From contig OMIC01000002.1 of the NCBI GenBank assembly GCA_900298995.1, forward strand, positions 1 through 64,000: a DNA stretch of 64,000 nucleotides, written 5' to 3'. This document shows, in pieces, positions 1-64,000 of the stretch. Position 1 is the stretch's first letter, and each line of letters begins with the position of its first letter. The translations under genes and the position numbers were made by a program. The notes beneath the pieces are model-generated. The model did not search any database. It had not been told where the DNA came from and worked only from the letters and a program-made list of their open reading frames with translations. The DNA is from Hyphomicrobiaceae bacterium. Its GTDB lineage: Bacteria > Pseudomonadota > Alphaproteobacteria > Rhizobiales > Aestuariivirgaceae.

Positions 1-57
1 GCGGGAACCGCGGCGGATGGCGCCGATGGCGCGGGCGGCAATGGCGGCACGGGCGGC
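1..57 (+). repeat. 57-bp perfect direct repeat, copy 1 (copy 2 at 346-402)
   Basis: Bases 1-57 are identical to bases 346-402, an offset of 345 bp or 115 codons, inside the Gly-rich passenger. The repeat may continue to the left of the window. Identity at silent positions points to recent duplication rather than selection on protein sequence. Confidence 0.85.
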
Positions 58-3000
58 GGCAGTGCCGCTGATGGCAATGGCGGCGCGGGCGGCACGGGTG
101 GCGCGGGCGGAAATGGCTATGATGGCGGCGCGGGCCAGAACGGCGGCAATGGCGGTGCTGGCGGTGACGGCGGCCTCGGCGGCACGGGCGCGACCGATGG
201 AACGGATGGCGCGGGTGGCGCGGGCGGCACGGGTGGCAATGGCGGCAGCGGCACGGCCGGGACGGACAGCACCAGTGCGGGCGTGAACGGCGGCAATGGC
301 GGCGCTGCCGGCAATGGCGGCAATGGCGGTGCCGGCGGCAATGGCGCGGGAACCGCGGCGGATGGCGCCGATGGCGCGGGCGGCAATGGCGGCACGGGCG
401 GCTCTGGTGGCGATGGCTTCAGCGGCGGCGCGGGCACGGGCCTCGACGGCACGAATGGCGGCAATGGTGGCGCGGGCGGCACGGGCGGCCTCGGCGGTGG
501 TACAACGGGCCTGGCCGGAAACGATGGCGCGGGCGGCGCGGGCGGCGCGGGCGGCAATGGCGGCTCGGGTGCGACCGGAACCTCGACCAGCCAGAACGGC
601 GGCGACGGCGGCAATGCCGGCGCGGGCGGCGCAGGCGGCACGGGCGGCGGCAGTGCCGCTGATGGCAATGGCGGCGCGGGCGGCACGGGTGGCGCGGGCG
701 GAAATGGCTTCAGCGGCGTTGCGGGCACGGGCCAGGGCGGCAGCGATGCCGGCAATGGCGGTGCAGGTGGTGCCGGTGGCTCCAGTGCAGGCGGCACGGC
801 CGGCAATGGTGGTGCGGGTGGCAATGGTGGCGCCGGCGGCACAGGCGCCACAGGCAACACGGCTGGCACCAATGGTGACGGCGGTGATGCCGGCAGCGGC
901 GGCACCGGCGGCAGTGGCGGCGTGGGCGGTACAACGACCTCCGGAATAGCAGGCAATGGCGGCGCGGGCGGCAATGGCGGTGCCGGCGGCAATGGCGGCG
1001 CGGGATCAAACCCATTGCTCAATGTGGGTGGCGATGGCGGCAATGCCGGCAACGGCGGCGCTGCCGGAAATGGCGGCGCGGGTGGAAGCTCCGTCACCAC
1101 CACGGGCGGCAATGGAGGCGCGGGCGGCAATGGCGGCGCAGCCGGCAATGGCGGCAATGGCGCGGATGGTGACGCGATCTGGCTCGATGCTGGCAATGGT
1201 GGCAATGGCGGCAACATCGGCTCTGCCGGAACAGGCGGTGCGGGCGGCACCGGCGGGACTGGCAACGGCGCCAGTGGCGCCAATGGCACGGCCAGCACCT
1301 CAGGCGGCAATGGCGGCGATGGCGGCGATGGCGCCAGCACCACCGTGACAAACCCGAATGACGGCGGCAATGGCGGCAATGGCGGCAATGGCGGTACGGT
1401 CGGAAACGGCGGCAATGGCGGCAATGGCGGCACTGCAGAGGCCGGAAACGGCGGCACCGGCGGCACTGGCGGCAATGGCGGGGCGACCTCGGGCAATGGC
1501 GGCAATGGCGGCAACGGCGGCGATGGAGCCGCACAAGGCAGCGGCGCGAAGGGGATCGGCGGTGCGGGTGGCGGCGGCGGCTCCAGCAACACCGGCACGG
1601 GCGGCAGTGGCGGCAATGGCGGCGCAGCCTCCTCGAATGGAACAAACAGCATCGCGAACGGTGGTGCCGGTGGTGACGGCGGTTCCAGCACGTCAGGAAG
1701 TGCCGGAGACGCCGGTAATGGCGGAGACGCCACGTCGAGCGGCAATTTCAGCGTGGCGAATGGCGGCAGTGGCGGCACAGGCGGCAATGGATCGGCCGGC
1801 AATGGCGGTGATGGCGGCGACGGCGGCAACGCAACATCCAACAGCCCCGGTGGAACAGCCAATGCCGGCGATGGCGGCGACGGCGGCACGGGCGGCGGCA
1901 ATGGCGGCGATGGCGGTGACGCCACGGCGAACGGACATGCTGGCACCGCCAATGGCGGCGACGGTGGCGACGGCGTCGGCGGTGGAACGCCCGGGGATGG
2001 CGGCACAGCCACGGCCATTGGTACGGCCGGAACAGCCACACCAGGCACCACTGGCACGGCGCGACTTGCCGCGAAAGGCTTCACGGCCAAGGCCGCGCCC
2101 GGCCTCGATGGCGGTGATGGCGGCACGGGTGGCAATGGCGGCGCGGGTGGCATTGGTGGCGAGGGCGGCGAAGCCGGGCTCGGCAGCGAGGCTGCGGATG
2201 GCGGCGCCGCGGTGCTTCTCTCCGGCGGTGGCAATTCGGTCTGGAATGAGGGCACCATGCTCGGCGGAAACGCCGGCGGCCCCGGGGCCGACGGTGGCGC
2301 GGGCATTCATGTGGTGTCCGGCGCGACCGTCTCCGAGATCATCAACCAGGGCGTGATCACCGGCGGCATCGGCGGCGACGGTGCGGTTGCCGCAGGCATC
2401 CGCAATGATGGCGGAACCATCGCGAGGCTGGTGAACGGCCAGGGCGGGGATTCGGCCGCAGCCCTCACTTATATGGGCGACCTGCCGGACAACTATGAGA
2501 TCATCATCTCCTCGGCCACGGATTACGGTCAGCTCAACGTGCTCTCCTACAACAAGGGTGATGCGATGACCGTGGGGGTGAGCAATCTCAGCACCCACCT
2601 CAAGTCCGGCGACTATGCGACGGTGATCTCCGGCGTCGATGCCGAAGACCTCGCCAACTCCGATCAGGTGTTCGACGGTGGCAACGGCCTGCTGGCCGCC
2701 GTCATCAGCGGGAGCGTCACCGGCGACTGGGATCTGCGCCTGCTGAACTTCGGCAAGGACATGGGCGATCCGCAGTCCTTCCTGTTGCAGTCCAACTGGC
2801 TGGCGATGCGCTACGCCCTCGACTATGACTGCAACCTGTTCGACGTGAACGGCGTGTGCGTGGCGCTGAGCGGGCAATATTCGTCCTACAACGGCCTCTA
2901 TGACGACAGTGAGTGGGCCGGCATCCTGACCGTCGCCAAGCAGATCGGCGACAAGACACGGATCGGTGGCTTCATCGACTTCCGGACCGGCCCCGACGAC

Positions 3001-3666
3001 GTGGACGGGATCAGCGACGTCAGCATGATGCCCATGTTCGGCCTGTTCCTCGGCTACTCCGAGTCGCCAGACGGCACCGGGCTTCAGGGCCGCATCGCGG
3101 CGGCCTATGAGCACGGCAACGCCGACTTCAGCCACATGAACATTCTTGGTTCGGCGGCGAAGGTCTCGGAGAATGCCGGCTTCGACACGATGGGCGCAGG
3201 CTTCGAACTGGGCTGGGGCTATGGCCTTGGCAATGGCCATGTGCTCACCCCCTTCGTCGGGCTTAATTATGTTGCGTCCACACGCGAGAGCTACGACGAG
3301 GGCAGCGATGGCGGCGCGGTTGCCGACCCGCTCAGCTTCGACAGCTTCGGGGCCAGCTACACGACCGGCATTCTCGGCCTCAGGGCCGAGGGACCGCTCT
3401 CGGATGTCGTGAGCTACCGGCTCGGCGCGGGCGTCGAGGCGCTCCTCAACTACGACGAGGACAGCTTCAAGGTCAGCGGCGACTTCGGAACCGCCTCCTA
3501 CGACAGTGCGCTGGACCCCAGCGACTGGATGCTGAGCGGTGCCGCGGGTCTGAGCTACATGTTCGACACCAACAAGGCGATCACGCTGGATGGCTATGTG
3601 CGCCAGGTCCAGGATGGCGAGGCGCCCTACGTCGCGATCAGCGCGGGCCTGAAGATGGGCTTCTGA
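1..3666 (+). CDS. Glycine-rich (PGRS-like) autotransporter, 5' end outside window
   Basis: The reading frame is open from the first base, so the 1221 visible residues lack the true N-terminus and signal peptide. Roughly the first 700 residues are almost pure Gly-Gly-X triplets (X mostly Asn, Ala, Thr, Asp or Ser), like the PGRS part of mycobacterial PE_PGRS proteins. A short basic, less Gly-rich island lies near nt 2050-2100. Then follow a passenger stretch with Asn-Gly-rich turns (about nt 2200-2700) and a C-terminal domain of alternating polar/aromatic strands ending in Gly-Phe, as expected of an autotransporter beta-barrel (type V secretion). The inferred role is a surface-displayed adhesin or matrix protein; the ligand is unknown. 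Codon use in the repeats is dominated by GGC and GCG. It ends 9 bases before the convergent sulfotransferase gene. The barrel call is firm; function is not. Confidence 0.85.
43..118 (+). repeat. 76-bp perfect direct repeat, copy 1 (copy 2 at 634-709)
   Basis: Bases 43-118 and 634-709 match exactly, an offset of 591 bp or 197 codons, so exchange between the copies keeps the reading frame. It partly overlaps the 57-bp repeat. Confidence 0.85.
346..402 (+). repeat. 57-bp perfect direct repeat, copy 2
   Basis: Second copy of the sequence at 1-57; the match breaks at base 403, where the first copy goes on with another Gly codon and this one with Ser. Confidence 0.85.
634..709 (+). repeat. 76-bp perfect direct repeat, copy 2
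   Basis: Second copy of the sequence at 43-118, lying in the same coding frame of the Gly-rich protein. Confidence 0.85.
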
Positions 3667-3675
3667 GACGCTCTG

Positions 3676-5637
3676 TCAGGCGCGCGGCAGGCTGTCAAAG
3701 GCCGTGCCGATCAGGGGCGCGAAGGCCTGCCAGGCCTCGGAGCTGCCGCTGTAGACGGCCTGGCGTACCTGTTGCGCCGAGGCCGTGCGCACGAGGCGCG
3801 CGTTGTCCTGGGGTGCGAGATAGGCATCGTGCCAGGCCAGGCCAAGGCTGCCGGTGAGGCGCCGCGTCCCGCTCGCGGGATCGCGGGTGAGCAGGTCGTA
3901 GTCGATCGTGATGATCCTGTCGCCGCACAGGCCAGACCACTGCGCCATCAGGCCCTGATAGAGGTGGTAATAGCGCACGAGATCATCGAGGTCATAGGCA
4001 AAGCCCAGACTGCGCGCCGCGAAATAGTGCTTGTAGTTGGACCAGCACACCGCCCGCGCATCACGGTGAAGGTGCAGGATGCGCGCCTGCGGCAACGCAG
4101 CCGCGATGAGCGGCACAAAGCGGAAATTGAGCGGCATCTTGTCGGCGACCCAGGGTCTGCCCCCGCTCAGGGGCGTGATCGCGGCCAGATATTGCGCGGC
4201 AAATTTCTGCAGCGCATCCCGTGACGGCGGCGTCCGGCCCGTTGCCAGATCAAGCCCGTAGTGCTTGACGAAATTGAGTTCGCCCGCGCCCTGTACATCG
4301 GGCCCTGCCGAGAGGATCTGCTCGATGAGCGTGGTGCCCGAGCGCGGCATGCCGGTGATGAACAATGGCACCGGATGCCCCGTAACGGGTGTGACATCCG
4401 CGCCCGCGCGGATGAGGCCAGGCGCTGCCGCAGCCAAGGCATCGAAGAGCCGCGCATCCTGATCGAAATCATAGGCAAGCGCCTCCCTGCGGAGGGCATT
4501 GGCTTCCCTGAGGGCCGCGAAGCTTGCCGCGATATCGCCGGTTTCCTCATGGGCTTTCGCCATGGCAAAGCACAGTTCGCTGCGCTCATCCCCGTTCATG
4601 CCAGGCTGTGCATGGGCCTCGCGCATCCTCTCGATCAGCGGGTCGTCCGGCGCATAGCGGTGGAGGCGGCTCAGGCCATAGAAGGCCGAGGCATGGTGCG
4701 GCGACTGCGCCAGCGCCGCCTCATAGCTCGCCACCGCCTCCTCACGCCGTCCCAGCTCGCTCAGCACATGACCGCGCGCGGCAAAAGCCTGCGGCGCGCC
4801 GGGAGCAAGGCGGATGGCCTCGTCATAACTCGCCAGCGCCTCCTCCAGCCGGCCCTGCTCGGTCAGCAGATCACCGCGCAAGCCGTGCGCCTGGGCGAGC
4901 GCGCCATCCAGCGCAAGGGTTTGTTCGGTCACCGTCAGGGCCTGCTGCGTGTGGCCCAGGTCACGGAGCGCCAGAGCCAGTTCAAAGGCGGTGGCGGCCC
5001 GTCGCGGGTCCAGCTGCCGGGCGCGCGCCAGAACCTCGGCCGCCTGCGACCAGTCCTTCCGGCGGCGCAGCACGCGGCCCAGTTCGAGCATGGCATCGGG
5101 CCAGCCCGGCCGTGCGGCGAGCAGGCGCAGCAACAGCTGCCGCGCCTCCTCGAGGCGGTTCGTCGCGGCAAGGCTCATGGCGAGCGTGAAGGCCGCTTCC
5201 ATATAGGAAGGCTTCAGTTTCAGCGCTGCCTCGGCATCGCGCCGCGCATCCTCTGCGCGGCCGAGTTCGAGCTGCGCCACGGCCCGGCCATTGAAGGCCT
5301 CGGCATAGTCAGGCTTGAGGGCAATGGCGCGCGCATAGCCTGCGACCGCATCTGCATGGGCGCGTCTGTCCACCAGGGTGTTGGCACGGTTCAGATGGGC
5401 GGCGGCACTTTGCGGACGCATGGCTATGGCGCGGTCGAGCAGCGCCTGGCTCTCGGCGAGCTGGCCGGTGCGGCGCAGCAGCGTGCCAAGAAGATGCACG
5501 ACATCAAAATGTCCGGGGTTCAGCCGCATGAGCTGGCGATAGACCGTCTCGGCGTCGGCGAGACGGTTCTGCTGGTGCAGCGCGATGGCCCTGTTGAGCT
5601 CGGACTGAAAGCGATCCGTACCCTTGCTGTTTTTCAT
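3676..5637 (-). CDS. TPR-repeat sulfotransferase
   Basis: A 653-residue two-part protein. Residues about 10-330 form a run of tetratricopeptide repeats (34-residue helical pairs with the usual Ala, Gly and Pro positions). Residues about 420-640 form a sulfotransferase domain with the PAPS-binding loop TGMPRSGTT at about 428-436 and a later HLHRDARAVCWSNYKHYFA-type segment that normally holds the 3'-phosphate-binding Arg/Ser. It should move sulfate from PAPS to a hydroxyl or tyrosine; TPR-sulfotransferases of this kind are common in alphaproteobacteria but the acceptor is rarely known. No signal peptide is visible. It lies downstream of the UDP-xylose genes on the same strand, 81 bases after them, which hints at a glycan acceptor. 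The ATG at 5637 is clear. Confidence 0.85.
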   Translation of the reverse strand: MKNSKGTDRFQSELNRAIALHQQNRLADAETVYRQLMRLNPGHFDVVHLLGTLLRRTGQLAESQALLDRAIAMRPQSAAAHLNRANTLVDRRAHADAVAGYARAIALKPDYAEAFNGRAVAQLELGRAEDARRDAEAALKLKPSYMEAAFTLAMSLAATNRLEEARQLLLRLLAARPGWPDAMLELGRVLRRRKDWSQAAEVLARARQLDPRRAATAFELALALRDLGHTQQALTVTEQTLALDGALAQAHGLRGDLLTEQGRLEEALASYDEAIRLAPGAPQAFAARGHVLSELGRREEAVASYEAALAQSPHHASAFYGLSRLHRYAPDDPLIERMREAHAQPGMNGDERSELCFAMAKAHEETGDIAASFAALREANALRREALAYDFDQDARLFDALAAAAPGLIRAGADVTPVTGHPVPLFITGMPRSGTTLIEQILSAGPDVQGAGELNFVKHYGLDLATGRTPPSRDALQKFAAQYLAAITPLSGGRPWVADKMPLNFRFVPLIAAALPQARILHLHRDARAVCWSNYKHYFAARSLGFAYDLDDLVRYYHLYQGLMAQWSGLCGDRIITIDYDLLTRDPASGTRRLTGSLGLAWHDAYLAPQDNARLVRTASAQQVRQAVYSGSSEAWQAFAPLIGTAFDSLPRA

Positions 5638-5718
5638 GACGGCCCGCGCGGTGTCCTTCTTGATGCCAGGCGCGAGGCCTAGCGCATCGGACGGGCCAGG
5701 GGAAGCGGCGCCGGAGGC

Positions 5719-6678
5719 TCAGGCGAGGTTTCGAAAATGAGCGATGGTGCGCACAAGGCCTTCTTTCAGCGGCACCGCAGGCGACCAGCCCAGCTCGCGC
5801 CGCGCGCGTTCGATATCGGGGCGGCGCTGGCGGGGATCATCCTCCGGCAAAGGCACATGCCTGATGCGCGCGCGCGATCCGGTCAGGCTGATCACCTGCT
5901 CGGCAAGCTCAAGCACCGTGAATTCCTCCGGATTGCCGAGATTGACCGGACCGGTGACATCTGCCGGAGCAGCCATCAACGCAAGACAGGCCGTGATCAT
6001 GTCATCGACATAGCAGAGGGAGCGCGTCTGTAGCCCGTCTCCGTGAATGGTGAGATCCTCGCCGGCCAGCGCCTGGGTGATGAAATTCGATACCACGCGC
6101 CCGTCCATCTCGTGCATGCGCGGGCCATAGGTGTTGAAGATGCGGGCCACCTTGATATCGACGCGGTGCTGACGGTGATAATCGAAAAACAGGGTTTCGG
6201 CACAGCGCTTGCCCTCGTCGTAGCAGGCGCGCGCTCCGATCGGATTCACATGCCCCCAGTAGTCTTCACGCTGCGGATGCACCTCGGGATCACCATAGAC
6301 CTCGCTGGTCGAGGCCTGGAAAATGCGGCAGCGCAGCCGCTTGGCAAGGCCCAGCATGTTGAGCGCGCCCATGACCGACGTTTTCGTGGTGAGCACGGGA
6401 TTGTGTTGATAGTGAACCGGCGAGGCGGGACAGGCGAGATTGTAGATCTCGTCGACCTCGAGCTTGAGTGGATTGCACACGTCGTGGCGGAGAAATTCGA
6501 AACGCGGGTTGCTGTGCAGATGCTCGATGTTGCGCTTCGTACCCGTGTAGAGATTGTCGGCGCAGATAACCTCGTGTCCCTGCGCGATCAACCGGTCGAT
6601 CAGATGCGAACCGAGAAAGCCCGCGCCGCCGGTGACAAGGACCCGCTTCCGGCTTTCATGCAGTCGCGGCATGGGCAC
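5719..6678 (-). CDS. UDP-glucuronate decarboxylase (UDP-xylose synthase)
   Basis: A short-chain dehydrogenase-fold enzyme that oxidises and decarboxylates UDP-glucuronic acid to UDP-xylose using bound NAD+. Visible hallmarks are the Rossmann motif [10 protein letters not shown] near the N-terminus, the catalytic Ser in TSEVYG, and the YDEGKR segment (YxxxK catalytic pair) typical of the UXS subgroup rather than of epimerases. The length (319 aa) suits bacterial UXS. The gene starts at a GTG right after the ugd stop codon; an ATG two codons further in (6672) is an equally good start. It follows the UDP-glucose dehydrogenase gene in an operon, so the two enzymes act in sequence: UDP-Glc to UDP-GlcA to UDP-Xyl. 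Confidence 0.9.
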
Positions 6679-8040
6679 TCACGCCTGACCAGACCGGAAG
6701 GGCAGCACCGCCGCTACCGGCCGCTCCGCCGCCGTCACAGAGGCGCGGCCAACGGAGTGATAGGTGAGTCCGGCAGCACGCGCATCCTCCGGCGGAAACA
6801 GATTGCGGAAGTCGACCACGACAGGCTGGCGCATGGCGCGCGCGAGGCGGGTGAGATCGAGACCGCGGAACACATTCCATTCGGTAAGAATGACGGCGGC
6901 ATCCGCGCCCTCCGCCGCCCGGTAGGCATCATCGCACCAGACAACGGACTGGAACGCCTGGCGGCCATTGTCCATCGCCACGGGGTCAAAGGCAGTAATG
7001 ACGGCGCCGCCGGACTGCAATGCTGGAATCACCGTGAGCGCCGCCGAATCGCGGATGTCATCGGTGTCGGCCTTGAAGGCGATGCCCAGAATGGCGATGC
7101 GGCGGCCTGCGAGCCCGCCGGTGGCCTCCGCAATACGCTCCGCCAGCCGGTTCTTGCGCATCTCATTGGCGGCGATCACGTTTTCCACAATGGAGAAGGG
7201 CTGTCCCGCCTGACGGGCGGCGTGGGCCAGTGCTCGGGTGTCCTTTGGAAAGCAGGAACCGCCGAAGCCAGGGCCCGGCGCGAGGAACGCCGTGCCGATG
7301 CGCTTGTCGAGCCCCATGCCGCGGGTCACGTCAGTGATGTCGGCGCCCGTCTGCTCGCACAGATCGGCGAGTTGATTGACGAAGGCGATGCGGGTGGCAA
7401 GGAAGGTGTTGGCGGCGTATTTGATGACCTCGGCGGCCTCGCAACTGGTGACGAGGAGCGGAATGTTGCGCGCGGTGAGAGGCCGGTAGAGCTGGCGGAG
7501 CACGTTTTCAGCCCGCGCTGAAGCCACACCCACCACCACGCGGTCCGGCTGGGTGAAATCCTCGACGGCCGATCCTTCGCGCATGAATTCAGGATTGGAG
7601 GCCACTTCGAAATCAGCGCCGGGCCTGGCCTCGGCCATGAACGCGCGGAGCCGGGCAGCGGTTCCGGGCGGCACGGTGGACTTCGTGACGATGACGGTAA
7701 AGTCGCGAAGTGCTCCGGCCACTTCGCCGGCGGCTGCGAAGAGCTGCGAGAGATCGGCGCCATCCTCGCCCGGCCGGATGGGCGTTCCTACCGCAAGCAA
7801 GACCACATCGACGGATGCAACCGCCCCCGCCAGATCAGATGTGAACCGCAGCCGACCAGCCTTCCGGTTTGCCGCAACGATGGGTTCCAGTCCCATTTCA
7901 TAGATCGGGATACGTCCCTCTTCCAGCAGCGCCAGCTTGCGGGGATCCCGATCGACGCAGACGACCTCATGGCCGAAATCAGCGAAACAGGCAGCCGAGA
8001 CCAATCCTACATAGCCCGCGCCAACGACCGCGATCTTCAT
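6679..8040 (-). CDS. ugd: UDP-glucose 6-dehydrogenase
   Basis: A 453-aa enzyme that oxidises UDP-glucose to UDP-glucuronate with two NAD+. The N-terminal Rossmann motif GAGYVGLVSA, the catalytic cysteine in GFGGSCFPKD and the C-terminal UDP-binding domain are all present. The chosen ATG at 8040 gives the standard family N-terminus (MKIAVVGAGYVG); a longer frame runs upstream to 8118 but adds 26 residues with no family counterpart. The stop directly abuts the GTG of the decarboxylase gene, so the two are translationally close. The product feeds capsule, exopolysaccharide or LPS synthesis. Confidence 0.95.
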   Translation of the reverse strand: MKIAVVGAGYVGLVSAACFADFGHEVVCVDRDPRKLALLEEGRIPIYEMGLEPIVAANRKAGRLRFTSDLAGAVASVDVVLLAVGTPIRPGEDGADLSQLFAAAGEVAGALRDFTVIVTKSTVPPGTAARLRAFMAEARPGADFEVASNPEFMREGSAVEDFTQPDRVVVGVASARAENVLRQLYRPLTARNIPLLVTSCEAAEVIKYAANTFLATRIAFVNQLADLCEQTGADITDVTRGMGLDKRIGTAFLAPGPGFGGSCFPKDTRALAHAARQAGQPFSIVENVIAANEMRKNRLAERIAEATGGLAGRRIAILGIAFKADTDDIRDSAALTVIPALQSGGAVITAFDPVAMDNGRQAFQSVVWCDDAYRAAEGADAAVILTEWNVFRGLDLTRLARAMRQPVVVDFRNLFPPEDARAAGLTYHSVGRASVTAAERPVAAVLPFRSGQA

Positions 8041-8189
8041 CTGATGTTCCTTGATGTCAGACAGGACAACTGCGCCCTGTCTAACCTCTTCCGGGACGAA
8101 AGAAAACGGCCGCAGCAACGGGGTATTTGACCCGATCAGCCTTGTCTGTAGTCTGCACCCTGCCCCGCCGGGCCCGTCCGGAGAAGTTC

Positions 8190-8777
8190 ATGCCGTCATA
8201 TCCGGCCACGTCCGAAACAGCCACCCTTGCTCTCGCCCTGCTCTTCGCGGGCGGCGTCGTGCTCGGCCTCGCGAGCCTGTTGCCTGTACCAACACTGGCT
8301 GCCACGGGCCTGCTAGCCTTCGCGATGGCTGCCATAACAATCAATGATATCAGATATTTCCTGATTCCAGACCGAATATCGCTCCCGACCGTACTTCTGG
8401 GTGCTGTCGCCAACATCGTGGTGTTCCACGGCGGGGACTGGCGTGCCGGACTGACCGAAAGCGCCATAGGTGCCGGGTTGGCTGCGGGCGTGTTCTACGC
8501 CCTGCGCGTGTTCTACCACAGGTTCCGGGGCTTCGAGGGCCTCGGCCTGGGCGACGTCAAGCTCGCCGCCGCGGCGGGAAGCTGGCTGGGCTATGCCCCT
8601 CTCGCGATGGTGGTTCTGACCGCAACGCTTGCTGCGCTGGTGGTGGTTCTTCTCGTCACGGCGATTCGCCCCGGGAGCGGGATCAGCGCCACGACCCACA
8701 TCCCCTTCGGCAGTTTTCTGGCCCCGGCCATCCTGCTGTTCTGGATTCTGCGGCTGTTCGGATTCAGCCTGATCTGA
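8190..8777 (+). CDS. Prepilin peptidase (A24 family)
   Basis: A 195-aa integral membrane aspartic protease with about six hydrophobic segments. The two catalytic aspartates are seen in NDIRYFLIPD and in the GxGDxK motif GLGLGDVKL. It lacks the N-terminal cysteine-rich methyltransferase domain of full PilD/GspO, so it resembles the short CpaA/TadV-type enzymes. Next to gspD and facing the pseudopilin genes, it probably cleaves the leader peptides of GspG-K in this system. The ATG at 8190 has GGAG six bases upstream; a longer frame starting at 8127 lacks such a site. Confidence 0.85.
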   Translation: MPSYPATSETATLALALLFAGGVVLGLASLLPVPTLAATGLLAFAMAAITINDIRYFLIPDRISLPTVLLGAVANIVVFHGGDWRAGLTESAIGAGLAAGVFYALRVFYHRFRGFEGLGLGDVKLAAAAGSWLGYAPLAMVVLTATLAALVVVLLVTAIRPGSGISATTHIPFGSFLAPAILLFWILRLFGFSLI

Positions 8778-8889
8778 CAACCAGTTGTCGAAAACACGGA
8801 AGAATTCACTTAGCGAATCAATTGCGAACGTTCACAATTCGGTAACCATTGGTCACCGGCCCCCTTGGCAATGGGCGCGAGCGTTTCAC

Positions 8890-8893
8890 GGAG
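8890..8893 (+). promoter_or_regulatory. Ribosome binding site fixing a TTG start for gspD
   Basis: GGAG sits seven bases before the TTG at 8901. The earlier in-frame starts (TTG 8865, ATG 8871) lack a comparable site. An imperfect inverted repeat (7-base arms, one mismatch) at 8841-8857 lies just upstream and could be an operator. Confidence 0.55.
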
Positions 8894-8900
8894 TGATAAT

Positions 8901-11123
8901 TTGCCTTCGGCCGGTTCTCAACACGGCTACCGGAAAGATTCGCAGGGGAGCATCTCCGGCCTGCGCCGCTTTCGTTGGGTTGTTGCCGCCGCGCTGACGG
9001 GCTGCGCGCTTCTGCTGGCGTCCTGCAATACCCCCTCTGCCCTGCTGGAAAATCCGACGCAGGTGGACCTCACGCCCAAGACGCCACGCAAGCTGACCAA
9101 CCGCAATGAGGGCCCGGTCCTCAAGACCCGGGCCCAGGGTGCGCGCTATGAGGTGTTTCCGGGGGTGAACTCGCCACTGACGGATGATGGCGGCGAGCCG
9201 CCGCCGGGCGTGGGCGCGCAGAATGACGGCAAGTTCACGGTGAATGTCGATCAGGCCGGGCTGGCGGAAGCAGCAAAACTGATCCTCGGTGAAACGCTGG
9301 GCTACAACTACACGCTTGATCCGCGCGTCCAGGGCAGCATCACGCTCGTTTCGAACCGGCCCCTGAGTGCGCGCGAACTGCTGAGCGCCTTCGAGGCCTC
9401 TCTCCGGCTCAGCGGCGCTGCGCTGATCCAGTCTGACGGCAGCTTCAAGGTCGTTGCGCTGCAGGAGGTGCTGGACGGCGAGATGGGAACAGCCGACATG
9501 GGGCAGAGGATTTCGCCCGGTTTCGGCGTCAACGCCATTCCGCTTCGCTATGTGAGCCCCAACAACCTGATGGAACTGCTTGACAGCTTCATCGCACGGT
9601 CGGGTTCAGTGCGGGCCTCCAAGGTCGGCAACATGATCCTGGTGCGAGGACCCGCTGAAGAGCGCCGCGCGCTGGTGGAAGTCATCCTGTCCTTTGACGT
9701 TGACTGGATGAAGACACAGACAGCCAGCGTTGCCACACTCGACAACGGCCGGGCGGAAGACGTGGCCGCCAAGATCGAACAGATCTTCGCGGAGGACACC
9801 GCCGCCTCCGGCCCCAATGCGCTGAAGGTCATTCCAGTTCCAAGCATCAATGGCCTCATCATCATCGCCAATGATCAGGAAAAAGTGCGCCGCGCCATCA
9901 ACTGGGTGAGACGTCTGGACCGCGAAAGCGTCAACGCACCGAATTACTACGTCTATGCCGTGCAGAACGGCAACTCCGTCGAACTTGCAAAGATCCTCAA
10001 TGCAACCTTCGGCACTGGCGGAGCCGACGCGGGCGCAACCGCCGATGTGGCGCCCAACACGGAATCCATGGCTGTCAGCATGGAGGGAACAACGTCGGAC
10101 CAGCAGGGATCGCCTGCTCCCCCGCCGCCGCCGCCGGGAACCGAGGGCGCGCCCCAGAACGGGCAATCCACGAGCGAAGGCGGATTGACGACAGGCACAA
10201 CTGGCCAGGAGGGAGGTGATCAGTTCACCTCCTTCAATACGGGCGGAGGCACGCGCATCACGCCCAATCCCGCCAACAACACAATTGTCATCCGAGCTAC
10301 ACCCAAGGAATACCGCAAGATCCTTGCCACCCTCCGGCAGATAGATGCCCCCGCGACTCAGGTATTGATCACCGCGACCATCGCAGAGGTATCGCTCAAT
10401 GATCAGTTGCGGTACGGCGTGCAGGCCTATTTCCAGAGCGGCAATGTCGCCGTCGCCCTGGCCGGCAGCCAGCCGCTGCCCAATGGTCCGGTGATCAGCC
10501 CCCAATTTCCGGGCCTGAACTTCCTCATGGGTGGCATCAACGATCCGGAACTGGTGCTTGATGCGCTTTCGGGCATCACCAAGGTGCGCATCGTCTCCTC
10601 GCCTTCGCTGCTGGTGCTCGAGAACGAGACGGCGACCATCCGCGTGGGCGACCAGATCCCGATCCAGAGCCAGACGGTGGCGACCGATGGCGGCAATTTC
10701 GTCAATTCCTACGAATACCGCGATACCGGCGTGATCCTGAAGGTGAAGCCGCGCATCAACGCCAATGGTGTTGTCACCATCGATCTCGGGCAGGAGCTTT
10801 CCGCCGTGCTCAAGGGCTTGCCCGGCGTGGGTGACAATCCGTCCTTCACGCAGCGCTCGCTGACCAGCAAGGTGTCGGTGAATGATCAGCAGACCGTTCT
10901 GTTGGGTGGCCTCATTGCCGGCACCGAGGACGGTTCACGCACCAGCGTGCCAGGCGCCGACAAGGTGCCGGTTCTTGGTAACCTCATCGGAACAACCGAC
11001 AACACCGCCAAGCGCACCGAGCTGATCGTGCTCATCACGCCCAAGATCATCCGCGATGGGCAGGACGCGGCACGCGAGTCGCAGGAACTGCGAAACAAGA
11101 TGAAGAACCTCAACTTCAACTGA
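8901..11123 (+). CDS. gspD: Type II secretion secretin GspD
   Basis: A 740-aa outer-membrane secretin, the gated channel of the type II system. It begins with a basic segment, a hydrophobic stretch and a lipobox ending LLLASC (Cys about 42), so it is probably a lipoprotein that can self-target. N0 and N1-N3 periplasmic domains follow (about residues 110-470). The N3 region holds a Pro/Gly/Ser-rich insertion (about nt 10060-10240) that probably forms a flexible loop. The secretin core runs from about residue 485, with the segment VGDQIPIQSQTV and the closing LLGGLI and ELIVLITPKII motifs. It is on the plus strand, convergent with the rest of the gsp genes and separated from them by only 12 bases, with no terminator visible between. 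Confidence 0.93.
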   Translation: MPSAGSQHGYRKDSQGSISGLRRFRWVVAAALTGCALLLASCNTPSALLENPTQVDLTPKTPRKLTNRNEGPVLKTRAQGARYEVFPGVNSPLTDDGGEPPPGVGAQNDGKFTVNVDQAGLAEAAKLILGETLGYNYTLDPRVQGSITLVSNRPLSARELLSAFEASLRLSGAALIQSDGSFKVVALQEVLDGEMGTADMGQRISPGFGVNAIPLRYVSPNNLMELLDSFIARSGSVRASKVGNMILVRGPAEERRALVEVILSFDVDWMKTQTASVATLDNGRAEDVAAKIEQIFAEDTAASGPNALKVIPVPSINGLIIIANDQEKVRRAINWVRRLDRESVNAPNYYVYAVQNGNSVELAKILNATFGTGGADAGATADVAPNTESMAVSMEGTTSDQQGSPAPPPPPPGTEGAPQNGQSTSEGGLTTGTTGQEGGDQFTSFNTGGGTRITPNPANNTIVIRATPKEYRKILATLRQIDAPATQVLITATIAEVSLNDQLRYGVQAYFQSGNVAVALAGSQPLPNGPVISPQFPGLNFLMGGINDPELVLDALSGITKVRIVSSPSLLVLENETATIRVGDQIPIQSQTVATDGGNFVNSYEYRDTGVILKVKPRINANGVVTIDLGQELSAVLKGLPGVGDNPSFTQRSLTSKVSVNDQQTVLLGGLIAGTEDGSRTSVPGADKVPVLGNLIGTTDNTAKRTELIVLITPKIIRDGQDAARESQELRNKMKNLNFN

Positions 11124-11135
11124 GGGCCTCACGCC

Positions 11136-11798
11136 TCAGCCATCGCCGCCGGGCGGTTGCATTTCCGGGACTGGCGGAGGTGGCGGCGGTGGTTCGGGCG
11201 GTTCGTCGGGCGGCGCCTGTTCCTCGGGGGCGGGATCCTCGCCCAGTGGCGCCCGCGTTCCGAGGTTTTCAAAAAGGCGCAGCGTCACCGGGTTGTCAGC
11301 ATTGCCGATCGTGACGTCCCGGTCTCCTACCGAGAGAACTGTCCAGGGCCCAACCGTCTGCCCCTCGCGGACATAGAAAACCTCAGTGGTCTGGGCGATC
11401 TTGACTGCGGCCACGCGGCCCGAGGGGCCATCACTCACGCCAATCAGAAGATAGTCGGCCGCATTGGGACCTTCGGGGGCTGCCGGCGGCGGGGCTTCGG
11501 GAGCAATCTCCGGCGCGGGTGGCTCTGCCTGAGGCTCCGGCTCGGGGGCAGGCGGCCTGCGGCCCGGATTGAACAAGGGTTGCTCGACAATGCTGGCGTA
11601 GGTCGCAGCCTGCATGCCTTCAAGGGGATTGAGCTTTGCCGCCTTGCCACCCTCTGCCGCCTTGCCACTGTCCTGCGACGACGTTCCGGACACCGTATCT
11701 TCGCCACCGGATGGCAAGAGCCAGTCGGCATGTTCAACGGCAAGATAGGCGCCCAGGGCAAGCGCCACGGCAGCCAGGATCAGGGGGCGGCGGTTCAT
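11136..11798 (-). CDS. GspC/GspN-like inner-membrane protein of the type II system
   Basis: A 220-aa protein with one N-terminal membrane span (about residues 5-22), a Pro/Ala/Glu-rich linker, and a domain (about 110-175) resembling the PulC homology region: a small beta fold with the pattern YLLIGV...AAVKI...VREGQTVGPWTVLSVGDRDV broken over 60 residues. The tail is again Pro-rich. GspC links the inner-membrane platform to the secretin N0 domain, and this is the likely role; in alphaproteobacterial clusters such proteins are also named GspN. It is the last gene of the gsp operon and overlaps gspM by four bases (ATGA). Confidence 0.7.
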   Translation of the reverse strand: MNRRPLILAAVALALGAYLAVEHADWLLPSGGEDTVSGTSSQDSGKAAEGGKAAKLNPLEGMQAATYASIVEQPLFNPGRRPPAPEPEPQAEPPAPEIAPEAPPPAAPEGPNAADYLLIGVSDGPSGRVAAVKIAQTTEVFYVREGQTVGPWTVLSVGDRDVTIGNADNPVTLRLFENLGTRAPLGEDPAPEEQAPPDEPPEPPPPPPPVPEMQPPGGDG

Positions 11799-12388
11799 TG
11801 CTTTGCCCCCCAGCCATAAGCCTCGATGCGGAAGGAGGCCCGCAGCGCCTCGGCCGGAAAGGCATCCGCCTCCGTGACAGCCGCCTGTGGACGCAGTTCG
11901 AGGCCGGACACGAACATGACAGGAAGGCTTGCCTCAATATCCACGAGGAAATCACGCATCTGCGTGATGCTGCCCTCTGCATCCATGCCGAGCCGGAACG
12001 GGGTCTTGCCCTCTGCATCACCCGTCTCGAGACCCTGAATGCGGACCACCGTGAGGCCGCTTCGGGCCGCGGACTCGCCCACGCGTTCCTGAAAGGCAGC
12101 CAGCATAAGCCCTGGCGTGGCGCCGGTGAGGAACATCTGCTCGACACCATCACCGGCGCGGAGACGCAAGCCGCCTTCCTGGGCTTTTCGGGCCGCACGG
12201 GCGGCAATGAGATCGTACTCGGCCTGTTGCGCCGTGATGCGCTCCCCGATCGCCCCGTGCCAGGCAAAGAGACCGGCTGCAAGGCCGAGGACCACCAGCA
12301 GCAACAGGGCGAGAATGACAGCACCCTTGCGTGCAGCAGGCGGAAGTCCGACAGCAAAGGAAAGGGCGCTGGGGCGTGATGTGCTCAT
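11795..12388 (-). CDS. gspM: Type II secretion protein GspM
   Basis: A 197-aa bitopic membrane protein with an N-terminal transmembrane segment (about residues 20-42), a short coiled-coil-like stretch and a ferredoxin-like periplasmic domain. It fits the GspM subtype b family that partners GspL in the inner-membrane platform. Four-base overlaps (ATGA) on both sides, with gspL upstream and the GspC-like gene downstream, indicate translational coupling. The assignment rests on topology, position and general sequence character. Confidence 0.78.
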   Translation of the reverse strand: MSTSRPSALSFAVGLPPAARKGAVILALLLLVVLGLAAGLFAWHGAIGERITAQQAEYDLIAARAARKAQEGGLRLRAGDGVEQMFLTGATPGLMLAAFQERVGESAARSGLTVVRIQGLETGDAEGKTPFRLGMDAEGSITQMRDFLVDIEASLPVMFVSGLELRPQAAVTEADAFPAEALRASFRIEAYGWGAKQ

Positions 12389-13467
12389 GGCGACGCTGCT
12401 CCCGCTGCCGCCGGTTCCAGTCGTGCGGTGAGTGCAAAGGCATTGGACTGGCTGTCGGTTTCGCGCTCCGTCGCCGAGGCGAAATTCACTTCACTGAAGA
12501 GAGGCGAGGCCTCGAGTATGGCGATCAGAGAAGGAATGTCGCTGCCGCGACCCTTCATCTCCAGCTTGTCGCCGCTGAGCACCAGAGCGTCCAGGTAAAC
12601 AGTATCTGGCAGAACGGCTGAAAGTTCGTTGAGCACCGCCACGGCAGGAGAGCGCACACGGCGCGCCTGCAGCATGGTGTTGGCTGAGGCCACCAGCGGT
12701 GTCTCGCCCTGTCCGCCTCCCTCGCCGCGCAGGCTGGCGGTGATCGCCGCCGTGTCGGCTTCCAGCCGCCACAATGCCGAGGATGAGCGGTAGATCATGG
12801 CAAGACCGGCGACCGCGGCGCAGACGAGCACAACCGCTACGATCCGTGCCAGACGGCCCGCCCTGAGCCGCGCTGTGCGGCGTACGTCCTCGCCACCAAA
12901 ATCAATGGCGATTTCCTGTCCGTCCGGGAGGCGCACACTGAGCGCCCGAACGGCCGCACCTGCGGCCTGCAGACGGTTGACGAACTCGACGAGCAGCGCG
13001 CGGCTCAGAACCGCCACATCGACGACGACCTGCCGGCCATCACCCGTGGCAGGCTTGACGCGCATGCCCCACAGGCACTGCGCCAGTGGCCATGGCGCCA
13101 GACCCTCGACTTTGTTGCGGATGATGGCACGCAACACATCGGGCGGCTGAGCAGGCAGGGTGATTTGCCGGGTGACCGCCTGATCGGCGGCCAGTTCCAG
13201 CGCCATATCGGCTCCGGGGCGGCCCGACAGGCTGGCACAGACCGTGCGCAGCGCATCGGCCGGCCGGCCCGTGGCGGTGATCAGGGGTTTGGCGGGGTCG
13301 GCCACCGCCCAGACTTCGATGCCAGACGCGCGCAGCCGCAGCGTCAGGGGAGGCCGGCCGGTCGCAACGCGGCGCTGGGCGAGCTCCTCGGCGAGCGCCA
13401 GGACGGGATCCCGCACGCTCGCCCACAGGCTGGCGGCCGTCCTGGTGATGGTCGCATCACGCTTCAT
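12385..13467 (-). CDS. gspL: Type II secretion protein GspL
   Basis: A 360-aa platform protein: a cytoplasmic actin-like/PilM-like region (about 30-200), a transmembrane segment (about 222-242) and a periplasmic PilN-like domain (about 250-350) with the pattern VRSPAVAVLNELSAVLPDT common to PilN/GspL. It links the GspE ATPase to GspM. The ATG at 13467 follows the gspK stop by 19 bases; a longer frame to 13626 would overlap gspK and adds an unrelated basic leader, so it is rejected. Confidence 0.82.
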   Translation of the reverse strand: MKRDATITRTAASLWASVRDPVLALAEELAQRRVATGRPPLTLRLRASGIEVWAVADPAKPLITATGRPADALRTVCASLSGRPGADMALELAADQAVTRQITLPAQPPDVLRAIIRNKVEGLAPWPLAQCLWGMRVKPATGDGRQVVVDVAVLSRALLVEFVNRLQAAGAAVRALSVRLPDGQEIAIDFGGEDVRRTARLRAGRLARIVAVVLVCAAVAGLAMIYRSSSALWRLEADTAAITASLRGEGGGQGETPLVASANTMLQARRVRSPAVAVLNELSAVLPDTVYLDALVLSGDKLEMKGRGSDIPSLIAILEASPLFSEVNFASATERETDSQSNAFALTARLEPAAAGAASP

Positions 13468-13486
13468 CAGAAAGCGTTCCTTGCCT

Positions 13487-14446
13487 TCATTCGCCCCAGA
13501 CCGCAAGGGTGTGGAACGGCAACACCGCCTCGGAAATCTGAACGGCTGCTCGTGACCGGCTTCCAGGCAGGAGGTCGGCGCCGTCCTCGATCTCGACATC
13601 AATGATGAAGACCGTGGGCTCGGCAACGCTCAGATACTGTTTCAGCCGTTCGATGATCTGCTGCAGTCGCGGATCGTCAGGCGGCTTGCGGTTCTTGCGC
13701 ATGTCCGCGAAGACCGCGAGGTCATTGGGGGTGATGCCGGGGACGACCGCCAGCACCTCGCGCGGCGCGGCCAGCGGATTGATCTTGTCGGAGGGCGAGA
13801 ACACCGTCAGCCCGGCCGTGAAGGCCTGCGCAGTCGCCGACTCGAGGCTGACCAGCTCGCCAATCTGGTCAACCGCGAGGAAGATCAGGGGCTGTGCGGG
13901 AACTTTCGGCTGTGGCTCCCCGGTAGGTGCAGGCGGCACCGGAGCGCCCCCAACCTGAGCCGGCGGCGTGCCAGGACCCGGCTGCTTGCCCGCAGGGTCA
14001 GGGGCGGACTGCTTTGGCTTCGCCTGTTCACGTAGCGTTTCAATCCGCGCTGCCAGACCATCCACCGCAGGGTCGTCGAGGCCGGAAAGGCGTGCCAGCG
14101 TTTCAATCAATTCGGGATCGCTTCGGTTGAGGTCGATGAGACCCGCCGCATCACGGATCGCCACCGTGACGGACTGGCCCTCCCCCACCTGCAGACGCAG
14201 CGGTTCGCCATAGAAATAGGCACGCTGACCAGCCGGTGTGGTGAGAATCAGAGCCTTGGCGGCCTCAAGCCCTGATCGCAGGGCAAAATGCGTCGCGAGG
14301 CGGCGCTGCTCCAGTTGCTCGCTGCCAATGCCAGCACGCGTCAGAGACGTGGCGGCAACCACCATCACCGACATGACAGCCACCGCCAGGAGCACGGCCA
14401 GAAGAATGACGCCGCGCTCGCCATTCCGTGCCGCACGGGGGCTCAT
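13487..14446 (-). CDS. gspK: Type II secretion minor pseudopilin GspK
   Basis: A 319-aa minor pseudopilin. The prepilin-like N-terminus (RNGERGVILLAVLLAVAVM) shows the Gly at the cleavage site, but Glu5 of classic pilins is replaced by a hydrophobic residue, as is usual in GspK. A large globular part follows, with helix-hairpin-helix-like sequence (about 180-290) interrupted by a Pro-rich insertion (about nt 13900-14000). GspK caps the pseudopilus tip with GspI and GspJ. It overlaps gspJ by four bases (ATGA). Confidence 0.9.
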   Translation of the reverse strand: MSPRAARNGERGVILLAVLLAVAVMSVMVVAATSLTRAGIGSEQLEQRRLATHFALRSGLEAAKALILTTPAGQRAYFYGEPLRLQVGEGQSVTVAIRDAAGLIDLNRSDPELIETLARLSGLDDPAVDGLAARIETLREQAKPKQSAPDPAGKQPGPGTPPAQVGGAPVPPAPTGEPQPKVPAQPLIFLAVDQIGELVSLESATAQAFTAGLTVFSPSDKINPLAAPREVLAVVPGITPNDLAVFADMRKNRKPPDDPRLQQIIERLKQYLSVAEPTVFIIDVEIEDGADLLPGSRSRAAVQISEAVLPFHTLAVWGE

Positions 14447-15138
14447 TGCGTGGCCTCCGCAGCGGGGACTGCGCCGCAGGGAGGCGTGGGATTGACCACG
14501 CAGTCAAGTGCCGCGTCAACGCGGAGCGGCTGCACGAAGCCCGGAACGACAAGACCACCCGACCCGGCATCGGCAATCGTCAGCCGGATCTGCTCCGGCA
14601 TGGTCTGGCTGGCCACCCAGTTGTCACTCCAGTCGCGCGCGCCCGAGCGCTGGGCGCGGTAGGCAAAGGCAATGCTGTAGGGACCCGACAGCAGCACCAC
14701 GGGATCAAGCCACTGCTGTATGCCCTCGTTGCGCGCGCCCAGTCCCAGAGGTGCACGCTCCCGGACGAGTTGGGTTTCGCCGCCTTCATCGCGGATGCTG
14801 AGCCGGACCAGATAGAGACCCGGTGAAGCAAGTCCGCTCTCCTCGCGCAGCGGATAGATCAGGGAGTCGGCGCGGCCTTCGAAAACATAGCCGGTGAAAC
14901 GATCACTCCCCGGGCGGCGAATCTTGGCAATACGCGCCACGTCGCGGCCAAAGACATCAATGACCCCCGCCACGACTTCCTGCCGTCCGAGGCTCGACCG
15001 TGTGCGGTCAACACCCTTGCCGATCGCCGTCATGGCGAGATTGAGCGAGACGAGAATCAATGAGGCCAGAACCAGCGCCGCCAGAACCTCCAGAAGTGTG
15101 AAGCCGTTTTCATGATGGGGTGGCCTGCGGGAATCCAT
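14443..15138 (-). CDS. gspJ: Type II secretion minor pseudopilin GspJ
   Basis: A 231-aa protein with a type IV prepilin leader: a short basic leader, then GFTLLEVLAALVLASL with Glu at +5, a long hydrophobic helix and a beta-rich C-terminal domain. It belongs to the tip complex of the pseudopilus. It starts one base after the gspI stop codon and overlaps gspK downstream. Confidence 0.9.
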   Translation of the reverse strand: MDSRRPPHHENGFTLLEVLAALVLASLILVSLNLAMTAIGKGVDRTRSSLGRQEVVAGVIDVFGRDVARIAKIRRPGSDRFTGYVFEGRADSLIYPLREESGLASPGLYLVRLSIRDEGGETQLVRERAPLGLGARNEGIQQWLDPVVLLSGPYSIAFAYRAQRSGARDWSDNWVASQTMPEQIRLTIADAGSGGLVVPGFVQPLRVDAALDCVVNPTPPCGAVPAAEATQ

Positions 15139-15139
15139 C

Positions 15140-15520
15140 TTACTGGCCGATCTTCAATACATTCGCCGACATCTGTCCGGAGGACGGCCAGGTCACGGTC
15201 GCCGTCAGCCGGTAGGCGAGATGCGGGGGCGTCAGAGCGGGCACCATGGCTTCCGGTGTGATGACGAGCCGCCATTTGTAGCCCTGCGATTCGCCCTCGC
15301 GCTGATCGGGAACAGTGCTCTCAGCAGACAGTTCGTCTTCAAGAATAGTCTGCAGGAGGATACGCGCCCCGAGATGCCTGTCGAGAGCTGCGGTACCGCG
15401 AAGCGATCCGTTGATACCGCCGGTCAGCACAACGATGGCGCTTGCTGCAATCGCCACGGCGCAGAGCACTTCCACCAGAGAAAATCCACGCTCACGGCCG
15501 CACTCAGAGGGCTTGTGCAT
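15140..15520 (-). CDS. gspI: Type II secretion minor pseudopilin GspI
   Basis: A 126-aa minor pseudopilin with the leader motif GFSLVEVLCAVAIA (cleavage after Gly, Glu at +5) and a short globular domain. GspI usually nucleates the tip complex. Its start overlaps the end of gspH by 17 bases. Confidence 0.9.
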   Translation of the reverse strand: MHKPSECGRERGFSLVEVLCAVAIAASAIVVLTGGINGSLRGTAALDRHLGARILLQTILEDELSAESTVPDQREGESQGYKWRLVITPEAMVPALTPPHLAYRLTATVTWPSSGQMSANVLKIGQ

Positions 15521-15956
15521 TGGTCCGTCCTGTCAGCCAGTTGATGCGCAGTTCATAGCTGCGGCCGCGGAACTGGAAGGCCAGAACACCGCCCGATGAG
15601 CCCCCGGACGGGAAGAAGCGCACCCCCGGGCTGCCGGCGCCGTCCGGTTTGGCGATGCGGGCATCCAGCACGATGCCCGGCGGCACATCGAGCACCTGCT
15701 CACGCGCCGGGAAGCTGAGCGTGCGCGCCTCGGTGTCAATCAGCACCTCGGTCTCCGTCTGGTCCTCGATGGCAGCTGTCCGGGCGTCGCGGAACATGGT
15801 CTCGGCATGAAGCAGGAAGGCACGGACCCGGGCCGACTCCGCGCTGCTCCGGCCGGAGGAAACAACTGCTGTCGCGAGCAGACCCATGAGCGTCAGCACC
15901 ACCAGCAGCTCGAGCAGCGTGAAGCCTCGCTGTGCGTCAGCGCGCGATGTCGGCAT
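15504..15956 (-). CDS. gspH: Type II secretion minor pseudopilin GspH
   Basis: A 150-aa pseudopilin with the leader motif GFTLLELLVVLTLMGLLA and a C-terminal beta domain. GspH joins the tip complex to the GspG shaft. The ATG at 15956 puts ten residues before the cleavage-site Gly, as in homologues. The frame stays open to 16337, but that part only mirrors gspG in another frame. It overlaps gspG by 20 bases. Confidence 0.88.
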   Translation of the reverse strand: MPTSRADAQRGFTLLELLVVLTLMGLLATAVVSSGRSSAESARVRAFLLHAETMFRDARTAAIEDQTETEVLIDTEARTLSFPAREQVLDVPPGIVLDARIAKPDGAGSPGVRFFPSGGSSGGVLAFQFRGRSYELRINWLTGRTNAQAL

Positions 15957-16392
15957 CCTCGTCCGATCCGCCTTCCTTGCCGTCCGCGCCAAAGGACTTG
16001 ATGGTGAAGGCGGCGCCATTCTGGCCACCTTCATAGATGTAAGGACGTCCCCACGGGTCCTGGGGCAGTTCGCCCTTGGTGAGATAGGGGCCATTCCAGC
16101 CGGGAATGTTGCCGGCAGGCTTGACCAGCACCTGCAAGCCCTCGGAGGACGTCGGGAAGCGTCCGACATCGATGTGGAACAGCTCCATGGCGGTGACGAG
16201 GCTTTCGATCTGGACCTGCGCGGTCTTGGCGCGGGAACTGCCGAGATAGCCGATGACTCGCGGGCCAATGATGCTGGCCAGCAGCACCAGAATGACCAAC
16301 ACGACGAGCAGTTCGACCAGCGTGAAGCCTGCCTCACCGTCCGGCTTGCGGCGGAGCGTCATGGGCGTCTTTCGAAGGTGAAGAAGAGTCAT
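15937..16392 (-). CDS. gspG: Type II secretion major pseudopilin GspG
   Basis: A 151-aa major pseudopilin, the building block of the periplasmic pseudopilus. The leader GFTLVELLVVLVILVLLA, the PRV turn after the helix, and the C-terminal segments GWNGPYL and DPWGRPY (calcium-site region) are diagnostic of GspG. The ATG at 16392 has an AGGA site six bases upstream; an ATG ten codons in (16362) is possible, but its upstream site is weak. Confidence 0.95.
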   Translation of the reverse strand: MTLLHLRKTPMTLRRKPDGEAGFTLVELLVVLVILVLLASIIGPRVIGYLGSSRAKTAQVQIESLVTAMELFHIDVGRFPTSSEGLQVLVKPAGNIPGWNGPYLTKGELPQDPWGRPYIYEGGQNGAAFTIKSFGADGKEGGSDEDADIAR

Positions 16393-16419
16393 GCGAGATA
16401 TCCTGTTGAAGCCTGTCGT

Positions 16420-17631
16420 TCAGATAGCCAGATCATTGATGCTGATCACCGCGCCCATGAGGGACGTGATGATGAATCCCACGAACACACTGAGACCAAG
16501 GATGATGATCGGGCCCAGCAACGCCACGGTGCGATCGGTCAGACGGTCAAGTTCGTCCTCGAGAATGTCTGTCACCCGCAGGATGCTGGGCGTGAGATTT
16601 CCGGTCTCGGCGCCGACCTTGATCATGCGGGCCAAAAGCGGCGGAAGAATGCCTGATTTCTCGAGAGGTGCGATGAAATCCTCGCCACGGCGCAGCGCAA
16701 CCTCCATGTCGTCCGCCGCCGCGCGGAGGCGCCGGTTTGGCGTTGTGGCGGCAATGAGCTTCAGGCTGGCCGGCAGGGTCATGCCTGCCGCCGAGAGGGC
16801 ACCGAGAACGCGGCAGAACTGCGTAACCTCGGACTTTATGATCACCTTGCCCAGGATCGGCAAGCGCTGCGCGGCCTCGCGCAACAGACGGGGCGCGGCG
16901 GTGCGGGTCCATAACAGGGCGAGAAGCAGAAGGCCGAACGCCAGGGCGGCAGCCACCGTCAGGCCGTTGGCGGTCAGCCAGTCCGATACCGCGATAACGG
17001 CACGCGCGGTCTCCGGCACGGGTGCACCGCTGCTGGTGATCATGTCCTTGATTCCCGGCACCACGGCCAGCATCAGGAAGATCACCACACCCAGCGACAG
17101 GACAACCAGCATCACGGGATAGATCAGGGCCGAGATCACCTTGCCCCTGACCTTCTGTTCCCGTTCGCGAGCCGTGGCCAGACGGTCGAGCGACTGGGCA
17201 AGCGTTCCCGTGGCCTCGCCGACCTCGACCATGCTGAGATAAAAGGGGGGAAACGCGGCGGTCGAAGCCAGGGCATCATGAAAGCTGCGACCCTTGCGGA
17301 TGTCGGACTGGGCATCGGCCAGCAGGCGCGACAGCGGCTTGGAAAACGTCTCGCGCCCGAGGATATCGAGCGCGCGGTTGAGCGTGGATCCAGCCTGCAG
17401 CAGCCAGGCCAGCTGACGGGTGAAGGCAGTGATCTCCGGACCGGCGATGCGCCGGCCCGGAAGGCTGAGAACCGGTGCTGAGCCAGCGGTCTGGCTGTCT
17501 TCCTCGATGTCGATGGGGTGCAGGCCCTGATCCGACAGGCGGCTGATGGCCAGTGACCGGTCCACTCCCTCGATGACGCCTGAGACCTCTTCGCCACTGT
17601 CCCTGATCGCGCGGTATCGGAAGCTTGCCAT
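16420..17631 (-). CDS. gspF: Type II secretion platform protein GspF
   Basis: A 403-aa polytopic inner-membrane protein with the two T2SSF domains (about residues 70-195 and 275-395) and three transmembrane segments near 170-190, 220-245 and 370-395. The first domain contains FTRQLAWLLQAG, a standard GspF/PilC signature. The ATG at 17631 shares one base with the gspE stop (TGATG), giving coupled translation; a frame running 19 codons further up overlaps gspE and is rejected. Confidence 0.93.
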   Translation of the reverse strand: MASFRYRAIRDSGEEVSGVIEGVDRSLAISRLSDQGLHPIDIEEDSQTAGSAPVLSLPGRRIAGPEITAFTRQLAWLLQAGSTLNRALDILGRETFSKPLSRLLADAQSDIRKGRSFHDALASTAAFPPFYLSMVEVGEATGTLAQSLDRLATAREREQKVRGKVISALIYPVMLVVLSLGVVIFLMLAVVPGIKDMITSSGAPVPETARAVIAVSDWLTANGLTVAAALAFGLLLLALLWTRTAAPRLLREAAQRLPILGKVIIKSEVTQFCRVLGALSAAGMTLPASLKLIAATTPNRRLRAAADDMEVALRRGEDFIAPLEKSGILPPLLARMIKVGAETGNLTPSILRVTDILEDELDRLTDRTVALLGPIIILGLSVFVGFIITSLMGAVISINDLAI

Positions 17632-19319
17632 CAATCCTCCGACGTGACCCGTCCGAGTTCTTCGATGGTGGTGACGCCGTTGCGGCACTTGCGGAAGCCA
17701 TCGGCCAGCATGCTGCCGACACCCGCCCGCCGCGCAGCCTGGGCGATGACGTCCGCAGAGACGCCGGGCTTGATCAGGCGCCGCAATTCATCGTCAATGG
17801 CCAGAACCTCGAAGATCGCCGCGCGTCCTGCAAAGCCCGTGCCTCCGCAATAGGTGCAGCCAACAGGCCGGTACAGTGTCACCCCGTCGCTGCCGGCTGG
17901 TAACGCCGCCTCCGGGAACTGCGCCAGCAACTCGCGCGATGCCTCATAGGGTTCTCGGCAATGGCTGCACAGTCGGCGCACCAGCCGCTGAGCCACTACA
18001 CACCGCAGCGTGGAAGCGATGAGATAGGCCTGAATGCCCAGATCGAGAAGGCGCACGATGGCTCCGGCGGCCGAATTCGTGTGAAGCGTGGTCAGCACAA
18101 GGTGGCCCGTGAGGGCCGCGTTGACGCCGATGCTGGCGGTCTCGCCGTCACGCATCTCACCCACCATGATGATGTCGGGATCAAAGCGCAGTAGCGAGCG
18201 CAGCGTACGTGCGAAAGACAGTCCGATGTCCGGATGCACCTGAACCTGGTTGACGCCCTCGATCTGATATTCGACCGGATCCTCGATGGTGACGATCTTG
18301 CGGCGCGGATCGTTCAGAACCCCCAGCGCGGCGGCGAGCGTGGTGGTCTTGCCGCTGCCGGTGGGGCCGGTGACGATGATCATGCCGTGGGCATGTCCAA
18401 TCTCATGGCGGAGCCTGGCAAGATCCTGAGGCGACAGACCGAGCCTGTCGATATCCGGAGCCTGGGTGTTGGCGCTCAGAAAGCGGATGGCGATGCTTTC
18501 GCCATGAATGGTGGGCATGGTCGCCACGCGGATGTCGTAGTCCCGCTCGGCAATCTTGAGCCGCGCGCGGCCATCCTGCGGAAGGCGCTTTTCAGCGATA
18601 TTGAGATTGGTCAGGATCTTGAGCCGCGAGACCGCCGCCCGGCCCAGTTCCGGGGCCAGGCGTTCGCGCTCCTCGAGCATGCCGTCAACCCTGTGCCGGA
18701 CGATGACCGCTCCACGGGCAGGCTCGATATGGAGGTCGGTCGCGCGGGCTGCCGAGGCTTCGCGGAACAAGCGGTTGACCAGGTCGATCACCGGAGCATC
18801 TAGCGCCAGATCCTTCAGGGCCTCTTCATCCTCGCCTCCAGCGGCGGGCCGTGGCAAGAGGCTGCCCTGTGACCGGCCATCGTCGAGCCGTTCGATGGCG
18901 GACAGGATCTGATTGTCGGTTGCAACCGCGAGGGAAAGCTCCATGCCGGTCGCCAGACGCAGGGCCGCAAGCGCGTTCTCATCGCTGGGATCGCTGACAA
19001 TGACGCTGAGAACTCCGTTCTCGGCGGCGGTGGGCAGCACATGGCGCTCACGCATGAAACGCAGCGAAATGGCATCCGGCAGGACGCGGCCCGAAGGCCA
19101 CCGGGACGCCATGGGCAGGCCGTGCAGACGCGCCAGTTCAAAGGCCAGAACCTGCTGATCCAGACTGCCTTGGCGCAGGAGGAGCCGGGCATCCGTCTCC
19201 TGCCCGGCAGAGGCAAGACCGCGAATCTGTTCCGCCTGATCCTTGGAGATCAGGGCCCGATCGGTCAGGTCGTTGAGAAGACTGCTCACAGCTGACTGTT
19301 TACCCGAAACCGGCCGCAC
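17631..19319 (-). CDS. gspE: Type II secretion ATPase GspE
   Basis: A 562-aa hexameric ATPase that powers pseudopilus assembly from the cytoplasm. It has the N1E domain (about 10-140), the linker with APVIDLVN, Walker A GPTGSGKTTT (about 318-327), the Asp box IEDPVEY, Walker B DPDIIMVGEMRD, the His box LTTLHTN, and the four-Cys zinc motif LCSHC...CTYC near 455-500. The start is a GTG at 19319; a second GTG ten codons inside (19289) is possible, and neither has a strong binding site. It is the first gsp gene of the operon and lies 60 bases downstream of a co-oriented SpoIIE-type phosphatase gene. Confidence 0.94.
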   Translation of the reverse strand: MRPVSGKQSAVSSLLNDLTDRALISKDQAEQIRGLASAGQETDARLLLRQGSLDQQVLAFELARLHGLPMASRWPSGRVLPDAISLRFMRERHVLPTAAENGVLSVIVSDPSDENALAALRLATGMELSLAVATDNQILSAIERLDDGRSQGSLLPRPAAGGEDEEALKDLALDAPVIDLVNRLFREASAARATDLHIEPARGAVIVRHRVDGMLEERERLAPELGRAAVSRLKILTNLNIAEKRLPQDGRARLKIAERDYDIRVATMPTIHGESIAIRFLSANTQAPDIDRLGLSPQDLARLRHEIGHAHGMIIVTGPTGSGKTTTLAAALGVLNDPRRKIVTIEDPVEYQIEGVNQVQVHPDIGLSFARTLRSLLRFDPDIIMVGEMRDGETASIGVNAALTGHLVLTTLHTNSAAGAIVRLLDLGIQAYLIASTLRCVVAQRLVRRLCSHCREPYEASRELLAQFPEAALPAGSDGVTLYRPVGCTYCGGTGFAGRAAIFEVLAIDDELRRLIKPGVSADVIAQAARRAGVGSMLADGFRKCRNGVTTIEELGRVTSED

Positions 19320-19379
19320 CGCACAATCAAATGCGCTTGATGGCCCTCCCCGAGCGGCATCGCTCCGCCCGGATTCCGC

Positions 19380-20261
19380 TCAGAAGGCGATGGTCAGCAG
19401 AGAGAAATCATCCGGCAGGGGGCCCGGGCCGTTGATGGACCGCACCCAGTCCAGCACCTCCGCAGGACTGGAACTCGTGCTCAGCCGCCCGACGAACGTG
19501 TCGAAGGCCAGCATCTCGCCCGGCGCGGTTTCAACCTCGAAGGTGCCGTCACTCACCAGATGCAGACGGTCACCGGAGGCCACCTCGCTGTGGGCGGTTC
19601 TGTACAGCATGTCCGGCATCATCCCGATGGCAATGCCCGGCGTGGCGAGCGTCAGCACACGGCCATCCACCTTGCGCAGGACAGAAGCCGGGTGACCGGC
19701 GCTCGCATAGCGCAGGGCGCCCGTGCTGCGCCGATAGACGCCGTACCAGATGGTGAAATACATATTATTCTGTTTTTCCATCGGGAAGGCGTCGTTGAGC
19801 GCCGAGAGCACAGCTCCCGGGTCACGGAAGTCGGTGTTGGGAAGGGCGGCCGATCGCAGTACATTGATGGCCGTCACGGAGAGCAGCGCAGCACCCACAC
19901 CATGGCCGCAGACATCGAGGAGATAAACCGCGAGGTGGTCGTCATCGATCTCGTGATAGCCGAAACTGTCACCGCCCAATTCCGTCGAGGGCTCGAGCAG
20001 CCACTCGGTCCGCGGTGCCTCCTGGCGGGGCGCTGGCAGGATCGAGAAGATGTAGTTGGCGGCTTCCGTCAGCTCTTCTGTCAGGCGCTTCTGGGTGCGC
20101 TGCAGTTCCAGATTGCTCTCGGCGAGTTGGTCTTCGACCGCCTCGCCGTGTTCGATCGTCGCCTGGTAGAGCAGATTGAGGTCTTCGAATTCGGCCTGCA
20201 TGCGGGCCAGCTCTGCTTCCACCTCAGCCAGCCGGCTTTCAAGATCTGACATGCCGCCCAC
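19380..20261 (-). CDS. SpoIIE-type PP2C serine phosphatase (RsbU-like)
   Basis: A 293-aa soluble protein: residues about 5-70 form a Glu/Leu-rich coiled coil and residues about 85-293 a PP2C/SpoIIE domain. Metal-binding aspartates are seen in LGGDSFGYHEID and LLDVCGHG, and later in VSDGTFEVE and LPDDFSLL. In partner-switching systems such phosphatases dephosphorylate a STAS antagonist. The next two upstream genes encode a STAS protein and an RsbW-like kinase, so the whole set is present. No sensor domain is visible apart from the coiled coil, which may take signals through a partner. It lies just upstream of gspE on the same strand. Confidence 0.88.
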   Translation of the reverse strand: MGGMSDLESRLAEVEAELARMQAEFEDLNLLYQATIEHGEAVEDQLAESNLELQRTQKRLTEELTEAANYIFSILPAPRQEAPRTEWLLEPSTELGGDSFGYHEIDDDHLAVYLLDVCGHGVGAALLSVTAINVLRSAALPNTDFRDPGAVLSALNDAFPMEKQNNMYFTIWYGVYRRSTGALRYASAGHPASVLRKVDGRVLTLATPGIAIGMMPDMLYRTAHSEVASGDRLHLVSDGTFEVETAPGEMLAFDTFVGRLSTSSSPAEVLDWVRSINGPGPLPDDFSLLTIAF

Positions 20262-20310
20262 CGTTTCCCCTAGTCATGGGCGAAAGCCTGCCGCGGCATG
20301 CCGCCGCTCC

Positions 20311-20652
20311 TCACTTGCCGAGGGATGCGATGGCCGCTTCGACGCTGGCGTGAAGACCGAAGATGTTGTCGAAGCCGCTCACGGCCAGCACCTCCTTCAC
20401 ATTGTTTCGGGCGCAGGCAATGGTGAGGCCTCCGCCTGCCGCCTTGGCCTTCTTCGCCGTCGTCAGGATGACGCGCAGACCGGCGGACGAGATGTAGTCC
20501 AGTTCCGATGCATCAACCACCACCAGCTTGGGGCCGGCATCGACCAGCGCACTGGCGTCGTCTTCGAAGGCCTTCGCATTGCTGCTGTCGATGCGGCGCG
20601 ACGGCTTGAGGACCAGCGCGTTGCCCAGTATCTCATGAGGAAGGTTTGCCAC
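20311..20652 (-). CDS. STAS-domain anti-sigma-factor antagonist
   Basis: A 113-aa single STAS domain like SpoIIAA/RsbV. The phosphorylatable serine lies in the conserved DASELDYISSAGLRVI segment (ISSAG, about residues 54-58). It should be phosphorylated by the neighbouring RsbW-like kinase and dephosphorylated by the SpoIIE-type enzyme encoded downstream. The bound output partner is not known: no sigma factor gene lies nearby. Confidence 0.9.
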   Translation of the reverse strand: MANLPHEILGNALVLKPSRRIDSSNAKAFEDDASALVDAGPKLVVVDASELDYISSAGLRVILTTAKKAKAAGGGLTIACARNNVKEVLAVSGFDNIFGLHASVEAAIASLGK

Positions 20653-20678
20653 TTGTTCAGTCTCCCAGCTAGGGCGGC

Positions 20679-21101
20679 CTAGGCCGCTTTCAATTTCATT
20701 TCCATGGTGATGCGGTTGACACCGTCCGTGCGCCTGTAGTCAAGCCGGTCCAGGACGTTTTTCACGATTTTGAGCCCGAGTCCGCCTATGGCCCGGTCCG
20801 CCACGTCGCCGGATGGCTCGGTCGGCTCAGCGGTGAGTGGGTCGAAGGGCGGGCCATTGTCGGCGAGTTCCGCGCGCAACCTGCCCTCGTCGTGTTCAAT
20901 GGACAGGGTGATCACTCCGTCCGGGCGGCCGACGAGGCCATAAGACACGATGTTGGTGATCAGTTCATCCAGAACCAGGCCGAAGCGCAGCGCCTCACCC
21001 GGCGAAATGCCCTGAGCGGCACCAAACTCCTCCAGTGTGTCAATGACACGCCCGACCTCCTGGATGTCATTCGCCAGCGACATGTCAAGTCGGCCGTTCA
21101 A
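20679..21101 (-). CDS. RsbW-like ATP-binding serine kinase / anti-sigma factor
   Basis: A 140-aa HATPase_c protein with an intact N box (LDELITN, Mg-binding Asn) and G2 box (GGLGLKIVKNVLD). It fits the SpoIIAB/RsbW family that phosphorylates STAS proteins or binds a target. I place the start at a TTG (21101) because AAGGGG lies six bases upstream; a TTG at 21161 would add 20 residues unlike the family. First gene of the minus-strand run kinase, STAS, phosphatase, then gspE. Confidence 0.85.
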   Translation of the reverse strand: MNGRLDMSLANDIQEVGRVIDTLEEFGAAQGISPGEALRFGLVLDELITNIVSYGLVGRPDGVITLSIEHDEGRLRAELADNGPPFDPLTAEPTEPSGDVADRAIGGLGLKIVKNVLDRLDYRRTDGVNRITMEMKLKAA

Positions 21102-21107
21102 GAAACA

Positions 21108-21113
21108 CCCCTT
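21108..21113 (-). promoter_or_regulatory. Ribosome binding site for the RsbW-like gene (TTG start)
   Basis: AAGGGG on the minus strand, six bases before the TTG at 21101. It decides between this start and a TTG 60 bases further upstream. Confidence 0.5.
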
Positions 21114-21290
21114 CGAATGCGCACGCGGCGCGGCACCCGGAACCAAAGCACAGTCACTCAAGTCCGCGCAACCATGGATAAACTCCCGGACTGAAGAAAA
21201 CAGTGTACCGCTCTACCGCAAAATCCGGTAAAGCGTTTCCAGTGCGGTTTCGCGCCGCGTCGTCATCATCTGCTTTTGTGGGGCTATATC

Positions 21291-21941
21291 ATGCTGACTG
21301 TTCCGGAGGAGTTTCTCCTGCTCACGCTCAAGGACGAGGATGGCGGCTTTGTCGACATTCCTCTCGAATACCAGCGTGCCGGCTTCGTGGGTGCGGCAAT
21401 CATGGAACTGGCGCTTCAGGGACGTCTCGACAGCGACCTCGATCGCGCATGGGTTGTAAATAAGGCGCCGACGGGCGATGCCTCGCTTGACCCGGTCCTT
21501 GCGAAGCTGGGGGCTGCGGGTTTTGACAACAACGCCGAAAACCTCATCAATCAACTTATTGAGCTTGGCGACACGGTGCGCACGGCCGCCCTCGAGCGGC
21601 TCTGCGCCAAGAAGATCCTTGTCGAAACCGAAGGCCGCCTGCTGTGGTTCCTCAAGACACGGCGCTATCCGGCCATCGACGGCAAGGAAATCCGTGAAGT
21701 GAAGCTGCGGCTCCTCGAAGTGCTGCTGCGTGACGCCCTGCCCGATCCGCGCGATGTGTGCCTGATGTCGCTGGCCGAGACCTGTGGGATCATCCGCCAG
21801 ATCGTGCCGCAGTCAGAACTCAAGCTGGCGCGGGAGCGCATCGCCAAGTTCTCGAAGATGGAACTCATCGGCCAGAACGTGAACCGCTATATCGAGCTTT
21901 TCGAACGCGCCATGGCCATGGCGACCCCCGCCCACATGTGA
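21291..21941 (+). CDS. GOLPH3/GPP34-family protein
   Basis: A 216-aa protein that fits the Golgi phosphoprotein 3 (GPP34) family: N-terminal LTVPEEFLLLTL, the LALQGRLD segment, and an alpha-helical remainder with the KTRRYPAIDGKEIREVKLRL stretch split by conserved Arg residues. In eukaryotes GOLPH3 binds phosphatidylinositol-4-phosphate and sorts Golgi enzymes; the bacterial versions, best known in actinobacteria, have no settled role but are thought to bind membranes peripherally. It is divergent from the RsbW-like gene, and its start region shares the 21102-21290 intergenic space with it. The ATG at 21291 gives the family N-terminus. Confidence 0.8.
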   Translation: MLTVPEEFLLLTLKDEDGGFVDIPLEYQRAGFVGAAIMELALQGRLDSDLDRAWVVNKAPTGDASLDPVLAKLGAAGFDNNAENLINQLIELGDTVRTAALERLCAKKILVETEGRLLWFLKTRRYPAIDGKEIREVKLRLLEVLLRDALPDPRDVCLMSLAETCGIIRQIVPQSELKLARERIAKFSKMELIGQNVNRYIELFERAMAMATPAHM

Positions 21942-21974
21942 GGACGAGGGGAGGGCTTCCCCCGTCTCCGGGAT

Positions 21975-22700
21975 CTAGCGCTCCACCACGTTCAGGTCGG
22001 CCTCCATGTCGCGCCTGCGCTCCATGGTGAGGAAATCAAGCGTCATCGGCAGCCCCAGCTCGATGGCTGAGGCATGCTGGACCCGGATCGAGATGTCACG
22101 CGGAGCCGCGCCCAGCAGGTGCCCGCCGCGTGTCCGGTCTGCCGTGATGAAATGCAGATGGAACCCGGCAAGATGCACGCCGCTCAGGAAGCTGGGCGTG
22201 TAGAAGCCGACAATGGTTCCATCAACGCCATTGAACTCGAACACGGTCTGCAGCTTGGCGATTTCTGCGAGCGGCAGGTAGTTGCTCTGTTTCGGCACGG
22301 AGCGTGCCCGCACCCGGTCGAAGTGACCATCGATCCGGAACGCATACATCAGATTGTGCGATGGAACCAGATCAAGCAAGGCATGCTCGAAATCCGCTTC
22401 TCCGACAGGCGTGTCAAGGTGGTCTTCGGTGTCACCCGCGAATTCAACGGCAAGTGCAAAGGGCGTGCGCACATCATCCGGGATGATCTCGGCATCACCC
22501 TGAGGCCTCAGGCAGTAGACGCGGCCATCGAGAAGCACGAGTTCGCCGTCGAGATCGTTGAAAGTACCTATGCCCAGATTGCCCTTGCTCCTGAGGTGGC
22601 CGATCGTCGTGTCGGCACGGTAGATGCCCTCGACCAGCGCCGCGAGCGGCGCAGAAATGAAAACCGGCGGCTGTGTCCTACCTGCCATTCCATCCTGCAT
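21975..22700 (-). CDS. Alpha-acetolactate decarboxylase
   Basis: A 241-aa enzyme that converts acetolactate to (R)-acetoin. Family marks are LGIGTFNDLDGELVLLDG near residues 40-57 and the zinc-ligand segment HLAGFHLHF with a later His, as in AlsD/BudA. The ATG at 22700 has GGAGA upstream; a frame open to 22757 adds 19 unmatched residues. No acetolactate synthase or butanediol dehydrogenase gene is near, so it may draw on the branched-chain amino-acid pathway. It stands alone on the minus strand between two signalling clusters. Confidence 0.88.
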   Translation of the reverse strand: MQDGMAGRTQPPVFISAPLAALVEGIYRADTTIGHLRSKGNLGIGTFNDLDGELVLLDGRVYCLRPQGDAEIIPDDVRTPFALAVEFAGDTEDHLDTPVGEADFEHALLDLVPSHNLMYAFRIDGHFDRVRARSVPKQSNYLPLAEIAKLQTVFEFNGVDGTIVGFYTPSFLSGVHLAGFHLHFITADRTRGGHLLGAAPRDISIRVQHASAIELGLPMTLDFLTMERRRDMEADLNVVER

Positions 22701-22871
22701 CGTGCCTGTTCTCCGATCTTCAACCCGGACAGTCGGGTCAGTGCCGGAAAAACGCAAGCTAAATCTGCTTGTTCAAGTAAATCAGGGTCGCTACACATGC
22801 TTATCTGGCGGAACTGAAGACACATTCCCGCAATCCGGACCCGGCCGCCCGGGAAAGCCGGAAGCAGAGAA

Positions 22872-23363
22872 ATGAGTGGCATGAAACCCCTGCTGGAAGT
22901 GTCCATGGGCATCGACGCATTCTCGTCCGCGTGGGCGCATTGTGACAGAATTTCCTCCTATGTCGCCCGCATGGTGAGCCACAACCGTGCAGACCCCCTG
23001 CTCTATGCCAATCTGCTGAGCTCGGCTCTCAACGAATTGCTTGAAATTGCCTTTGCCCATCACGGGCCGGACGGTGACATTTCCTGCCGTGTGTCGAGGT
23101 CAGGTGCGTCCGACATCATCGAATTGAGCCTGCCCTGTGACGATGCTGCGCTGGGTTTCTACACCGGTGCGGCGGAGCAGCTGAAGCGCGCCGATCTCGC
23201 AGAGGCCTATCAATCGGCGCTGTTCTCGCCCGGGGCTGGCGACCCGCATCTGGGCCTGCTCGAGATTGCCGTGGATTACAAGGCAAGGATCAGCATTTTG
23301 CCCGAGGGCGGAAAACGGGTGCTGGTGGCGGCCACCGTAGAGCTCGAAGGAGCAGTGTCTTGA
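22872..23363 (+). CDS. Degenerate slr1658-type ATPase-like regulator (probably inactive)
   Basis: A 163-aa protein that lines up with the intact ATPase-like protein at 26902-27447. The N-box equivalent is NELLEI (about 54-59), so the Mg-binding Asn is replaced by Ile, and the G-box equivalent is HLGLL (about 126-130) in place of GLGLL. ATP binding and kinase activity are therefore unlikely; it may act as a pure binding protein. It overlaps the STAS-methyltransferase gene by four bases (TTGA-type junction), which suggests that the two products form a pair. First gene of a five-gene plus-strand operon. The family call comes from the paralogue comparison and is moderately sure. Confidence 0.7.
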   Translation: MSGMKPLLEVSMGIDAFSSAWAHCDRISSYVARMVSHNRADPLLYANLLSSALNELLEIAFAHHGPDGDISCRVSRSGASDIIELSLPCDDAALGFYTGAAEQLKRADLAEAYQSALFSPGAGDPHLGLLEIAVDYKARISILPEGGKRVLVAATVELEGAVS

Positions 23364-24529
23364 GCGTCGACCCGACATATTCAGTCACGTTCAACGAGAA
23401 CAATCAGGAATTCAGCATCGCGGGCAAGCTGCGCCCTCAGAATGCCTCCGACATCAAGCCGCTCGAAGCAGCACTTTCGAAGGCGCTCGCTGGCGTGCGC
23501 GGCACATTCTATCTCAATGTGAAGCGGCTGGCACGCATCAACAACGTCGCTTTCCGTGTCATCGCCAGTCTGATGGCGCAGATGGTTGAGAAGCGCGTCG
23601 ACCTCAAGATCGAGGTTGTGACCTCCAGCGTCCTTGGCTGGTCGACACGCAAGTTCCTGCCACTTGCCCAGCGCATCCCGAATATCAAGGTCGTCGAATA
23701 CGACAAGGAGTTCTATCCGGGTCAGTCCTTTCTCGAGGAGGGTGGCTTCATTCCCATTCTGCGCAATCAGACGCGCATGACGTGGCGCCACGAGCGCAAC
23801 CTGCTGCCACGTCATGGATTGACGCCAGGCGCGAGCATCGCCGACATCTGCTGCGGAATCGGTGATTTTGCCGTGCTGGCGCACAAGGAGTTCAAGCCAT
23901 CACGACTTCTCGCGCTCGATCATTCCCGCACAAGCCTCGACTATGCGCGCAAGGTTGCTGCCGAGTTCGGTGTGACTGATATTGAATATGTCTATGGCGA
24001 CGCCGCCGAACTGATGATCGATGACAACAGCTTCGATTTCGTGACATGCCGGCATTCGCTGCAGGTCTTCGACCGGCCGGAGTTGATCCTCCGAGAACTC
24101 TACCGGATCTGTAAGCCGGGTGGCCGCGTCTACATCACCAACGAGAAGAACTCCCATTGCCTCGGCGAGCCGCGCGGCGAGAGCATCCAATGGACCTACA
24201 ACGAGGTTGCAAAGCTCTGGGCCCATTTCAACATGGATATCGAGTTCGGTCCGAAGAGCGGGCGCTACATGATGGACGCCGGCTTCGACGACATCCGGAT
24301 CGATACATTCATGGTGACCAACCGCGACGGCGACCCGCAGGACTTCGCGGACATGATCCAGGCCTGGGAGAATGTCTACGCAGGCCAGATGTCGCGCGAT
24401 CGGGGTGATACGCCAGAGTTCATCGCGAAGTTCCGACAAGGCTTTCAGGATCACATCCATGCGGCCCTTAACCCGAAGGGCTACGCGGGCTGGCCGATCT
24501 GGGCGGCTTCGGGGCGCAAACCGTCATGA
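23360..24529 (+). CDS. STAS-like domain fused to SAM-dependent methyltransferase
   Basis: A 389-aa fusion. Residues 1 to about 110 resemble the STAS protein at 27468-27806 (compare GWSTRKFLPLAQ with PWQSKSLPNLQ), but the position of the phospho-serine (LNSSG there) reads INNVA here (about 60-64), with no Ser or Thr. Residues about 140-300 are a class I methyltransferase: motif I ADICCGIGDFAV (about 160-171), the acidic LALDHS (about 187-192), and the later LYRICKPGGRVYIT typical of the UbiE/Methyltransf_11 group. The C-terminal 90 residues may shape the substrate site. The target is unknown. Both ends overlap neighbours by four bases, so it is embedded in the switch operon. It may be a methyltransferase switched by protein binding. 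Confidence 0.85.
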   Translation: MSVDPTYSVTFNENNQEFSIAGKLRPQNASDIKPLEAALSKALAGVRGTFYLNVKRLARINNVAFRVIASLMAQMVEKRVDLKIEVVTSSVLGWSTRKFLPLAQRIPNIKVVEYDKEFYPGQSFLEEGGFIPILRNQTRMTWRHERNLLPRHGLTPGASIADICCGIGDFAVLAHKEFKPSRLLALDHSRTSLDYARKVAAEFGVTDIEYVYGDAAELMIDDNSFDFVTCRHSLQVFDRPELILRELYRICKPGGRVYITNEKNSHCLGEPRGESIQWTYNEVAKLWAHFNMDIEFGPKSGRYMMDAGFDDIRIDTFMVTNRDGDPQDFADMIQAWENVYAGQMSRDRGDTPEFIAKFRQGFQDHIHAALNPKGYAGWPIWAASGRKPS

Positions 24530-26898
24530 CGCAGCTGCCGGACAGCGGCGCCGTGCGGAGTAGCGTACTGACCAGTTTCCGCGCGAAGTTTGTCTTTCTG
24601 ATCGGCACTGCGGTTCTGCTCTCCCTGCTGTTGAGCGGCGGCGTGGCACTGTGGAATGTCCACAAGCTGTCGCGTGACGCCTCGGCCGAAATTGAAAGCG
24701 GTCTGTCAAAGACGACGGAGGAGTATCTCACCCGCTACATCGACATGACCGCACAGCGCGCCGACATGATGTTTGCGCGCACCTTCGACCAGGTGACGAT
24801 GCTGGCGCAACTGACCCAGGGCCTCATCGACGATCCCAAACTCGACAGGGACCTCGGCGAATTCCTTGCACGCTATCCCGCATTCCAGGACAGCATGAGC
24901 TACAACGCCGAGAAGCACTGGATGCAGAACAAGGCTGGCGAGCCATCGGTGATCAGTGTGTGGGGTTATTTGCTCGACAGCGCCGGTGCCATGCGCGCCG
25001 ATGTGGCCGAGGCAGTCCGGGAAACGGGTTTCTTCGACCTTGTTGTGCCGGCGTTGATGGGGACAGGCCAGAACAAGCTGCAGATGTATTACGTGGGGCC
25101 GAAATCCGTTCCCATCATGCGCACGATGCCCTACTCCGACCAGGCCCAGACCTTCGACAAGCTCTATCCCGGACACAATGAGAGCAATTTCTGGGACTTC
25201 TTCTTTCCGGGAGTCTATGAGGCGTGGCAAGGCTGGGTGAAAAACCCCGGCATCCGGCCCGCCGATAGCGACATCACCATCGCCGCCCCCTACATCGACG
25301 CCATAACCGGTAAGCTGATCGTCAGCTATTTCCACCCGCTATACACCAAATCACGCGACGATGTTGCGGGTATGGTGGCGGTCGACATCACGCTCGAACA
25401 ACTCACTGAACTGGTGCAGGGCGTGAAGATCGCCGATACCGGCTTTGCATTTCTAGCGCAGCAGAACGGTAACGTCCTCACAGTGAACACCACTGGTGAA
25501 GCGCTCCTCGGCGTTGCCCAGGAAAGTGCCACTGGTGCCGGCGTCACGGGAATCAACCGGAGCCTGTCCAAGAGTCGTTTCAAGGATATCGCGGCGCTCA
25601 GGATGCCCGGAGCGAACGAGACCTCCATCATCCATGTCACTGTCGAGAAGGACGGCATGCCCGAGGGCCTGCTGGTGGCCATGCATCCGCTGCCCGTGAT
25701 GAATCTGTGGCAACCCAACACTGGCATCGTACCGGAACGGCTGATGCTGGGCTTCGTGGTGCCCGATCGCGAGATCTATGAACCACTCTATGCTGCTCAG
25801 GAAGAGATCGACAACGCCACGAACCGCATCGTCAAGGGAATCCTCATTTCGGTCGTTGGCTTCCTCATCGCCGTTCTGGCGGCGTCGGTCCTGCTCTCAC
25901 GTCGCTTCACTGCCGGTCTCGAAGCCCTTGCGGATGCAGCCGGGCGATTGAAGCGGTCCGACTACAACATTCAGGTTCCCGTGCGTGGCCGTGATGAAGT
26001 AGCCCAGGTGACCGCGGCATTCAATCAGATGGCGCTGGACATTCGCGGCCATACCGCAACGCTTGAGCAGCGGGTGGCGGACCGGACCCGTGAGCTCGCG
26101 TCGGCAAATGATGAGATTCAGAGTCTCTACGAAAAGCTCCGGGATGAAAACGTCCGGATGGGCGCAGAACTCGATGTTGCCCGCAGGATTCAGATGATGG
26201 TGCTGCCAAACGCCACAGATCTCAACGGAATTCCCGATCTCGAGATTGCCAGCTACGTGGAACCGGCCGACGAGGTGGGTGGCGACTATTATGACGTGCT
26301 CTATGCACCGGGCTCCGCAAAAATCGGCATCGGCGATGTCACGGGGCACGGCATTGAGAGCGGTGTGCTCATGATCATGGTGCAGTCCGTAGGTCGCGCG
26401 CTTTATGAGCGTGGCGTCGATGATCCCTGCGCCTTCCTCGAAGTCCTGAACACGGCCATCTACAAGAACGTCGAGCGCACCAGGACCGGCAAGCATCTCT
26501 CCCTCGCTTTTGTCGACTACAGTGAGGACCGACTGACCATTTCCGGACAGCACGAGGAAGCCATCGTGATCCGGAAGGATGGCACGGCGGAACGCATCGA
26601 CACTATCGACCTTGGCTTCCCGATCGGTCTCGAAGCGAACATCCAGGACTTCCTGTCATCCATCGTGCTACCTTTCTCCGAAGGCGACATGCTCCTGCTC
26701 TACACCGACGGCATCACCGAGGCGGAGAGCGAGGATGGAACGCTTTACGGCATCGAGCGGCTGATCGACTCGGCGCAACGCGTCCATCAGCGGAGCGCCG
26801 AAGAAGTGAAGACAGCCATCATCGCTGCACTCAGGGCGCATATCGGAAAACAGAAGGTCCACGACGACATCACGCTTGTCGTCGTCAAGCACAGGTGA
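24526..26898 (+). CDS. Membrane receptor phosphatase: Cache-HAMP-PP2C (SiaA-like)
   Basis: A 790-aa bitopic sensor. Transmembrane segment 1 (about 22-42) is followed by a large periplasmic dCache-type sensing region (about 45-430), segment 2 (about 437-457), a HAMP domain (to about 515), a coiled coil (about 520-548) and a PP2C/SpoIIE phosphatase domain (about 560-788). Metal-site motifs are VGGDYYDV, IGDVTGHG, YTDGITEAE and HDDITLVVV. It resembles SiaA of Pseudomonas, which dephosphorylates a partner regulator after periplasmic signal sensing. It overlaps the methyltransferase fusion by four bases, and the intact kinase-like gene follows after three bases, so it probably serves the STAS proteins on both sides. 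Confidence 0.9.
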   Translation: MTQLPDSGAVRSSVLTSFRAKFVFLIGTAVLLSLLLSGGVALWNVHKLSRDASAEIESGLSKTTEEYLTRYIDMTAQRADMMFARTFDQVTMLAQLTQGLIDDPKLDRDLGEFLARYPAFQDSMSYNAEKHWMQNKAGEPSVISVWGYLLDSAGAMRADVAEAVRETGFFDLVVPALMGTGQNKLQMYYVGPKSVPIMRTMPYSDQAQTFDKLYPGHNESNFWDFFFPGVYEAWQGWVKNPGIRPADSDITIAAPYIDAITGKLIVSYFHPLYTKSRDDVAGMVAVDITLEQLTELVQGVKIADTGFAFLAQQNGNVLTVNTTGEALLGVAQESATGAGVTGINRSLSKSRFKDIAALRMPGANETSIIHVTVEKDGMPEGLLVAMHPLPVMNLWQPNTGIVPERLMLGFVVPDREIYEPLYAAQEEIDNATNRIVKGILISVVGFLIAVLAASVLLSRRFTAGLEALADAAGRLKRSDYNIQVPVRGRDEVAQVTAAFNQMALDIRGHTATLEQRVADRTRELASANDEIQSLYEKLRDENVRMGAELDVARRIQMMVLPNATDLNGIPDLEIASYVEPADEVGGDYYDVLYAPGSAKIGIGDVTGHGIESGVLMIMVQSVGRALYERGVDDPCAFLEVLNTAIYKNVERTRTGKHLSLAFVDYSEDRLTISGQHEEAIVIRKDGTAERIDTIDLGFPIGLEANIQDFLSSIVLPFSEGDMLLLYTDGITEAESEDGTLYGIERLIDSAQRVHQRSAEEVKTAIIAALRAHIGKQKVHDDITLVVVKHR

Positions 26899-26901
26899 TC
26901 C

Positions 26902-27447
26902 ATGGCCCTTGATTTTGGAGAGACCACTCACCGCAACACGCCCTCAGCCTTTTCGGTCAACATCATCCTGGCCGAGGGACCGCTCGCGGTGAGCTGGCAG
27001 CATGCGAGCGCCACTTGCGAGTTTCTTGGCGATCTCTTCGCCCATCATCACGCACAGGGTGGTGCGGACTATAATGAAGCGCGACACGCCATCATCTATC
27101 TCGTCAACGAACTGCTCGAGAACGCCATCAAGTTCCGCAACCCTGGCGACATCATGCTGCTGTGCTCTCTGGAGGATGGCAATCTTGAACTGGCAGTCTG
27201 CAATTCAACGGCACCCGCTGTTGCGGAGAAGTTCCAGTCCCTGCTCTCCGAAATCACCTCGCGGGATCCCGGTGAACTGCTGATCGAACGCATTGAGGCA
27301 AATGCCGCCGACGAGACCTCCTCGGCCTCCGGCCTTGGTCTTCTGACACTGATGAACGACTATGGCGCGCGGCTTGGCTGGACCTTCGAGCAGAACGACG
27401 GCGGCGCGATTGTACTCCGCACCTATGCTTCTCTTACTCTCAACTGA
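26902..27447 (+). CDS. slr1658-type ATP-binding regulator (intact)
   Basis: A 181-aa protein with a HATPase-like core: NELLEN (about 69-74) keeps the Mg-binding Asn and SGLGLLTLMNDYG (about 143-155) keeps the G box. It is probably the kinase or binding partner for the STAS protein encoded 20 bases downstream. The degenerate paralogue at 22872-23363 has lost both motifs. It starts three bases after the phosphatase stop codon. Confidence 0.8.
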   Translation: MALDFGETTHRNTPSAFSVNIILAEGPLAVSWQHASATCEFLGDLFAHHHAQGGADYNEARHAIIYLVNELLENAIKFRNPGDIMLLCSLEDGNLELAVCNSTAPAVAEKFQSLLSEITSRDPGELLIERIEANAADETSSASGLGLLTLMNDYGARLGWTFEQNDGGAIVLRTYASLTLN

Positions 27448-27467
27448 ATATCAAAGGTTTGCATCCG

Positions 27468-27806
27468 ATGGAAATCAAGACAGCCGAGTATAATGTCTGG
27501 ACCGAAGGCTCCACCATTCACTACGAGGGTACGCTTCGCTTGTCCGGAACAGACGCCTATCAGCCCATTCTTGACCTGATGCAGCAGGTGCTTGTCGAAA
27601 AGCCGCAAAATGTGGTGCTTGATCTGACGCAGCTCGAGTTTCTCAACAGCTCAGGCATCAATCTGCTCGCCAAGTTCACCATCGAACTCCGCAAGCATCC
27701 CGATGTTGCCATGAAGGTCCTGGGCTCCACGCGCATTCCATGGCAGTCCAAGTCCCTTCCGAACCTTCAGAAGTTGCACAAGGGCGTCGAGCTGCTGATT
27801 ACCTGA
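27468..27806 (+). CDS. slr1659-type STAS protein (intact)
   Basis: A 112-aa single STAS domain with LDLTQLEFLNSSGINLLAKF split across about 51-70; Ser61 or Ser62 in LNSSG is the expected phosphorylation site. It is the likely substrate of the adjacent phosphatase and ATP-binding protein. The ATG at 27468 is preceded by AAAGG at ten bases; a TTG three codons earlier is possible. Last gene of the operon. Confidence 0.83.
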   Translation: MEIKTAEYNVWTEGSTIHYEGTLRLSGTDAYQPILDLMQQVLVEKPQNVVLDLTQLEFLNSSGINLLAKFTIELRKHPDVAMKVLGSTRIPWQSKSLPNLQKLHKGVELLIT

Positions 27807-28134
27807 GCACCTCCCCGATTACCTTCAGGACTCAGATTGCAGCCACACGCCCTGAAGGTCCCGGCGCCGGAGGCTTGTGGCCCTGTCGACCAGGTGGTGC
27901 AACAGCCAGCTTGCCATTCACGCCTCACTGTCTGCTTCACCCGGCGGAGAACAACGGACGGCAAAAGCATGAGCGCCGAAAGATGAGGCGAGGCCGGAGC
28001 ACACGACCTCTGACGCTGCGCCGTCCCTCAAGTGTCGAAAAGCTGGTGACGTCTGAGCCGGTATACCCGGACCGCGTGAGCCCGAAGCCAAGGCCTGACA
28101 GGTTCAATTCCGAACCGGGCCAGTTGCATGTCAT
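27807..28134. other. 328-bp gene-free stretch with one inverted repeat
   Basis: This space separates the end of the switch operon from the convergent bciA gene. The only clear structure is the inverted repeat at 27821-27859. I see no convincing coding frame with a binding site on either strand, and a tRNA-like GGTTCAATTCC near 28100 does not fold into a T arm. Confidence 0.6.
27821..27859 (+). repeat. Inverted repeat, 9-bp perfect arms, after the switch operon
   Basis: ACCTTCAGG (27821-27829) and CCTGAAGGT (27851-27859) are exact reverse complements around a 21-base loop. There is no U tract after it, so it is not a standard intrinsic terminator; it may protect the 3' end of the operon transcript. 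Confidence 0.5.
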
Positions 28135-29139
28135 TCAGAACACCCGATGGGCGCCACGGTCGGGCTCGGCTTCGCCGGCCGCGAGGCGGGAGTAGAAGTC
28201 CTGCAACGTCTCGCTGCCGAAGGAGGGCGTGGCTCCCGCGTCATAGCCACCAGCGGCCTCATCCCAGACAAGCATTGATTCAGTCGCATAATAGCGGCCG
28301 ATACGCGCCAGTTCGGCCTTCTCCCGCAGGCGGGGCGACACGGTACCAGCCCAGTCCAGCAGACGGACGATCACATCGAGCATCGCGACCGGTACCCGGC
28401 GCAGTCGTGGTGGCTGGTCGAGTGCGGTAAACAAGGCTTCTGCCTGCTGCAGCGGCGTCATTGCAGGACCGGGTCCACCCACCGGAAGCACTTTGTTGTG
28501 GAGCTGCTTGTCTGTAATGCAGAGCGCGAGGAAGCGGCCAACATCCTGATCGCTGATTGGCTTGGTGGCCGTCAGCTGTCCATCGCCAAAAACGAGAAAG
28601 GGCTTTCCCTGCCGCAGCCTTCCGATCTGCCCTGAAAGCGACTTGAAATAGGCAGTCGGCCGCACGATGGAATAGACGAGGCCCGAGGCCATCAACTCCC
28701 GCTCGAAAGCGAGCTTCGCATGCTGAAACGCCAGGCGAGGCTTCTGCACGCAGATCGCGGACAAGAGCACGATGTGGCCGATGCCGCATTCGCGGGCTGC
28801 CGCCATCGCCTCGACATGCGCCTGATGATCCACCGCCCAGGCGTCCCGTGGTACCCCGCTGCGCGACGCAAGGCAGGACACAAGCACGCTGAACCGCTCG
28901 CCACGCAATCCGTCACGGCGCAGCGAGACCGGATCGACGGCATTGCCGATGCGGAGGTTCAGTGCAGGATGTCCGGAGACTGCACGAAGATGTCCCTCGG
29001 AGCCAGGCCTGACGAGACAGACCACCTCATGACCAGCCGCCAGCAGGGCGGCAACCGTGGCCTGACCAATCGTACCCGTGGCACCCAGGACAAAAACCCG
29101 GTGCGGGCCCCTCGCACCCTGCACCGCTTGCTCAGCCAT
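28135..29139 (-). CDS. bciA: 3,8-divinyl (proto)chlorophyllide 8-vinyl reductase, BciA type
   Basis: A 334-aa NADPH-dependent reductase of the atypical SDR class that reduces the C8 vinyl group of divinyl chlorophyllides in bacteriochlorophyll synthesis. The N-terminal nucleotide motif is VLGATGTIGQAT. Segments strongly recalled from purple-bacterial BciA include VSCLASRSGVP, VDHQAHVEAM, LLSAICVQKP, IVRPTAYFKSLSG and FLVFGDGQLTA. The ATG at 29139 has GGGAGAG upstream; an alternative start seven codons earlier lacks it. No other photosynthesis gene is in the window, so the gene stands apart from any photosynthesis cluster. Its presence implies a bacteriochlorophyll-making host. Confidence 0.9.
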   Translation of the reverse strand: MAEQAVQGARGPHRVFVLGATGTIGQATVAALLAAGHEVVCLVRPGSEGHLRAVSGHPALNLRIGNAVDPVSLRRDGLRGERFSVLVSCLASRSGVPRDAWAVDHQAHVEAMAAARECGIGHIVLLSAICVQKPRLAFQHAKLAFERELMASGLVYSIVRPTAYFKSLSGQIGRLRQGKPFLVFGDGQLTATKPISDQDVGRFLALCITDKQLHNKVLPVGGPGPAMTPLQQAEALFTALDQPPRLRRVPVAMLDVIVRLLDWAGTVSPRLREKAELARIGRYYATESMLVWDEAAGGYDAGATPSFGSETLQDFYSRLAAGEAEPDRGAHRVF

Positions 29140-29234
29140 TTCGGCTCTCCCACGTGACACAGGCTGCGGACAATACTGGCTGTTTCAGCAGCCGCGGGCA
29201 AGAAGGCAAGGGAGAATCGGACGTCGTCCGGTGA

Positions 29235-29798
29235 TCAGGCGGCTTGCAGTTCTGAACTCGTGAGTTCGGGTTCCTGCTGCATGAGGCGGCATATCAGCCG
29301 GAGGTGCAGGTTGATCTCGTCGAGTTCATCAAGGCCGACAAGACCCTGATAATCGCCGTCATGATTGTCATGGCAGGCAGCCAATACGATGGCGAGCGAC
29401 TCTGCCGCATTTTCGGAGACGGATTTCCACGGCGATGGATTGGCCTCGATCGCCTGGAGGAAGCCATCCGCCCAGTCCGCGGCCATGAATCGCCCATCGG
29501 CCGCCTGAGGCAGGACTGCAGCCGGAAGCATGCGGTAGGCGCCGACGTTTCTGCGCACCTGTTCTTCACAGGCCAGCAGGTCGCTGAGCACGTTCCACTC
29601 CTCGTCATCGGAAGCAAAGACCGGTTGCTCACCGGACCAGACCCAGTCTGTCCAGTTTTCCTCCAGGATCGGGCCAGCCATGGCAAGCGCCGTGAGGAAA
29701 CCATGGATATCCGCAGGCGCCATCGTCCAGCGGGGCGCGCGTCCCGAGGCGACATAGGCCTTGAACCATTCAAGCTGCCGGGGGGTGTCATCTGACAT
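29235..29798 (-). CDS. UPF0149 (YecA/YgfB-like) family protein
   Basis: A 187-aa acidic, helical protein. The segment DIHGFLTALAMAGPIL near residues 30-45 and the later WADGFLQAIE match the UPF0149 family (IHGFLTAL and WxxGFL marks). The family has no settled biochemical role; some members carry a C-terminal SEC-C zinc motif, which this one lacks. The start is taken at 29798 (GGAAC upstream); an ATG six codons earlier at 29816 is also possible. Confidence 0.75.
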   Translation of the reverse strand: MSDDTPRQLEWFKAYVASGRAPRWTMAPADIHGFLTALAMAGPILEENWTDWVWSGEQPVFASDDEEWNVLSDLLACEEQVRRNVGAYRMLPAAVLPQAADGRFMAADWADGFLQAIEANPSPWKSVSENAAESLAIVLAACHDNHDGDYQGLVGLDELDEINLHLRLICRLMQQEPELTSSELQAA

Positions 29799-29906
29799 GG
29801 CGCGGTTCCAATTCATCGGGCGGATGCCAAACGATTGCGCGACATGGTTAAGATTTTCTTACCCGCCAGACGACGCGACAAGATCCCTGCGGATTCAGCC
29901 GGGCGT

Positions 29907-31010
29907 TCAGGCAGACCCGCTGGCACGGGGCCCGGCGCCCGTGGCGCTGCCGCGCCAAGCCGCGAGGATCTCATAAGCCACGGCCAGAAGCGTAGGTCCG
30001 ATGAACAGCCCGAGGAAGCCAAACGAGATGAAGCCACCAAATACGCCGAGAATGACCAGCATCATGGGAAGTCGCATCCGTGCCCCGATCAGCAGCGGCT
30101 TGAGGAATGTCTCGAGATAGGTGACGAACAGGCCCCAGACGACGACGAACCAGAAGGCCGGATCCATCCCGGAGTTGGAGTAGACGTACCAGGCCGCACC
30201 TGCCCACACGACATTGACGAGAAAGCTTCCGAACTGGCTGATGGCGAGAATCAGCGTGACGAAACCCAGTGTGCCGGAGGCAGGCACACCAGCGACGAGC
30301 AGGCCGAAGGACATCAGCAGGCCCTGAATGGTCGCCGTGCCGACGATGCCATAGAACACGCCGCGCACCGCGCCGGCGGCAACATCGGTGAGCCCTCCGA
30401 GCCAGCTTCCGCCGAGCCGGACGAGTATGTCGGTCAGGACCCCCACCACGGCTTCGCCGCGCGCCCACAGGCTAGTGGCGATGATCAGGGCGATGAGGAG
30501 ATGCAGGGCGCTGCTCGCGAGGCCAACTGCGGCATCAATGAAGAACGCCCGTGCCGGATGCGCATAGGACATCAGCATGGCATGCGAGTCAGGCGAATTG
30601 CCCGTCAACCCCTGCCATGCCGTTGCTATGCTGTCGCCAATCAGCGGCAGTGCAGTGATCCAGCCCGGCAGCTGCGGGCGGGTGGCGACCCAGGCCTCAC
30701 CTCTCGCAGCGAGCTGGCGCAACTCCAGCTCGAGGCCGGGAGCGGCGACCATGACAGGCACCAGCACGAACAGCAGAAGTGCGAGGAGCATCACCGCGGC
30801 GGCCGCAGCCGGCGGCAACCCGCGGTTCACCAGCCATTCCCGGACAGGCCAGGCTGCGATGGCGAGAATACCGCCGAACACGATGCCCAGCAGAAACGGC
30901 CGCAGCACAAGATAGACGCCTGCCAGAAACAGGCTGAAGAGCAAAAGGATTGCGAACTTCTCGACCAGGGCTTGCGTGCCCGGTCCGCCACCCGCGCTAT
31001 CCTGTGTCAT
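29907..31010 (-). CDS. AI-2E family transporter (PerM/TqsA-like)
   Basis: A 367-aa membrane protein with about eight hydrophobic segments, among them a long N-terminal pair (about 15-70) and the C-terminal block GVFGGFISFGFLGLFIGPTLLAVAYEIL split over two helices, the signature of the AI-2 exporter-like superfamily. Substrates vary (AI-2, Na+ exchange, others), so none is assigned. The ATG at 31010 is preceded by AAGGGGG. It stands alone. Confidence 0.85.
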   Translation of the reverse strand: MTQDSAGGGPGTQALVEKFAILLLFSLFLAGVYLVLRPFLLGIVFGGILAIAAWPVREWLVNRGLPPAAAAAVMLLALLLFVLVPVMVAAPGLELELRQLAARGEAWVATRPQLPGWITALPLIGDSIATAWQGLTGNSPDSHAMLMSYAHPARAFFIDAAVGLASSALHLLIALIIATSLWARGEAVVGVLTDILVRLGGSWLGGLTDVAAGAVRGVFYGIVGTATIQGLLMSFGLLVAGVPASGTLGFVTLILAISQFGSFLVNVVWAGAAWYVYSNSGMDPAFWFVVVWGLFVTYLETFLKPLLIGARMRLPMMLVILGVFGGFISFGFLGLFIGPTLLAVAYEILAAWRGSATGAGPRASGSA

Positions 31011-31094
31011 GGCACCCAATCCCCCTTGATGCGCCATGTCTTAGGACATGGCCAGCCAAAGGGGAAACCGGTTTTCCGTGCCGGATCGGGCGTC

Positions 31095-31487
31095 TTACCT
31101 GGAGGCGCTCTTGGCGTCCTTGCGGGTTCCCAGCGCTGTCTCGACGGCCTGGAGCCGCGATGTCACATCTTCCCAGCCGCGGCCCTTCGATTCTTCCACC
31201 ATAAAGCCCACGAGGCTCTTGAAGAGCGACAGCATTGACGCATCGGGCACAGTGCCCAGACCATCCTTGTCTTTCATGATCGTGCTTCCCGGATTCCCCT
31301 TGCGGGACCGCGTCTGCGTCCCTCCAGTGGAGACTCCTACAGGCTCCGGAAACGGCACGACACGAGTAGAAATACCGAATTCATTTGGAAATGAGCCATC
31401 TTTCGACAGAGAAGATGCGTCCTCGGAGGTCTCTTTCACGCTTGAGTTGAGCTCCTGCCGATCGATCTTGTGATTGAGGCTAGTCAT
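31095..31487 (-). CDS. Hypothetical protein, Ser/Thr-rich N-terminus
   Basis: I do not recognise this 130-aa protein. The first 70 residues are polar, rich in Ser, Thr, Glu and Lys and probably disordered. The C-terminal 55 residues (about 75-130) look helical, with SMLSLFKSLVGFMVEESKG as an amphipathic stretch. There is no signal peptide. AAGGAG lies six bases before the ATG at 31487, which supports real translation. Confidence 0.6.
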   Translation of the reverse strand: MTSLNHKIDRQELNSSVKETSEDASSLSKDGSFPNEFGISTRVVPFPEPVGVSTGGTQTRSRKGNPGSTIMKDKDGLGTVPDASMLSLFKSLVGFMVEESKGRGWEDVTSRLQAVETALGTRKDAKSASR

Positions 31488-31595
31488 GTTGCTCTCCTTT
31501 GGTCCACCAGCTTCGTGCTTTCGCTTCCCCCCTTTTGGCGCACAGCAACTGACAGCTTGCTGATAGGATCCCCCTCTTCAACACCTCAAATGAAA

Positions 31596-31618
31596 ACGGC
31601 CCCGAAAAAAGGGGCCGT
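31596..31618 (-). terminator. Intrinsic terminator after the OmpA-like gene
   Basis: ACGGCCCC and GGGGCCGT form a perfect 8-bp GC-rich stem around a 7-base loop. On the minus strand it is followed by TTTTCATTTG, so it suits the OmpA-like gene that ends at 31663. Confidence 0.8.
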
Positions 31619-31662
31619 CCATCTGTCGTCTTCAACAATGACGTGTGGCGTCGACGCAAGAA

Positions 31663-32700
31663 CTACCTGTCGGTGCGCTCCAGTTCGACACGGCGGTTGA
31701 GGGCGCGGCCCTGCAGCGTCTTGTTCGATGCCACGGGATCGCTCGCACCCGCACCCGCCGTAACCAGCCGTGCCGGACTGATGCCACGCTTCACCAGCGC
31801 CTTCTTGAGCGATTCTGCACGCGCCAGCGAGAGCTTCTGATTGTAGCTGGCATCGCCGATCGAATCGGTATGGCCGGTGATGCGCAGGGTCCACAACGGA
31901 TTGTTCTTGAGGGTCACGGCCATGGCATCGATCAGCCGGTCGGATTCACTGCGGATCGAGGACTTGTCGAAATCGAAATGAATCCCATAGGTGCGGAACT
32001 TGCGCACCGTCGCCAGAGCCTGCTCCATCTCGCCGCGGAGCGGCGCGCCGGCAACAGCCCGCACCACGCGCTCGGTCCGCGGCACGTTCTCACCGCTGAA
32101 ATTGACGCTGTATTCGAGCAGCACGGGGTTGTTCTTGTTGTTGAGGAAGGTGAACGTACCAGTCGCTGACTTGGAACGGCCCTTGAACTTTCCGGACGCC
32201 GTGATTGCCGGAACCGTGACCACCTCATTTCCCAGCTGGACTTCGAATTTCGCATTGGCATCCAGCAGTTGGAATTCACCGTCAACCCGGTTGAGCGCGG
32301 CATCGTAAATGATCGAGGACGCGGCGCGTCCGGTCGTGCGCAACTGTTCAAGAACGGCGGCCGATGTGCCAAGCGTCGTCGTGTCCGGCATCACCAGAGG
32401 CATCTTGGAATTGTAGCCCAGAACCAGCGTGCGGGCCCCCGCCCGGTCAACGACATTGATGCGACGCACCGCCCGCATGCCACGCGAACTCGAGTAATTG
32501 ATGTCGAATGTCTCCGTGCCGACCTTGGCGAAGGTGATCCAGGATTCCGCGTCCGGCCCATAGGCATTGCCCCAGGCCGTCGTGATGACGCCGCCATCAT
32601 TGGGCATGAAAGGTCCAAGACCCTCCTGGGCGGATGCACCACTCCAGGACACGGCCAGAATTCCCGCTGCCACGAAGGCCGATCTCAAGAACATGCGCAT
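31663..32700 (-). CDS. OmpA-family outer-membrane/periplasmic protein
   Basis: A 345-aa exported protein. A signal peptide ending SGASA-Q (about residue 23-24) is followed by a domain of about 200 residues that I do not recognise, rich in beta strands. Residues about 225-345 form an OmpA-like peptidoglycan-binding domain with FDFDKSSIRSES, ITGHTDSIGDASYN, LSLARAESLKKAL and the closing NRRVEL. It should anchor the envelope by binding peptidoglycan. The ATG at 32700 has AAGGAG upstream; the frame extends 23 codons further without a site. Confidence 0.88.
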   Translation of the reverse strand: MRMFLRSAFVAAGILAVSWSGASAQEGLGPFMPNDGGVITTAWGNAYGPDAESWITFAKVGTETFDINYSSSRGMRAVRRINVVDRAGARTLVLGYNSKMPLVMPDTTTLGTSAAVLEQLRTTGRAASSIIYDAALNRVDGEFQLLDANAKFEVQLGNEVVTVPAITASGKFKGRSKSATGTFTFLNNKNNPVLLEYSVNFSGENVPRTERVVRAVAGAPLRGEMEQALATVRKFRTYGIHFDFDKSSIRSESDRLIDAMAVTLKNNPLWTLRITGHTDSIGDASYNQKLSLARAESLKKALVKRGISPARLVTAGAGASDPVASNKTLQGRALNRRVELERTDR

Positions 32701-32747
32701 CGTCTTTTCTCTCCTTGCGTTGCTGTTGCCTGCATTTTTTTGCGATC

Positions 32748-33920
32748 TCAGGGCGGTGAAGTGGCCCAAGGAATGCCGTTCATGCCTATCTTGAAGCCGA
32801 GGTCATAGAGTGCCTGCATATAGTCCGGGTCGAAGGGCGTTGGCTCCTTCATCGTGAAGCTGTCTGGGATCCAGATGGCGCGGAAGGCAATGCCATCCCT
32901 CTGGGCATTGGCATACATGCGGTAGAGGTCGCCGATACCCTGGGTCTTGATCAGAGTGCTGATGGACTTTCCGACGATCGAAGCCAGCTTGGGCTTCACC
33001 GTGCTGTATTCCGGCGTCACCTTCCCATTGCGCAGTACATAAAGCGTGCGCTTCACCTTGCCGCGCTTCAGTTTCCTGTCGTTTTCCTTCACCGAGAAAC
33101 TGGATGGGAAAAGGAATGCCTGGTTGCTGGTGCCGCCGTCGACATGGATTTCATCATAGGTCTGGCCGTCTGCGGTCACCGAGATGTTCACGGGTGGGAA
33201 GATGCCCGGTATGGAAGCCGAGGCCACCAGAATATCCTGTATGAGCTTGGTGCGCCCGGGAACGCCGCTCTCGGCAATGGCGCCGATATCCCATACAACC
33301 GGACGCTCGGCATCGAGATTGGTGGTGCCGATGAGCAGCCGTCGGCCACGGGCCTGCTCACGGGCGATGGCCTCGACCATGCTGTCCGTGACATACCGCG
33401 AGACGAGTGCGCGCAGGGGCGAATTGTCGGCGACGGAGGACGAGCTGATGATGCTCAGAACGCCCTTCTTCCTGTAGATGTTCTCACCCGAGATTTCTGT
33501 ATAGGCCTCGGTCAGGAGCTTGTCATAGGGTGGGCCGAGAAAGGCAAAGGGGGCGATGAGCGATCCGGTGCTCACGCCTGTGACAATGCTGAATTCCGGC
33601 CGCGTGCCCGCCTTGGTCCAGCCGGAGAGCAGTCCCGCACCAAACGCCCCGTTGCTGCCACCGCCGGAAATCGCCAGATAATCGCGCTGGGTGGGCGAGA
33701 GCCCGGCCGCCTTCTGCTGAGCGGCGATGGCTGCGACGGTCTCGATGGAGATTTCATTCCCATCATCACCCCAGTACCTTATCCGGCCATAGCCCGGAAC
33801 CGCCGACCGGGCCACCAGAGGCTCGGGCACGGGATCGCGCAGTGACTCGACCGTTGGGCCTGCACAGGCAAGCAACGTGAGGCCCAGCATGGCCAGTATC
33901 GTGATCTTGAGGATTTTCAA
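32748..33920 (-). CDS. Patatin-like phospholipase lipoprotein
   Basis: A 390-aa predicted lipoprotein with the lipobox LTLLAC (Cys about 19). The patatin domain shows the oxyanion Gly-rich loop SGGGSNGAFGAG (about 85-96), the nucleophile motif GVSTGS (GxSxG, about 114-119) and the catalytic Asp in HVDGG. It should be a serine acyl hydrolase acting on lipids in the periplasm or at the outer membrane. It lies upstream of the OmpA-like gene on the same strand, 47 bases apart, so the two may be co-transcribed. Confidence 0.88.
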   Translation of the reverse strand: MKILKITILAMLGLTLLACAGPTVESLRDPVPEPLVARSAVPGYGRIRYWGDDGNEISIETVAAIAAQQKAAGLSPTQRDYLAISGGGSNGAFGAGLLSGWTKAGTRPEFSIVTGVSTGSLIAPFAFLGPPYDKLLTEAYTEISGENIYRKKGVLSIISSSSVADNSPLRALVSRYVTDSMVEAIAREQARGRRLLIGTTNLDAERPVVWDIGAIAESGVPGRTKLIQDILVASASIPGIFPPVNISVTADGQTYDEIHVDGGTSNQAFLFPSSFSVKENDRKLKRGKVKRTLYVLRNGKVTPEYSTVKPKLASIVGKSISTLIKTQGIGDLYRMYANAQRDGIAFRAIWIPDSFTMKEPTPFDPDYMQALYDLGFKIGMNGIPWATSPP

Positions 33921-34073
33921 ACCGCGGACACCCTTGGGAGAGGCCTTATAGCGCCCAGCCGCCTATTTTGGAAACAGGAACGTCGCAACTTGCAGCCTAT
34001 GACCCGGACAGGAGGGGGTGGCCACAGAATCAACAGATTGCTATGGTGAACTCAAAATAACAGGAGTAGAAAC

Positions 34074-34286
34074 ATGAAGATCCGTTTGATCACTGCCGTG
34101 CTCGCTTGTCTTGCGGGCATGGTCCCGACCGGCGCCAGCTTTGCCGACCGCACACCGGCCCAGCAGTCGCTCTATCAGCAGGCAACCAAGGACTGTAACG
34201 GCCCTCACTACCCCTGCGGTGCGCGCCCCTACATCAACTATTCAGGCGGCTGGTGGGGTTGCGTGGAACCGCGCTCCTGCAGGTAG
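34074..34286 (+). CDS. Small secreted four-cysteine protein
   Basis: A 70-aa protein with a signal peptide (about residues 1-24, ending GASFA-D) and a mature part of about 45 residues holding four cysteines (41, 48, 63, 69), enough for two disulfides, plus an aromatic patch NYSGGWWGC. Function unknown; I half-recall similar small proteins in rhizobia, with no role known to me. An AGGAG-like site (caggag) lies ten bases upstream of the ATG. The aminotransferase TTG start follows the stop after seven bases. Confidence 0.75.
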   Translation: MKIRLITAVLACLAGMVPTGASFADRTPAQQSLYQQATKDCNGPHYPCGARPYINYSGGWWGCVEPRSCR

Positions 34287-34293
34287 AACGTCC

Positions 34294-35397
34294 TTGACGG
34301 CGCCGCTGTTTACCCAACTCGTCGAAACGCTTCCGTCTTCGGTCCCCTTTGTGGGGCCGGAGGCGCTTGAGCGGCGCACCGGCACGCGGTTCAGGGCGCG
34401 CATCGGCGCCAACGAAAGTGTATTTGGGCCTTCGCCCGGAGTTGTGGAGGCCATGCGTGCCGCTACTCCCGACATGTGGCAGTACTGCGATCCCGAGAAC
34501 CACGATCTGCGGAACGCCCTGGCGGATCATCTGGGCGTTGAGCCTGCCAATGTCATGGTCGGCGAGGGAATTGACGGGCTGTTCGGCTACGCCGTGCGGC
34601 TGTTCGTCGAACCCGGCGTTGCGGTGGCCACCTCGCGCGGCGCCTATCCGACATTCAATTTTCATGTCCAGGGCTTTGGCGGGCGTCTGGTGATGGCGCC
34701 CTACGTGAATGATCGCGAAGACCCCGCCACGCTGCTGTCAGTTGCACGCCAGGAGAAGGCACGGCTCATCTATTTCGCAAATCCTGACAATCCGATGGGC
34801 GGATGGTGGGACGCAGCGGCTGTCGAGGGCCTCATCGCCGCCCTGCCGGCCAACACGGTGCTGATGCTGGATGAAGCCTATGGCGAATTTGCGCCGCCGG
34901 GCACGTTGCCGCCGCTCGATGTATCCAACCCTGCGGTTCTCCGATTCCGCACTTTCTCCAAAGCTTACGGACTGGCGGGCATGCGGCTTGGCTATTGCAT
35001 CGGCCACGCCAGCGTGATCAGCGCCTTTGACAGGATCCGCAATCACTTCGGCGTGACCCGCATGGGCCAGGTAGCAGGGCTGGCCGCTCTCAGGGATCAG
35101 GACCACCTCGAACATGTCGTGCTGCGCGTTGCAGAGGCACGCGAGGCGATCGGCCAGATCGCTCGTGACAACGGGCTTACGGCCCTGCCCTCGGCGACCA
35201 ATTTCGTGGCAGTCGACCTGGGGCGTGACGGAGACTACGCTCGCCGTGTGCTCGAGGCGCTCGGTGCGGCCGGTGTCTTCGTGCGCATGCCCGGTGTTGC
35301 GCCGCTCAACCGCGCCATCCGGATCACGGCAGGTCGGCCGGAAGACCTTCGCATACTTGCGGCGGAACTGCCGCGGGCGCTGACGGCGGCAGGCTGA
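34294..35397 (+). CDS. PLP-dependent aminotransferase (HisC-like, class I/II)
   Basis: A 367-aa fold-type I aminotransferase. Visible marks are IGANESVFGPSP near residue 35, the IYFANPDNPMGGWW segment (substrate Asn), MLDEAYGEF with the PLP-binding Asp, and the Schiff-base lysine in FRTFSKAYGLAGMRLGY split around Lys about 222. Related proteins resemble histidinol-phosphate aminotransferase, but the true substrate is unclear. I place the start at a TTG (34294), seven bases after the preceding stop, because it gives the usual N-terminus LVETLPSSVPFVGPEALE; the frame continues upstream only as a shadow of the small secreted gene. Confidence 0.85.
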   Translation: MTAPLFTQLVETLPSSVPFVGPEALERRTGTRFRARIGANESVFGPSPGVVEAMRAATPDMWQYCDPENHDLRNALADHLGVEPANVMVGEGIDGLFGYAVRLFVEPGVAVATSRGAYPTFNFHVQGFGGRLVMAPYVNDREDPATLLSVARQEKARLIYFANPDNPMGGWWDAAAVEGLIAALPANTVLMLDEAYGEFAPPGTLPPLDVSNPAVLRFRTFSKAYGLAGMRLGYCIGHASVISAFDRIRNHFGVTRMGQVAGLAALRDQDHLEHVVLRVAEAREAIGQIARDNGLTALPSATNFVAVDLGRDGDYARRVLEALGAAGVFVRMPGVAPLNRAIRITAGRPEDLRILAAELPRALTAAG

Positions 35398-35430
35398 CGC
35401 CCACCGCCATCCGATCATTGAGCGTTGATG

Positions 35431-36033
35431 TTACTTCTTCGCCAGCTTGGCTGCGATCTCCGCCACATGTCGACCCTGAAAGCGTGCGCCATCGAGCTCA
35501 TGCTGGGCGGGCTGACGGCTGCCGTCCGAATTGGTGATGGTGCTGGCACCATAGGGCGAACCGCCACGGATCTCGTCAACGCCTGATTGCCCGGCCCAGG
35601 CATAGGGCAGGCCGACGACAACCATGCCATGATGCAGCATGGTGGGGATGAAACCCAGAAGGGTCGATTCCTGACCGCCATGCTGGGTCGCTGACGATGT
35701 CATGGCCGAGCCTACCTTGCCGGCCAGCGCCTGCGTGGCCCAGAGCGACCCTGTCTGATCGATGAAATTGCGCATCTGTGAAGCCATGGTCCCGAAGCGG
35801 GTGCCGCATCCGAAGATGATGGCATCATAGTTGGCAAGCTCTTCAGGCTTGGCGATGGGCGCCTTCTGGTCGAGCTTCATCCAGGCGGCCTTGGCGACAT
35901 CCTCCGGCACCAGCTCGGGAACGCGTTTCACATCCACCTGGGCGCCCGCCTGTTGCGCACCCTCAGCAGCGGCATAGGCCATCTGCTCCATATGCCCCCA
36001 GGCCGAATAGTAGAGAACGAGAACCTTGGTCAT
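35431..36033 (-). CDS. wrbA: NAD(P)H:quinone oxidoreductase, WrbA type
   Basis: A 200-aa flavodoxin-like FMN enzyme that reduces quinones by two electrons, avoiding semiquinones. The FMN phosphate loop is [14 protein letters not shown] near the N-terminus; other marks are [16 protein letters not shown] and [11 protein letters not shown], both standard in WrbA. It overlaps the upstream VOC dioxygenase-like gene by four bases (ATGA), so the two form a small operon likely to handle quinones or catechols. Confidence 0.95.
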
Positions 36034-36536
36034 GACGTCTTCCTTTCATGTTGCGTGTTGATGAGGTCGTTGAGGTCGAGGCGCTGCGTCACCATGGCGA
36101 GGCTGCCATCCGGTGTGCGCGGCCACTGGTCCTGAGGCTTGTCCCAGTAGAGTTCGATGCCGTTGAAGTCGGGGTCATGAAGGTAGAGCGCCTCCGACAC
36201 GCCATGATCCGACGCGCCATCCAGCGGAAGCTTGTGGGCGATGAGGCGTTTCAGGGCATCCGCGAGATCAGCCCGCGTAGGATAGAGGATTGCCACATGG
36301 AACAGACCCGTGGTCCCGGGTGGCGGCGGCTGCCCGCCCTCGCTCTCCCAGGTATTGAGCCCGATGTGATGATGATATCCGCCGGCAGAGACAAAGGCCG
36401 CCTGGCGGCCATACATCTGCTGCAGTTCAAAACCCAGGACATCACAATAAAAATCGAGCGATCTCTGTATGTTGGCAACTTTCAGATGCACATGGCCGAT
36501 ACGGGCCTGCGGGGCGATGGGCTGGGCAGAGATCAT
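36030..36536 (-). CDS. VOC-family ring-cleavage dioxygenase-like protein
   Basis: A 168-aa protein with paired beta-alpha-beta-beta-beta modules of the vicinal oxygen chelate fold. Expected metal ligands are His in IGHVHLKV, His in GLFHVAIL and Glu in GIELYWDKP. It resembles the CatE/MhqA group of catechol-2,3-dioxygenase-like enzymes. The start at 36536 gives a normal N-terminus and has AAAGGAAAAGG upstream; the frame reaches 36794 only as noise. A palindromic site lies upstream (36553-36572), and wrbA is coupled downstream, a pairing seen in quinone-stress operons. Confidence 0.85.
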
Positions 36537-36552
36537 GGCCCTTTTCCTTTCT

Positions 36553-36572
36553 GTAACTATTTTCGTTACGAA
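36553..36572 (-). promoter_or_regulatory. Putative operator of the VOC-wrbA operon
   Basis: Two overlapping palindromes: GTAAC and GTTAC arms seven bases apart (36553-36569), and the perfect TTCGTTACGAA (36562-36572). They lie 17-36 bases upstream of the VOC start codon. AT-rich compared with its surroundings. MarR- or HxlR-type quinone sensors use sites of this general shape, but no regulator gene is adjacent. Confidence 0.5.
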
Positions 36573-36705
36573 TATAGGAGCGCCCAAATCCATCTGCAAG
36601 CCCCGTTTCCGTGTTCCGCCCGCAAAGCGGTGGATGATTGCTCCGCGCGCTTGAATTCCCCGGTCGCATTTCGCAAAACGAGACGCATTCAACAGGAGAC
36701 AAGCC

Positions 36706-37353
36706 ATGGCTGGGTCGGACCTTCCCAAATCACTCGTCGTGGTCGCCCATCCCCTCATCCTGCACAAGCTCACCCTGATGCGTGACAAGCACACGCCCTC
36801 GGCCGTTTTTCGCCAGCTGCTGCGCGAGATCAGCCTGTTGCTGGCCTATGAGGTGGCGCGCAATCTGCCGATCACAACGCAGACCATCGAGACGCCGCTG
36901 GCCGAAATGGAAGCCCCCATTCTCAAGGGCAAGAAACTGGTGATCGTCTCGATCCTGCGCGCTGGCAACGGACTTCTCGAGGGCATGCTCGATCTCATGC
37001 CGTCAGCGCGCGTTGGCCACATCGGTCTCTACCGTGACCCGAAGACACTGCAGCCCGTGGAGTATTACTTCAAGGTTCCCTCCGACATCGAGGAGCGCCC
37101 GGTCATCGTGGTGGACCCCATGCTGGCGACAGGCAATTCCGTGGCCTATGCCATCAGGAAGCTGAAGGAACGCGGGGCAAAGGACGTCAGGCTCGTGTGC
37201 CTGCTGTCAGCACCAGAGGGCATCCGGCGCGTGGCAGCGGAACATCCCGACGTCCCGATCTACACGGCCGCAGTCGACAGCCACCTCAACGATCATGGCT
37301 ATATCGTGCCGGGGCTCGGCGACGCCGGCGACCGCATGTTCGGAACCAAGTGA
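36706..37353 (+). CDS. upp: Uracil phosphoribosyltransferase
   Basis: A 215-aa salvage enzyme that makes UMP from uracil and PRPP. The PRPP loop [11 protein letters not shown], the flexible-loop region [12 protein letters not shown], and the C-terminal uracil-binding [20 protein letters not shown] are all present. GGAG lies a few bases upstream of the ATG at 36706. Monocistronic as far as I can see; a weak inverted repeat (CCAAT...ATTGG near 37390-37407) follows. Confidence 0.96.
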
Positions 37354-37446
37354 AAATTTACCATAGGCCACGACAACCCGTCTGCATCACCAATTGAAAA
37401 CCATTGGCGTCTAGCCTCCCGGTCTCACGCTGCGAGGTCGGGACAG

Positions 37447-37917
37447 ATGACGGTGGAACCGCCAACAAGCAATGAGCCGGCCGGCCGCACGCCGCTCAGG
37501 CTGGAGGGGCCCGATGGCAGGCGTCCACGCCTCCTGCTGGCCGAGGACTGCGACCCGGTGCGGATCGTCACTGCCGCCATGATGAAGGCAATGGGCTGTG
37601 ATGTGGATACGGCTATCCATGGCGAACAGGCGGTCCGCAGTGCTGCCGAGAACAGCTTCGACGTGATCGTGCTGGATATCGAAATGCCGATCATGGACGG
37701 CATTGCGGCGGCGCGGCTGATACGCGGCATGGGCGGACCCGTGTCGGAAACGCCACTGATGGCGCTTTCGGCGTTCCTGGCCGATTCGGCGCGCGGCAGC
37801 GCCTGGCACGACACCTTTGACATCGCCCTGCCCAAGCCCGCCAACCGCAACGAATTGCACCAGGCGCTGAAGGCGGCGCTGACACGTCCGAAATCCGCCG
37901 TGTCTGGCGGCGCATAG
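37447..37917 (+). CDS. Single-domain response regulator (CheY-like)
   Basis: A 156-aa receiver protein with no output domain. After a Pro-rich leader of about 25 residues come the acidic pair LLLAEDCDP, the phosphoacceptor Asp in VIVLDIEMPIMDG (about residue 77), the Ala/Ser switch in MALSAF and the conserved Lys in ALPKPAN. It should relay phosphate from a histidine kinase, perhaps a hybrid kinase encoded elsewhere; no kinase is adjacent. Start at the ATG at 37447. Confidence 0.88.
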   Translation: MTVEPPTSNEPAGRTPLRLEGPDGRRPRLLLAEDCDPVRIVTAAMMKAMGCDVDTAIHGEQAVRSAAENSFDVIVLDIEMPIMDGIAAARLIRGMGGPVSETPLMALSAFLADSARGSAWHDTFDIALPKPANRNELHQALKAALTRPKSAVSGGA

Positions 37918-37922
37918 GCTGT

Positions 37923-38084
37923 TCAGCGCGGCGCAGTCTTCGTGTCGAGTTCAGATTCGAGAGACTTGAGCATGTGGAGCAATTCGCTCAGTTCCGGGCT
38001 CAATGCCGCCTTGCGCTTTCCAGCCGGGTTCTGCCGGGTGTCCTGAACCGTCATTGTGCCAGCCTCTTCCATACTCGCATCCAC
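37923..38084 (-). CDS. Small hypothetical protein (53 aa)
   Basis: A 53-aa polar protein with an N-terminal disordered half and a C-terminal helix with the pattern ALSPELSELLHMLKSLESEL. The start is a GTG at 38084 with AGGAG seven bases upstream (38092-38096); an ATG four codons in is also possible. It is convergent with the response regulator, six bases from its stop. I do not recognise it. The strong binding site and helix pattern support a real gene. Confidence 0.5.
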   Translation of the reverse strand: MDASMEEAGTMTVQDTRQNPAGKRKAALSPELSELLHMLKSLESELDTKTAPR

Positions 38085-38326
38085 ACGTATTCTCCTGCCA
38101 TCCCGTTAAGGACCCGCTAAACGCACGAGGACATCCCGGTGTCCGCACCATTGCCAGCTGATCCGGCAGGTGCGCGGCTGCAATTGGGCCTGATTGTGGC
38201 ATCGTGCATGAAAAGTGAAGATCTGCCTCCGCTTCCTGCAAACAAGAACTGGTGGCAGACAACATGCGTTTCGCGCTAATGTGCAACTTCGCAAGTCATG
38301 ACATCGCAACACGGAGGAACTGAAGA

Positions 38327-38779
38327 ATGAAGATGAAGTATGCCCGGACGGGTGTGTTCGCCAGCGCAATGGCGCTTCTTCTGGCCTCGCCGGCCATAGC
38401 AGCCGACAACCCCATCGAGGCTCGCCAGGCCTGCATGAAGGCCAACACCCAGATGATGAAGATGATGGTGCCGGTCATGAAGGGCGATCAGGCCTTCGAC
38501 AAGGCGGCCATTGACGCAGTCATGGCACAGGCTGGCGAAGCCTGCGCCGGCTGGGACAATTGGTGGGGCGAAGACACCAAGCCCGGTGGCGCAATCAAGA
38601 CCGAGGCCAAGGCCGAGATCTGGTCGGACAAGGCTGGCTTTGATGCCGCGGCTGCGGCTTACGGTCAGGCTTTTGCGGCGGTGAAGGCGGCGGCTGACGA
38701 GGCTGCATTCAAGGCGGCCTTCCCGGCGCTCGGCGGCAGCTGCAAGGGCTGCCACGAAAAATACCGCCAGGCTGACTGA
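38327..38779 (+). CDS. Cytochrome c'
   Basis: A 150-aa periplasmic class II cytochrome c. The signal peptide ends SPAIA-A (about residue 25); four helices follow and the haem site CKGCHEKYR is near the C-terminus (about residues 139-147), as in cytochrome c' and not c-556 by the CxxCHxxYR pattern. Such proteins bind NO and are common in photosynthetic and denitrifying proteobacteria. GGAGG precedes the ATG by eight bases. The 240-bp upstream space holds no gene and no FNR-type site that I can see. Confidence 0.9.
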   Translation: MKMKYARTGVFASAMALLLASPAIAADNPIEARQACMKANTQMMKMMVPVMKGDQAFDKAAIDAVMAQAGEACAGWDNWWGEDTKPGGAIKTEAKAEIWSDKAGFDAAAAAYGQAFAAVKAAADEAAFKAAFPALGGSCKGCHEKYRQAD

Positions 38780-38794
38780 CCGGAACGCCGCGTC

Positions 38795-39499
38795 TCACAC
38801 GGGCGCGGCGAACCCTTCGCCGGCCATCCAGCGATCGATCGCAGCGGCCGTCTCCTCAGGATATTCGAGGGACGGGAAATGGCCGCAATCGGGCAGTTCG
38901 ACATAGGAACCGCGCGGCAGGGCGGCGGCCATCTGCCGTCCATCGTCTGCGGGCGAGAATTTGTCGTGCTGGCCCCACAGCATCAGGGCCGGACAGGCGA
39001 TTTCTCCCAGTCGCGGCCACAGATCGCCGCGCCGTGCCAGCGCATCCGACTGGCGGGTCATCACACCCGGTCCGACGCGGGCACACATCGCAATGAAGGA
39101 ATCGCGGGCCGCCGCTCCCCTCGGTCCCGGCAGGTGGGAGATCATGGCACCCATCTCGGCTGCCACCTGGCTAGCCTCTCCGGTCCGCAGCCTTTCCGAA
39201 CGCCGGAGGCCCGCCTGCGGGTCAGCAACCGGTCCGGCGCCGGCGCCGATCACCACAAGCCCGCGCACCCGGCCGGGAGCCGCCAGCGCTGTTTCAAGCG
39301 CCACGCGGCCTCCGAAAGATGTCCCGAGAATGACGAAGCTGTCCGGCGCCCGGGCAAGGACCTGCGCCACGCAGTGCGCGAGATCGCTGCCATCGGCCAG
39401 TATCGTGGTGCTGAGCACATTCGCAGGCAGATGGGATGCCACCGCCGCATAGAGCCCCGCATCGCATCCGAAGGCGGGGATCATCACAAGATCTGTCAT
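38795..39499 (-). CDS. Alpha/beta hydrolase
   Basis: A 234-aa alpha/beta-hydrolase. The nucleophile elbow GTSFGG (Ser about 61), the acid region LWGQHDKFSP and the catalytic His in PDCGHFPSLE make a full triad. It lacks a signal peptide. Related to the general carboxylesterase/BioH-like hydrolases; substrate unknown. Convergent with cytochrome c' and upstream of pnp on the same strand reading away from it. Confidence 0.85.
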   Translation of the reverse strand: MTDLVMIPAFGCDAGLYAAVASHLPANVLSTTILADGSDLAHCVAQVLARAPDSFVILGTSFGGRVALETALAAPGRVRGLVVIGAGAGPVADPQAGLRRSERLRTGEASQVAAEMGAMISHLPGPRGAAARDSFIAMCARVGPGVMTRQSDALARRGDLWPRLGEIACPALMLWGQHDKFSPADDGRQMAAALPRGSYVELPDCGHFPSLEYPEETAAAIDRWMAGEGFAAPV

Positions 39500-39526
39500 G
39501 TGCCCCGTCTTCGTCTGGTGTTGGCG

Positions 39527-41689
39527 TTACTCGCCTTGCGGCGCGCCGTCTCCGGCTGATCCGTCATCGGCAGCCTGCTTCTTCGAAATGTCTTCGCCCG
39601 TCGCCTGGTCAACCTGCTTCATCGAAAGGCGGACCTTGCCACGGTTGTCAAAGCCGAGAAGCTTGACCTTCACCGCGTCGCCCTCATTGACGACATCGGT
39701 GACCTTGGCCACGCGCCGCGGCGCAAGTTCGGAGACATGCACGAGGCCATCGCGCGAACCGAAGAAGTTCACGAAGGCGCCGAACTCGACGACCTTCACG
39801 ACCTTGCCGTCATAGATCTCGCCCACTTCCGGCTCGGAGACGATCGACTTGATCCACTTGACGGCAGCCTCGATCGAGGCCCCCGACGACGACGCGACCT
39901 TGACCGTGCCGTCATCCTGAATGTCGATCTTGGCGCCCGTCTTTTCCACGATCTCGCGGATGACCTTGCCGCCGGTGCCGATCACTTCGCGGATCTTGTC
40001 GGTGGGGATCTTCATGGTCTCGATGCGCGGCGCGTGCTCGCCGAGCGAGGCGCGGGCGCCGGTCAGGGCTTCCGCCATCTTGCCCAGAATGTGCATGCGG
40101 CCATCCTTGGCCTGCCACAGGGCGACCTTCATGATGTCCTCGGTGATGCCGGTGATCTTGATGTCCATCTGCAGCGAGGTGATGCCCTCGCCGGTGCCGG
40201 CGACCTTGAAGTCCATGTCGCCGAGATGGTCCTCGTCGCCCAGGATGTCGGAGAGCACGGCATAGCGCCCACCTTCCTTGATCAGGCCCATGGCGATGCC
40301 CGCACAGGGTGCCTTGAGCGGCACGCCCGCGTCCATCAGCGAGAGCGAAGAGCCGCAGACGGTTGCCATCGAGGACGAGCCGTTCGACTCGGTGATCTCG
40401 GAGACCACGCGGATCGTGTAGGGGAACTGGTCCTGCGCAGGCAGCAACGGGTGAATGGCGCGCCAGGCGAGCTTGCCATGACCGATCTCGCGGCGGCCCG
40501 TAGCGCCCATGCGGCCCGTTTCACCGACCGAGAAGGGCGGGAAATTGTAGTGCAGCATGAAGGTGCCCTTGGTCGTGCCGTCGAGCGAGTCGATGTATTG
40601 CTCATCCTCGCCGGTGCCGAGCGTAGTGACCACGAGCGCCTGCGTCTCGCCGCGCGTGAACAGCGCCGAGCCGTGGGTGCGCGGCAGCACGCTGGCTTCC
40701 GCCACGATCGGACGCACCGTCTTGGTGTCGCGGCCGTCGATGCGAAGCCCCGTGTCGAGAATGCTGTTGCGCACCACATCCTTTTCGAGGTGCTTGAAGG
40801 CCTCGCCGATCTTGTTGGCGGGCGGCGCATCGGGCTTGTCCTCGCCGGTGAGCGCGGCCATCACCTTGTCCTTCGCCTTGGCAACGGCCTCGTGACGCTC
40901 TTCCTTCCTCGCAATCGCGTAGGCGGCGCGCACATCGGCTTCGGCAATCGCCTTGACCTTGTTGTAGAGCGTCTCCTCGTCGGGCGGCGTGAAGTCACGC
41001 GGGCTGCGGGCCGAACGCTCGGCAAGGCGGATGATCGCCTCGATCACCGGCTGGAAGCCGCGATGGCCGAACATGACGGCGCCGAGCATGATCTCCTCGG
41101 AAAGCTCCTTGGCCTCCGACTCGACCATCAGCACGGCATCCTGCGTGCCGGCCACCACGAGATCGAGCGAGGACAGCTTCTGCTGCTCGATGGTCGGGTT
41201 CAGCACATATTCGCCGTTGATGTAGCCCACGCGCGCCGCGCCGATGGGACCCATGAAGGGAATGCCCGAGAGCGTGAGTGCGGCCGACGATGCAACCATC
41301 GCCAGAATGTCGGTGTCGTTCTCGAGGTCATAGGAGAGCACCGTGGCGATCACCTGCGTCTCGTTGCGGAAGCCCTCGACGAAGAGCGGACGGATCGGCC
41401 GGTCGATGAGCCGCGAGATCAGCGTCTCGCGCTCGGTCGGGCGGCCTTCACGCTTGAAATACCCGCCAGGAATCTTGCCGGCGGCATAGGTCTTTTCCTG
41501 ATAGTTGACGGTGAGCGGGAAGAAGTCGATCCCGGGCTTTGCCGAACGCTCGGCGACGGCAGTGGCCAGCACCGTGGTCTCGCCAAGCGAGGCAAAGACG
41601 GCGCCATCGGCCTGGCGGGCCACGCGGCCGGTTTCAAGGCGCAGCGTCTGGCCGGCCCATTCGATTTCCTCGACGTCGATATTGAACAT
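39527..41689 (-). CDS. pnp: Polynucleotide phosphorylase
   Basis: A 720-aa 3'-5' phosphorolytic exoribonuclease and degradosome partner. Two RNase PH domains (about 10-225 and 315-540) flank a helical domain; the phosphate-binding region GNGSS-type motif reads [12 protein letters not shown], and [11 protein letters not shown] marks the KH domain (about 555-615), followed by S1 (about 620-690) with IYDGKVVKV and FGAFVNFFG. Last gene of the rimP-nusA-infB block. A strong hairpin lies in its leader (41771-41794). Confidence 0.97.
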
Positions 41690-41770
41690 CTGTCTTTTCC
41701 TTCTGCCCTTCGCCGCCGCTTGAAAACGCGTTCACCACCACTCTGGGCGGCATCCCACATGGGCACATCG

Positions 41771-41794
41771 GACTCCGGCCCCATTGCCGGAGTC
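41771..41794 (-). promoter_or_regulatory. Strong hairpin between rpsO and pnp
   Basis: GACTCCGGC and GCCGGAGTC form a perfect 9-bp stem with a 6-base loop. Flanking CACCAC (about 41732) and GTGGTG (about 41799) could extend it into a longer stem. No U tract follows on the minus strand, so it is not a plain terminator. In E. coli the pnp leader hairpin is cut by RNase III and used for autocontrol by PNPase; the same role is inferred here. Confidence 0.65.
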
Positions 41795-41862
41795 ACCGTG
41801 GTGGGGACACGGGCGGCAGTTCGGTGATCCGCCCGCTCGTCACTTGATATCCCGTGAAACGC

Positions 41863-42132
41863 CTAGCGGCGGATCTCGAGACGCTTGATGAGCGTCTGGT
41901 AACGCTGATCATCGATGCGCTTCAGATAGTCGAGAAGCGAACGGCGCTTGCTCACCATGGTCAACAGGCCACGGCGGGAATGATTGTCCTTCTTGTGCGC
42001 CTTGAAGTGCTCGGTGAGATAGTTGATGCGTTCCGTGAGGATCGCAACCTGGACCTCGGGCGAACCGGTGTCGCCGGGCTTTGTGGCAAATTCCTTGACG
42101 AGCGCAACCTTGCGCTCTGGGGTCATGGTCAT
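41863..42132 (-). CDS. rpsO: 30S ribosomal protein S15
   Basis: An 89-aa primary 16S rRNA-binding protein. The whole family pattern is present: [17 protein letters not shown] split over residues 20-37, [16 protein letters not shown], and [12 protein letters not shown] near the C-terminus. It follows truB and precedes pnp, as in most proteobacteria. The ATG at 42132 is used; a second ATG two codons in is possible. Confidence 0.97.
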
Positions 42133-42150
42133 TCGGTCATCTCCAAATGG

Positions 42151-43074
42151 TTACAGGTTGAACAAGCGCTTCGGCCTGAGCATTCCATCACCGATCTGGC
42201 CGATGCCGACGGGTTTTCCCCCGCACGTCACCAGAACCGCATCTTCTGCGATGGGAGCATCAGCGCCTCTGAGGAGGACGGCTTGTCCGAGCCTCAGGCG
42301 CCGGGCCTGATCCAGGTCGATGGCCAGTGCCGGGATGCCGTCCAGCACGGTCTCGATCGGGAGCAGGGCCCCAGTTATGGCGTTTCCGCCGGGGGCCTTA
42401 TGGCCGAGTTCCTCAAGCTTTTCCAGAGAAATCAGTTGGGCTTCGGTGAAGGGTCCGACGGCCACCCGGCGCAGGGCGCTGACATGGGCCGCCGTGCCCA
42501 GCGCCCGCCCCATGTCGCGGGCGAGCGAGCGGATATAGGTCCCCTTGCCGCAGGTCACCTCGAAACTGGCCTCCTCCGGCCCCGGGGTCCCGGCCAGACG
42601 CAGGGCCTCGATCACGACCGGCCGCGGGGCCAGATCGACAGCCTCCCCCGCCCGCGCCAGGTCATAGGCCCGCTCACCCTCCACCTTGATGGCCGAAAAG
42701 GCAGGCGGCGCCTGCAGGATCTCGCCGGTGAAGCGGGGCAGGACCGCCTCGATTGCCGCTACGGAAGGTCGCCCTTCGCAGCGACGCGTCACCTCGCCCT
42801 CGAGGTCATCCGTGGTCCGCTCCTCGCCCCAGCGGGCCGTGAAGCGGTACACCTTGCGCCCGTCCATGGCGTGGGAGACGGTCTTGGTCGCCTCCCCCAG
42901 CGCGATGGGCAGCAGACCGGACGCCAGCGGGTCCAGCGTGCCGCCATGGCCTGCCTTTTCGGCATTGAACAGATACCGGACCTTGCCCACCGCCTGGGTG
43001 GAACTCATGCCATAGGGCTTGTCGAGGATGACCCAGCCGTGAACGGCGACCCTCTGCTTCCCCGGAGGGTTCAC
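42151..43074 (-). CDS. truB: tRNA pseudouridine-55 synthase
   Basis: A 307-aa enzyme that makes pseudouridine 55 in the tRNA T loop. The catalytic Asp is in AGHGGTLDPLASG; other marks are GWVILDKPYGMSS and CGKGTYIRSLARD. It starts at a GTG that overlaps the rbfA stop by four bases (GTGA), so the two genes are coupled. Confidence 0.96.
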   Translation of the reverse strand: MNPPGKQRVAVHGWVILDKPYGMSSTQAVGKVRYLFNAEKAGHGGTLDPLASGLLPIALGEATKTVSHAMDGRKVYRFTARWGEERTTDDLEGEVTRRCEGRPSVAAIEAVLPRFTGEILQAPPAFSAIKVEGERAYDLARAGEAVDLAPRPVVIEALRLAGTPGPEEASFEVTCGKGTYIRSLARDMGRALGTAAHVSALRRVAVGPFTEAQLISLEKLEELGHKAPGGNAITGALLPIETVLDGIPALAIDLDQARRLRLGQAVLLRGADAPIAEDAVLVTCGGKPVGIGQIGDGMLRPKRLFNL

Positions 43075-43454
43075 TTCTTGTCCAGATCCCGCGCCACTTC
43101 CGGGCTGCGGAGGATCTCGTCGATCTTGTTGGCATAGTCGAGCGCGGTATCGACCCGGTAGCGGATCTCCGGCACGAATTTCATGTCGAGCTTCGGCGCC
43201 ACCAGTCCGCGGATGTAGCGCTTGTTGCGGTTGAGCGCCTCGAGCAGGGCCTGATCCTTGCCCGGCTGCAGGGTCCGCACGAAGGCCGTGGCGATCTTCA
43301 GGTCTGGCGAGATCTGCACCTCGACGACGGTCGGGTTGAGACGCTCGAGATCGGGATCGCCCGACTCGCCGCGCAGAAAGATGTCCGCCAGGGCGTGACG
43401 GATCAGCTCACCGGCACGCAACTGGCGTTGGGAAGGGGCGCTGCCTTTGCTCAT
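43071..43454 (-). CDS. rbfA: 30S ribosome-binding factor A
   Basis: A 127-aa KH-fold protein needed for late 30S maturation. Family marks are the N-terminal QRQLRAGELIRHALADI and the C-terminal PEIRYRVDTALDYANKID split around residues 97-113. It sits between infB and truB, the usual place. Confidence 0.95.
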   Translation of the reverse strand: MSKGSAPSQRQLRAGELIRHALADIFLRGESGDPDLERLNPTVVEVQISPDLKIATAFVRTLQPGKDQALLEALNRNKRYIRGLVAPKLDMKFVPEIRYRVDTALDYANKIDEILRSPEVARDLDKK

Positions 43455-43463
43455 CTCTCCGGC

Positions 43464-46076
43464 TCAGTCCAGCGTGCGCTGGACCTTCTCCACCCGGAAG
43501 CACTCGATGATGTCGCCGGCGCGGATGTCCTGATAATTCTCGAAGGCCATGCCGCATTCCTGACCGACCGGCACTTCCTTCACTTCGTCCTTGAAGCGCT
43601 TGAGGGTCGAGAGCGTGCCTTCGTGGATGACCACGTTGTCGCGGATGAGGCGCACCTTGGCGCCGCGCTGCACGTTGCCTTCGGTAACCTGGCAGCCCGC
43701 CACCTTGCCGACCTTGGTGATGTTGAAGACCTCGAGGATCTTCGCATTGCCGAGGAAGGTTTCGCGCAGTTCCGGCGCCAGCTTGCCCGCCATGGCCTGC
43801 TTGATGTCGTCAACGAGGTCATAGATGATGTTGTAGTAGCGGATCTCGATGCCGGCACGTTCCGCCGCATCGCGCGCCTGCGAGGATGCACGGACGTTGA
43901 AGCCCAGCACAACGGCCTTCGAGGCCTCGGCCAGACCCACGTCGGACTCGTTGATACCGCCCACGGCATAATGGATGACGCGGGCCTTGATCTCGGCATT
44001 GCCGATCTTTTCCAGCGCTTGCACGATGGCTTCGGCTGACCCCTGCACATCCGCCTTGACCAGAATCGGGAACTCGGTTGCGCCCTCCTTGATGGCGGAC
44101 ATCATCTGCTCGAGCGAAGACCGTGCAGAAGCCGCGCCGCGGGTTTCGCGGCGCTTGCGCTCGCGATACTCGGTCACTTCGCGCGCGCGTGCCTCGTTCG
44201 GCACCACGTCGAACTGATCGCCCGCTTCCGGCGCGGAGTTCAGGCCAAGCACTTCGACAGGCGCCGAAGGCGTGGCTTGCTTCACCTGCTGGCCCTTGTC
44301 ATTGACCAGGGCACGCACACGCCCCCAGGCGGAACCGGCCACGAAGATGTCGCCGAGCTTCAGCGTTCCGCGCTGCACGAGCACGGTGGCCACAGGGCCA
44401 CGGCCCTTGTCGAGCTGGGCTTCGACCACCATGCCGCCCGCTTCGCGGTCCGGATTGGCCTTGAGATCGAGAACTTCCGACTGTAGCAGGATCACGTCGA
44501 GCAGCTTGTCGAGGTTGGTGCCCTTGAGCGCCGACACTTCGACTTCGAGCGTATCGCCGCCCATGCTTTCGACCACGATCTCGTACTTCAGCAATTCGTT
44601 GCGCACGCGCGTCGGATTGGCCGCGGGCTTGTCGATCTTGTTGATCGCCACGATGATCGGCACATCCGCCGCACGGGCGTGATTGATGGCTTCCACCGTC
44701 TGCGGCATCACGCCGTCATCGGCGGCGACCACCAGAACGACGATGTCGGTCGCCTTGGCGCCGCGTGGACGCATGGAGGTGAAGGCCTCGTGGCCCGGCG
44801 TGTCGATGAAGGTGACGATGCCGTTCGGCGTTTCGACCTGATAGGCGCCGATGTGCTGGGTGATGCCACCCGCTTCACCGGACACCACGTTGGTCTTGCG
44901 CAGGGCATCGAGCAGCGACGTCTTGCCGTGGTCGACGTGGCCCATGATGGTGACGACCGGCGGGCGCGATTTGAGCTGTTCCGGCGCGTCGGTGTCGCCC
45001 GACAGGCCTTCGACCACGTCCGATTCGGACACGCGCTTCACCTTGTGGCCCATTTCCTCGGCGACGAGCTGGGCGGTGTCGGCATCGATCACGTCGTTGA
45101 TCGTGTGCATCTCGCCCTGCTTCATCAGGAACTTGATGATGTCCACCGCACGTTCCGCCATGCGGTTGGCAAGCTCCTGAATGGTGATCGCTTCGGGAAT
45201 GATGACTTCGCGGCTCACCTTTTCGGTGGGCATCTGGAAGCCCTGCGTCTGCTTCTTGAGGCGCTCGGTGCGGCGGCGGAACGCAGCCACGGAACGGGCG
45301 CGCTCGTCATCCTCGTTCAGCGCGTTGCCAACCGAAAGGCGGCCGCGGCGCTTCTCGGCCTCGCCCTTGGTGCGCACCGGAACGGGTGCCTTGATCTCGC
45401 GCTTCACGGCGCCAGGACCAACACGGCGAGGCGCCTCTTCCTCGTCATCGGCGGCGCGCCGCACCACCCCGGGTGCGGCCTTGCCGGTGAGCGGCTTCAT
45501 CGGAGCTGTCGCCGGCGTCACGACATTGGGCTGACCGGACCGCGGCGCGAGCTTCCTCGCGGCTTCCTCGGCCTTGCGCCGGCCCTCGTCCTCGGCGCGA
45601 TGACGTGCTTCTTCCTCGGCCTTGCGCCGGGCGGCGGCGTCGCGCTCGCGGCGATCCAGTTCATCCTGATCGGCGCGGCGGCGGGCGTCCTCTTCCTGAC
45701 GCTTGCGATCCTCGGCCTCGCGCACACGTGCGCCGGCCAGAGCGCGGTCCCGCGCCTCCTTTTCTTCGGCGGTCAGTGTCCGCAACACCACACCGGAGCG
45801 CTGTGCTGAAGGCTGCGGCTTGGCAGGCTGCGGCGCAGCCGTACCCGCGGGCGCGGGCGTCGCGCGCGGCTGCGGCTGAAAGACCGGCTTTGCCTCAGCG
45901 GGCTTGTCATCACCGAACCGCTTGCGCTTGGTTTCGACGACAACGGTCTTCGAGCGACCCGCGCCGAAGCTCTGCCTGACCTTGCTCTGCTCGACCGACG
46001 GCCGCTTGAGAGTCAGTGTGCCGCCACCGGAACGGCTGCCTTCGGGCTTGCGGTCTTTGTCGTTGCTGTCAGTCAT
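43464..46076 (-). CDS. infB: Translation initiation factor IF-2
   Basis: An 870-aa GTPase that delivers initiator tRNA to the 30S subunit. The N-terminal 370 residues contain the IF2_N-type lead segment ([18 protein letters not shown] across two lines) and a long Arg/Glu/Ala-rich charged helix (about 100-180). The G domain (about 370-540) has GHVDHGKTS, the switch DTPGHEAF, and NKIDKP. Domains II-IV follow to the C-terminus. Four-base ATGA overlap with the ylxR gene upstream. Confidence 0.97.
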
Positions 46077-46672
46077 CTTCTCTCTTCAGGTCCTCGGGTG
46101 GCCTCGGTGGTGAGGCCCTCAAACATCTCGATCCGGCGCAGCGCGGCGGAGAGCTTTCCGGCGAGAGCTCCCTTGGCCACGGCTGCATGTACCACATTTG
46201 GGCGGCCAAAAGCCAAATCCAATTCGCGCATGTCGAAAATTGTCATGCGCCCCGTGCCGGGCGCCGCAAGGCGGTCCAGCTTGCGGCAACCGTCGGGCGC
46301 CGCTTCCCGGGCGTGGAGCAGCAGCCCGGCCCGGCCACGGGTGAGCATCTCCTCGACCTTTCCGAAGCCCGCCACCGCCTCTCCCGCCTTCCGGGCCAGG
46401 GACAGCAGGGCAACAGCCTGCCCGCGCAGCAGTCGCTCCACGAGGTCCGGCAGGTCGGACGGAACGCTGGTTTCAGCGGTAAACCCCTTCGCAAACGCCT
46501 TCCTCCGCATGGCCTCGCCCAGCACCTCGCGGCTGAGGCTGACCCACAGCCCACGGCCGGGAAGCTTGCGGCCGACGTCCGGCACTGCCGCACCGTCCGG
46601 GCCGCGCACGAAGCGGATCAGGTCCGCCTCGTCCTTCACCTGACGGGTCACAATGCACATGCGGTCGGCCAA
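46073..46672 (-). CDS. YlxR (DUF448) RNA-binding protein with L7Ae-like C-terminus
   Basis: A 199-aa protein. The first 80 residues are the YlxR fold with [11 protein letters not shown] and [13 protein letters not shown] (GRGAY-like motif). Residues about 85-185 resemble the L7Ae/YlxQ-type fold ([20 protein letters not shown]), so YlxR and YlxQ appear fused, as is usual in alphaproteobacteria. It lies between nusA and infB. The start is the TTG at 46672; the ATG four codons in would leave only a few residues before the first strand. Role: nucleoid- or RNA-associated regulator, not fully settled. Confidence 0.85.
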
Positions 46673-46710
46673 GGGCTGATCGGCCTCCGTGTCTGGCGCG
46701 GACGCTTCGA

Positions 46711-48312
46711 TCAGGCGGTCACCTCGCCTGCTTCGGCCTCAGCCTCGGGTTCAACCGGCGCCTCGATCCAGCCCGCATGGATACGCGCGCGCATGATCAG
46801 GTCATTGGCATCAGCCGCTCCCACCTCGAGGTCGGAGAAGGCGCCCTTGTGCTTCACCGCGCCGCCGGCCTTGCGTTCGGTCCAGCCGATCAGCTCATCG
46901 GTGGCGCAACCGGCCAGATCCTCGATCGACTTGATGCCGGCTTCGCCCAGCGCCACCAGCATGGCAGGCGTCAGGCCCTCGATTTCCTTCAGCTCGTCCA
47001 GGACCCCGAGTTCCACGCGCCGGGCATCGAATTCCGCCGCGATGCGGTCGAGATATTCCCGCGCACGATTCTGAAGCTCTTCCGCCGTCTGCTCGTCGAG
47101 ACCCTCGATGGAGGCAATCTCGCGGAGATCGACATAGGCAACTTCCTCGACATTGGCGAAGCCCTCGGAGGCAAGCAGCTGGGCCAGCGTCTCGTCGACA
47201 TCCAGCGCGCCGACAAAGAGCTCGGTGCGGGCGGCGAATTCCTTCTGGCGGCGCTCGGATTCCTCAGCCTCGGTCATGATGTCGATGTCCCAGCCCGTGA
47301 GCTGGGAGGCAAGCCGCACATTCTGGCCGCGCCGTCCGATGGCAAGCGAGAGCTGCTCGTCAGGCACCACGACCTCGATGCGCTCGGACTCCTCGTCGAG
47401 CACGACCTTGGTGACCTCGGCAGGCGCCAGCGCATTGACCACGAAGGAGGCCACATCGGATGTCCACTGGATGATGTCGATCTTCTCGCCCTGAAGCTCG
47501 TTCACCACCGCCTGAACGCGGCTGCCGCGCATGCCCACGCAGGCGCCGACGGGGTCGATGGAGCTGTCCTTGGACCGCACCGCGATCTTGGCGCGGCTGC
47601 CGGGGTCGCGCGCCACCGCAACCACCTCGACGACGCCGTCATAGATTTCCGGCACTTCCTGGCCGAACAGCCGGGCCATGAACTCGGGATGCGTGCGCGA
47701 CAGGAAGATTTGCGGACCCCGCTGCTCGCGGCGCACGTCATAGACATAGGCGCGCACCCGGTCGCCGGGACGGAACATCTCCCGCGGCAGCGATTCATCG
47801 CGGCGGATGATACCTTCGCCACGGCCCAGATCAACGATCACATTGCCGTATTCGACGCGCTTCACCGAGCCGTGCACGATCTCGCCGATGCGGTCCTTGT
47901 ATTCGGCATACATGCGGTCACGCTCGGCGTCGCGGACCTTCTGCACGATGACCTGCTTGGCGTTCTGCGCCGCGATGCGGCCGAATTCGATGGGCGGCAG
48001 CGATTCTGCAATCTGGTCGCCGATGCTGGCGGCCGGATTGCGACGCTGGGCCTCGGCGAGGCTGATCTGCGTGGCCTCGTTGTCCACGGCCTCGACCACC
48101 AGAAGCAGGCGCTGCAGGCGGGTATCGCCGGTGCGCGGATCAATCTCGGCGACGATGTCATTCTCGGCGCCATAGCGGGCCTTGGCGGCCTTCTGGATCG
48201 CCTCTTCCATCGCGTGCAGCACGACCGATTTGTCGATCGACTTCTCGCGCGCCACCGCATCGGCGATCTGCAGCAGTTCCAGGCGGTTTGCGCTCACGCC
48301 ATAATCAGCCAT
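46711..48312 (-). CDS. nusA: Transcription termination/antitermination factor NusA
   Basis: A 533-aa RNA polymerase-binding factor. The N-terminal domain (about 1-130), S1 (about 135-200, with [18 protein letters not shown]), KH1 and KH2 (about 230-345, with [16 protein letters not shown] and [13 protein letters not shown]) and two C-terminal acidic helical repeats are all visible. The ATG at 48312 gives the normal start [18 protein letters not shown] and overlaps rimP by eight bases; a 19-codon longer frame inside rimP is rejected. Confidence 0.96.
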
Positions 48313-48913
48313 TGTCTTCGTTCCCTTCTTGAGAAATCTGGTCTTCGTCGATCTCGGCGCCGTCGCCATAGCCCTTCTGCGGCAGGCGGCTGCGGGCGGC
48401 CTCGATCAGGCGGTCCGTGAGGATTAGCTTGGCATCGGCGATGCCGTCGAAGGGCACGCCGATCAGCACCGGATCTTTCGAGGGCCCCTCCGGGTTCTCG
48501 ATGAAAATGCGGACCTCGCCGCCGTCGAAACCCTCCAGCGTGCCCTTGAACCGTTTGCGGCCGGCGGCCGGAACCGCCATCTCGATCTTCGCCTCATGGC
48601 CTGCCCAGGCTTCAAAGTCGGAGGGCCGTACCAGCGGCCGGTCGATCCCCGGCGAGGACACTTCGAGGTGATAGCGTGCCGGGATGACATCCTCGACGTC
48701 GAGGACGGGCGAGATCGCCCGGCTCACCGCTTCGCAATCATCGATCGTGAAGCTGCCGTCCGGCCGTTCCGCCATGATCTGCAGCGTCGGACCGCTCATC
48801 TTCACGCGCACCAGCCGGAAACCCATGCCGGCGAGGACGGGTTCGGCAAGCGCCGCCACCCGCTGCGCGGGTCCCGTTTCGCGGGCCAGTCTGGTTTCGG
48901 TTTCGGTCGTCAT
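48305..48913 (-). CDS. rimP: Ribosome maturation factor RimP
   Basis: A 202-aa factor for 30S assembly. The N-terminal domain shows [20 protein letters not shown] split with the SPGIDRPL motif, the most conserved part of RimP, followed by the Sm-like C-terminal domain. The tail of about 25 acidic residues extends past the usual end. First gene of the rimP-nusA-ylxR-infB-rbfA-truB-rpsO-pnp operon, preceded by a terminator-bearing leader. Confidence 0.95.
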
Positions 48914-49030
48914 CGGAGCCTTTCAGGCAACAAAAAAAGCGGGCCCCGGTCCGGGACCCACTCGCGATCTCCACTTTCGTGGCTATGAGAGTGAACCTAA
49001 GTTGCCAAAACATATAGACCGGAGCGCGCG
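48914..49030 (-). ncRNA. rimP leader (putative attenuator RNA)
   Basis: The minus-strand leader before rimP contains a small hairpin with a GAAA tetraloop (CCACGAAAGTGG at 48971-48982), then a strong GC hairpin with a T run (48932-48959), and only then the rimP start. A terminator placed inside the leader of its own operon is the layout of the alphaproteobacterial rimP leader family described as a putative attenuator. The 5' end is not defined by sequence; 49030 is approximate. Confidence 0.65.
48932..48959 (-). terminator. Intrinsic terminator in the rimP leader
   Basis: On the minus strand GGGTCCCGG and CCGGGGCCC pair over nine positions (one G-U) around a single-base loop core, followed by GC and seven T. 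It can end the metK-trmB transcript or act as a regulated attenuator, since rimP starts only about 20 bases after it. Confidence 0.8.
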
Positions 49031-49049
49031 GTTTGGCAAGTGCCGGAGG

Positions 49050-49706
49050 TCAGTCAATCCGCCGGAACGTCAGATAACTGGACACGCGTCCCTCGCGCCG
49101 CGCCTTGGCCTCATAGCGCGTCTCTATCCAGTTTTCGAAGGCTCGGGCAGCATCGCCGACCTCAACAAAACCACCATGCGCGGCTACATGATCGCGCGTC
49201 CACGACACATAATCCGCAATGTCGCTGGCGAACAGGAACATGCCTCCGGGCGTCAGCACGCGGCTGATCTCGGCCAGCGTCTCGGGGCTTACGAACCGGC
49301 GCTTGTTGTGACGCGCCTTGGGCCACGGATCGGGGTAGAGCAAGTAGATCCGGTCGATGCAACCATCGGGCAGAGAGGCCAGCAACTGCCGTGCGTCCCC
49401 ATCGTGAATCTGTATGTTTTTCAAAGATTTGGCTTCAATCAGCGCCAGCAGCTTGGCAACGCCGTTGATGAAGGGTTCGGCACCGATGAAGCAGGTGTCC
49501 GGATGCAATTCCGCTTGATGCGCAAGATGTTCGCCGCCGCCGAAACCGATCTCCAGCCAGCGCGCCCGGCATGGACCTGAAAACGGTTGTCCGACCTGCA
49601 CCCGGAGTTGCGGCAGAAGCCCGTCCATCAGGCTCAAATGATGACGGCGCAAGGATTTTCCCTTGCGCCGCCCATAGAATTGAAATCGTTTCTCGCCGCT
49701 AATCAC
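49050..49706 (-). CDS. trmB: tRNA (guanine-N7)-methyltransferase
   Basis: A 218-aa SAM-dependent enzyme that methylates G46 of tRNA. The FYGRRKGK N-terminal motif, SAM motif [11 protein letters not shown], the [12 protein letters not shown] signature and the C-terminal YEAKARREG are all present. The start is a GTG at 49706 that overlaps the metK stop by four bases (GTGA). The frame continues upstream to 50201 only as an antisense-like shadow of metK codons. Confidence 0.95.
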
Positions 49707-50896
49707 TTCACCGCGGCTTTGAGCGCCTTGACGAGGTCCGTCTTCTCCCAGGAGAAGCCGCCATCCTTGTCGGGCGCGCGTCCGAAATGACCGTAGGCTG
49801 CGGTGCGGGCGTAGATCGGACGGTTGAGTTTCAGATGCGTGCGGATGCCGCGCGGGCTGAGGTCCATGACCTTGGCTAGCGCCTTCTCGAGCTTGGCCTC
49901 CGACACCTTTCCGGTGCCATGGGTATCGACATAGATGGACAGTGGCTGGGCCACGCCAATGGCATAGGACAGCTGGATGGTGCAGCGACGCGCCAGCCCG
50001 GCCGCCACCACGTTCTTGGCAAGATACCGGGCAGCATAGGCGGCCGACCGGTCGACCTTGGTCGGATCCTTGCCGGAAAAGGCACCGCCGCCGTGCGGCG
50101 CGGCACCGCCATAGGTGTCGACGATGATCTTGCGTCCGGTCAGGCCGGTGTCGCCGTCCGGACCACCAATGAAGAACTTGCCGGTCGGGTTGACGTGCCA
50201 CACGGTGTTCTTCGTGATCCAGCCCTTTGGCAGGGCCTTCTTCACATAGGGGGTCACGATGCGGAGCACGTCCCTGGACGTCAGTTTCTCATCAACATGC
50301 TGATGTGAAACAACAATCTGGCTCGCACCCACGGGCTTGCCATTCTTGTAGATGACGCTCACCTGGCTCTTCGAGTCGGGGCCCAGCGCCTTCGCCTTGC
50401 CGCTGCGACGCGCATCAGCAAGCAATTTCAGTATCTTGTGAGAGTAATAGAGCGGCGCCGGCATGAGTTCCGGCGTTTCATCGCAGGCATAGCCGAACAT
50501 GATGCCCTGATCGCCCGCGCCCTCTTCCTTCTTCTCGCCGACGTCAACACCCTGGGCGATATCCGCGGACTGGCTGTGCAGCAGGATGACGATCTTCGCC
50601 GTCTTCCAGTGGAAGCCGGACTGCTCGTAGCCGATGTCGCGGATGGCCTTGCGGGCGGCAGCCTCGATCTTGGCCTTGGTTACCGAAGCAGGCCCGCGGG
50701 TCTCACCGGCGATCACCACATAATTGGTGGTTGCCAGCGTCTCGCAGGCAACACGCACCTGCCAGGGGTCGAAGCCCTGGGCGAGCGCCTCGCGGTAGAA
50801 CAGGTCGACGATCTCGTCAGAGATCCGGTCGCACACCTTGTCCGGGTGACCCTCGGACACGGATTCGCTGGTGAAAACATAGTTCTTGTGCGGCAT
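49703..50896 (-). CDS. metK: S-adenosylmethionine synthetase
   Basis: A 397-aa enzyme making SAM from methionine and ATP. N-terminal [16 protein letters not shown], the [10 protein letters not shown] loop and [15 protein letters not shown] (phosphate loop) are exact family marks. It is placed between an XRE regulator and trmB, whose product uses SAM. The 99-bp leader shows no SAM-II or SAM/SAH riboswitch core that I can recognise. Confidence 0.97.
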
Positions 50897-50995
50897 ATGG
50901 CTGCTCAGCCCCCTGGCAATGACAGGCGCGCTTATTGGCAGCCTTGCCGCCGCCGGTCAAGCGGACGAGGCCCGGAACGGCACGACAATGCCGGA

Positions 50996-51397
50996 CTATT
51001 CCTTGGTTTCGGAGATCACCCGGGCGATGGTCGAAATCAGCTTGCGCTTGTTGACGCTGTCAGCATCGCGGAAGGCCTTCGCCAGCGTGACGCCCTCGAC
51101 GTTCATGAGCGCCGAAAGCACGGCATCTTCCTCGCGCGCCTCACCCGGACCGCCATGTTCCTCGGCTCCTGGAAGCTCCTCGAAGAAGAACTGCACCGGA
51201 ACCCCGAGGATCTTCGAGGTGAAATAGAGGCGGCTCGCACTGATGCGATTGGCGCCCTTTTCATATTTCTGGACTTGCTGGAAGGTGATGCCCAGCAGTT
51301 CTCCCAGCCGTTCCTGGCTCATGCCAATCAGCTGGCGACGCATGCGAATACGGCTTCCTACATGCGCATCGACAAAGTTCGGATCGCGTCTTGTCAT
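50996..51397 (-). CDS. XRE-family transcriptional regulator
   Basis: A 133-aa DNA-binding protein. The Cro/C1-type helix-turn-helix spans about residues 14-68 (RIRMRRQLIGMSQERLGELLG and FQQVQKYEKG). The C-terminal half is helical and acidic. Homologues at this site, between lnt and metK, are widespread in Hyphomicrobiales and include stationary-phase/phase-variation regulators; the targets here are unknown. The ATG at 51397 fits the family; a frame 22 codons longer is unlikely. Confidence 0.88.
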   Translation of the reverse strand: MTRRDPNFVDAHVGSRIRMRRQLIGMSQERLGELLGITFQQVQKYEKGANRISASRLYFTSKILGVPVQFFFEELPGAEEHGGPGEAREEDAVLSALMNVEGVTLAKAFRDADSVNKRKLISTIARVISETKE

Positions 51398-51561
51398 TAT
51401 CTTCCTCAGACCTGATAAACCCCCCGGTCTGACGCCCGGCGATGAACCTAGGCTGCCGACCACGGCAAATCCCGCATCGCGACAGGCGTATGGGGTTTAG
51501 TATACCTAATCTCAGCGCGCAATTCCTTTTCCGCCGAAACCCCCGCGCGATGAAAGAAAAG

Positions 51562-53145
51562 TCAGGAACCCGGTCCGGCGGAGGCCGTTCGCCGCGACAG
51601 AACCGCCCCCGCCAGGACCAGGCCAGCAAGCAGCAGCAGCATGCCATCGCCCCAGCGCACATAAGCCGTTGTGGCCAGCGCCACGGGCAGCGGCGAATCA
51701 ATGACGCCGGAGGTCATCAGCGGCAATGACCTGACGACGCGGCCATACGGATCAATGACGGCGGATATCCCCGTATTGGCGGCGCGAATCACTGGCAGGC
51801 CCTGCTCGATCGACCGCAGGCGCGCCTGCGCCAGATGTTGATGGGGCCCGACCGAGCGGCCAAACCACCCATCATTGGTGACATTGATGAGCAGTGACGG
51901 ACGTGCCCCCTCCGCGACAAGGCGATCAGGGAAAATGATTTCATAGCAGACCAGCATGGCCGCCGAGAGCCCGCCCGGGATTGCAATTGTTTGCGGCCCG
52001 AGACCTGCCGCGAAATCCCCAGGCGTCTGGACCACGCGCCGAAAGCCGAGAGGTTCAAGAAGAGAACCCAGGGGGAGGAATTCACCGCCGGGCACCAGAC
52101 GCCACTTGTCATAGCGCGCGACCGGTTCCGCCGCGCCGTTGAACACGATGACGCTGTTGTGGACCAGCGGCTCCGGTTCGACGCTCCGGTCAAGCCGGAT
52201 GGCGCCAGTGATGAGCGCAGTGCGCCCGCCCAGCAGAGGCGCAAGTTCGGCGCGCGCCGCCGGGCTCTCATCGATGAGGAAGGGAACCGCAGACTCCGGC
52301 CAGACAAGATGCGTGACCCCGGCGATGCCCTGCGGCTGATCGCCGGTCGGCAGGGTCGAAAGCAGGAGCAGATCGTCGAAGATGGCGCGGGCATTGTCCT
52401 CGCGCCACTTCTGCGCCTGAGGTACATTGGGCTGCACGATCCGGAAGGCGATGCCGGGCACAGTGTCATCGCGAGCCGAGGCAAGCCGCAGTTCGCCCCA
52501 GATCCAGGCCAGCGGCAGACCGCAGGCGAGCACAAGGCAGGCGATGCGCCCACCCCGGCTGCTGCCCGCCAGCACCACGGACGCGAGTGTTGCCCAGATC
52601 ACAAGGGCGAGCGTCAGCCCCGTCATGCCGATGACGGAGGCCAGCTGCGAAAGCCCGCCCATGGCCTCCGCGATCTGGCCCGGAGCCGCCCAGGGAAAGC
52701 CGGTGAAGAGATGGCCCCGCAGCCACTCAGACAGGGCCAGCAACGCCGAGAAGCCCAGCGCCAGCGGCAGCCCCTCCCCGAACAGGCCACGCGCCAGCGC
52801 GGCAGCAAGCCCCCAGTAGAGTGCCATGCCGCCCGCCAGTGCCCCCAGCATGAATGGCATCATCCACAGATAGGTCTCAGCCTCGACCAGAAAGGCGAAG
52901 GCGATCCAGTGGAAGGCGAAGGCAAAATAGCCAAGTCCGAACAGCCAGCCCAAACCGAAGCTGCCACGCCAGCTCCGGCTCCGGCGTCCGCCCAGCAGCA
53001 ACAGGAACAGGGAAAAGCCGACACCCGAGAGCGGCCAGGCCCCGACGGGCGCGAGGCCCAGCGCAGCCAGCACGCCAGCCGCAACGCACAGCGCCCCGCG
53101 CAGGAGTGCGGAGAGGGCGGACAGACGCTCAACCATGCGAATCAT
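51562..53145 (-). CDS. lnt: Apolipoprotein N-acyltransferase
   Basis: A 527-aa inner-membrane enzyme that adds the third acyl chain to lipoproteins. Six or seven hydrophobic segments fill residues 10-215; the nitrilase-like catalytic domain (about 235-490) has the Glu in WPESAVPF, the Lys in YDKWRLVPGGEFLP, and the Cys in MLVCYEIIFPD. All three catalytic residues are seen. Its targets probably include the GspD and patatin lipoproteins of this window. Confidence 0.95.
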   Translation of the reverse strand: MIRMVERLSALSALLRGALCVAAGVLAALGLAPVGAWPLSGVGFSLFLLLLGGRRSRSWRGSFGLGWLFGLGYFAFAFHWIAFAFLVEAETYLWMMPFMLGALAGGMALYWGLAAALARGLFGEGLPLALGFSALLALSEWLRGHLFTGFPWAAPGQIAEAMGGLSQLASVIGMTGLTLALVIWATLASVVLAGSSRGGRIACLVLACGLPLAWIWGELRLASARDDTVPGIAFRIVQPNVPQAQKWREDNARAIFDDLLLLSTLPTGDQPQGIAGVTHLVWPESAVPFLIDESPAARAELAPLLGGRTALITGAIRLDRSVEPEPLVHNSVIVFNGAAEPVARYDKWRLVPGGEFLPLGSLLEPLGFRRVVQTPGDFAAGLGPQTIAIPGGLSAAMLVCYEIIFPDRLVAEGARPSLLINVTNDGWFGRSVGPHQHLAQARLRSIEQGLPVIRAANTGISAVIDPYGRVVRSLPLMTSGVIDSPLPVALATTAYVRWGDGMLLLLAGLVLAGAVLSRRTASAGPGS

Positions 53146-53225
53146 TTGCCGCGACTATAGGAGCGGGCGTTTTTCTCTGGTAGGAATCCCGCATTCAGGG
53201 GTCATGGCTTTGCGGGAGGATTCCC

Positions 53226-54032
53226 ATGAATGACAGGTCACCAGCCGGGGACAGCAGCGGCGGCATGCAGCTGATCGAACACCTGCCCTTCCACACCGAC
53301 CACGGCATCGCCAGCCGGGCCCGGATCGGGCTTCTGGTGCTCGCGACGGATTTCACCATCGAACATGAATGGCGCGCCATCATGACCGGCCTTCCCGGCG
53401 TCGCGCTGTATCAGAGCCGTATCCTCAACGACAGCCTGATCACGCCAGAGACGCTGCGCGCCATGGAACCGCGCATCGCTTCGGCCACCGACGTAATCCT
53501 GCCAGGAACCGAGCTCGACGTCGTGGCCTATGGTTGCACCTCGGCATCGATGGCGATCGGCGAGGAGAAAGTGTTCGAGCGCATCCGCTCGGTGCGGCCA
53601 AACGCCCGCTGCACGACCCCCATCACCGCCGCCTTCGCGGCGTTCCGCGCCCTGGGTGCCCGGCGCATTGGCGTGCTGACGCCATACCGCGCCGACGTCA
53701 ACCGGATCGTCGCCGACTACATTGTTGCGCGCGGCTTCACCGTTCCGGTGTTCGGCTCCTTCAACGAACCCGATGACGGCAAGGTGGCGCGGATCACGCC
53801 CGCATCCGTGAGGCGCGGCGTCGAGACCATCCTCGCACGAGCCCGCGTAGATGCCGTGTTCGTCTCCTGCACGTCCGTGCGGCTTGCCGAAGCCGCGCGC
53901 GACATCGAGGCGGAGACCGGCATTCCGATCACCTCATCGAACCATGCAATGGCCTGGCACGCACTGCGGCTCGCAGGCGTGGGCGACCAGCTTCCGCAAT
54001 GGGGACGGCTCTTCGCAACGCCGCTTGCATGA
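53226..54032 (+). CDS. Asp/Glu racemase-superfamily protein (maleate isomerase/EutA-like)
   Basis: A 268-aa protein with two cysteine-centred halves as in Asp/Glu racemases: VVAYGCTSASM (Cys about 101) and VFVSCTSVRL (Cys about 220). This fits the arylmalonate decarboxylase / maleate isomerase / ectoine-utilisation EutA group rather than glutamate racemase. GGGAGGA lies just before the ATG at 53226. It overlaps the DUF1989 gene by four bases (ATGA). The substrate is unknown; the neighbourhood points to nitrogen compounds. Confidence 0.82.
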   Translation: MNDRSPAGDSSGGMQLIEHLPFHTDHGIASRARIGLLVLATDFTIEHEWRAIMTGLPGVALYQSRILNDSLITPETLRAMEPRIASATDVILPGTELDVVAYGCTSASMAIGEEKVFERIRSVRPNARCTTPITAAFAAFRALGARRIGVLTPYRADVNRIVADYIVARGFTVPVFGSFNEPDDGKVARITPASVRRGVETILARARVDAVFVSCTSVRLAEAARDIEAETGIPITSSNHAMAWHALRLAGVGDQLPQWGRLFATPLA

Positions 54033-54625
54033 TGCGCGAGATCCACCGCGAGACGATCGCCCCGGGGGCGCCTTGGAGCCGGATCATCGCCGAAGGCCAG
54101 ACCCTGCGCATCATCGACTCCAACGGCCAGCAGGCCGTTGACTTCCTCTGTTACAACGCGCGGGATTTTTCCGAGCGCTACCACGCGCCGAACACGATCA
54201 AGAAGGCGGGACATATCCTGCTGACGGTTGGCGACGTGCTCTACTCCGACCGGGCCCGGCCGCTGTTCACCATCACGGCCGACACGTTCGGCGGCCATGA
54301 CACCATCGGCGGCTGTTGCTCGGCGCCATCGAACGGCATGCTCTACGGCATTCATAACCCGGGCTGCCGCGAGAATTTTCTCGCCGCGCTGGAGCCTTAC
54401 GGGCTCGGCTGGCGCGATATTGTTCCGAATGTGAACTGGTTCATGACGGTGCCGGTGGGCACGGCGGGCGATGCCGCCATCGCACTTGGATCATCGCGGG
54501 CCGGAGACCATGTCGACATCCGAGCCGGCATGGACGTGCTCGCGGTGATCTCCAATTGCCCGCAAGTGCTGAACCCCTGCAACAACTTCAATCCCACCGC
54601 CATCGAGGTAGCGGTGTTCGAGTAA
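54029..54625 (+). CDS. DUF1989 / urea carboxylase-associated family protein
   Basis: A 198-aa protein of the DUF1989 family. The segment VDFLCYNARDF and the cysteine cluster TIGGCCSAPSN followed by NPGCRENF, together with the late CPQVLNPCNNFNPT, are typical and probably bind a metal. Family members beside urea carboxylase act as carboxyguanidine deiminases in guanidine breakdown, but no urea carboxylase gene is in this window, so the role here is open. Coupled to the racemase-like gene by ATGA. Confidence 0.85.
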   Translation: MMREIHRETIAPGAPWSRIIAEGQTLRIIDSNGQQAVDFLCYNARDFSERYHAPNTIKKAGHILLTVGDVLYSDRARPLFTITADTFGGHDTIGGCCSAPSNGMLYGIHNPGCRENFLAALEPYGLGWRDIVPNVNWFMTVPVGTAGDAAIALGSSRAGDHVDIRAGMDVLAVISNCPQVLNPCNNFNPTAIEVAVFE

Positions 54626-54676
54626 GCTAGGCCGCCACCACGTCGGGACATCCTCCGGGGAATTCCACGAACGTAA

Positions 54677-54700
54677 AAGGCGGAACTTTCGTTCCGCCTT
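54677..54700 (-). terminator. Intrinsic terminator between convergent genes
   Basis: AAGGCGGAAC and GTTCCGCCTT form a perfect 10-bp stem with a 4-base loop (GAAA on the minus strand). On the minus strand TTTTA follows, so it best suits the sugar ABC operon ending at 54725; on the plus strand it may also stop the DUF1989 transcript. Confidence 0.8.
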
Positions 54701-54724
54701 CGATTGCGTCAGGACCGTGAGGCC

Positions 54725-55729
54725 TTACTTGGCGATGCAGGTGTCGGCCGTCTCGGGCGTGCAGACGTCAAGTCCGGTGTAGGTCGGGTCGGCGGGAGCA
54801 GCCTTGCCGTCCTTCATGTCACGCAGGGCGTTCATGGTCTTGTAGCCCATCTCGAAGGGACGCTGGCCAACCTGGCCGAGCGAGAGACCTTCTTTCATCT
54901 GCTCGATCTGGACAGGCAGCGTGTCGGCAACCACGAGGGCGAGCGCCTTCGACGCAATCTTGTCCTTGTACTTGCCGACGGCCGCACGGTTGGCGTCCGG
55001 CAGGAACTGCGGGAAGCCGCCGGTCGGAACGAAGGCGTCGAGGTTCGGGTTCGCCGCCATGAAGTCTTCGAACTGCTGCACCGACTTCGGGAAGTCGTCA
55101 TCGGTGTAGAGTGGGCAGCCTTCGGCTTCGGTCCAGCCACCCTGGCCGGTCAGACGGTCGCCCGGCGAGGCGGCCGACTTGGCGCCGGAGAGCTCGTCGC
55201 GGATGCCCTGCATGCGCTCGTTGTGGTTGGCCGCCGCAGCGCCGCCCGACTGGATGCAGATGGTGCCGCCATTCGGCTTGATGGTCTTTACGAGCTTGGC
55301 AAGGTTGGTGCCGATCTCATAGTTGTGCGTGCCGATATAGGCGACGCGGAGATCCTTGTTCTCGGGCAGCAGGTCCGAGTCCCAGGTGAGAACCGGGATG
55401 CCCGCGTCCTTGGCCGCCTGGACGGCGACCACGATGGCGGCTGCGTTGGAAGGCGACACGGCGATGCCGTCTACCTTTTTGGCAACCAGGTCCTGAACGA
55501 TGGCGACCTGCTCGTCGCCGCCGCCATGCTCGCCGGGGCCGATATAGAGACACTCGAAAGCGCCATTCGATTCTGCTTCAGCCTTCTTGCAGCCGTCACG
55601 CGCCTGATCGAAGAAGGGATTGTTCATGTTTTTGGGCACGAGAGCGAAGACGTATTTTGCCTGCGCGGCAGAAACCGCGAAGGTCATGGCGCCCAGCGCC
55701 ACGGCTGCGGTCATCAGGAACTTCTTCAT
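54725..55729 (-). CDS. Sugar-type ABC transporter substrate-binding protein
   Basis: A 334-aa periplasmic binding protein of the RbsB/Peripla_BP_4 kind. Signal peptide ends SAAQA-K (about residue 24). The start of the mature part, YVFALVPKNMNNPFFDQ, is typical. Four cysteines (two near GCKKAEAE / FECLYIG and two in VCTPETADTC at the end) probably form disulfides. Family ligands are sugars, polyols or autoinducers; here the ligand is unknown. Downstream end marked by a terminator. Confidence 0.88.
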   Translation of the reverse strand: MKKFLMTAAVALGAMTFAVSAAQAKYVFALVPKNMNNPFFDQARDGCKKAEAESNGAFECLYIGPGEHGGGDEQVAIVQDLVAKKVDGIAVSPSNAAAIVVAVQAAKDAGIPVLTWDSDLLPENKDLRVAYIGTHNYEIGTNLAKLVKTIKPNGGTICIQSGGAAAANHNERMQGIRDELSGAKSAASPGDRLTGQGGWTEAEGCPLYTDDDFPKSVQQFEDFMAANPNLDAFVPTGGFPQFLPDANRAAVGKYKDKIASKALALVVADTLPVQIEQMKEGLSLGQVGQRPFEMGYKTMNALRDMKDGKAAPADPTYTGLDVCTPETADTCIAK

Positions 55730-55788
55730 TTCACTTTACCTCCACATGTGTTGCTCACTGTGTTGTCTCCCGCAGTGATGACGGGCTC

Positions 55789-56895
55789 CTAGCGGTGCTT
55801 TCGGGGGAGGACTCTTTCCAGGGTGGCGGCAATCAGGGACTTGCCTCCACTCTGGAGACCCAGCAGCACTGCGAGAATGATGAAGGCACCTACGAAAGCG
55901 CCCTGCCAATTCGAATCGATCCCGGCCATCAGCAGCGCGTTGCGGATGACTTCGAGGAAAGCCGATCCGATGACCGCGCCGAAGGCGGTGCCTGCCCCGC
56001 CCATGAGATTGGCCCCCCCGATCACAGTCGCGGCGATCACCCGGAGCTCATAGCCCTGCCCCATGGCATTGATGGCCGAGCCCGTGTAGCCTAGCAGCAG
56101 GAGTGAGGCGAGAGCCGCGGTGAAGGCGGAGAACACATAGGCCTCGAACTTGATCCAGTCGACCGGCACGCCGGTCAGCCGCGCCGCGCTCTCATTGCCG
56201 CCGATTGCGAAGAGATGACGGCCCCAGGCGGTGAAATTGAAACGGTAGCCGACCCACAGCGCCATCACGACCATGACCCAGAAATGCGAGGAGAGTTCGG
56301 GTATCCAGTCCGGGATCCAATCGCCCTCGCTCTGGATCGGCCATTTGGCCTGACCGATCGCCTTGACGATTGGAGCGTCAGGACCAAATTGATAGAGCAT
56401 CTGGTTGCCCGAGAAAACCACGGCCAGCGACCGGGCAATCGAGAGCATGCCGAGGGTGACAACAAAGGACGGCATGTTGACATAGGCGACGAAGAAACCG
56501 TTGACCGCGCCACAGGCGATGCCCGTCAGCAGACCCGCGGCAAAGGCCACATACCAGGGATAATGCCAGGTCAGGAAAAGGCCCGCCACGATGGCCACGA
56601 GGCCCATGATCGACCCCACCGACAGGTCGATGCCGCCGGTGATGATGACCACCGTCATGCCGAGCGCCATGATGCCGAAGGGCGCGAAATTACGCGTGAT
56701 GTTGGACGCGTTGGCGACCGTACCGAAGCTCGGCTCCAGTGCCGCCATGACCAGTACGAGCACCGCCAGCGCCACCGCGACCCAGAAGGCCTGACTCGTC
56801 AGAACCCGTTGCAGTACCGTCTGTTCCTTTATCTTCGCAACGTCGGCTATGACGGCATGCGAGGTCTCGGTGGATTTGCTCGGCTCAGGCGGCAC
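55789..56895 (-). CDS. Sugar-type ABC transporter permease (RbsC-like)
   Basis: A 368-aa membrane protein with about nine hydrophobic segments of the BPD_transp_2 family; GMTVVIITGGIDLSVGS and IGGANLMGGAGTAFGA are diagnostic marks. An insertion of about 25 hydrophilic residues (WPIQSEGDWIPDW region) lies in the periplasmic loop. It overlaps the ATPase gene by 11 bases. Confidence 0.9.
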   Translation of the reverse strand: MPPEPSKSTETSHAVIADVAKIKEQTVLQRVLTSQAFWVAVALAVLVLVMAALEPSFGTVANASNITRNFAPFGIMALGMTVVIITGGIDLSVGSIMGLVAIVAGLFLTWHYPWYVAFAAGLLTGIACGAVNGFFVAYVNMPSFVVTLGMLSIARSLAVVFSGNQMLYQFGPDAPIVKAIGQAKWPIQSEGDWIPDWIPELSSHFWVMVVMALWVGYRFNFTAWGRHLFAIGGNESAARLTGVPVDWIKFEAYVFSAFTAALASLLLLGYTGSAINAMGQGYELRVIAATVIGGANLMGGAGTAFGAVIGSAFLEVIRNALLMAGIDSNWQGAFVGAFIILAVLLGLQSGGKSLIAATLERVLPRKHR

Positions 56896-57625
56896 GGATT
56901 GCTCCTGTTATGAGACCGGTGATTTCCTCGGGCGAGGTCGTGTCGGTGTGTTTGTCGGCCACCTTGGTGCCGCGGCGCAACACGATGATGCGGTCGCAGA
57001 CCGCGAAGACGTCCGGCATGCGGTGACTGATCAGCATGACGGAGACGCCCTGCGCCTTCATGCGGCGGATCAACTCCAGAACCTCGGCAACCTGCCGAAC
57101 CGAAATCGCGGCGGTGGGCTCATCCATCAGCACAAGCTGTGCGCGGGAAAGCCGCGTGCGGGCAATGGCCACCGCCTGGCGCTGGCCGCCGGACATCTTG
57201 CGTACAAGGTCGCGCGGCCGGGTTTCGGATTTCAACTCGGCAAAGAGTTCAGCCGACTTGTCAATCATCGCCTGCTTGTCGAGAACACGGAACGGCCATT
57301 TGCCCTTGGTGATCTCACGACCCAGAAACACGTTCTGTGCCGCCGTCAGATTGTCGGCAATGGCGAGATCCTGATAGACCACCTCGATGCCCTTGGCGCG
57401 CGCCTCGATGGGCTTGTGGAAGTGGCAGACTTCACCGTTGACGGCGACCTCGCCCTCGCTCGGCGGGAAATTTCCGGCAATGAGCTTCACCATGGTGGAC
57501 TTGCCCGCGCCATTGTCGCCCATGAGGCCGACGACTTCACCTGCTCCCACCGAGAAGCTGACGTCGCTCAGTGCCCGGATGGCGCCGAAGCTTTTGGAAA
57601 CATTGCGCACTTCAAGAAGCGGCAC
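56885..57625 (-). CDS. Sugar-type ABC transporter ATPase (single domain)
   Basis: A 246-aa ATPase with Walker A GDNGAGKST, the signature MSGGQRQAV, Walker B LVLMDEPTAA and the H-loop His in LISHRM. Unlike RbsA-type proteins, which are double, this has one ATPase domain, as in FrcA-like importers. A GTG at 57625 is chosen because GGGAGGGAG lies four to five bases upstream; a longer frame to 57673 lacks such a site. Confidence 0.9.
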   Translation of the reverse strand: MPLLEVRNVSKSFGAIRALSDVSFSVGAGEVVGLMGDNGAGKSTMVKLIAGNFPPSEGEVAVNGEVCHFHKPIEARAKGIEVVYQDLAIADNLTAAQNVFLGREITKGKWPFRVLDKQAMIDKSAELFAELKSETRPRDLVRKMSGGQRQAVAIARTRLSRAQLVLMDEPTAAISVRQVAEVLELIRRMKAQGVSVMLISHRMPDVFAVCDRIIVLRRGTKVADKHTDTTSPEEITGLITGAIRAA

Positions 57626-57629
57626 GGTG

Positions 57630-57638
57630 CTCCCTCCC
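57630..57638 (-). promoter_or_regulatory. Strong ribosome binding site for the ABC ATPase
   Basis: GGGAGGGAG on the minus strand, just upstream of the GTG at 57625. It decides this start over the GTG/ATG starts further out. Confidence 0.6.
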
Positions 57639-57810
57639 ACGGATGCCCGGGCTCTGGCGGCCCGTTCATTCAACGTTGGCTCAAGGCCAGCGGAATTACA
57701 ACAGGAATTTCCGGGACATTAGACATGCACAAGTCATTGCGGGCGCGCAGCCGGATGGTGGCCGCAGTGCGGGCCGCCAGACCTCTCCGAATACCTCGAT
57801 CATGGCCGCG

Positions 57811-58773
57811 CTACGCCCGCCGTTTTGCGACATCCTCCGCCATCGAGCACAGGATCTCGAACATCATGGTGACACCCGCATGGGCCGTGATGCCCGCAGG
57901 ATCGAAGGGTGGCGAGACCTCGACCACATCGGCGCCGATGATGTTGAGGCCGCGCAGTTCGCGCAGCATCTGCTGGGCCTGGAATGTGGTGAAGCCGCCC
58001 ACCTCGGGCGTGCCGGTGCCGGGGGCATAGACGGGATCGAGCATGTCGATGTCGAAGCTTACATATGTCGGGCCGTCGCCGACGATGCGGCGGGCCTCGG
58101 CCATGATGGCCCGGGGGCCTTTCTCCATGGCTTCCTCGATGCGCACGAGGCGCACGCCCATCTTCTCGCCCCATTCGAAATCATCGAGATCATACATCGA
58201 GCCGCGCAGACCGATCTGGATGGTGCGCTTCGGATCGAGCACGCCCTCCTCGATGGCGCGGCGGAACGGCGTGCCGTGGGTATATTTGAAGCCGCCGAAA
58301 TAGCCGTCGTAAAGATCGGTGTGGGCGTCGAAATGGATCATGCCCACCGGCGCACGGGAACCCAGCGCGCGCAGCACGGGAAGCGAGCACAGGTGATCGC
58401 CGCCTGCCGCCAGCGGGCGAATGCCCTTGGCGACCAGCGCCCTGAAATAGGTCTCCACCCGCTTCAGCGCGTCATCGACATTGGCGGGGTTCACCGGACA
58501 GTCGCCCATGTCGGCAATGTTGGCGAGCTGATAGGGCACGATGTGCATGGTCTGGTGCATGGCCCTGATCATCGAGGACACGTCACGCATCTGGCGGGGC
58601 GCATGGCGCGGGCCGGGCCGGTTGGTGGTGCCGCCATCCCACGGAATGCCGACGATGCCGATGTCGAGGCCATCTGCCGCCTCGAGCGGCACATGCGGGA
58701 GTCGCATGAAGGTGGCAATGCCGCCGAAGCGCGGTGTGACCAGCCCGGACACGGGCTTGTTGAAGGGGGCCAT
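57811..58773 (-). CDS. Ureohydrolase (agmatinase / guanidinobutyrase-like)
   Basis: A 320-aa arginase-fold enzyme with the dinuclear Mn ligands His127 in GGDH, the DAHTD box (Asp149, His151, Asp153) and the SFDIDMLDP box (Asp241, Asp243). It should release urea from a guanidino compound; agmatine, guanidinobutyrate or related compounds are possible, and sequence alone does not settle which. The gene diverges from a D-arginine-dehydrogenase-like gene across 129 bp, which favours guanidinobutyrate-type substrates. Part of region 7. Confidence 0.88.
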   Translation of the reverse strand: MAPFNKPVSGLVTPRFGGIATFMRLPHVPLEAADGLDIGIVGIPWDGGTTNRPGPRHAPRQMRDVSSMIRAMHQTMHIVPYQLANIADMGDCPVNPANVDDALKRVETYFRALVAKGIRPLAAGGDHLCSLPVLRALGSRAPVGMIHFDAHTDLYDGYFGGFKYTHGTPFRRAIEEGVLDPKRTIQIGLRGSMYDLDDFEWGEKMGVRLVRIEEAMEKGPRAIMAEARRIVGDGPTYVSFDIDMLDPVYAPGTGTPEVGGFTTFQAQQMLRELRGLNIIGADVVEVSPPFDPAGITAHAGVTMMFEILCSMAEDVAKRRA

Positions 58774-58865
58774 GATCGATTCCAGCTCCTGATGATGGGT
58801 GGCGCAGCACCCGCCGCTGGCGAGCCCTGCCGTGTCTCACCGTCCATGATGGAACGGCAGGACGT

Positions 58866-58877
58866 TCTTGCGCAAGA
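58866..58877. promoter_or_regulatory. Palindrome in the divergent ureohydrolase/oxidase promoter region
   Basis: TCTTGCGCAAGA is a perfect 12-bp palindrome, 25 bases before the oxidase start codon and within the shared 129-bp intergenic region. It may be an operator for both genes; the regulator is not in the window. Confidence 0.45.
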
Positions 58878-58902
58878 GGCAGGCTGCGGCTTATCTGGCC
58901 GT

Positions 58903-59994
58903 ATGAGCAGGGAGTTCGACGTCATCGTCATCGGCGCAGGCATCGCGGGCGCCTCGGTTGCCGCGCATCTGGCCGCCACCCACCGCACCGCCATCTGCGA
59001 GATGGAGGAGCGGCCCGGATATCACACCACCGGCCGGTCGGCGGCCGCCTATGAGCCCAATTACGGGCCACCGCCCATTCTGGCCCTCACGCGGGCTGCC
59101 CGGGCGCATTTCGAGGCGGGCGGCTATCTCACGCCGCGGGAGACCATATTCTTCATGCCCGACGGGCAGGAGCCGGCTTTCGACAGGCTCATGGCCGTGC
59201 AGCAGGGCATGCAGGAAATCCCGGTCGGGCTGGCCAAGTCAAAGTTTCCACTGCTCCGGGACGGCTATGCCAGGCGCGCGGTGCTCGACCCCGGCACCGC
59301 CGACATCGATGTCGATCTCCTGCACCAGTCCTATCTGCGGCTGTTCCGCCAGCGCGGCGGTGAAATCCATTGTAACCAGCCTGTCATCGCATTGGAGAAA
59401 ACCGGAGGCTGGACGGTTCGCACCAAGGCGGCGGCGTTCAGCTGCCGGATCATCGTCAATGCGGCGGGGGCCTGGGGCGACGTCGTTGCGCAGATGGCCG
59501 GCCGCAAGCCCATCGGCCTGCAGCCGAAGCGGCGCTCCATGGCCGTGGTTGCAGGGCCGGCCGGCACCGACTTCATGGCATGGCCGATGGTCGGGGACGT
59601 CGGCGAGACCTGGTATTGCAAGCCGCAATCCGGGAAGCTCCTGATTTCGCCGGCCGATGCAACGCCCGTGGCGCCCCATGACGCCTATGCCGACGACCTG
59701 ACGCTGGCCGAGGGCATCAGTCGCTTCGAGGCCGGGGTCGCACTTGAGGTGCAGCGTGTGGAGCGGAGCTGGGGCGGGCTGCGCTCCTTCGCACCCGACG
59801 GCAATCCGGTCGTGGGCTATGACCGGCAGCCGGACGGCTTCTTCTGGCTGATCGGCCAGGGCGGCTATGGCATCCAGTCCTCACCCGCCCTGTCGCGGCT
59901 TGCCGCCGCACTGGTCAGGTCCGACGCACCACCCTCCGACATCATGGATCAGGAGCTCCGCCTCGAAGAGCTGTCGCCACAGCGCTTCGCCTGA
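58903..59994 (+). CDS. FAD-dependent D-amino-acid dehydrogenase (DauA-like)
   Basis: A 363-aa DAO-family flavoprotein. The FAD motif VIGAGIAGASVAAHL starts at about residue 9; GYHTTGRSAAAYEPNYG, GLQPKRRS, SWGGLRSFAPDG and GGYGIQSSPALS closely resemble what I know of Pseudomonas D-arginine dehydrogenase, which turns D-arginine to 2-ketoarginine. Substrate by analogy only. The start at 58903 gives a normal N-terminus; the open frame further up is the antisense of the ureohydrolase gene. Confidence 0.85.
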   Translation: MSREFDVIVIGAGIAGASVAAHLAATHRTAICEMEERPGYHTTGRSAAAYEPNYGPPPILALTRAARAHFEAGGYLTPRETIFFMPDGQEPAFDRLMAVQQGMQEIPVGLAKSKFPLLRDGYARRAVLDPGTADIDVDLLHQSYLRLFRQRGGEIHCNQPVIALEKTGGWTVRTKAAAFSCRIIVNAAGAWGDVVAQMAGRKPIGLQPKRRSMAVVAGPAGTDFMAWPMVGDVGETWYCKPQSGKLLISPADATPVAPHDAYADDLTLAEGISRFEAGVALEVQRVERSWGGLRSFAPDGNPVVGYDRQPDGFFWLIGQGGYGIQSSPALSRLAAALVRSDAPPSDIMDQELRLEELSPQRFA

Positions 59995-59998
59995 AGGC

Positions 59999-60799
59999 TC
60001 AGCCTGAGAGCAGCGGAAACTCCGGCGCGTCCATGACGGCGCCATGGGCGAGCTTCACATCCCGGAAGGGCGGCGAGGTGACCACGCCGTCACGGCGCGC
60101 GAAGCGCGCATTGTCGCCCAGAAGCCTCAGCGAGAAGGCACGGCGCTGCTCCACCTTGCTCTTGTTGGCGGGCGCGCCATGCAGTGTCATGTAATTGAAG
60201 GCGACAGCATCCCCCGGCTCCAGCGCCCAGCCGAGGATCCGGTAGCTGTCGCGGTTGCCCTCGATGTCCGGCACCGGTTCGAGACCGTCATTCTCGTTGA
60301 GCGCGGTCTTGTTGAAGCGCTCGGGGCGATAGTATTTGCCCCAGCTGTGCGAGCCGCCGACAAATTCCAGCGTGCGCTCGCGCGGCACCGGGTCGAGCGG
60401 GATCCACAGTGAGACCGTGTCCGATCCGTCGACGCAATAATAGGGCTGGTCCTGGTGCCAAGGGGTGGGCACGTCGGCACCCGGCTCCTTGACCAGCACA
60501 TGCTCGTGAAAAAGACGCACCGTCTTCGTTCCCATCAGCGCGCGGCCGATTTCGGCGGCACGCGAGTTGAAGATGAAATCCCGGTATTCGGGGATGCGCG
60601 CCCAATTGCAGTAGTCACCCACAAATCGGCCCGCTCCGTCCTTGCCCTGATAGATCCTCACATCTGCCGAAGGTTCCGCAAGGTTGCGTTCGACACCCTT
60701 GCGCAACTTCTCGATCCAGTCGACAAACGGGCCGCGCAGCACGCAAGCGCCATCCCGGCGGAAGGCTTCGACAGTTTCGGGTGCGACCGGGCTTGTCAT
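59999..60799 (-). CDS. Phytanoyl-CoA dioxygenase (PhyH) family protein
   Basis: A 266-aa Fe(II)/2-oxoglutarate-dependent oxygenase. The facial triad is seen as HQD in TPWHQDQPYY and a later His in MTLHGAPANKS, with an Arg (RRAFSLRLLG) for 2-oxoglutarate. Substrate unknown; PhyH-type enzymes in such neighbourhoods hydroxylate small acids or amino acids. Convergent with the DauA-like gene, separated by four bases, and divergent from the peptide ABC operon. Confidence 0.88.
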   Translation of the reverse strand: MTSPVAPETVEAFRRDGACVLRGPFVDWIEKLRKGVERNLAEPSADVRIYQGKDGAGRFVGDYCNWARIPEYRDFIFNSRAAEIGRALMGTKTVRLFHEHVLVKEPGADVPTPWHQDQPYYCVDGSDTVSLWIPLDPVPRERTLEFVGGSHSWGKYYRPERFNKTALNENDGLEPVPDIEGNRDSYRILGWALEPGDAVAFNYMTLHGAPANKSKVEQRRAFSLRLLGDNARFARRDGVVTSPPFRDVKLAHGAVMDAPEFPLLSG

Positions 60800-60950
60800 G
60801 ACGGGACTCCATATCAGGCTCCCCGATCTTGCCAGCGCCCGAGTGCGGCGTAAACATTTCTTCTCAGGCAGGATGACGCTGGACCGGAAAACGTGCTTAA
60901 CTCAGTTGCCGCTCCTTCGGGGCCGGTGCGTATTCACAGGGAGACAAACA

Positions 60951-62552
60951 ATGAAAATCAGAACCTTGCTGGGCGCAGCCCTGCTCGCCTCAAGCATGCT
61001 GGTTGCGGGCGCCGCCAGCGCCAAGTCGCTGGTCTATTGTTCGGAAGGCTCGCCGGAAAACTTCACGCCGTCGGTCAATACCACCGGCACCAGCTTCGAC
61101 GCTGCACGTCCCGTCTACAACCGTCTCGTGCAATTCACCCCGGGCACCACTCAGGTGGAACCAGGTCTTGCCGAGAGTTGGACCGTCTCGGAAGACGGCA
61201 AGACGATCACCTTCAAGTTGCGCCCCGGCGTGAAGTTCCACTCCGGTGTCAATGGCTTCACCCCGACCCGCGACCTCAATGCCGAGGACGTGATCTGGTC
61301 CTTCGAGCGCCAGTGGAAGGCCGATCATCCCTACGCAAAGGTCTCGGGCGGCTCCTATGACTATTTCAACGACATGGGCATGCCGGACCTTCTCGAGTCG
61401 GTCACCAAGGGTGACGACGATATGACCGTGGTGATCAAGCTCACCAAGCCCAATGCGCCCATCATCGCGAATCTGGCGATGGATTTCGCGGCCATCCACT
61501 CGGCTGAATATGCAAAGTACCTGATGGACAAGGGAACGCCGGAGCAGTTCGACCAGATCCCGGTTGGAACCGGCTCGTTCCAGTTCGTGGCCTACCAGAA
61601 GGACGCGGTGATCCGTTTCAAGGCCTTCGATGGCTGGGCCGGCAAGCCCAAGATCGACGATCTCGTCTATGCCATCACGCCCGACGCGACGGCACGCTAT
61701 GCCAAGCTCAAGGCCAATGAGTGCCAGGTGATGATCGCCCCCAATCCGGCCGATCTTCCCGACATGAAGCAGAATGCCGACATCAACGTGATGGAGCAGG
61801 CGGGCCTGAACATCGGCTATTATGCGCTCAACGCGCAGAAGCCGCCCTTCGACAAGCCCGAGGTTCGCAAGGCCATCGCCATGGCCATCGACCGCGATGC
61901 AATCATCAAGGAAGTCTATCAGGGCGCGGGCCAGAAGGCGAAGAACCCGATCCCGCCCACCATGTGGTCCTATGACGAGTCGACGGTGGACATTCCCTAT
62001 GATCCGGCCAAGGCCAAGGAGATGCTGAAGGCCGCCGGCGTCGAGGGCCTCAAGACCGACATCTGGTGGATGCCGGTGCAGCGCCCCTACAACCCCAATG
62101 CCAAGCGCATGGCCGAAATGATCCAGGCGGACCTCGCCAAGGTCGGCATCGAGGCGACGCTCGTGTCCTATGAATGGGGCGAGTACCGCAAGCGCATGCA
62201 GGCGGGCGAGCACCAGACCGGCATGCTCGGCTGGACCGGCGACAATGGCGATCCGGACAACTTCCTCGCCGTGCTGCTGGGCTGCAATGCCGAAGGCAAG
62301 CCCAATGGCAACAACATCCCGAAGTGGTGCAACGCCGAGTTCCAGGAGGTCGTGAACAAGGCCGCCGAAATCTCGGACCAGGCGGAGCGCGCCAAGCTCT
62401 ACAAGCGGGCGCAGGAGATCGTCGCGGCGGAAGTGCCGTGGGTCAACATCGCCCATTCCACCGTGTTCGAACCTCTGCGCAAGTCGGTCACGGGCTACAA
62501 GGTGAGCCCGCTCGGCGCGCATGAGTTCCAGAACGTCGACATCACAGAGTAA
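60951..62552 (+). CDS. Dipeptide-type ABC transporter substrate-binding protein
   Basis: A 533-aa periplasmic binding protein of the SBP_bac_5/DppA family. Signal peptide ends GAASA-K (about residue 23); LVYCSEGSPENFTPS and the late WTGDNGDPDNFLAVLLGC are typical of DppA. The ATG at 60951 has GGGAG upstream; the frame extends further only as noise. First gene of dppABC-like importer; ligand could be dipeptides, haem or 5-aminolevulinate. Confidence 0.92.
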   Translation: MKIRTLLGAALLASSMLVAGAASAKSLVYCSEGSPENFTPSVNTTGTSFDAARPVYNRLVQFTPGTTQVEPGLAESWTVSEDGKTITFKLRPGVKFHSGVNGFTPTRDLNAEDVIWSFERQWKADHPYAKVSGGSYDYFNDMGMPDLLESVTKGDDDMTVVIKLTKPNAPIIANLAMDFAAIHSAEYAKYLMDKGTPEQFDQIPVGTGSFQFVAYQKDAVIRFKAFDGWAGKPKIDDLVYAITPDATARYAKLKANECQVMIAPNPADLPDMKQNADINVMEQAGLNIGYYALNAQKPPFDKPEVRKAIAMAIDRDAIIKEVYQGAGQKAKNPIPPTMWSYDESTVDIPYDPAKAKEMLKAAGVEGLKTDIWWMPVQRPYNPNAKRMAEMIQADLAKVGIEATLVSYEWGEYRKRMQAGEHQTGMLGWTGDNGDPDNFLAVLLGCNAEGKPNGNNIPKWCNAEFQEVVNKAAEISDQAERAKLYKRAQEIVAAEVPWVNIAHSTVFEPLRKSVTGYKVSPLGAHEFQNVDITE

Positions 62553-62565
62553 GTCACGACTCAAG

Positions 62566-62595
62566 CCCTTCCTCCGGCTCCAGCCGGGGGAAGGG
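62566..62595 (+). repeat. Long hairpin between the binding-protein and permease genes
   Basis: CCCTTCCTCCGGC and GCCGGGGGAAGGG pair over 13 positions (one G-U) around a 4-base loop. No U tract follows directly. It lies in the 86-bp gap between the two genes, where such hairpins stabilise or limit transcripts so that more binding protein than permease is made. Confidence 0.65.
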
Positions 62596-62638
62596 TTCTC
62601 CGGCCTCACGGCGGCCTCGGACACCCATACAGGTGCCA

Positions 62639-63652
62639 ATGTTCCGGTTTCTGCTGAAGCGCCTGGCGCTGACCATCCCGACCTTCATCGCGCTGATGTT
62701 CATCACCTTCGTGATGATCCGGCTGGTGCCTGGCGATCCGATCGAGGTGCGCAAGGGTGAACGCGGCATCTCGCCCGAGCGGCTCGCACAGCTCCGCCAT
62801 GAGATGGGCCTCGACCAGCCGGTCTGGAAGCAGTTCCTCGATTATGCCAATGGCCTGCTGCACGGCGATTTCGGCACGTCCATCATCTCCAAGGCGCCGG
62901 TTCTACATGAATTCCTGACCCTGTTCCCGGCAACACTCGAACTGACACTCAGCGCCATGATCTTCGCGATCGTGCTGGGCATTCCGGCAGGGGTGATCGC
63001 GGCCTCTCGGCGCGGCGGTGTCTATGACCAGACGCTGATGGGCCTGGCGCTCACCGGCTATTCCATGCCGATCTTCTGGTGGGGGCTGATCCTCATCCTG
63101 CTGATGTCGAACACGCTCGGCCTGACGCCGGTCTCAGGCCGCGTCGATCTTATCAAATTCTACTATGAGCCTGTCACGGGCTTCATGCTGATCGACTCCC
63201 TGCTCTCCGGACAGAAGGGCGCCTTCCTCGACGCCGTGCATCACCTGATCCTGCCGATGATCGTGCTGGGCACGGTGCCGCTGGCCGTCATCGCGCGCAT
63301 GACCCGCTCGTCGATGCTGGAGGTTCTCGAGGAAGATTACGTGCGCACGGCGCGCGCCAAGGGCCTCTCCTGGGCACGGGTGGTCGGCATTCATGCTCTG
63401 CGCAATGCACTGATCCCCGTCGTCACCGTCATCGGACTTCAGGTGGGCGGGTTGCTCGCCGGCGCAGTGCTCACCGAGACGATTTTCTCATGGCCGGGTG
63501 TCGGCAAATGGCTGATCGAGTCGATCAACCGCCGCGACTATCCCGCGCTTCAGGGCGGCATCATGCTGATTGCCGGCATCGTGATCGTGGTCAACCTGCT
63601 GGTCGACATGCTCTACGGACTGATCAATCCGAGGATCCGCCATGCCAAGTGA
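62639..63652 (+). CDS. Dipeptide-type ABC transporter permease (DppB-like)
   Basis: A 337-aa membrane protein with six predicted spans; the N-terminal FRFLLKRLALTIPTF, the loop MGLDQPVWKQFLDY and the EAA motif DYVRTARAKGLSWARVV are diagnostic. ATG at 62639; a GTG two codons earlier is possible. It overlaps the next permease gene by 11 bases. Confidence 0.93.
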   Translation: MFRFLLKRLALTIPTFIALMFITFVMIRLVPGDPIEVRKGERGISPERLAQLRHEMGLDQPVWKQFLDYANGLLHGDFGTSIISKAPVLHEFLTLFPATLELTLSAMIFAIVLGIPAGVIAASRRGGVYDQTLMGLALTGYSMPIFWWGLILILLMSNTLGLTPVSGRVDLIKFYYEPVTGFMLIDSLLSGQKGAFLDAVHHLILPMIVLGTVPLAVIARMTRSSMLEVLEEDYVRTARAKGLSWARVVGIHALRNALIPVVTVIGLQVGGLLAGAVLTETIFSWPGVGKWLIESINRRDYPALQGGIMLIAGIVIVVNLLVDMLYGLINPRIRHAK

Positions 63653-64000
63653 CCTGACGGCCACCGCTGCTCCGGCTCCGCCCGGGCCCCTCCGGGCCTT
63701 CTGGCGCGCCTTCCGCGGGAACAGGGGCGCCGTGATGGGCCTCGTCGTGGTGAGCCTGATTTTCTTTGTCGCGATCTTCGCCAGCGTGCTGGCCCCGCAT
63801 GATCCCCTTGAGCAATTCCGCGGCTTCTCCAAGCTGCCACCGTTCTGGGTGAAGGGAAGCGACCCGCGCTTCCTGCTCGGCACCGATGCGGTGGGACGCG
63901 ACATGCTCTCGCGGCTCATGTACGGCGCGCGCGTCTCGCTGTTCATCGGGCTTGCGGTCATGGTGGTCTCCATGCTCGCGGGCGTGGCGCTGGGACTTGC
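63642..64000 (+). CDS. Dipeptide-type ABC transporter permease (DppC-like), 3' end outside window
   Basis: The first 119 codons of the second permease. It has the usual N-terminal cytoplasmic segment RAFWRAFRGNRGAVMG, a first transmembrane helix (about 32-50), and the LGTDAVGRDMLSRLMYGAR motif typical of DppC/OppC. The frame is open to the window edge. ATPase genes dppD/dppF are expected just beyond. Confidence 0.9.
   Translation, partial: MPSDLTATAAPAPPGPLRAFWRAFRGNRGAVMGLVVVSLIFFVAIFASVLAPHDPLEQFRGFSKLPPFWVKGSDPRFLLGTDAVGRDMLSRLMYGARVSLFIGLAVMVVSMLAGVALGL

Follow-up and report, generated by a model that had tools for sequence, protein, structure and literature searches.

Partner switches are best known for the control of sigma factors and, more recently, of diguanylate cyclases. 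Among the latter is the bgrRSTUWV partner-switch operon of Sinorhizobium meliloti, reportedly described by Baena et al. in 2019 and said to coexist with the MLG synthase BgsA; its gene bgrR is presumably SMb20447, located on pSymB. The cyclase BgrR is modulated by the BgrSTUWV switch (PMC8457831) and the phosphorylation of BgrV is set by BgrU and BgrW (PMC7647112), and the target reported for S. meliloti is the cyclase BgrR and not a methyltransferase (PMC8457831, PMC7647112). The SiaABC, Bgr and Hsb switches share a logic in which a kinase and a phosphatase determine whether a STAS protein is phosphorylated, and the STAS protein in turn acts on an enzyme (PMC7647112, PMC8457831).

Relation of the operon to described partner switches

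The operon lies at 22872-27806 on the plus strand of the window, the whole stretch of 64,000 nucleotides that was analysed, and comprises five genes, A to E, which overlap or nearly touch:

22872..23363, plus strand: gene A, 163 aa, a pseudokinase with a slr1658/SiaB-like GHKL fold, in a position that fits BgrS
23360..24529, plus strand: gene B, 389 aa with a TTG start, a STAS domain (about residues 1-135) followed by a class I SAM methyltransferase (about 136-389), in a position that fits BgrT
24526..26898, plus strand: gene C, 790 aa, a Cache-HAMP-PP2C (SpoIIE) receptor phosphatase, which fits BgrU
26902..27447, plus strand: gene D, 181 aa, a member of the slr1658 superfamily with intact kinase motifs, which fits BgrW
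27468..27806, plus strand: gene E, 112 aa, a slr1659-superfamily STAS protein with an intact acceptor motif, which fits BgrV

The A/B and B/C junctions are 4-base overlaps, and the C/D and D/E junctions are gaps of 3 and 20 bases, confirming an earlier reading of the sequence (the original prediction) that had described four-base to 20-base junctions beside one Cache-HAMP-PP2C phosphatase. With the nearest start codon taken, a 4-base A/B overlap is possible in 60 of the 80 loci found with B (the best 80 of 276 relatives), and a 4-base B/C overlap in 68 of the 78 measured among them. Gene C matches PF07228 (E 5e-37) and HAMP (E 4e-10), with a dCache_1 match (E 3e-9) that falls below the cut-off. 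Gene D scores 166 bits against slr1658_superfam (NF047703) and gene E 140.8 bits against slr1659_superfam (NF047705), both above the curated cut-off of 100. Gene A scores 45 bits against NF047703 (E 7e-12) and the N-terminus of B 35 bits against NF047705 (E 1e-8), both below that cut-off of 100; these scores to common models indicate that the homology of A to D, and of B-STAS to E, is not due to chance. No sigma factor match was found among the five operon genes in a family-profile search of those genes.

A tblastn search of plasmids with B returned 120 records, 80 of them from Sinorhizobium. On pSymB of S. meliloti 2011, a GGDEF-EAL gene (EAL E 9e-72, GGDEF E 8e-45) is followed by homologues of A, B, C, D and E, and the C homologue contains the only SpoIIE phosphatase domain found on this replicon. 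In gene order and count, the locus fits bgr, with the GGDEF-EAL gene as bgrR and A, B, C, D and E as bgrS, bgrT, bgrU, bgrW and bgrV. The five genes of the window match this locus in content and in the order S-T-U-W-V, and the operon type is therefore already known and not wholly new. The window operon differs from bgrRSTUWV in that its first gene is not a cyclase and none adjoins it, in that its genome has no match to the BgrR N-terminus (by a probe of limited sensitivity) or to MLG synthase, and in that it adjoins a second PP2C/STAS/RsbW module.

More distant similarities were found to two other systems. SiaABCD of Pseudomonas aeruginosa likewise has a PP2C receptor phosphatase, a SiaB-like kinase fold, a STAS-like target and an enzyme as output (PMC7647112, PMC8457831), and RsbK/RsbM of Bacillus cereus also ties a methyltransferase to a partner-switch cascade, but there the suggested substrate of RsbM is RsbK, the input kinase (PMC10950880), whereas B of the window is a UbiE-like enzyme fused to a STAS domain. 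The output of SiaABCD is a cyclase, and the operon proteins did not reach the cut-offs of the SiaA, SiaB and SiaC models (C 133 of 700 bits, D 16 of 85 and E 13 of 150). To our knowledge, SiaABCD has no dead pair. A literature search, judged by titles and the beginnings of abstracts and with most subscription papers outside its scope, returned nothing on BgrS or BgrT, on a STAS-methyltransferase fusion, on inactive GHKL partners or on SMb20447-20452. The locus thus varies on a partner-switch operon that is already described, its distinguishing feature being a conserved dead pair carrying a methyltransferase, which was not found in the literature searched.

Degenerate and intact kinase/STAS motifs

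The search for A homologues covered 297 genomes from the order and 385 from the class, and 276 relatives came from a scan of contigs with the B alignment, the best 80 of these being used. The 95 aligned rows represent 90 distinct records, five contigs being double (L020, L022, L023, L024 and L025), and D and E have 93 rows, two loci being cut; all row counts below include the best 80 of 276. The motifs compared are the following:

23031..23048, plus strand: degenerate N box of A, NELLEI (residues 54-59), with position 6 never N
23247..23261, plus strand: degenerate G box of A, HLGLL (residues 126-130), aligned with the D G-box columns
23537..23551, plus strand: degenerate phospho-acceptor motif of B, INNVA (residues 60-64), with an acceptor that is never Ser
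27106..27123, plus strand: intact N box of D, NELLEN (residues 69-74), with N, E, E, N and K of NExxENxxKF in 93/93 rows
27642..27656, plus strand: intact phospho-acceptor motif of E, LNSSG (residues 59-63), with LNSSGIN in 93/93 rows

When A is aligned jointly with D, and B-STAS with E, the degenerate and intact motifs fall in the same columns, in agreement with the original prediction, which had recognised two ATPase-like genes and two STAS domains and had given their coordinates and motifs correctly. The AlphaFold (AF2) model of A, folded from an alignment that included 12 of 15 A sequences, has a pLDDT of 86.2 and a pTM of 0.82. Its best Foldseek match in the PDB is SiaB in the SiaB-SiaC complex (6kko_A, E 1.8e-5, TM 0.63), followed by SpoIIAB (1til, E 1.8e-4). 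Because the model is closest to SiaB and SpoIIAB, A has an ATPase-like fold, and the alternative of a different fold, which the original prediction had named as damaging to its own account, is contradicted.

In the N box of SpoIIAB the Glu acts as the base and the Asn as the Mg ligand. The Glu residues at positions 2 and 5 of the A N box are present in 95/95 rows, and the residue lost is the Asn four residues after the kept position-2 Glu, replaced at position 6 by V in 42 rows, T in 38, I in 9, L in 4, M in 1 and A in 1 (Asn 0/95). The first Gly of the G box is Gly in 91/93 D rows and 6/95 A rows, and the second in 92/93 D rows and 42/95 A rows. The D G box is intact in the window (SGLGLL). 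Two further positions of D are replaced in A: at the V-x-N Asn, present in 92/93 D rows, A has F, L, I, M or V without exception (95/95), and the N-box Lys column has Arg in 81/95.

The acceptor column of B contains A in 29 rows, V in 27, T in 21, I in 11, L in 6 and M in 1, with Ser in 0/95, and the loop around it is otherwise conserved (Asn61 95/95, Ala 92/95 and Phe 93/95). Some B proteins of the Thr type (21/95 rows) may conceivably be phosphorylated, given the residue at their acceptor. D keeps the N-box Asn and E the acceptor Ser in 93/93 rows, and the metal-Asp motifs of C are intact in 92-93 of 95, the remainder being gaps. The original prediction held that the first pair had lost all three positions together. 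Mapped over the 95 rows, including the best 80 of 276, this is borne out for the Asn of A and the Ser of B, no A keeping the former and no B the latter, with Thr in place of Ser in 21 rows, so that the other finding named by the original prediction as contrary to it, homologues that keep Asn and Ser, did not occur in these rows; it does not extend to the G box, both Gly residues of which are retained in 6/95 A rows, so that G-box loss is not universal.

Distribution, age and selection

A was found in 12/297 genomes of the order and 4/385 of the class, the window's genome being included in each, and the order A-B-C-D-E occurs in 14/14 A-found loci other than the window. Among the B-found loci (the best 80 of 276), 78/80 have the full A-E order, with C split into two frames in two, and the remaining two end at a contig edge; all B-found loci carry A and all A-found loci carry B. 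With the slr1658 profile, D scored above cut-off in the identical 12/297 order genomes and in no others, and the 4/385 class genomes with D above cut-off are the four with A, so that D never occurred without A in the order and class samples.

In the phylum sample, D was above cut-off in 7/398 genomes, one of which, G719, lies outside the class and has a D-E pair without an A match in its locus. A Kovacikia plasmid has a D-E pair in the same order. D and E of the window are thus members of the slr1658/slr1659 superfamilies above cut-off and share their order with these two loci, the difference being that no A match was found at the two slr1658/slr1659 loci examined (L147 and L135). The D-E pairs of the same order in G719 and Kovacikia suggest that A and B are additions to an older switch of the C/D/E type.

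In trees of 32 operon rows and two slr1658/slr1659 outgroups, made by a quick method, all A proteins fall on one side of a branch with support 100, with the outgroup on the D side. All B-STAS domains also fall on one side (support 100), the E proteins have support 95 and the outgroup is on the E side, in a STAS tree based on few columns. Most simply, the Asn of A and the Ser of B would each have been lost once, at the base of the family.

Over 93 rows, including the best 80 of 276, mean pairwise identity is 78% for the methyltransferase, 67 for E, 64 for C, 59 for B-STAS, 55 for D and 47 for A, the methyltransferase being the most conserved part of the operon and A the least conserved protein. 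Median dN/dS values, from 16-17 usable of 18 hand-picked close pairs, are 0.095 for A, 0.087 for D, 0.037 for B-STAS and 0.029 for the methyltransferase; A is thus constrained about as strongly as D (0.095 versus 0.087). With the N-box Asn of A and the acceptor Ser of B absent from all rows and purifying selection on A, the A/B pair is, as judged from sequence, an old, fixed and maintained dead pair. The original suggestion that the first pair kept binding and dropped phospho-control fits the fixed loss of Asn and Ser, the single clades of A and B-STAS, and the selection on A.

Inter-protein mutual information, computed like the B tree after removal of the five duplicate rows, did not separate A-B and D-E from A-E and D-B, the top z values being 7.7 and 8.0 for the former and 8.4 and 6.8 for the latter. 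The pair formed by the former Asn of A and the former Ser of B has z 3.0 and ranks 249 of 24,450. In 88 rows, A proteins with Thr accompany B proteins with V, I, L or M in 32/33 cases, and A proteins without Thr accompany B proteins with A or T in 48/55. This link is a clade effect to which independent pairs give no support, and direct A-B contact was rejected as a reading of the covariation. The tuning of the dead pair by the live pair, which the original prediction also put forward, is therefore something that we infer, covariation being unable to separate A-B from A-E or D-B.

Output of the switch and alternative explanations

The part of B that the original prediction missed bears most directly on the output: the STAS domain that it had seen is present, at the N-terminus, but the 389-aa protein is a STAS-methyltransferase fusion. 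The methyltransferase part matches Pfam Methyltransf_11 (E 5e-19), the AF2 model of B (pLDDT 82.8) has the methyltransferase 3mgg as its best Foldseek match, and in the SAM motif ADxCCGIGDFA the D, the first C and both G are present in 95/95 rows, including the best 80 of 276. Relatives of this domain gave generic matches only and the title of 3mgg names no substrate, and an attempt to read its function from relatives was dropped for this reason. Since B carries a methyltransferase, the dead pair looks like an output stage, and the original description of it as a fixed or competitor module, which overlooked this domain, is unsupported as worded.

Upstream of A, on the opposite strand, the window has an acetolactate decarboxylase, and a second switch module lies on the same side of the operon:

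19380..20261, minus strand: PP2C2, a stand-alone PP2C phosphatase of the second switch module (PF07228 E 5e-38)
20311..20652, minus strand: STAS protein of the second module, anti-anti-sigma type (TIGR00377 66 bits, above cut-off)
20679..21161, minus strand: RsbW-like kinase of the second module (PF13581 HATPase_c_2 E 2e-21)

A full-length PP2C2 homologue occurs near the operon in 29/90 loci (the best 80 of 276 included), and in 18 of these 29 the STAS and RsbW-like genes are also in the stretch, as in the window. An ORF of the cyclase (GGDEF/EAL) cluster lies just upstream of the operon in 50/88 loci, one contig being counted twice and the best 80 of 276 included, and no scored locus among them has both an upstream cyclase and PP2C2. 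The B tree places the 49 cyclase-labelled rows without exception in a single clade of 51 (support 98), and the window lies elsewhere; the clades outside it, including that of the window, keep the five genes and have no adjoining cyclase. Of the rows labelled 'none' in this tree, L019 and L033-L035 have PP2C2 and L072 has a 516-aa member of the cyclase cluster.

No GGDEF/EAL gene was found on the window's contig, and generic matches occur on six contigs of its genome, which is 99.4% complete. The BgrR N-terminal probe gave no match in this genome; it matched 6/16 of the genomes that bear the operon and did not detect the linked cyclases in G023 and G281, which makes it conceivable that the window's genome may encode an unlinked, diverged BgrR. 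The MLG-synthase query was chosen on pSymB by its HlyD-like neighbour and its position, from which it is read as BgsA. It gave no match in the window's genome at E<=1e-30; of the 16 operon-bearing genomes, three have a full-length copy that is 78-79% identical (one with an in-frame stop), four more have matches of 33-37% and nine have none. With no GGDEF/EAL gene on the window's contig and no MLG-synthase match, an output other than linked BgrR and MLG is likely in the window's genome.

The reading preferred here, held tentatively and at a little under even probability, is a two-stage partner switch in which the live C/D/E switch acts through the pseudokinase A on the STAS-methyltransferase B. 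In the first stage, which looks live, the receptor phosphatase C and the kinase D would, by their predicted activities, set the phosphorylation of E, probably at Ser62. The second stage would be phospho-blind, A and B-STAS keeping their fold and much of their interface loops with the N-box Asn and the acceptor Ser gone. The STAS domain of B would tether the methyltransferase, and A would bind this domain constitutively in a putative A-B complex, holding the enzyme in one state. Active C would then yield unphosphorylated E, which could compete for A (or B) and change the state of the methyltransferase, in the role and direction proposed here for E, and the output would be the methylation of some substrate. 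Several results weigh against this reading: the lack of support from covariation, the Thr at the acceptor of 21/95 B rows, the N-box Glu that A retains throughout together with both G-box Gly residues in 6/95 rows, the limited sensitivity of the BgrR probe, and the cyclase as the reported target in S. meliloti.

A stronger version, in which the dead pair is a permanent lock on the STAS-tethered methyltransferase, opened by the live phospho-STAS protein, and the cyclase is a clade-specific neighbour rather than the core target, is possible but doubtful. Output through B is nonetheless more likely than output through a cyclase alone, given that cyclase linkage is confined to one clade, that the window's genome has no BgrR or MLG-synthase match, that the methyltransferase is the most conserved part and that the SAM and PP2C motifs are intact. 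The fusion of the substrate half of an inactivated pair to a methyltransferase, beside an intact pair, points to the rewiring of a classic protein switch for the control of methylation. The inactivated kinase/STAS pair joined to a methyltransferase is conserved in many Hyphomicrobiales, including the tractable model S. meliloti; if the two-stage reading is true, the locus offers a direct test of dead kinase/substrate pairs becoming fixed wiring, and the core output of bgr-type operons would have to be assigned to a different gene.

The best-surviving alternative, considered unlikely, is that the operon, as in S. meliloti, regulates a diguanylate cyclase through E, with A and B as accessories that fine-tune the same cyclase and a methyltransferase whose substrate is the cyclase or one of the switch proteins. 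It accords with the GGDEF/EAL gene just upstream in 50/88 loci (one contig counted twice, best 80 of 276 included), with the unlinked GGDEF/EAL genes of the window's genome together with the limited sensitivity of the BgrR probe, with the modulation of BgrR by BgrV or BgrSTUWV, and with the cyclases HsbD and SiaD in which other partner switches end (PMC7647112, PMC8457831). The restriction of the 49 cyclase-labelled rows to one clade of 51, and the retention of the five genes by the other clades with no adjoining cyclase, argue against it.

It is quite unlikely that A is instead a competitor for E, binding unphosphorylated E in place of D and setting the threshold of the live switch, with B as an enzyme in its own right, in which the STAS domain has a purely structural role. 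The fold of A is that of STAS-binding kinases, A co-occurs with D in 12/12 order genomes, and RsbW3 of Mycobacterium smegmatis acts as an antagonist through a heterodimer with RsbW1 (PMC10950880), all of which would suit such a role, but the 4-base A/B overlap in 60/80 loci (the best 80 of 276) and the conserved acceptor loop of B point to pairing of A with B.

That A is still a kinase with an unusual metal site, whose substrate is E or the Thr carried by certain B proteins, is very unlikely. The N-box Glu (95/95), the Thr at the B acceptor (21/95), the two G-box Gly residues in 6/95 rows and the Arg that replaces the D N-box Lys in 81/95 are in its favour, and are opposed by the loss of the Asn in 95/95 rows and of the first G-box Gly in 89/95, by F, L, I, M or V in the V-x-N Asn column in 95/95 and by an acceptor column that holds A, V, I, L or M in 74/95 B rows. 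The notion that A and B are non-functional copies in decay, for which the lost motifs and the low mean identity of A (47%) might speak, is scarcely credible and was rejected, as it is contradicted by a dN/dS of about 0.1 for A, like that of D, and by the presence of A in 12/12 D-bearing genomes of the order.

A second switch module beside the operon

The operon is adjoined on the opposite strand by a second switch, canonical in appearance, which comprises an RsbW-like kinase, a STAS protein and a stand-alone PP2C phosphatase. The surrounding features are as follows:

12385-19319, minus strand: genes resembling those of type II secretion/type IV pili (T2SSE, T2SSF, PilN and proteins with an N-methylation motif)
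19380-21161, minus strand: second switch module (RsbW-like kinase, STAS and PP2C), adjoining the operon
21276-21941, plus strand: GPP34 (Golgi phosphoprotein 3 family) protein, located between the second switch module and the operon

A nearby homologue of the stand-alone phosphatase accompanies the operon at 29 of 90 loci, and the GGDEF/EAL cyclase gene was present in none of these 29. The GPP34 gene has a homologue in 5 of the 80 loci representing the best 80 of 276 relatives of B, the STAS-methyltransferase fusion. The secretion and pilus-like gene run stops next to the second module.

Type VI secretion genes in relatives

Of 88 loci, 10 (L041, L042, L045, L048-L051, L086, L098 and L100) carry type VI secretion genes, counted by one protein cluster, in the 8 kb upstream of their operon. 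The four proteins checked against Pfam were TssA/ImpA, VipA, VipB and TssF.

Copy number and annotation of homologues

B is present twice in the Rhizobium sp. Q54 MAG (L036 and L039, among the best 80 of 276 relatives). S. meliloti GR4 also has two copies, which lie on different plasmids (NC_019848.2 and NC_019849.2). The Aminobacter aminovorans homologue of A, the pseudokinase (locus L134, 7465-7980), is annotated as the ubiquinone biosynthesis methyltransferase UbiE, a label perhaps transferred from B.
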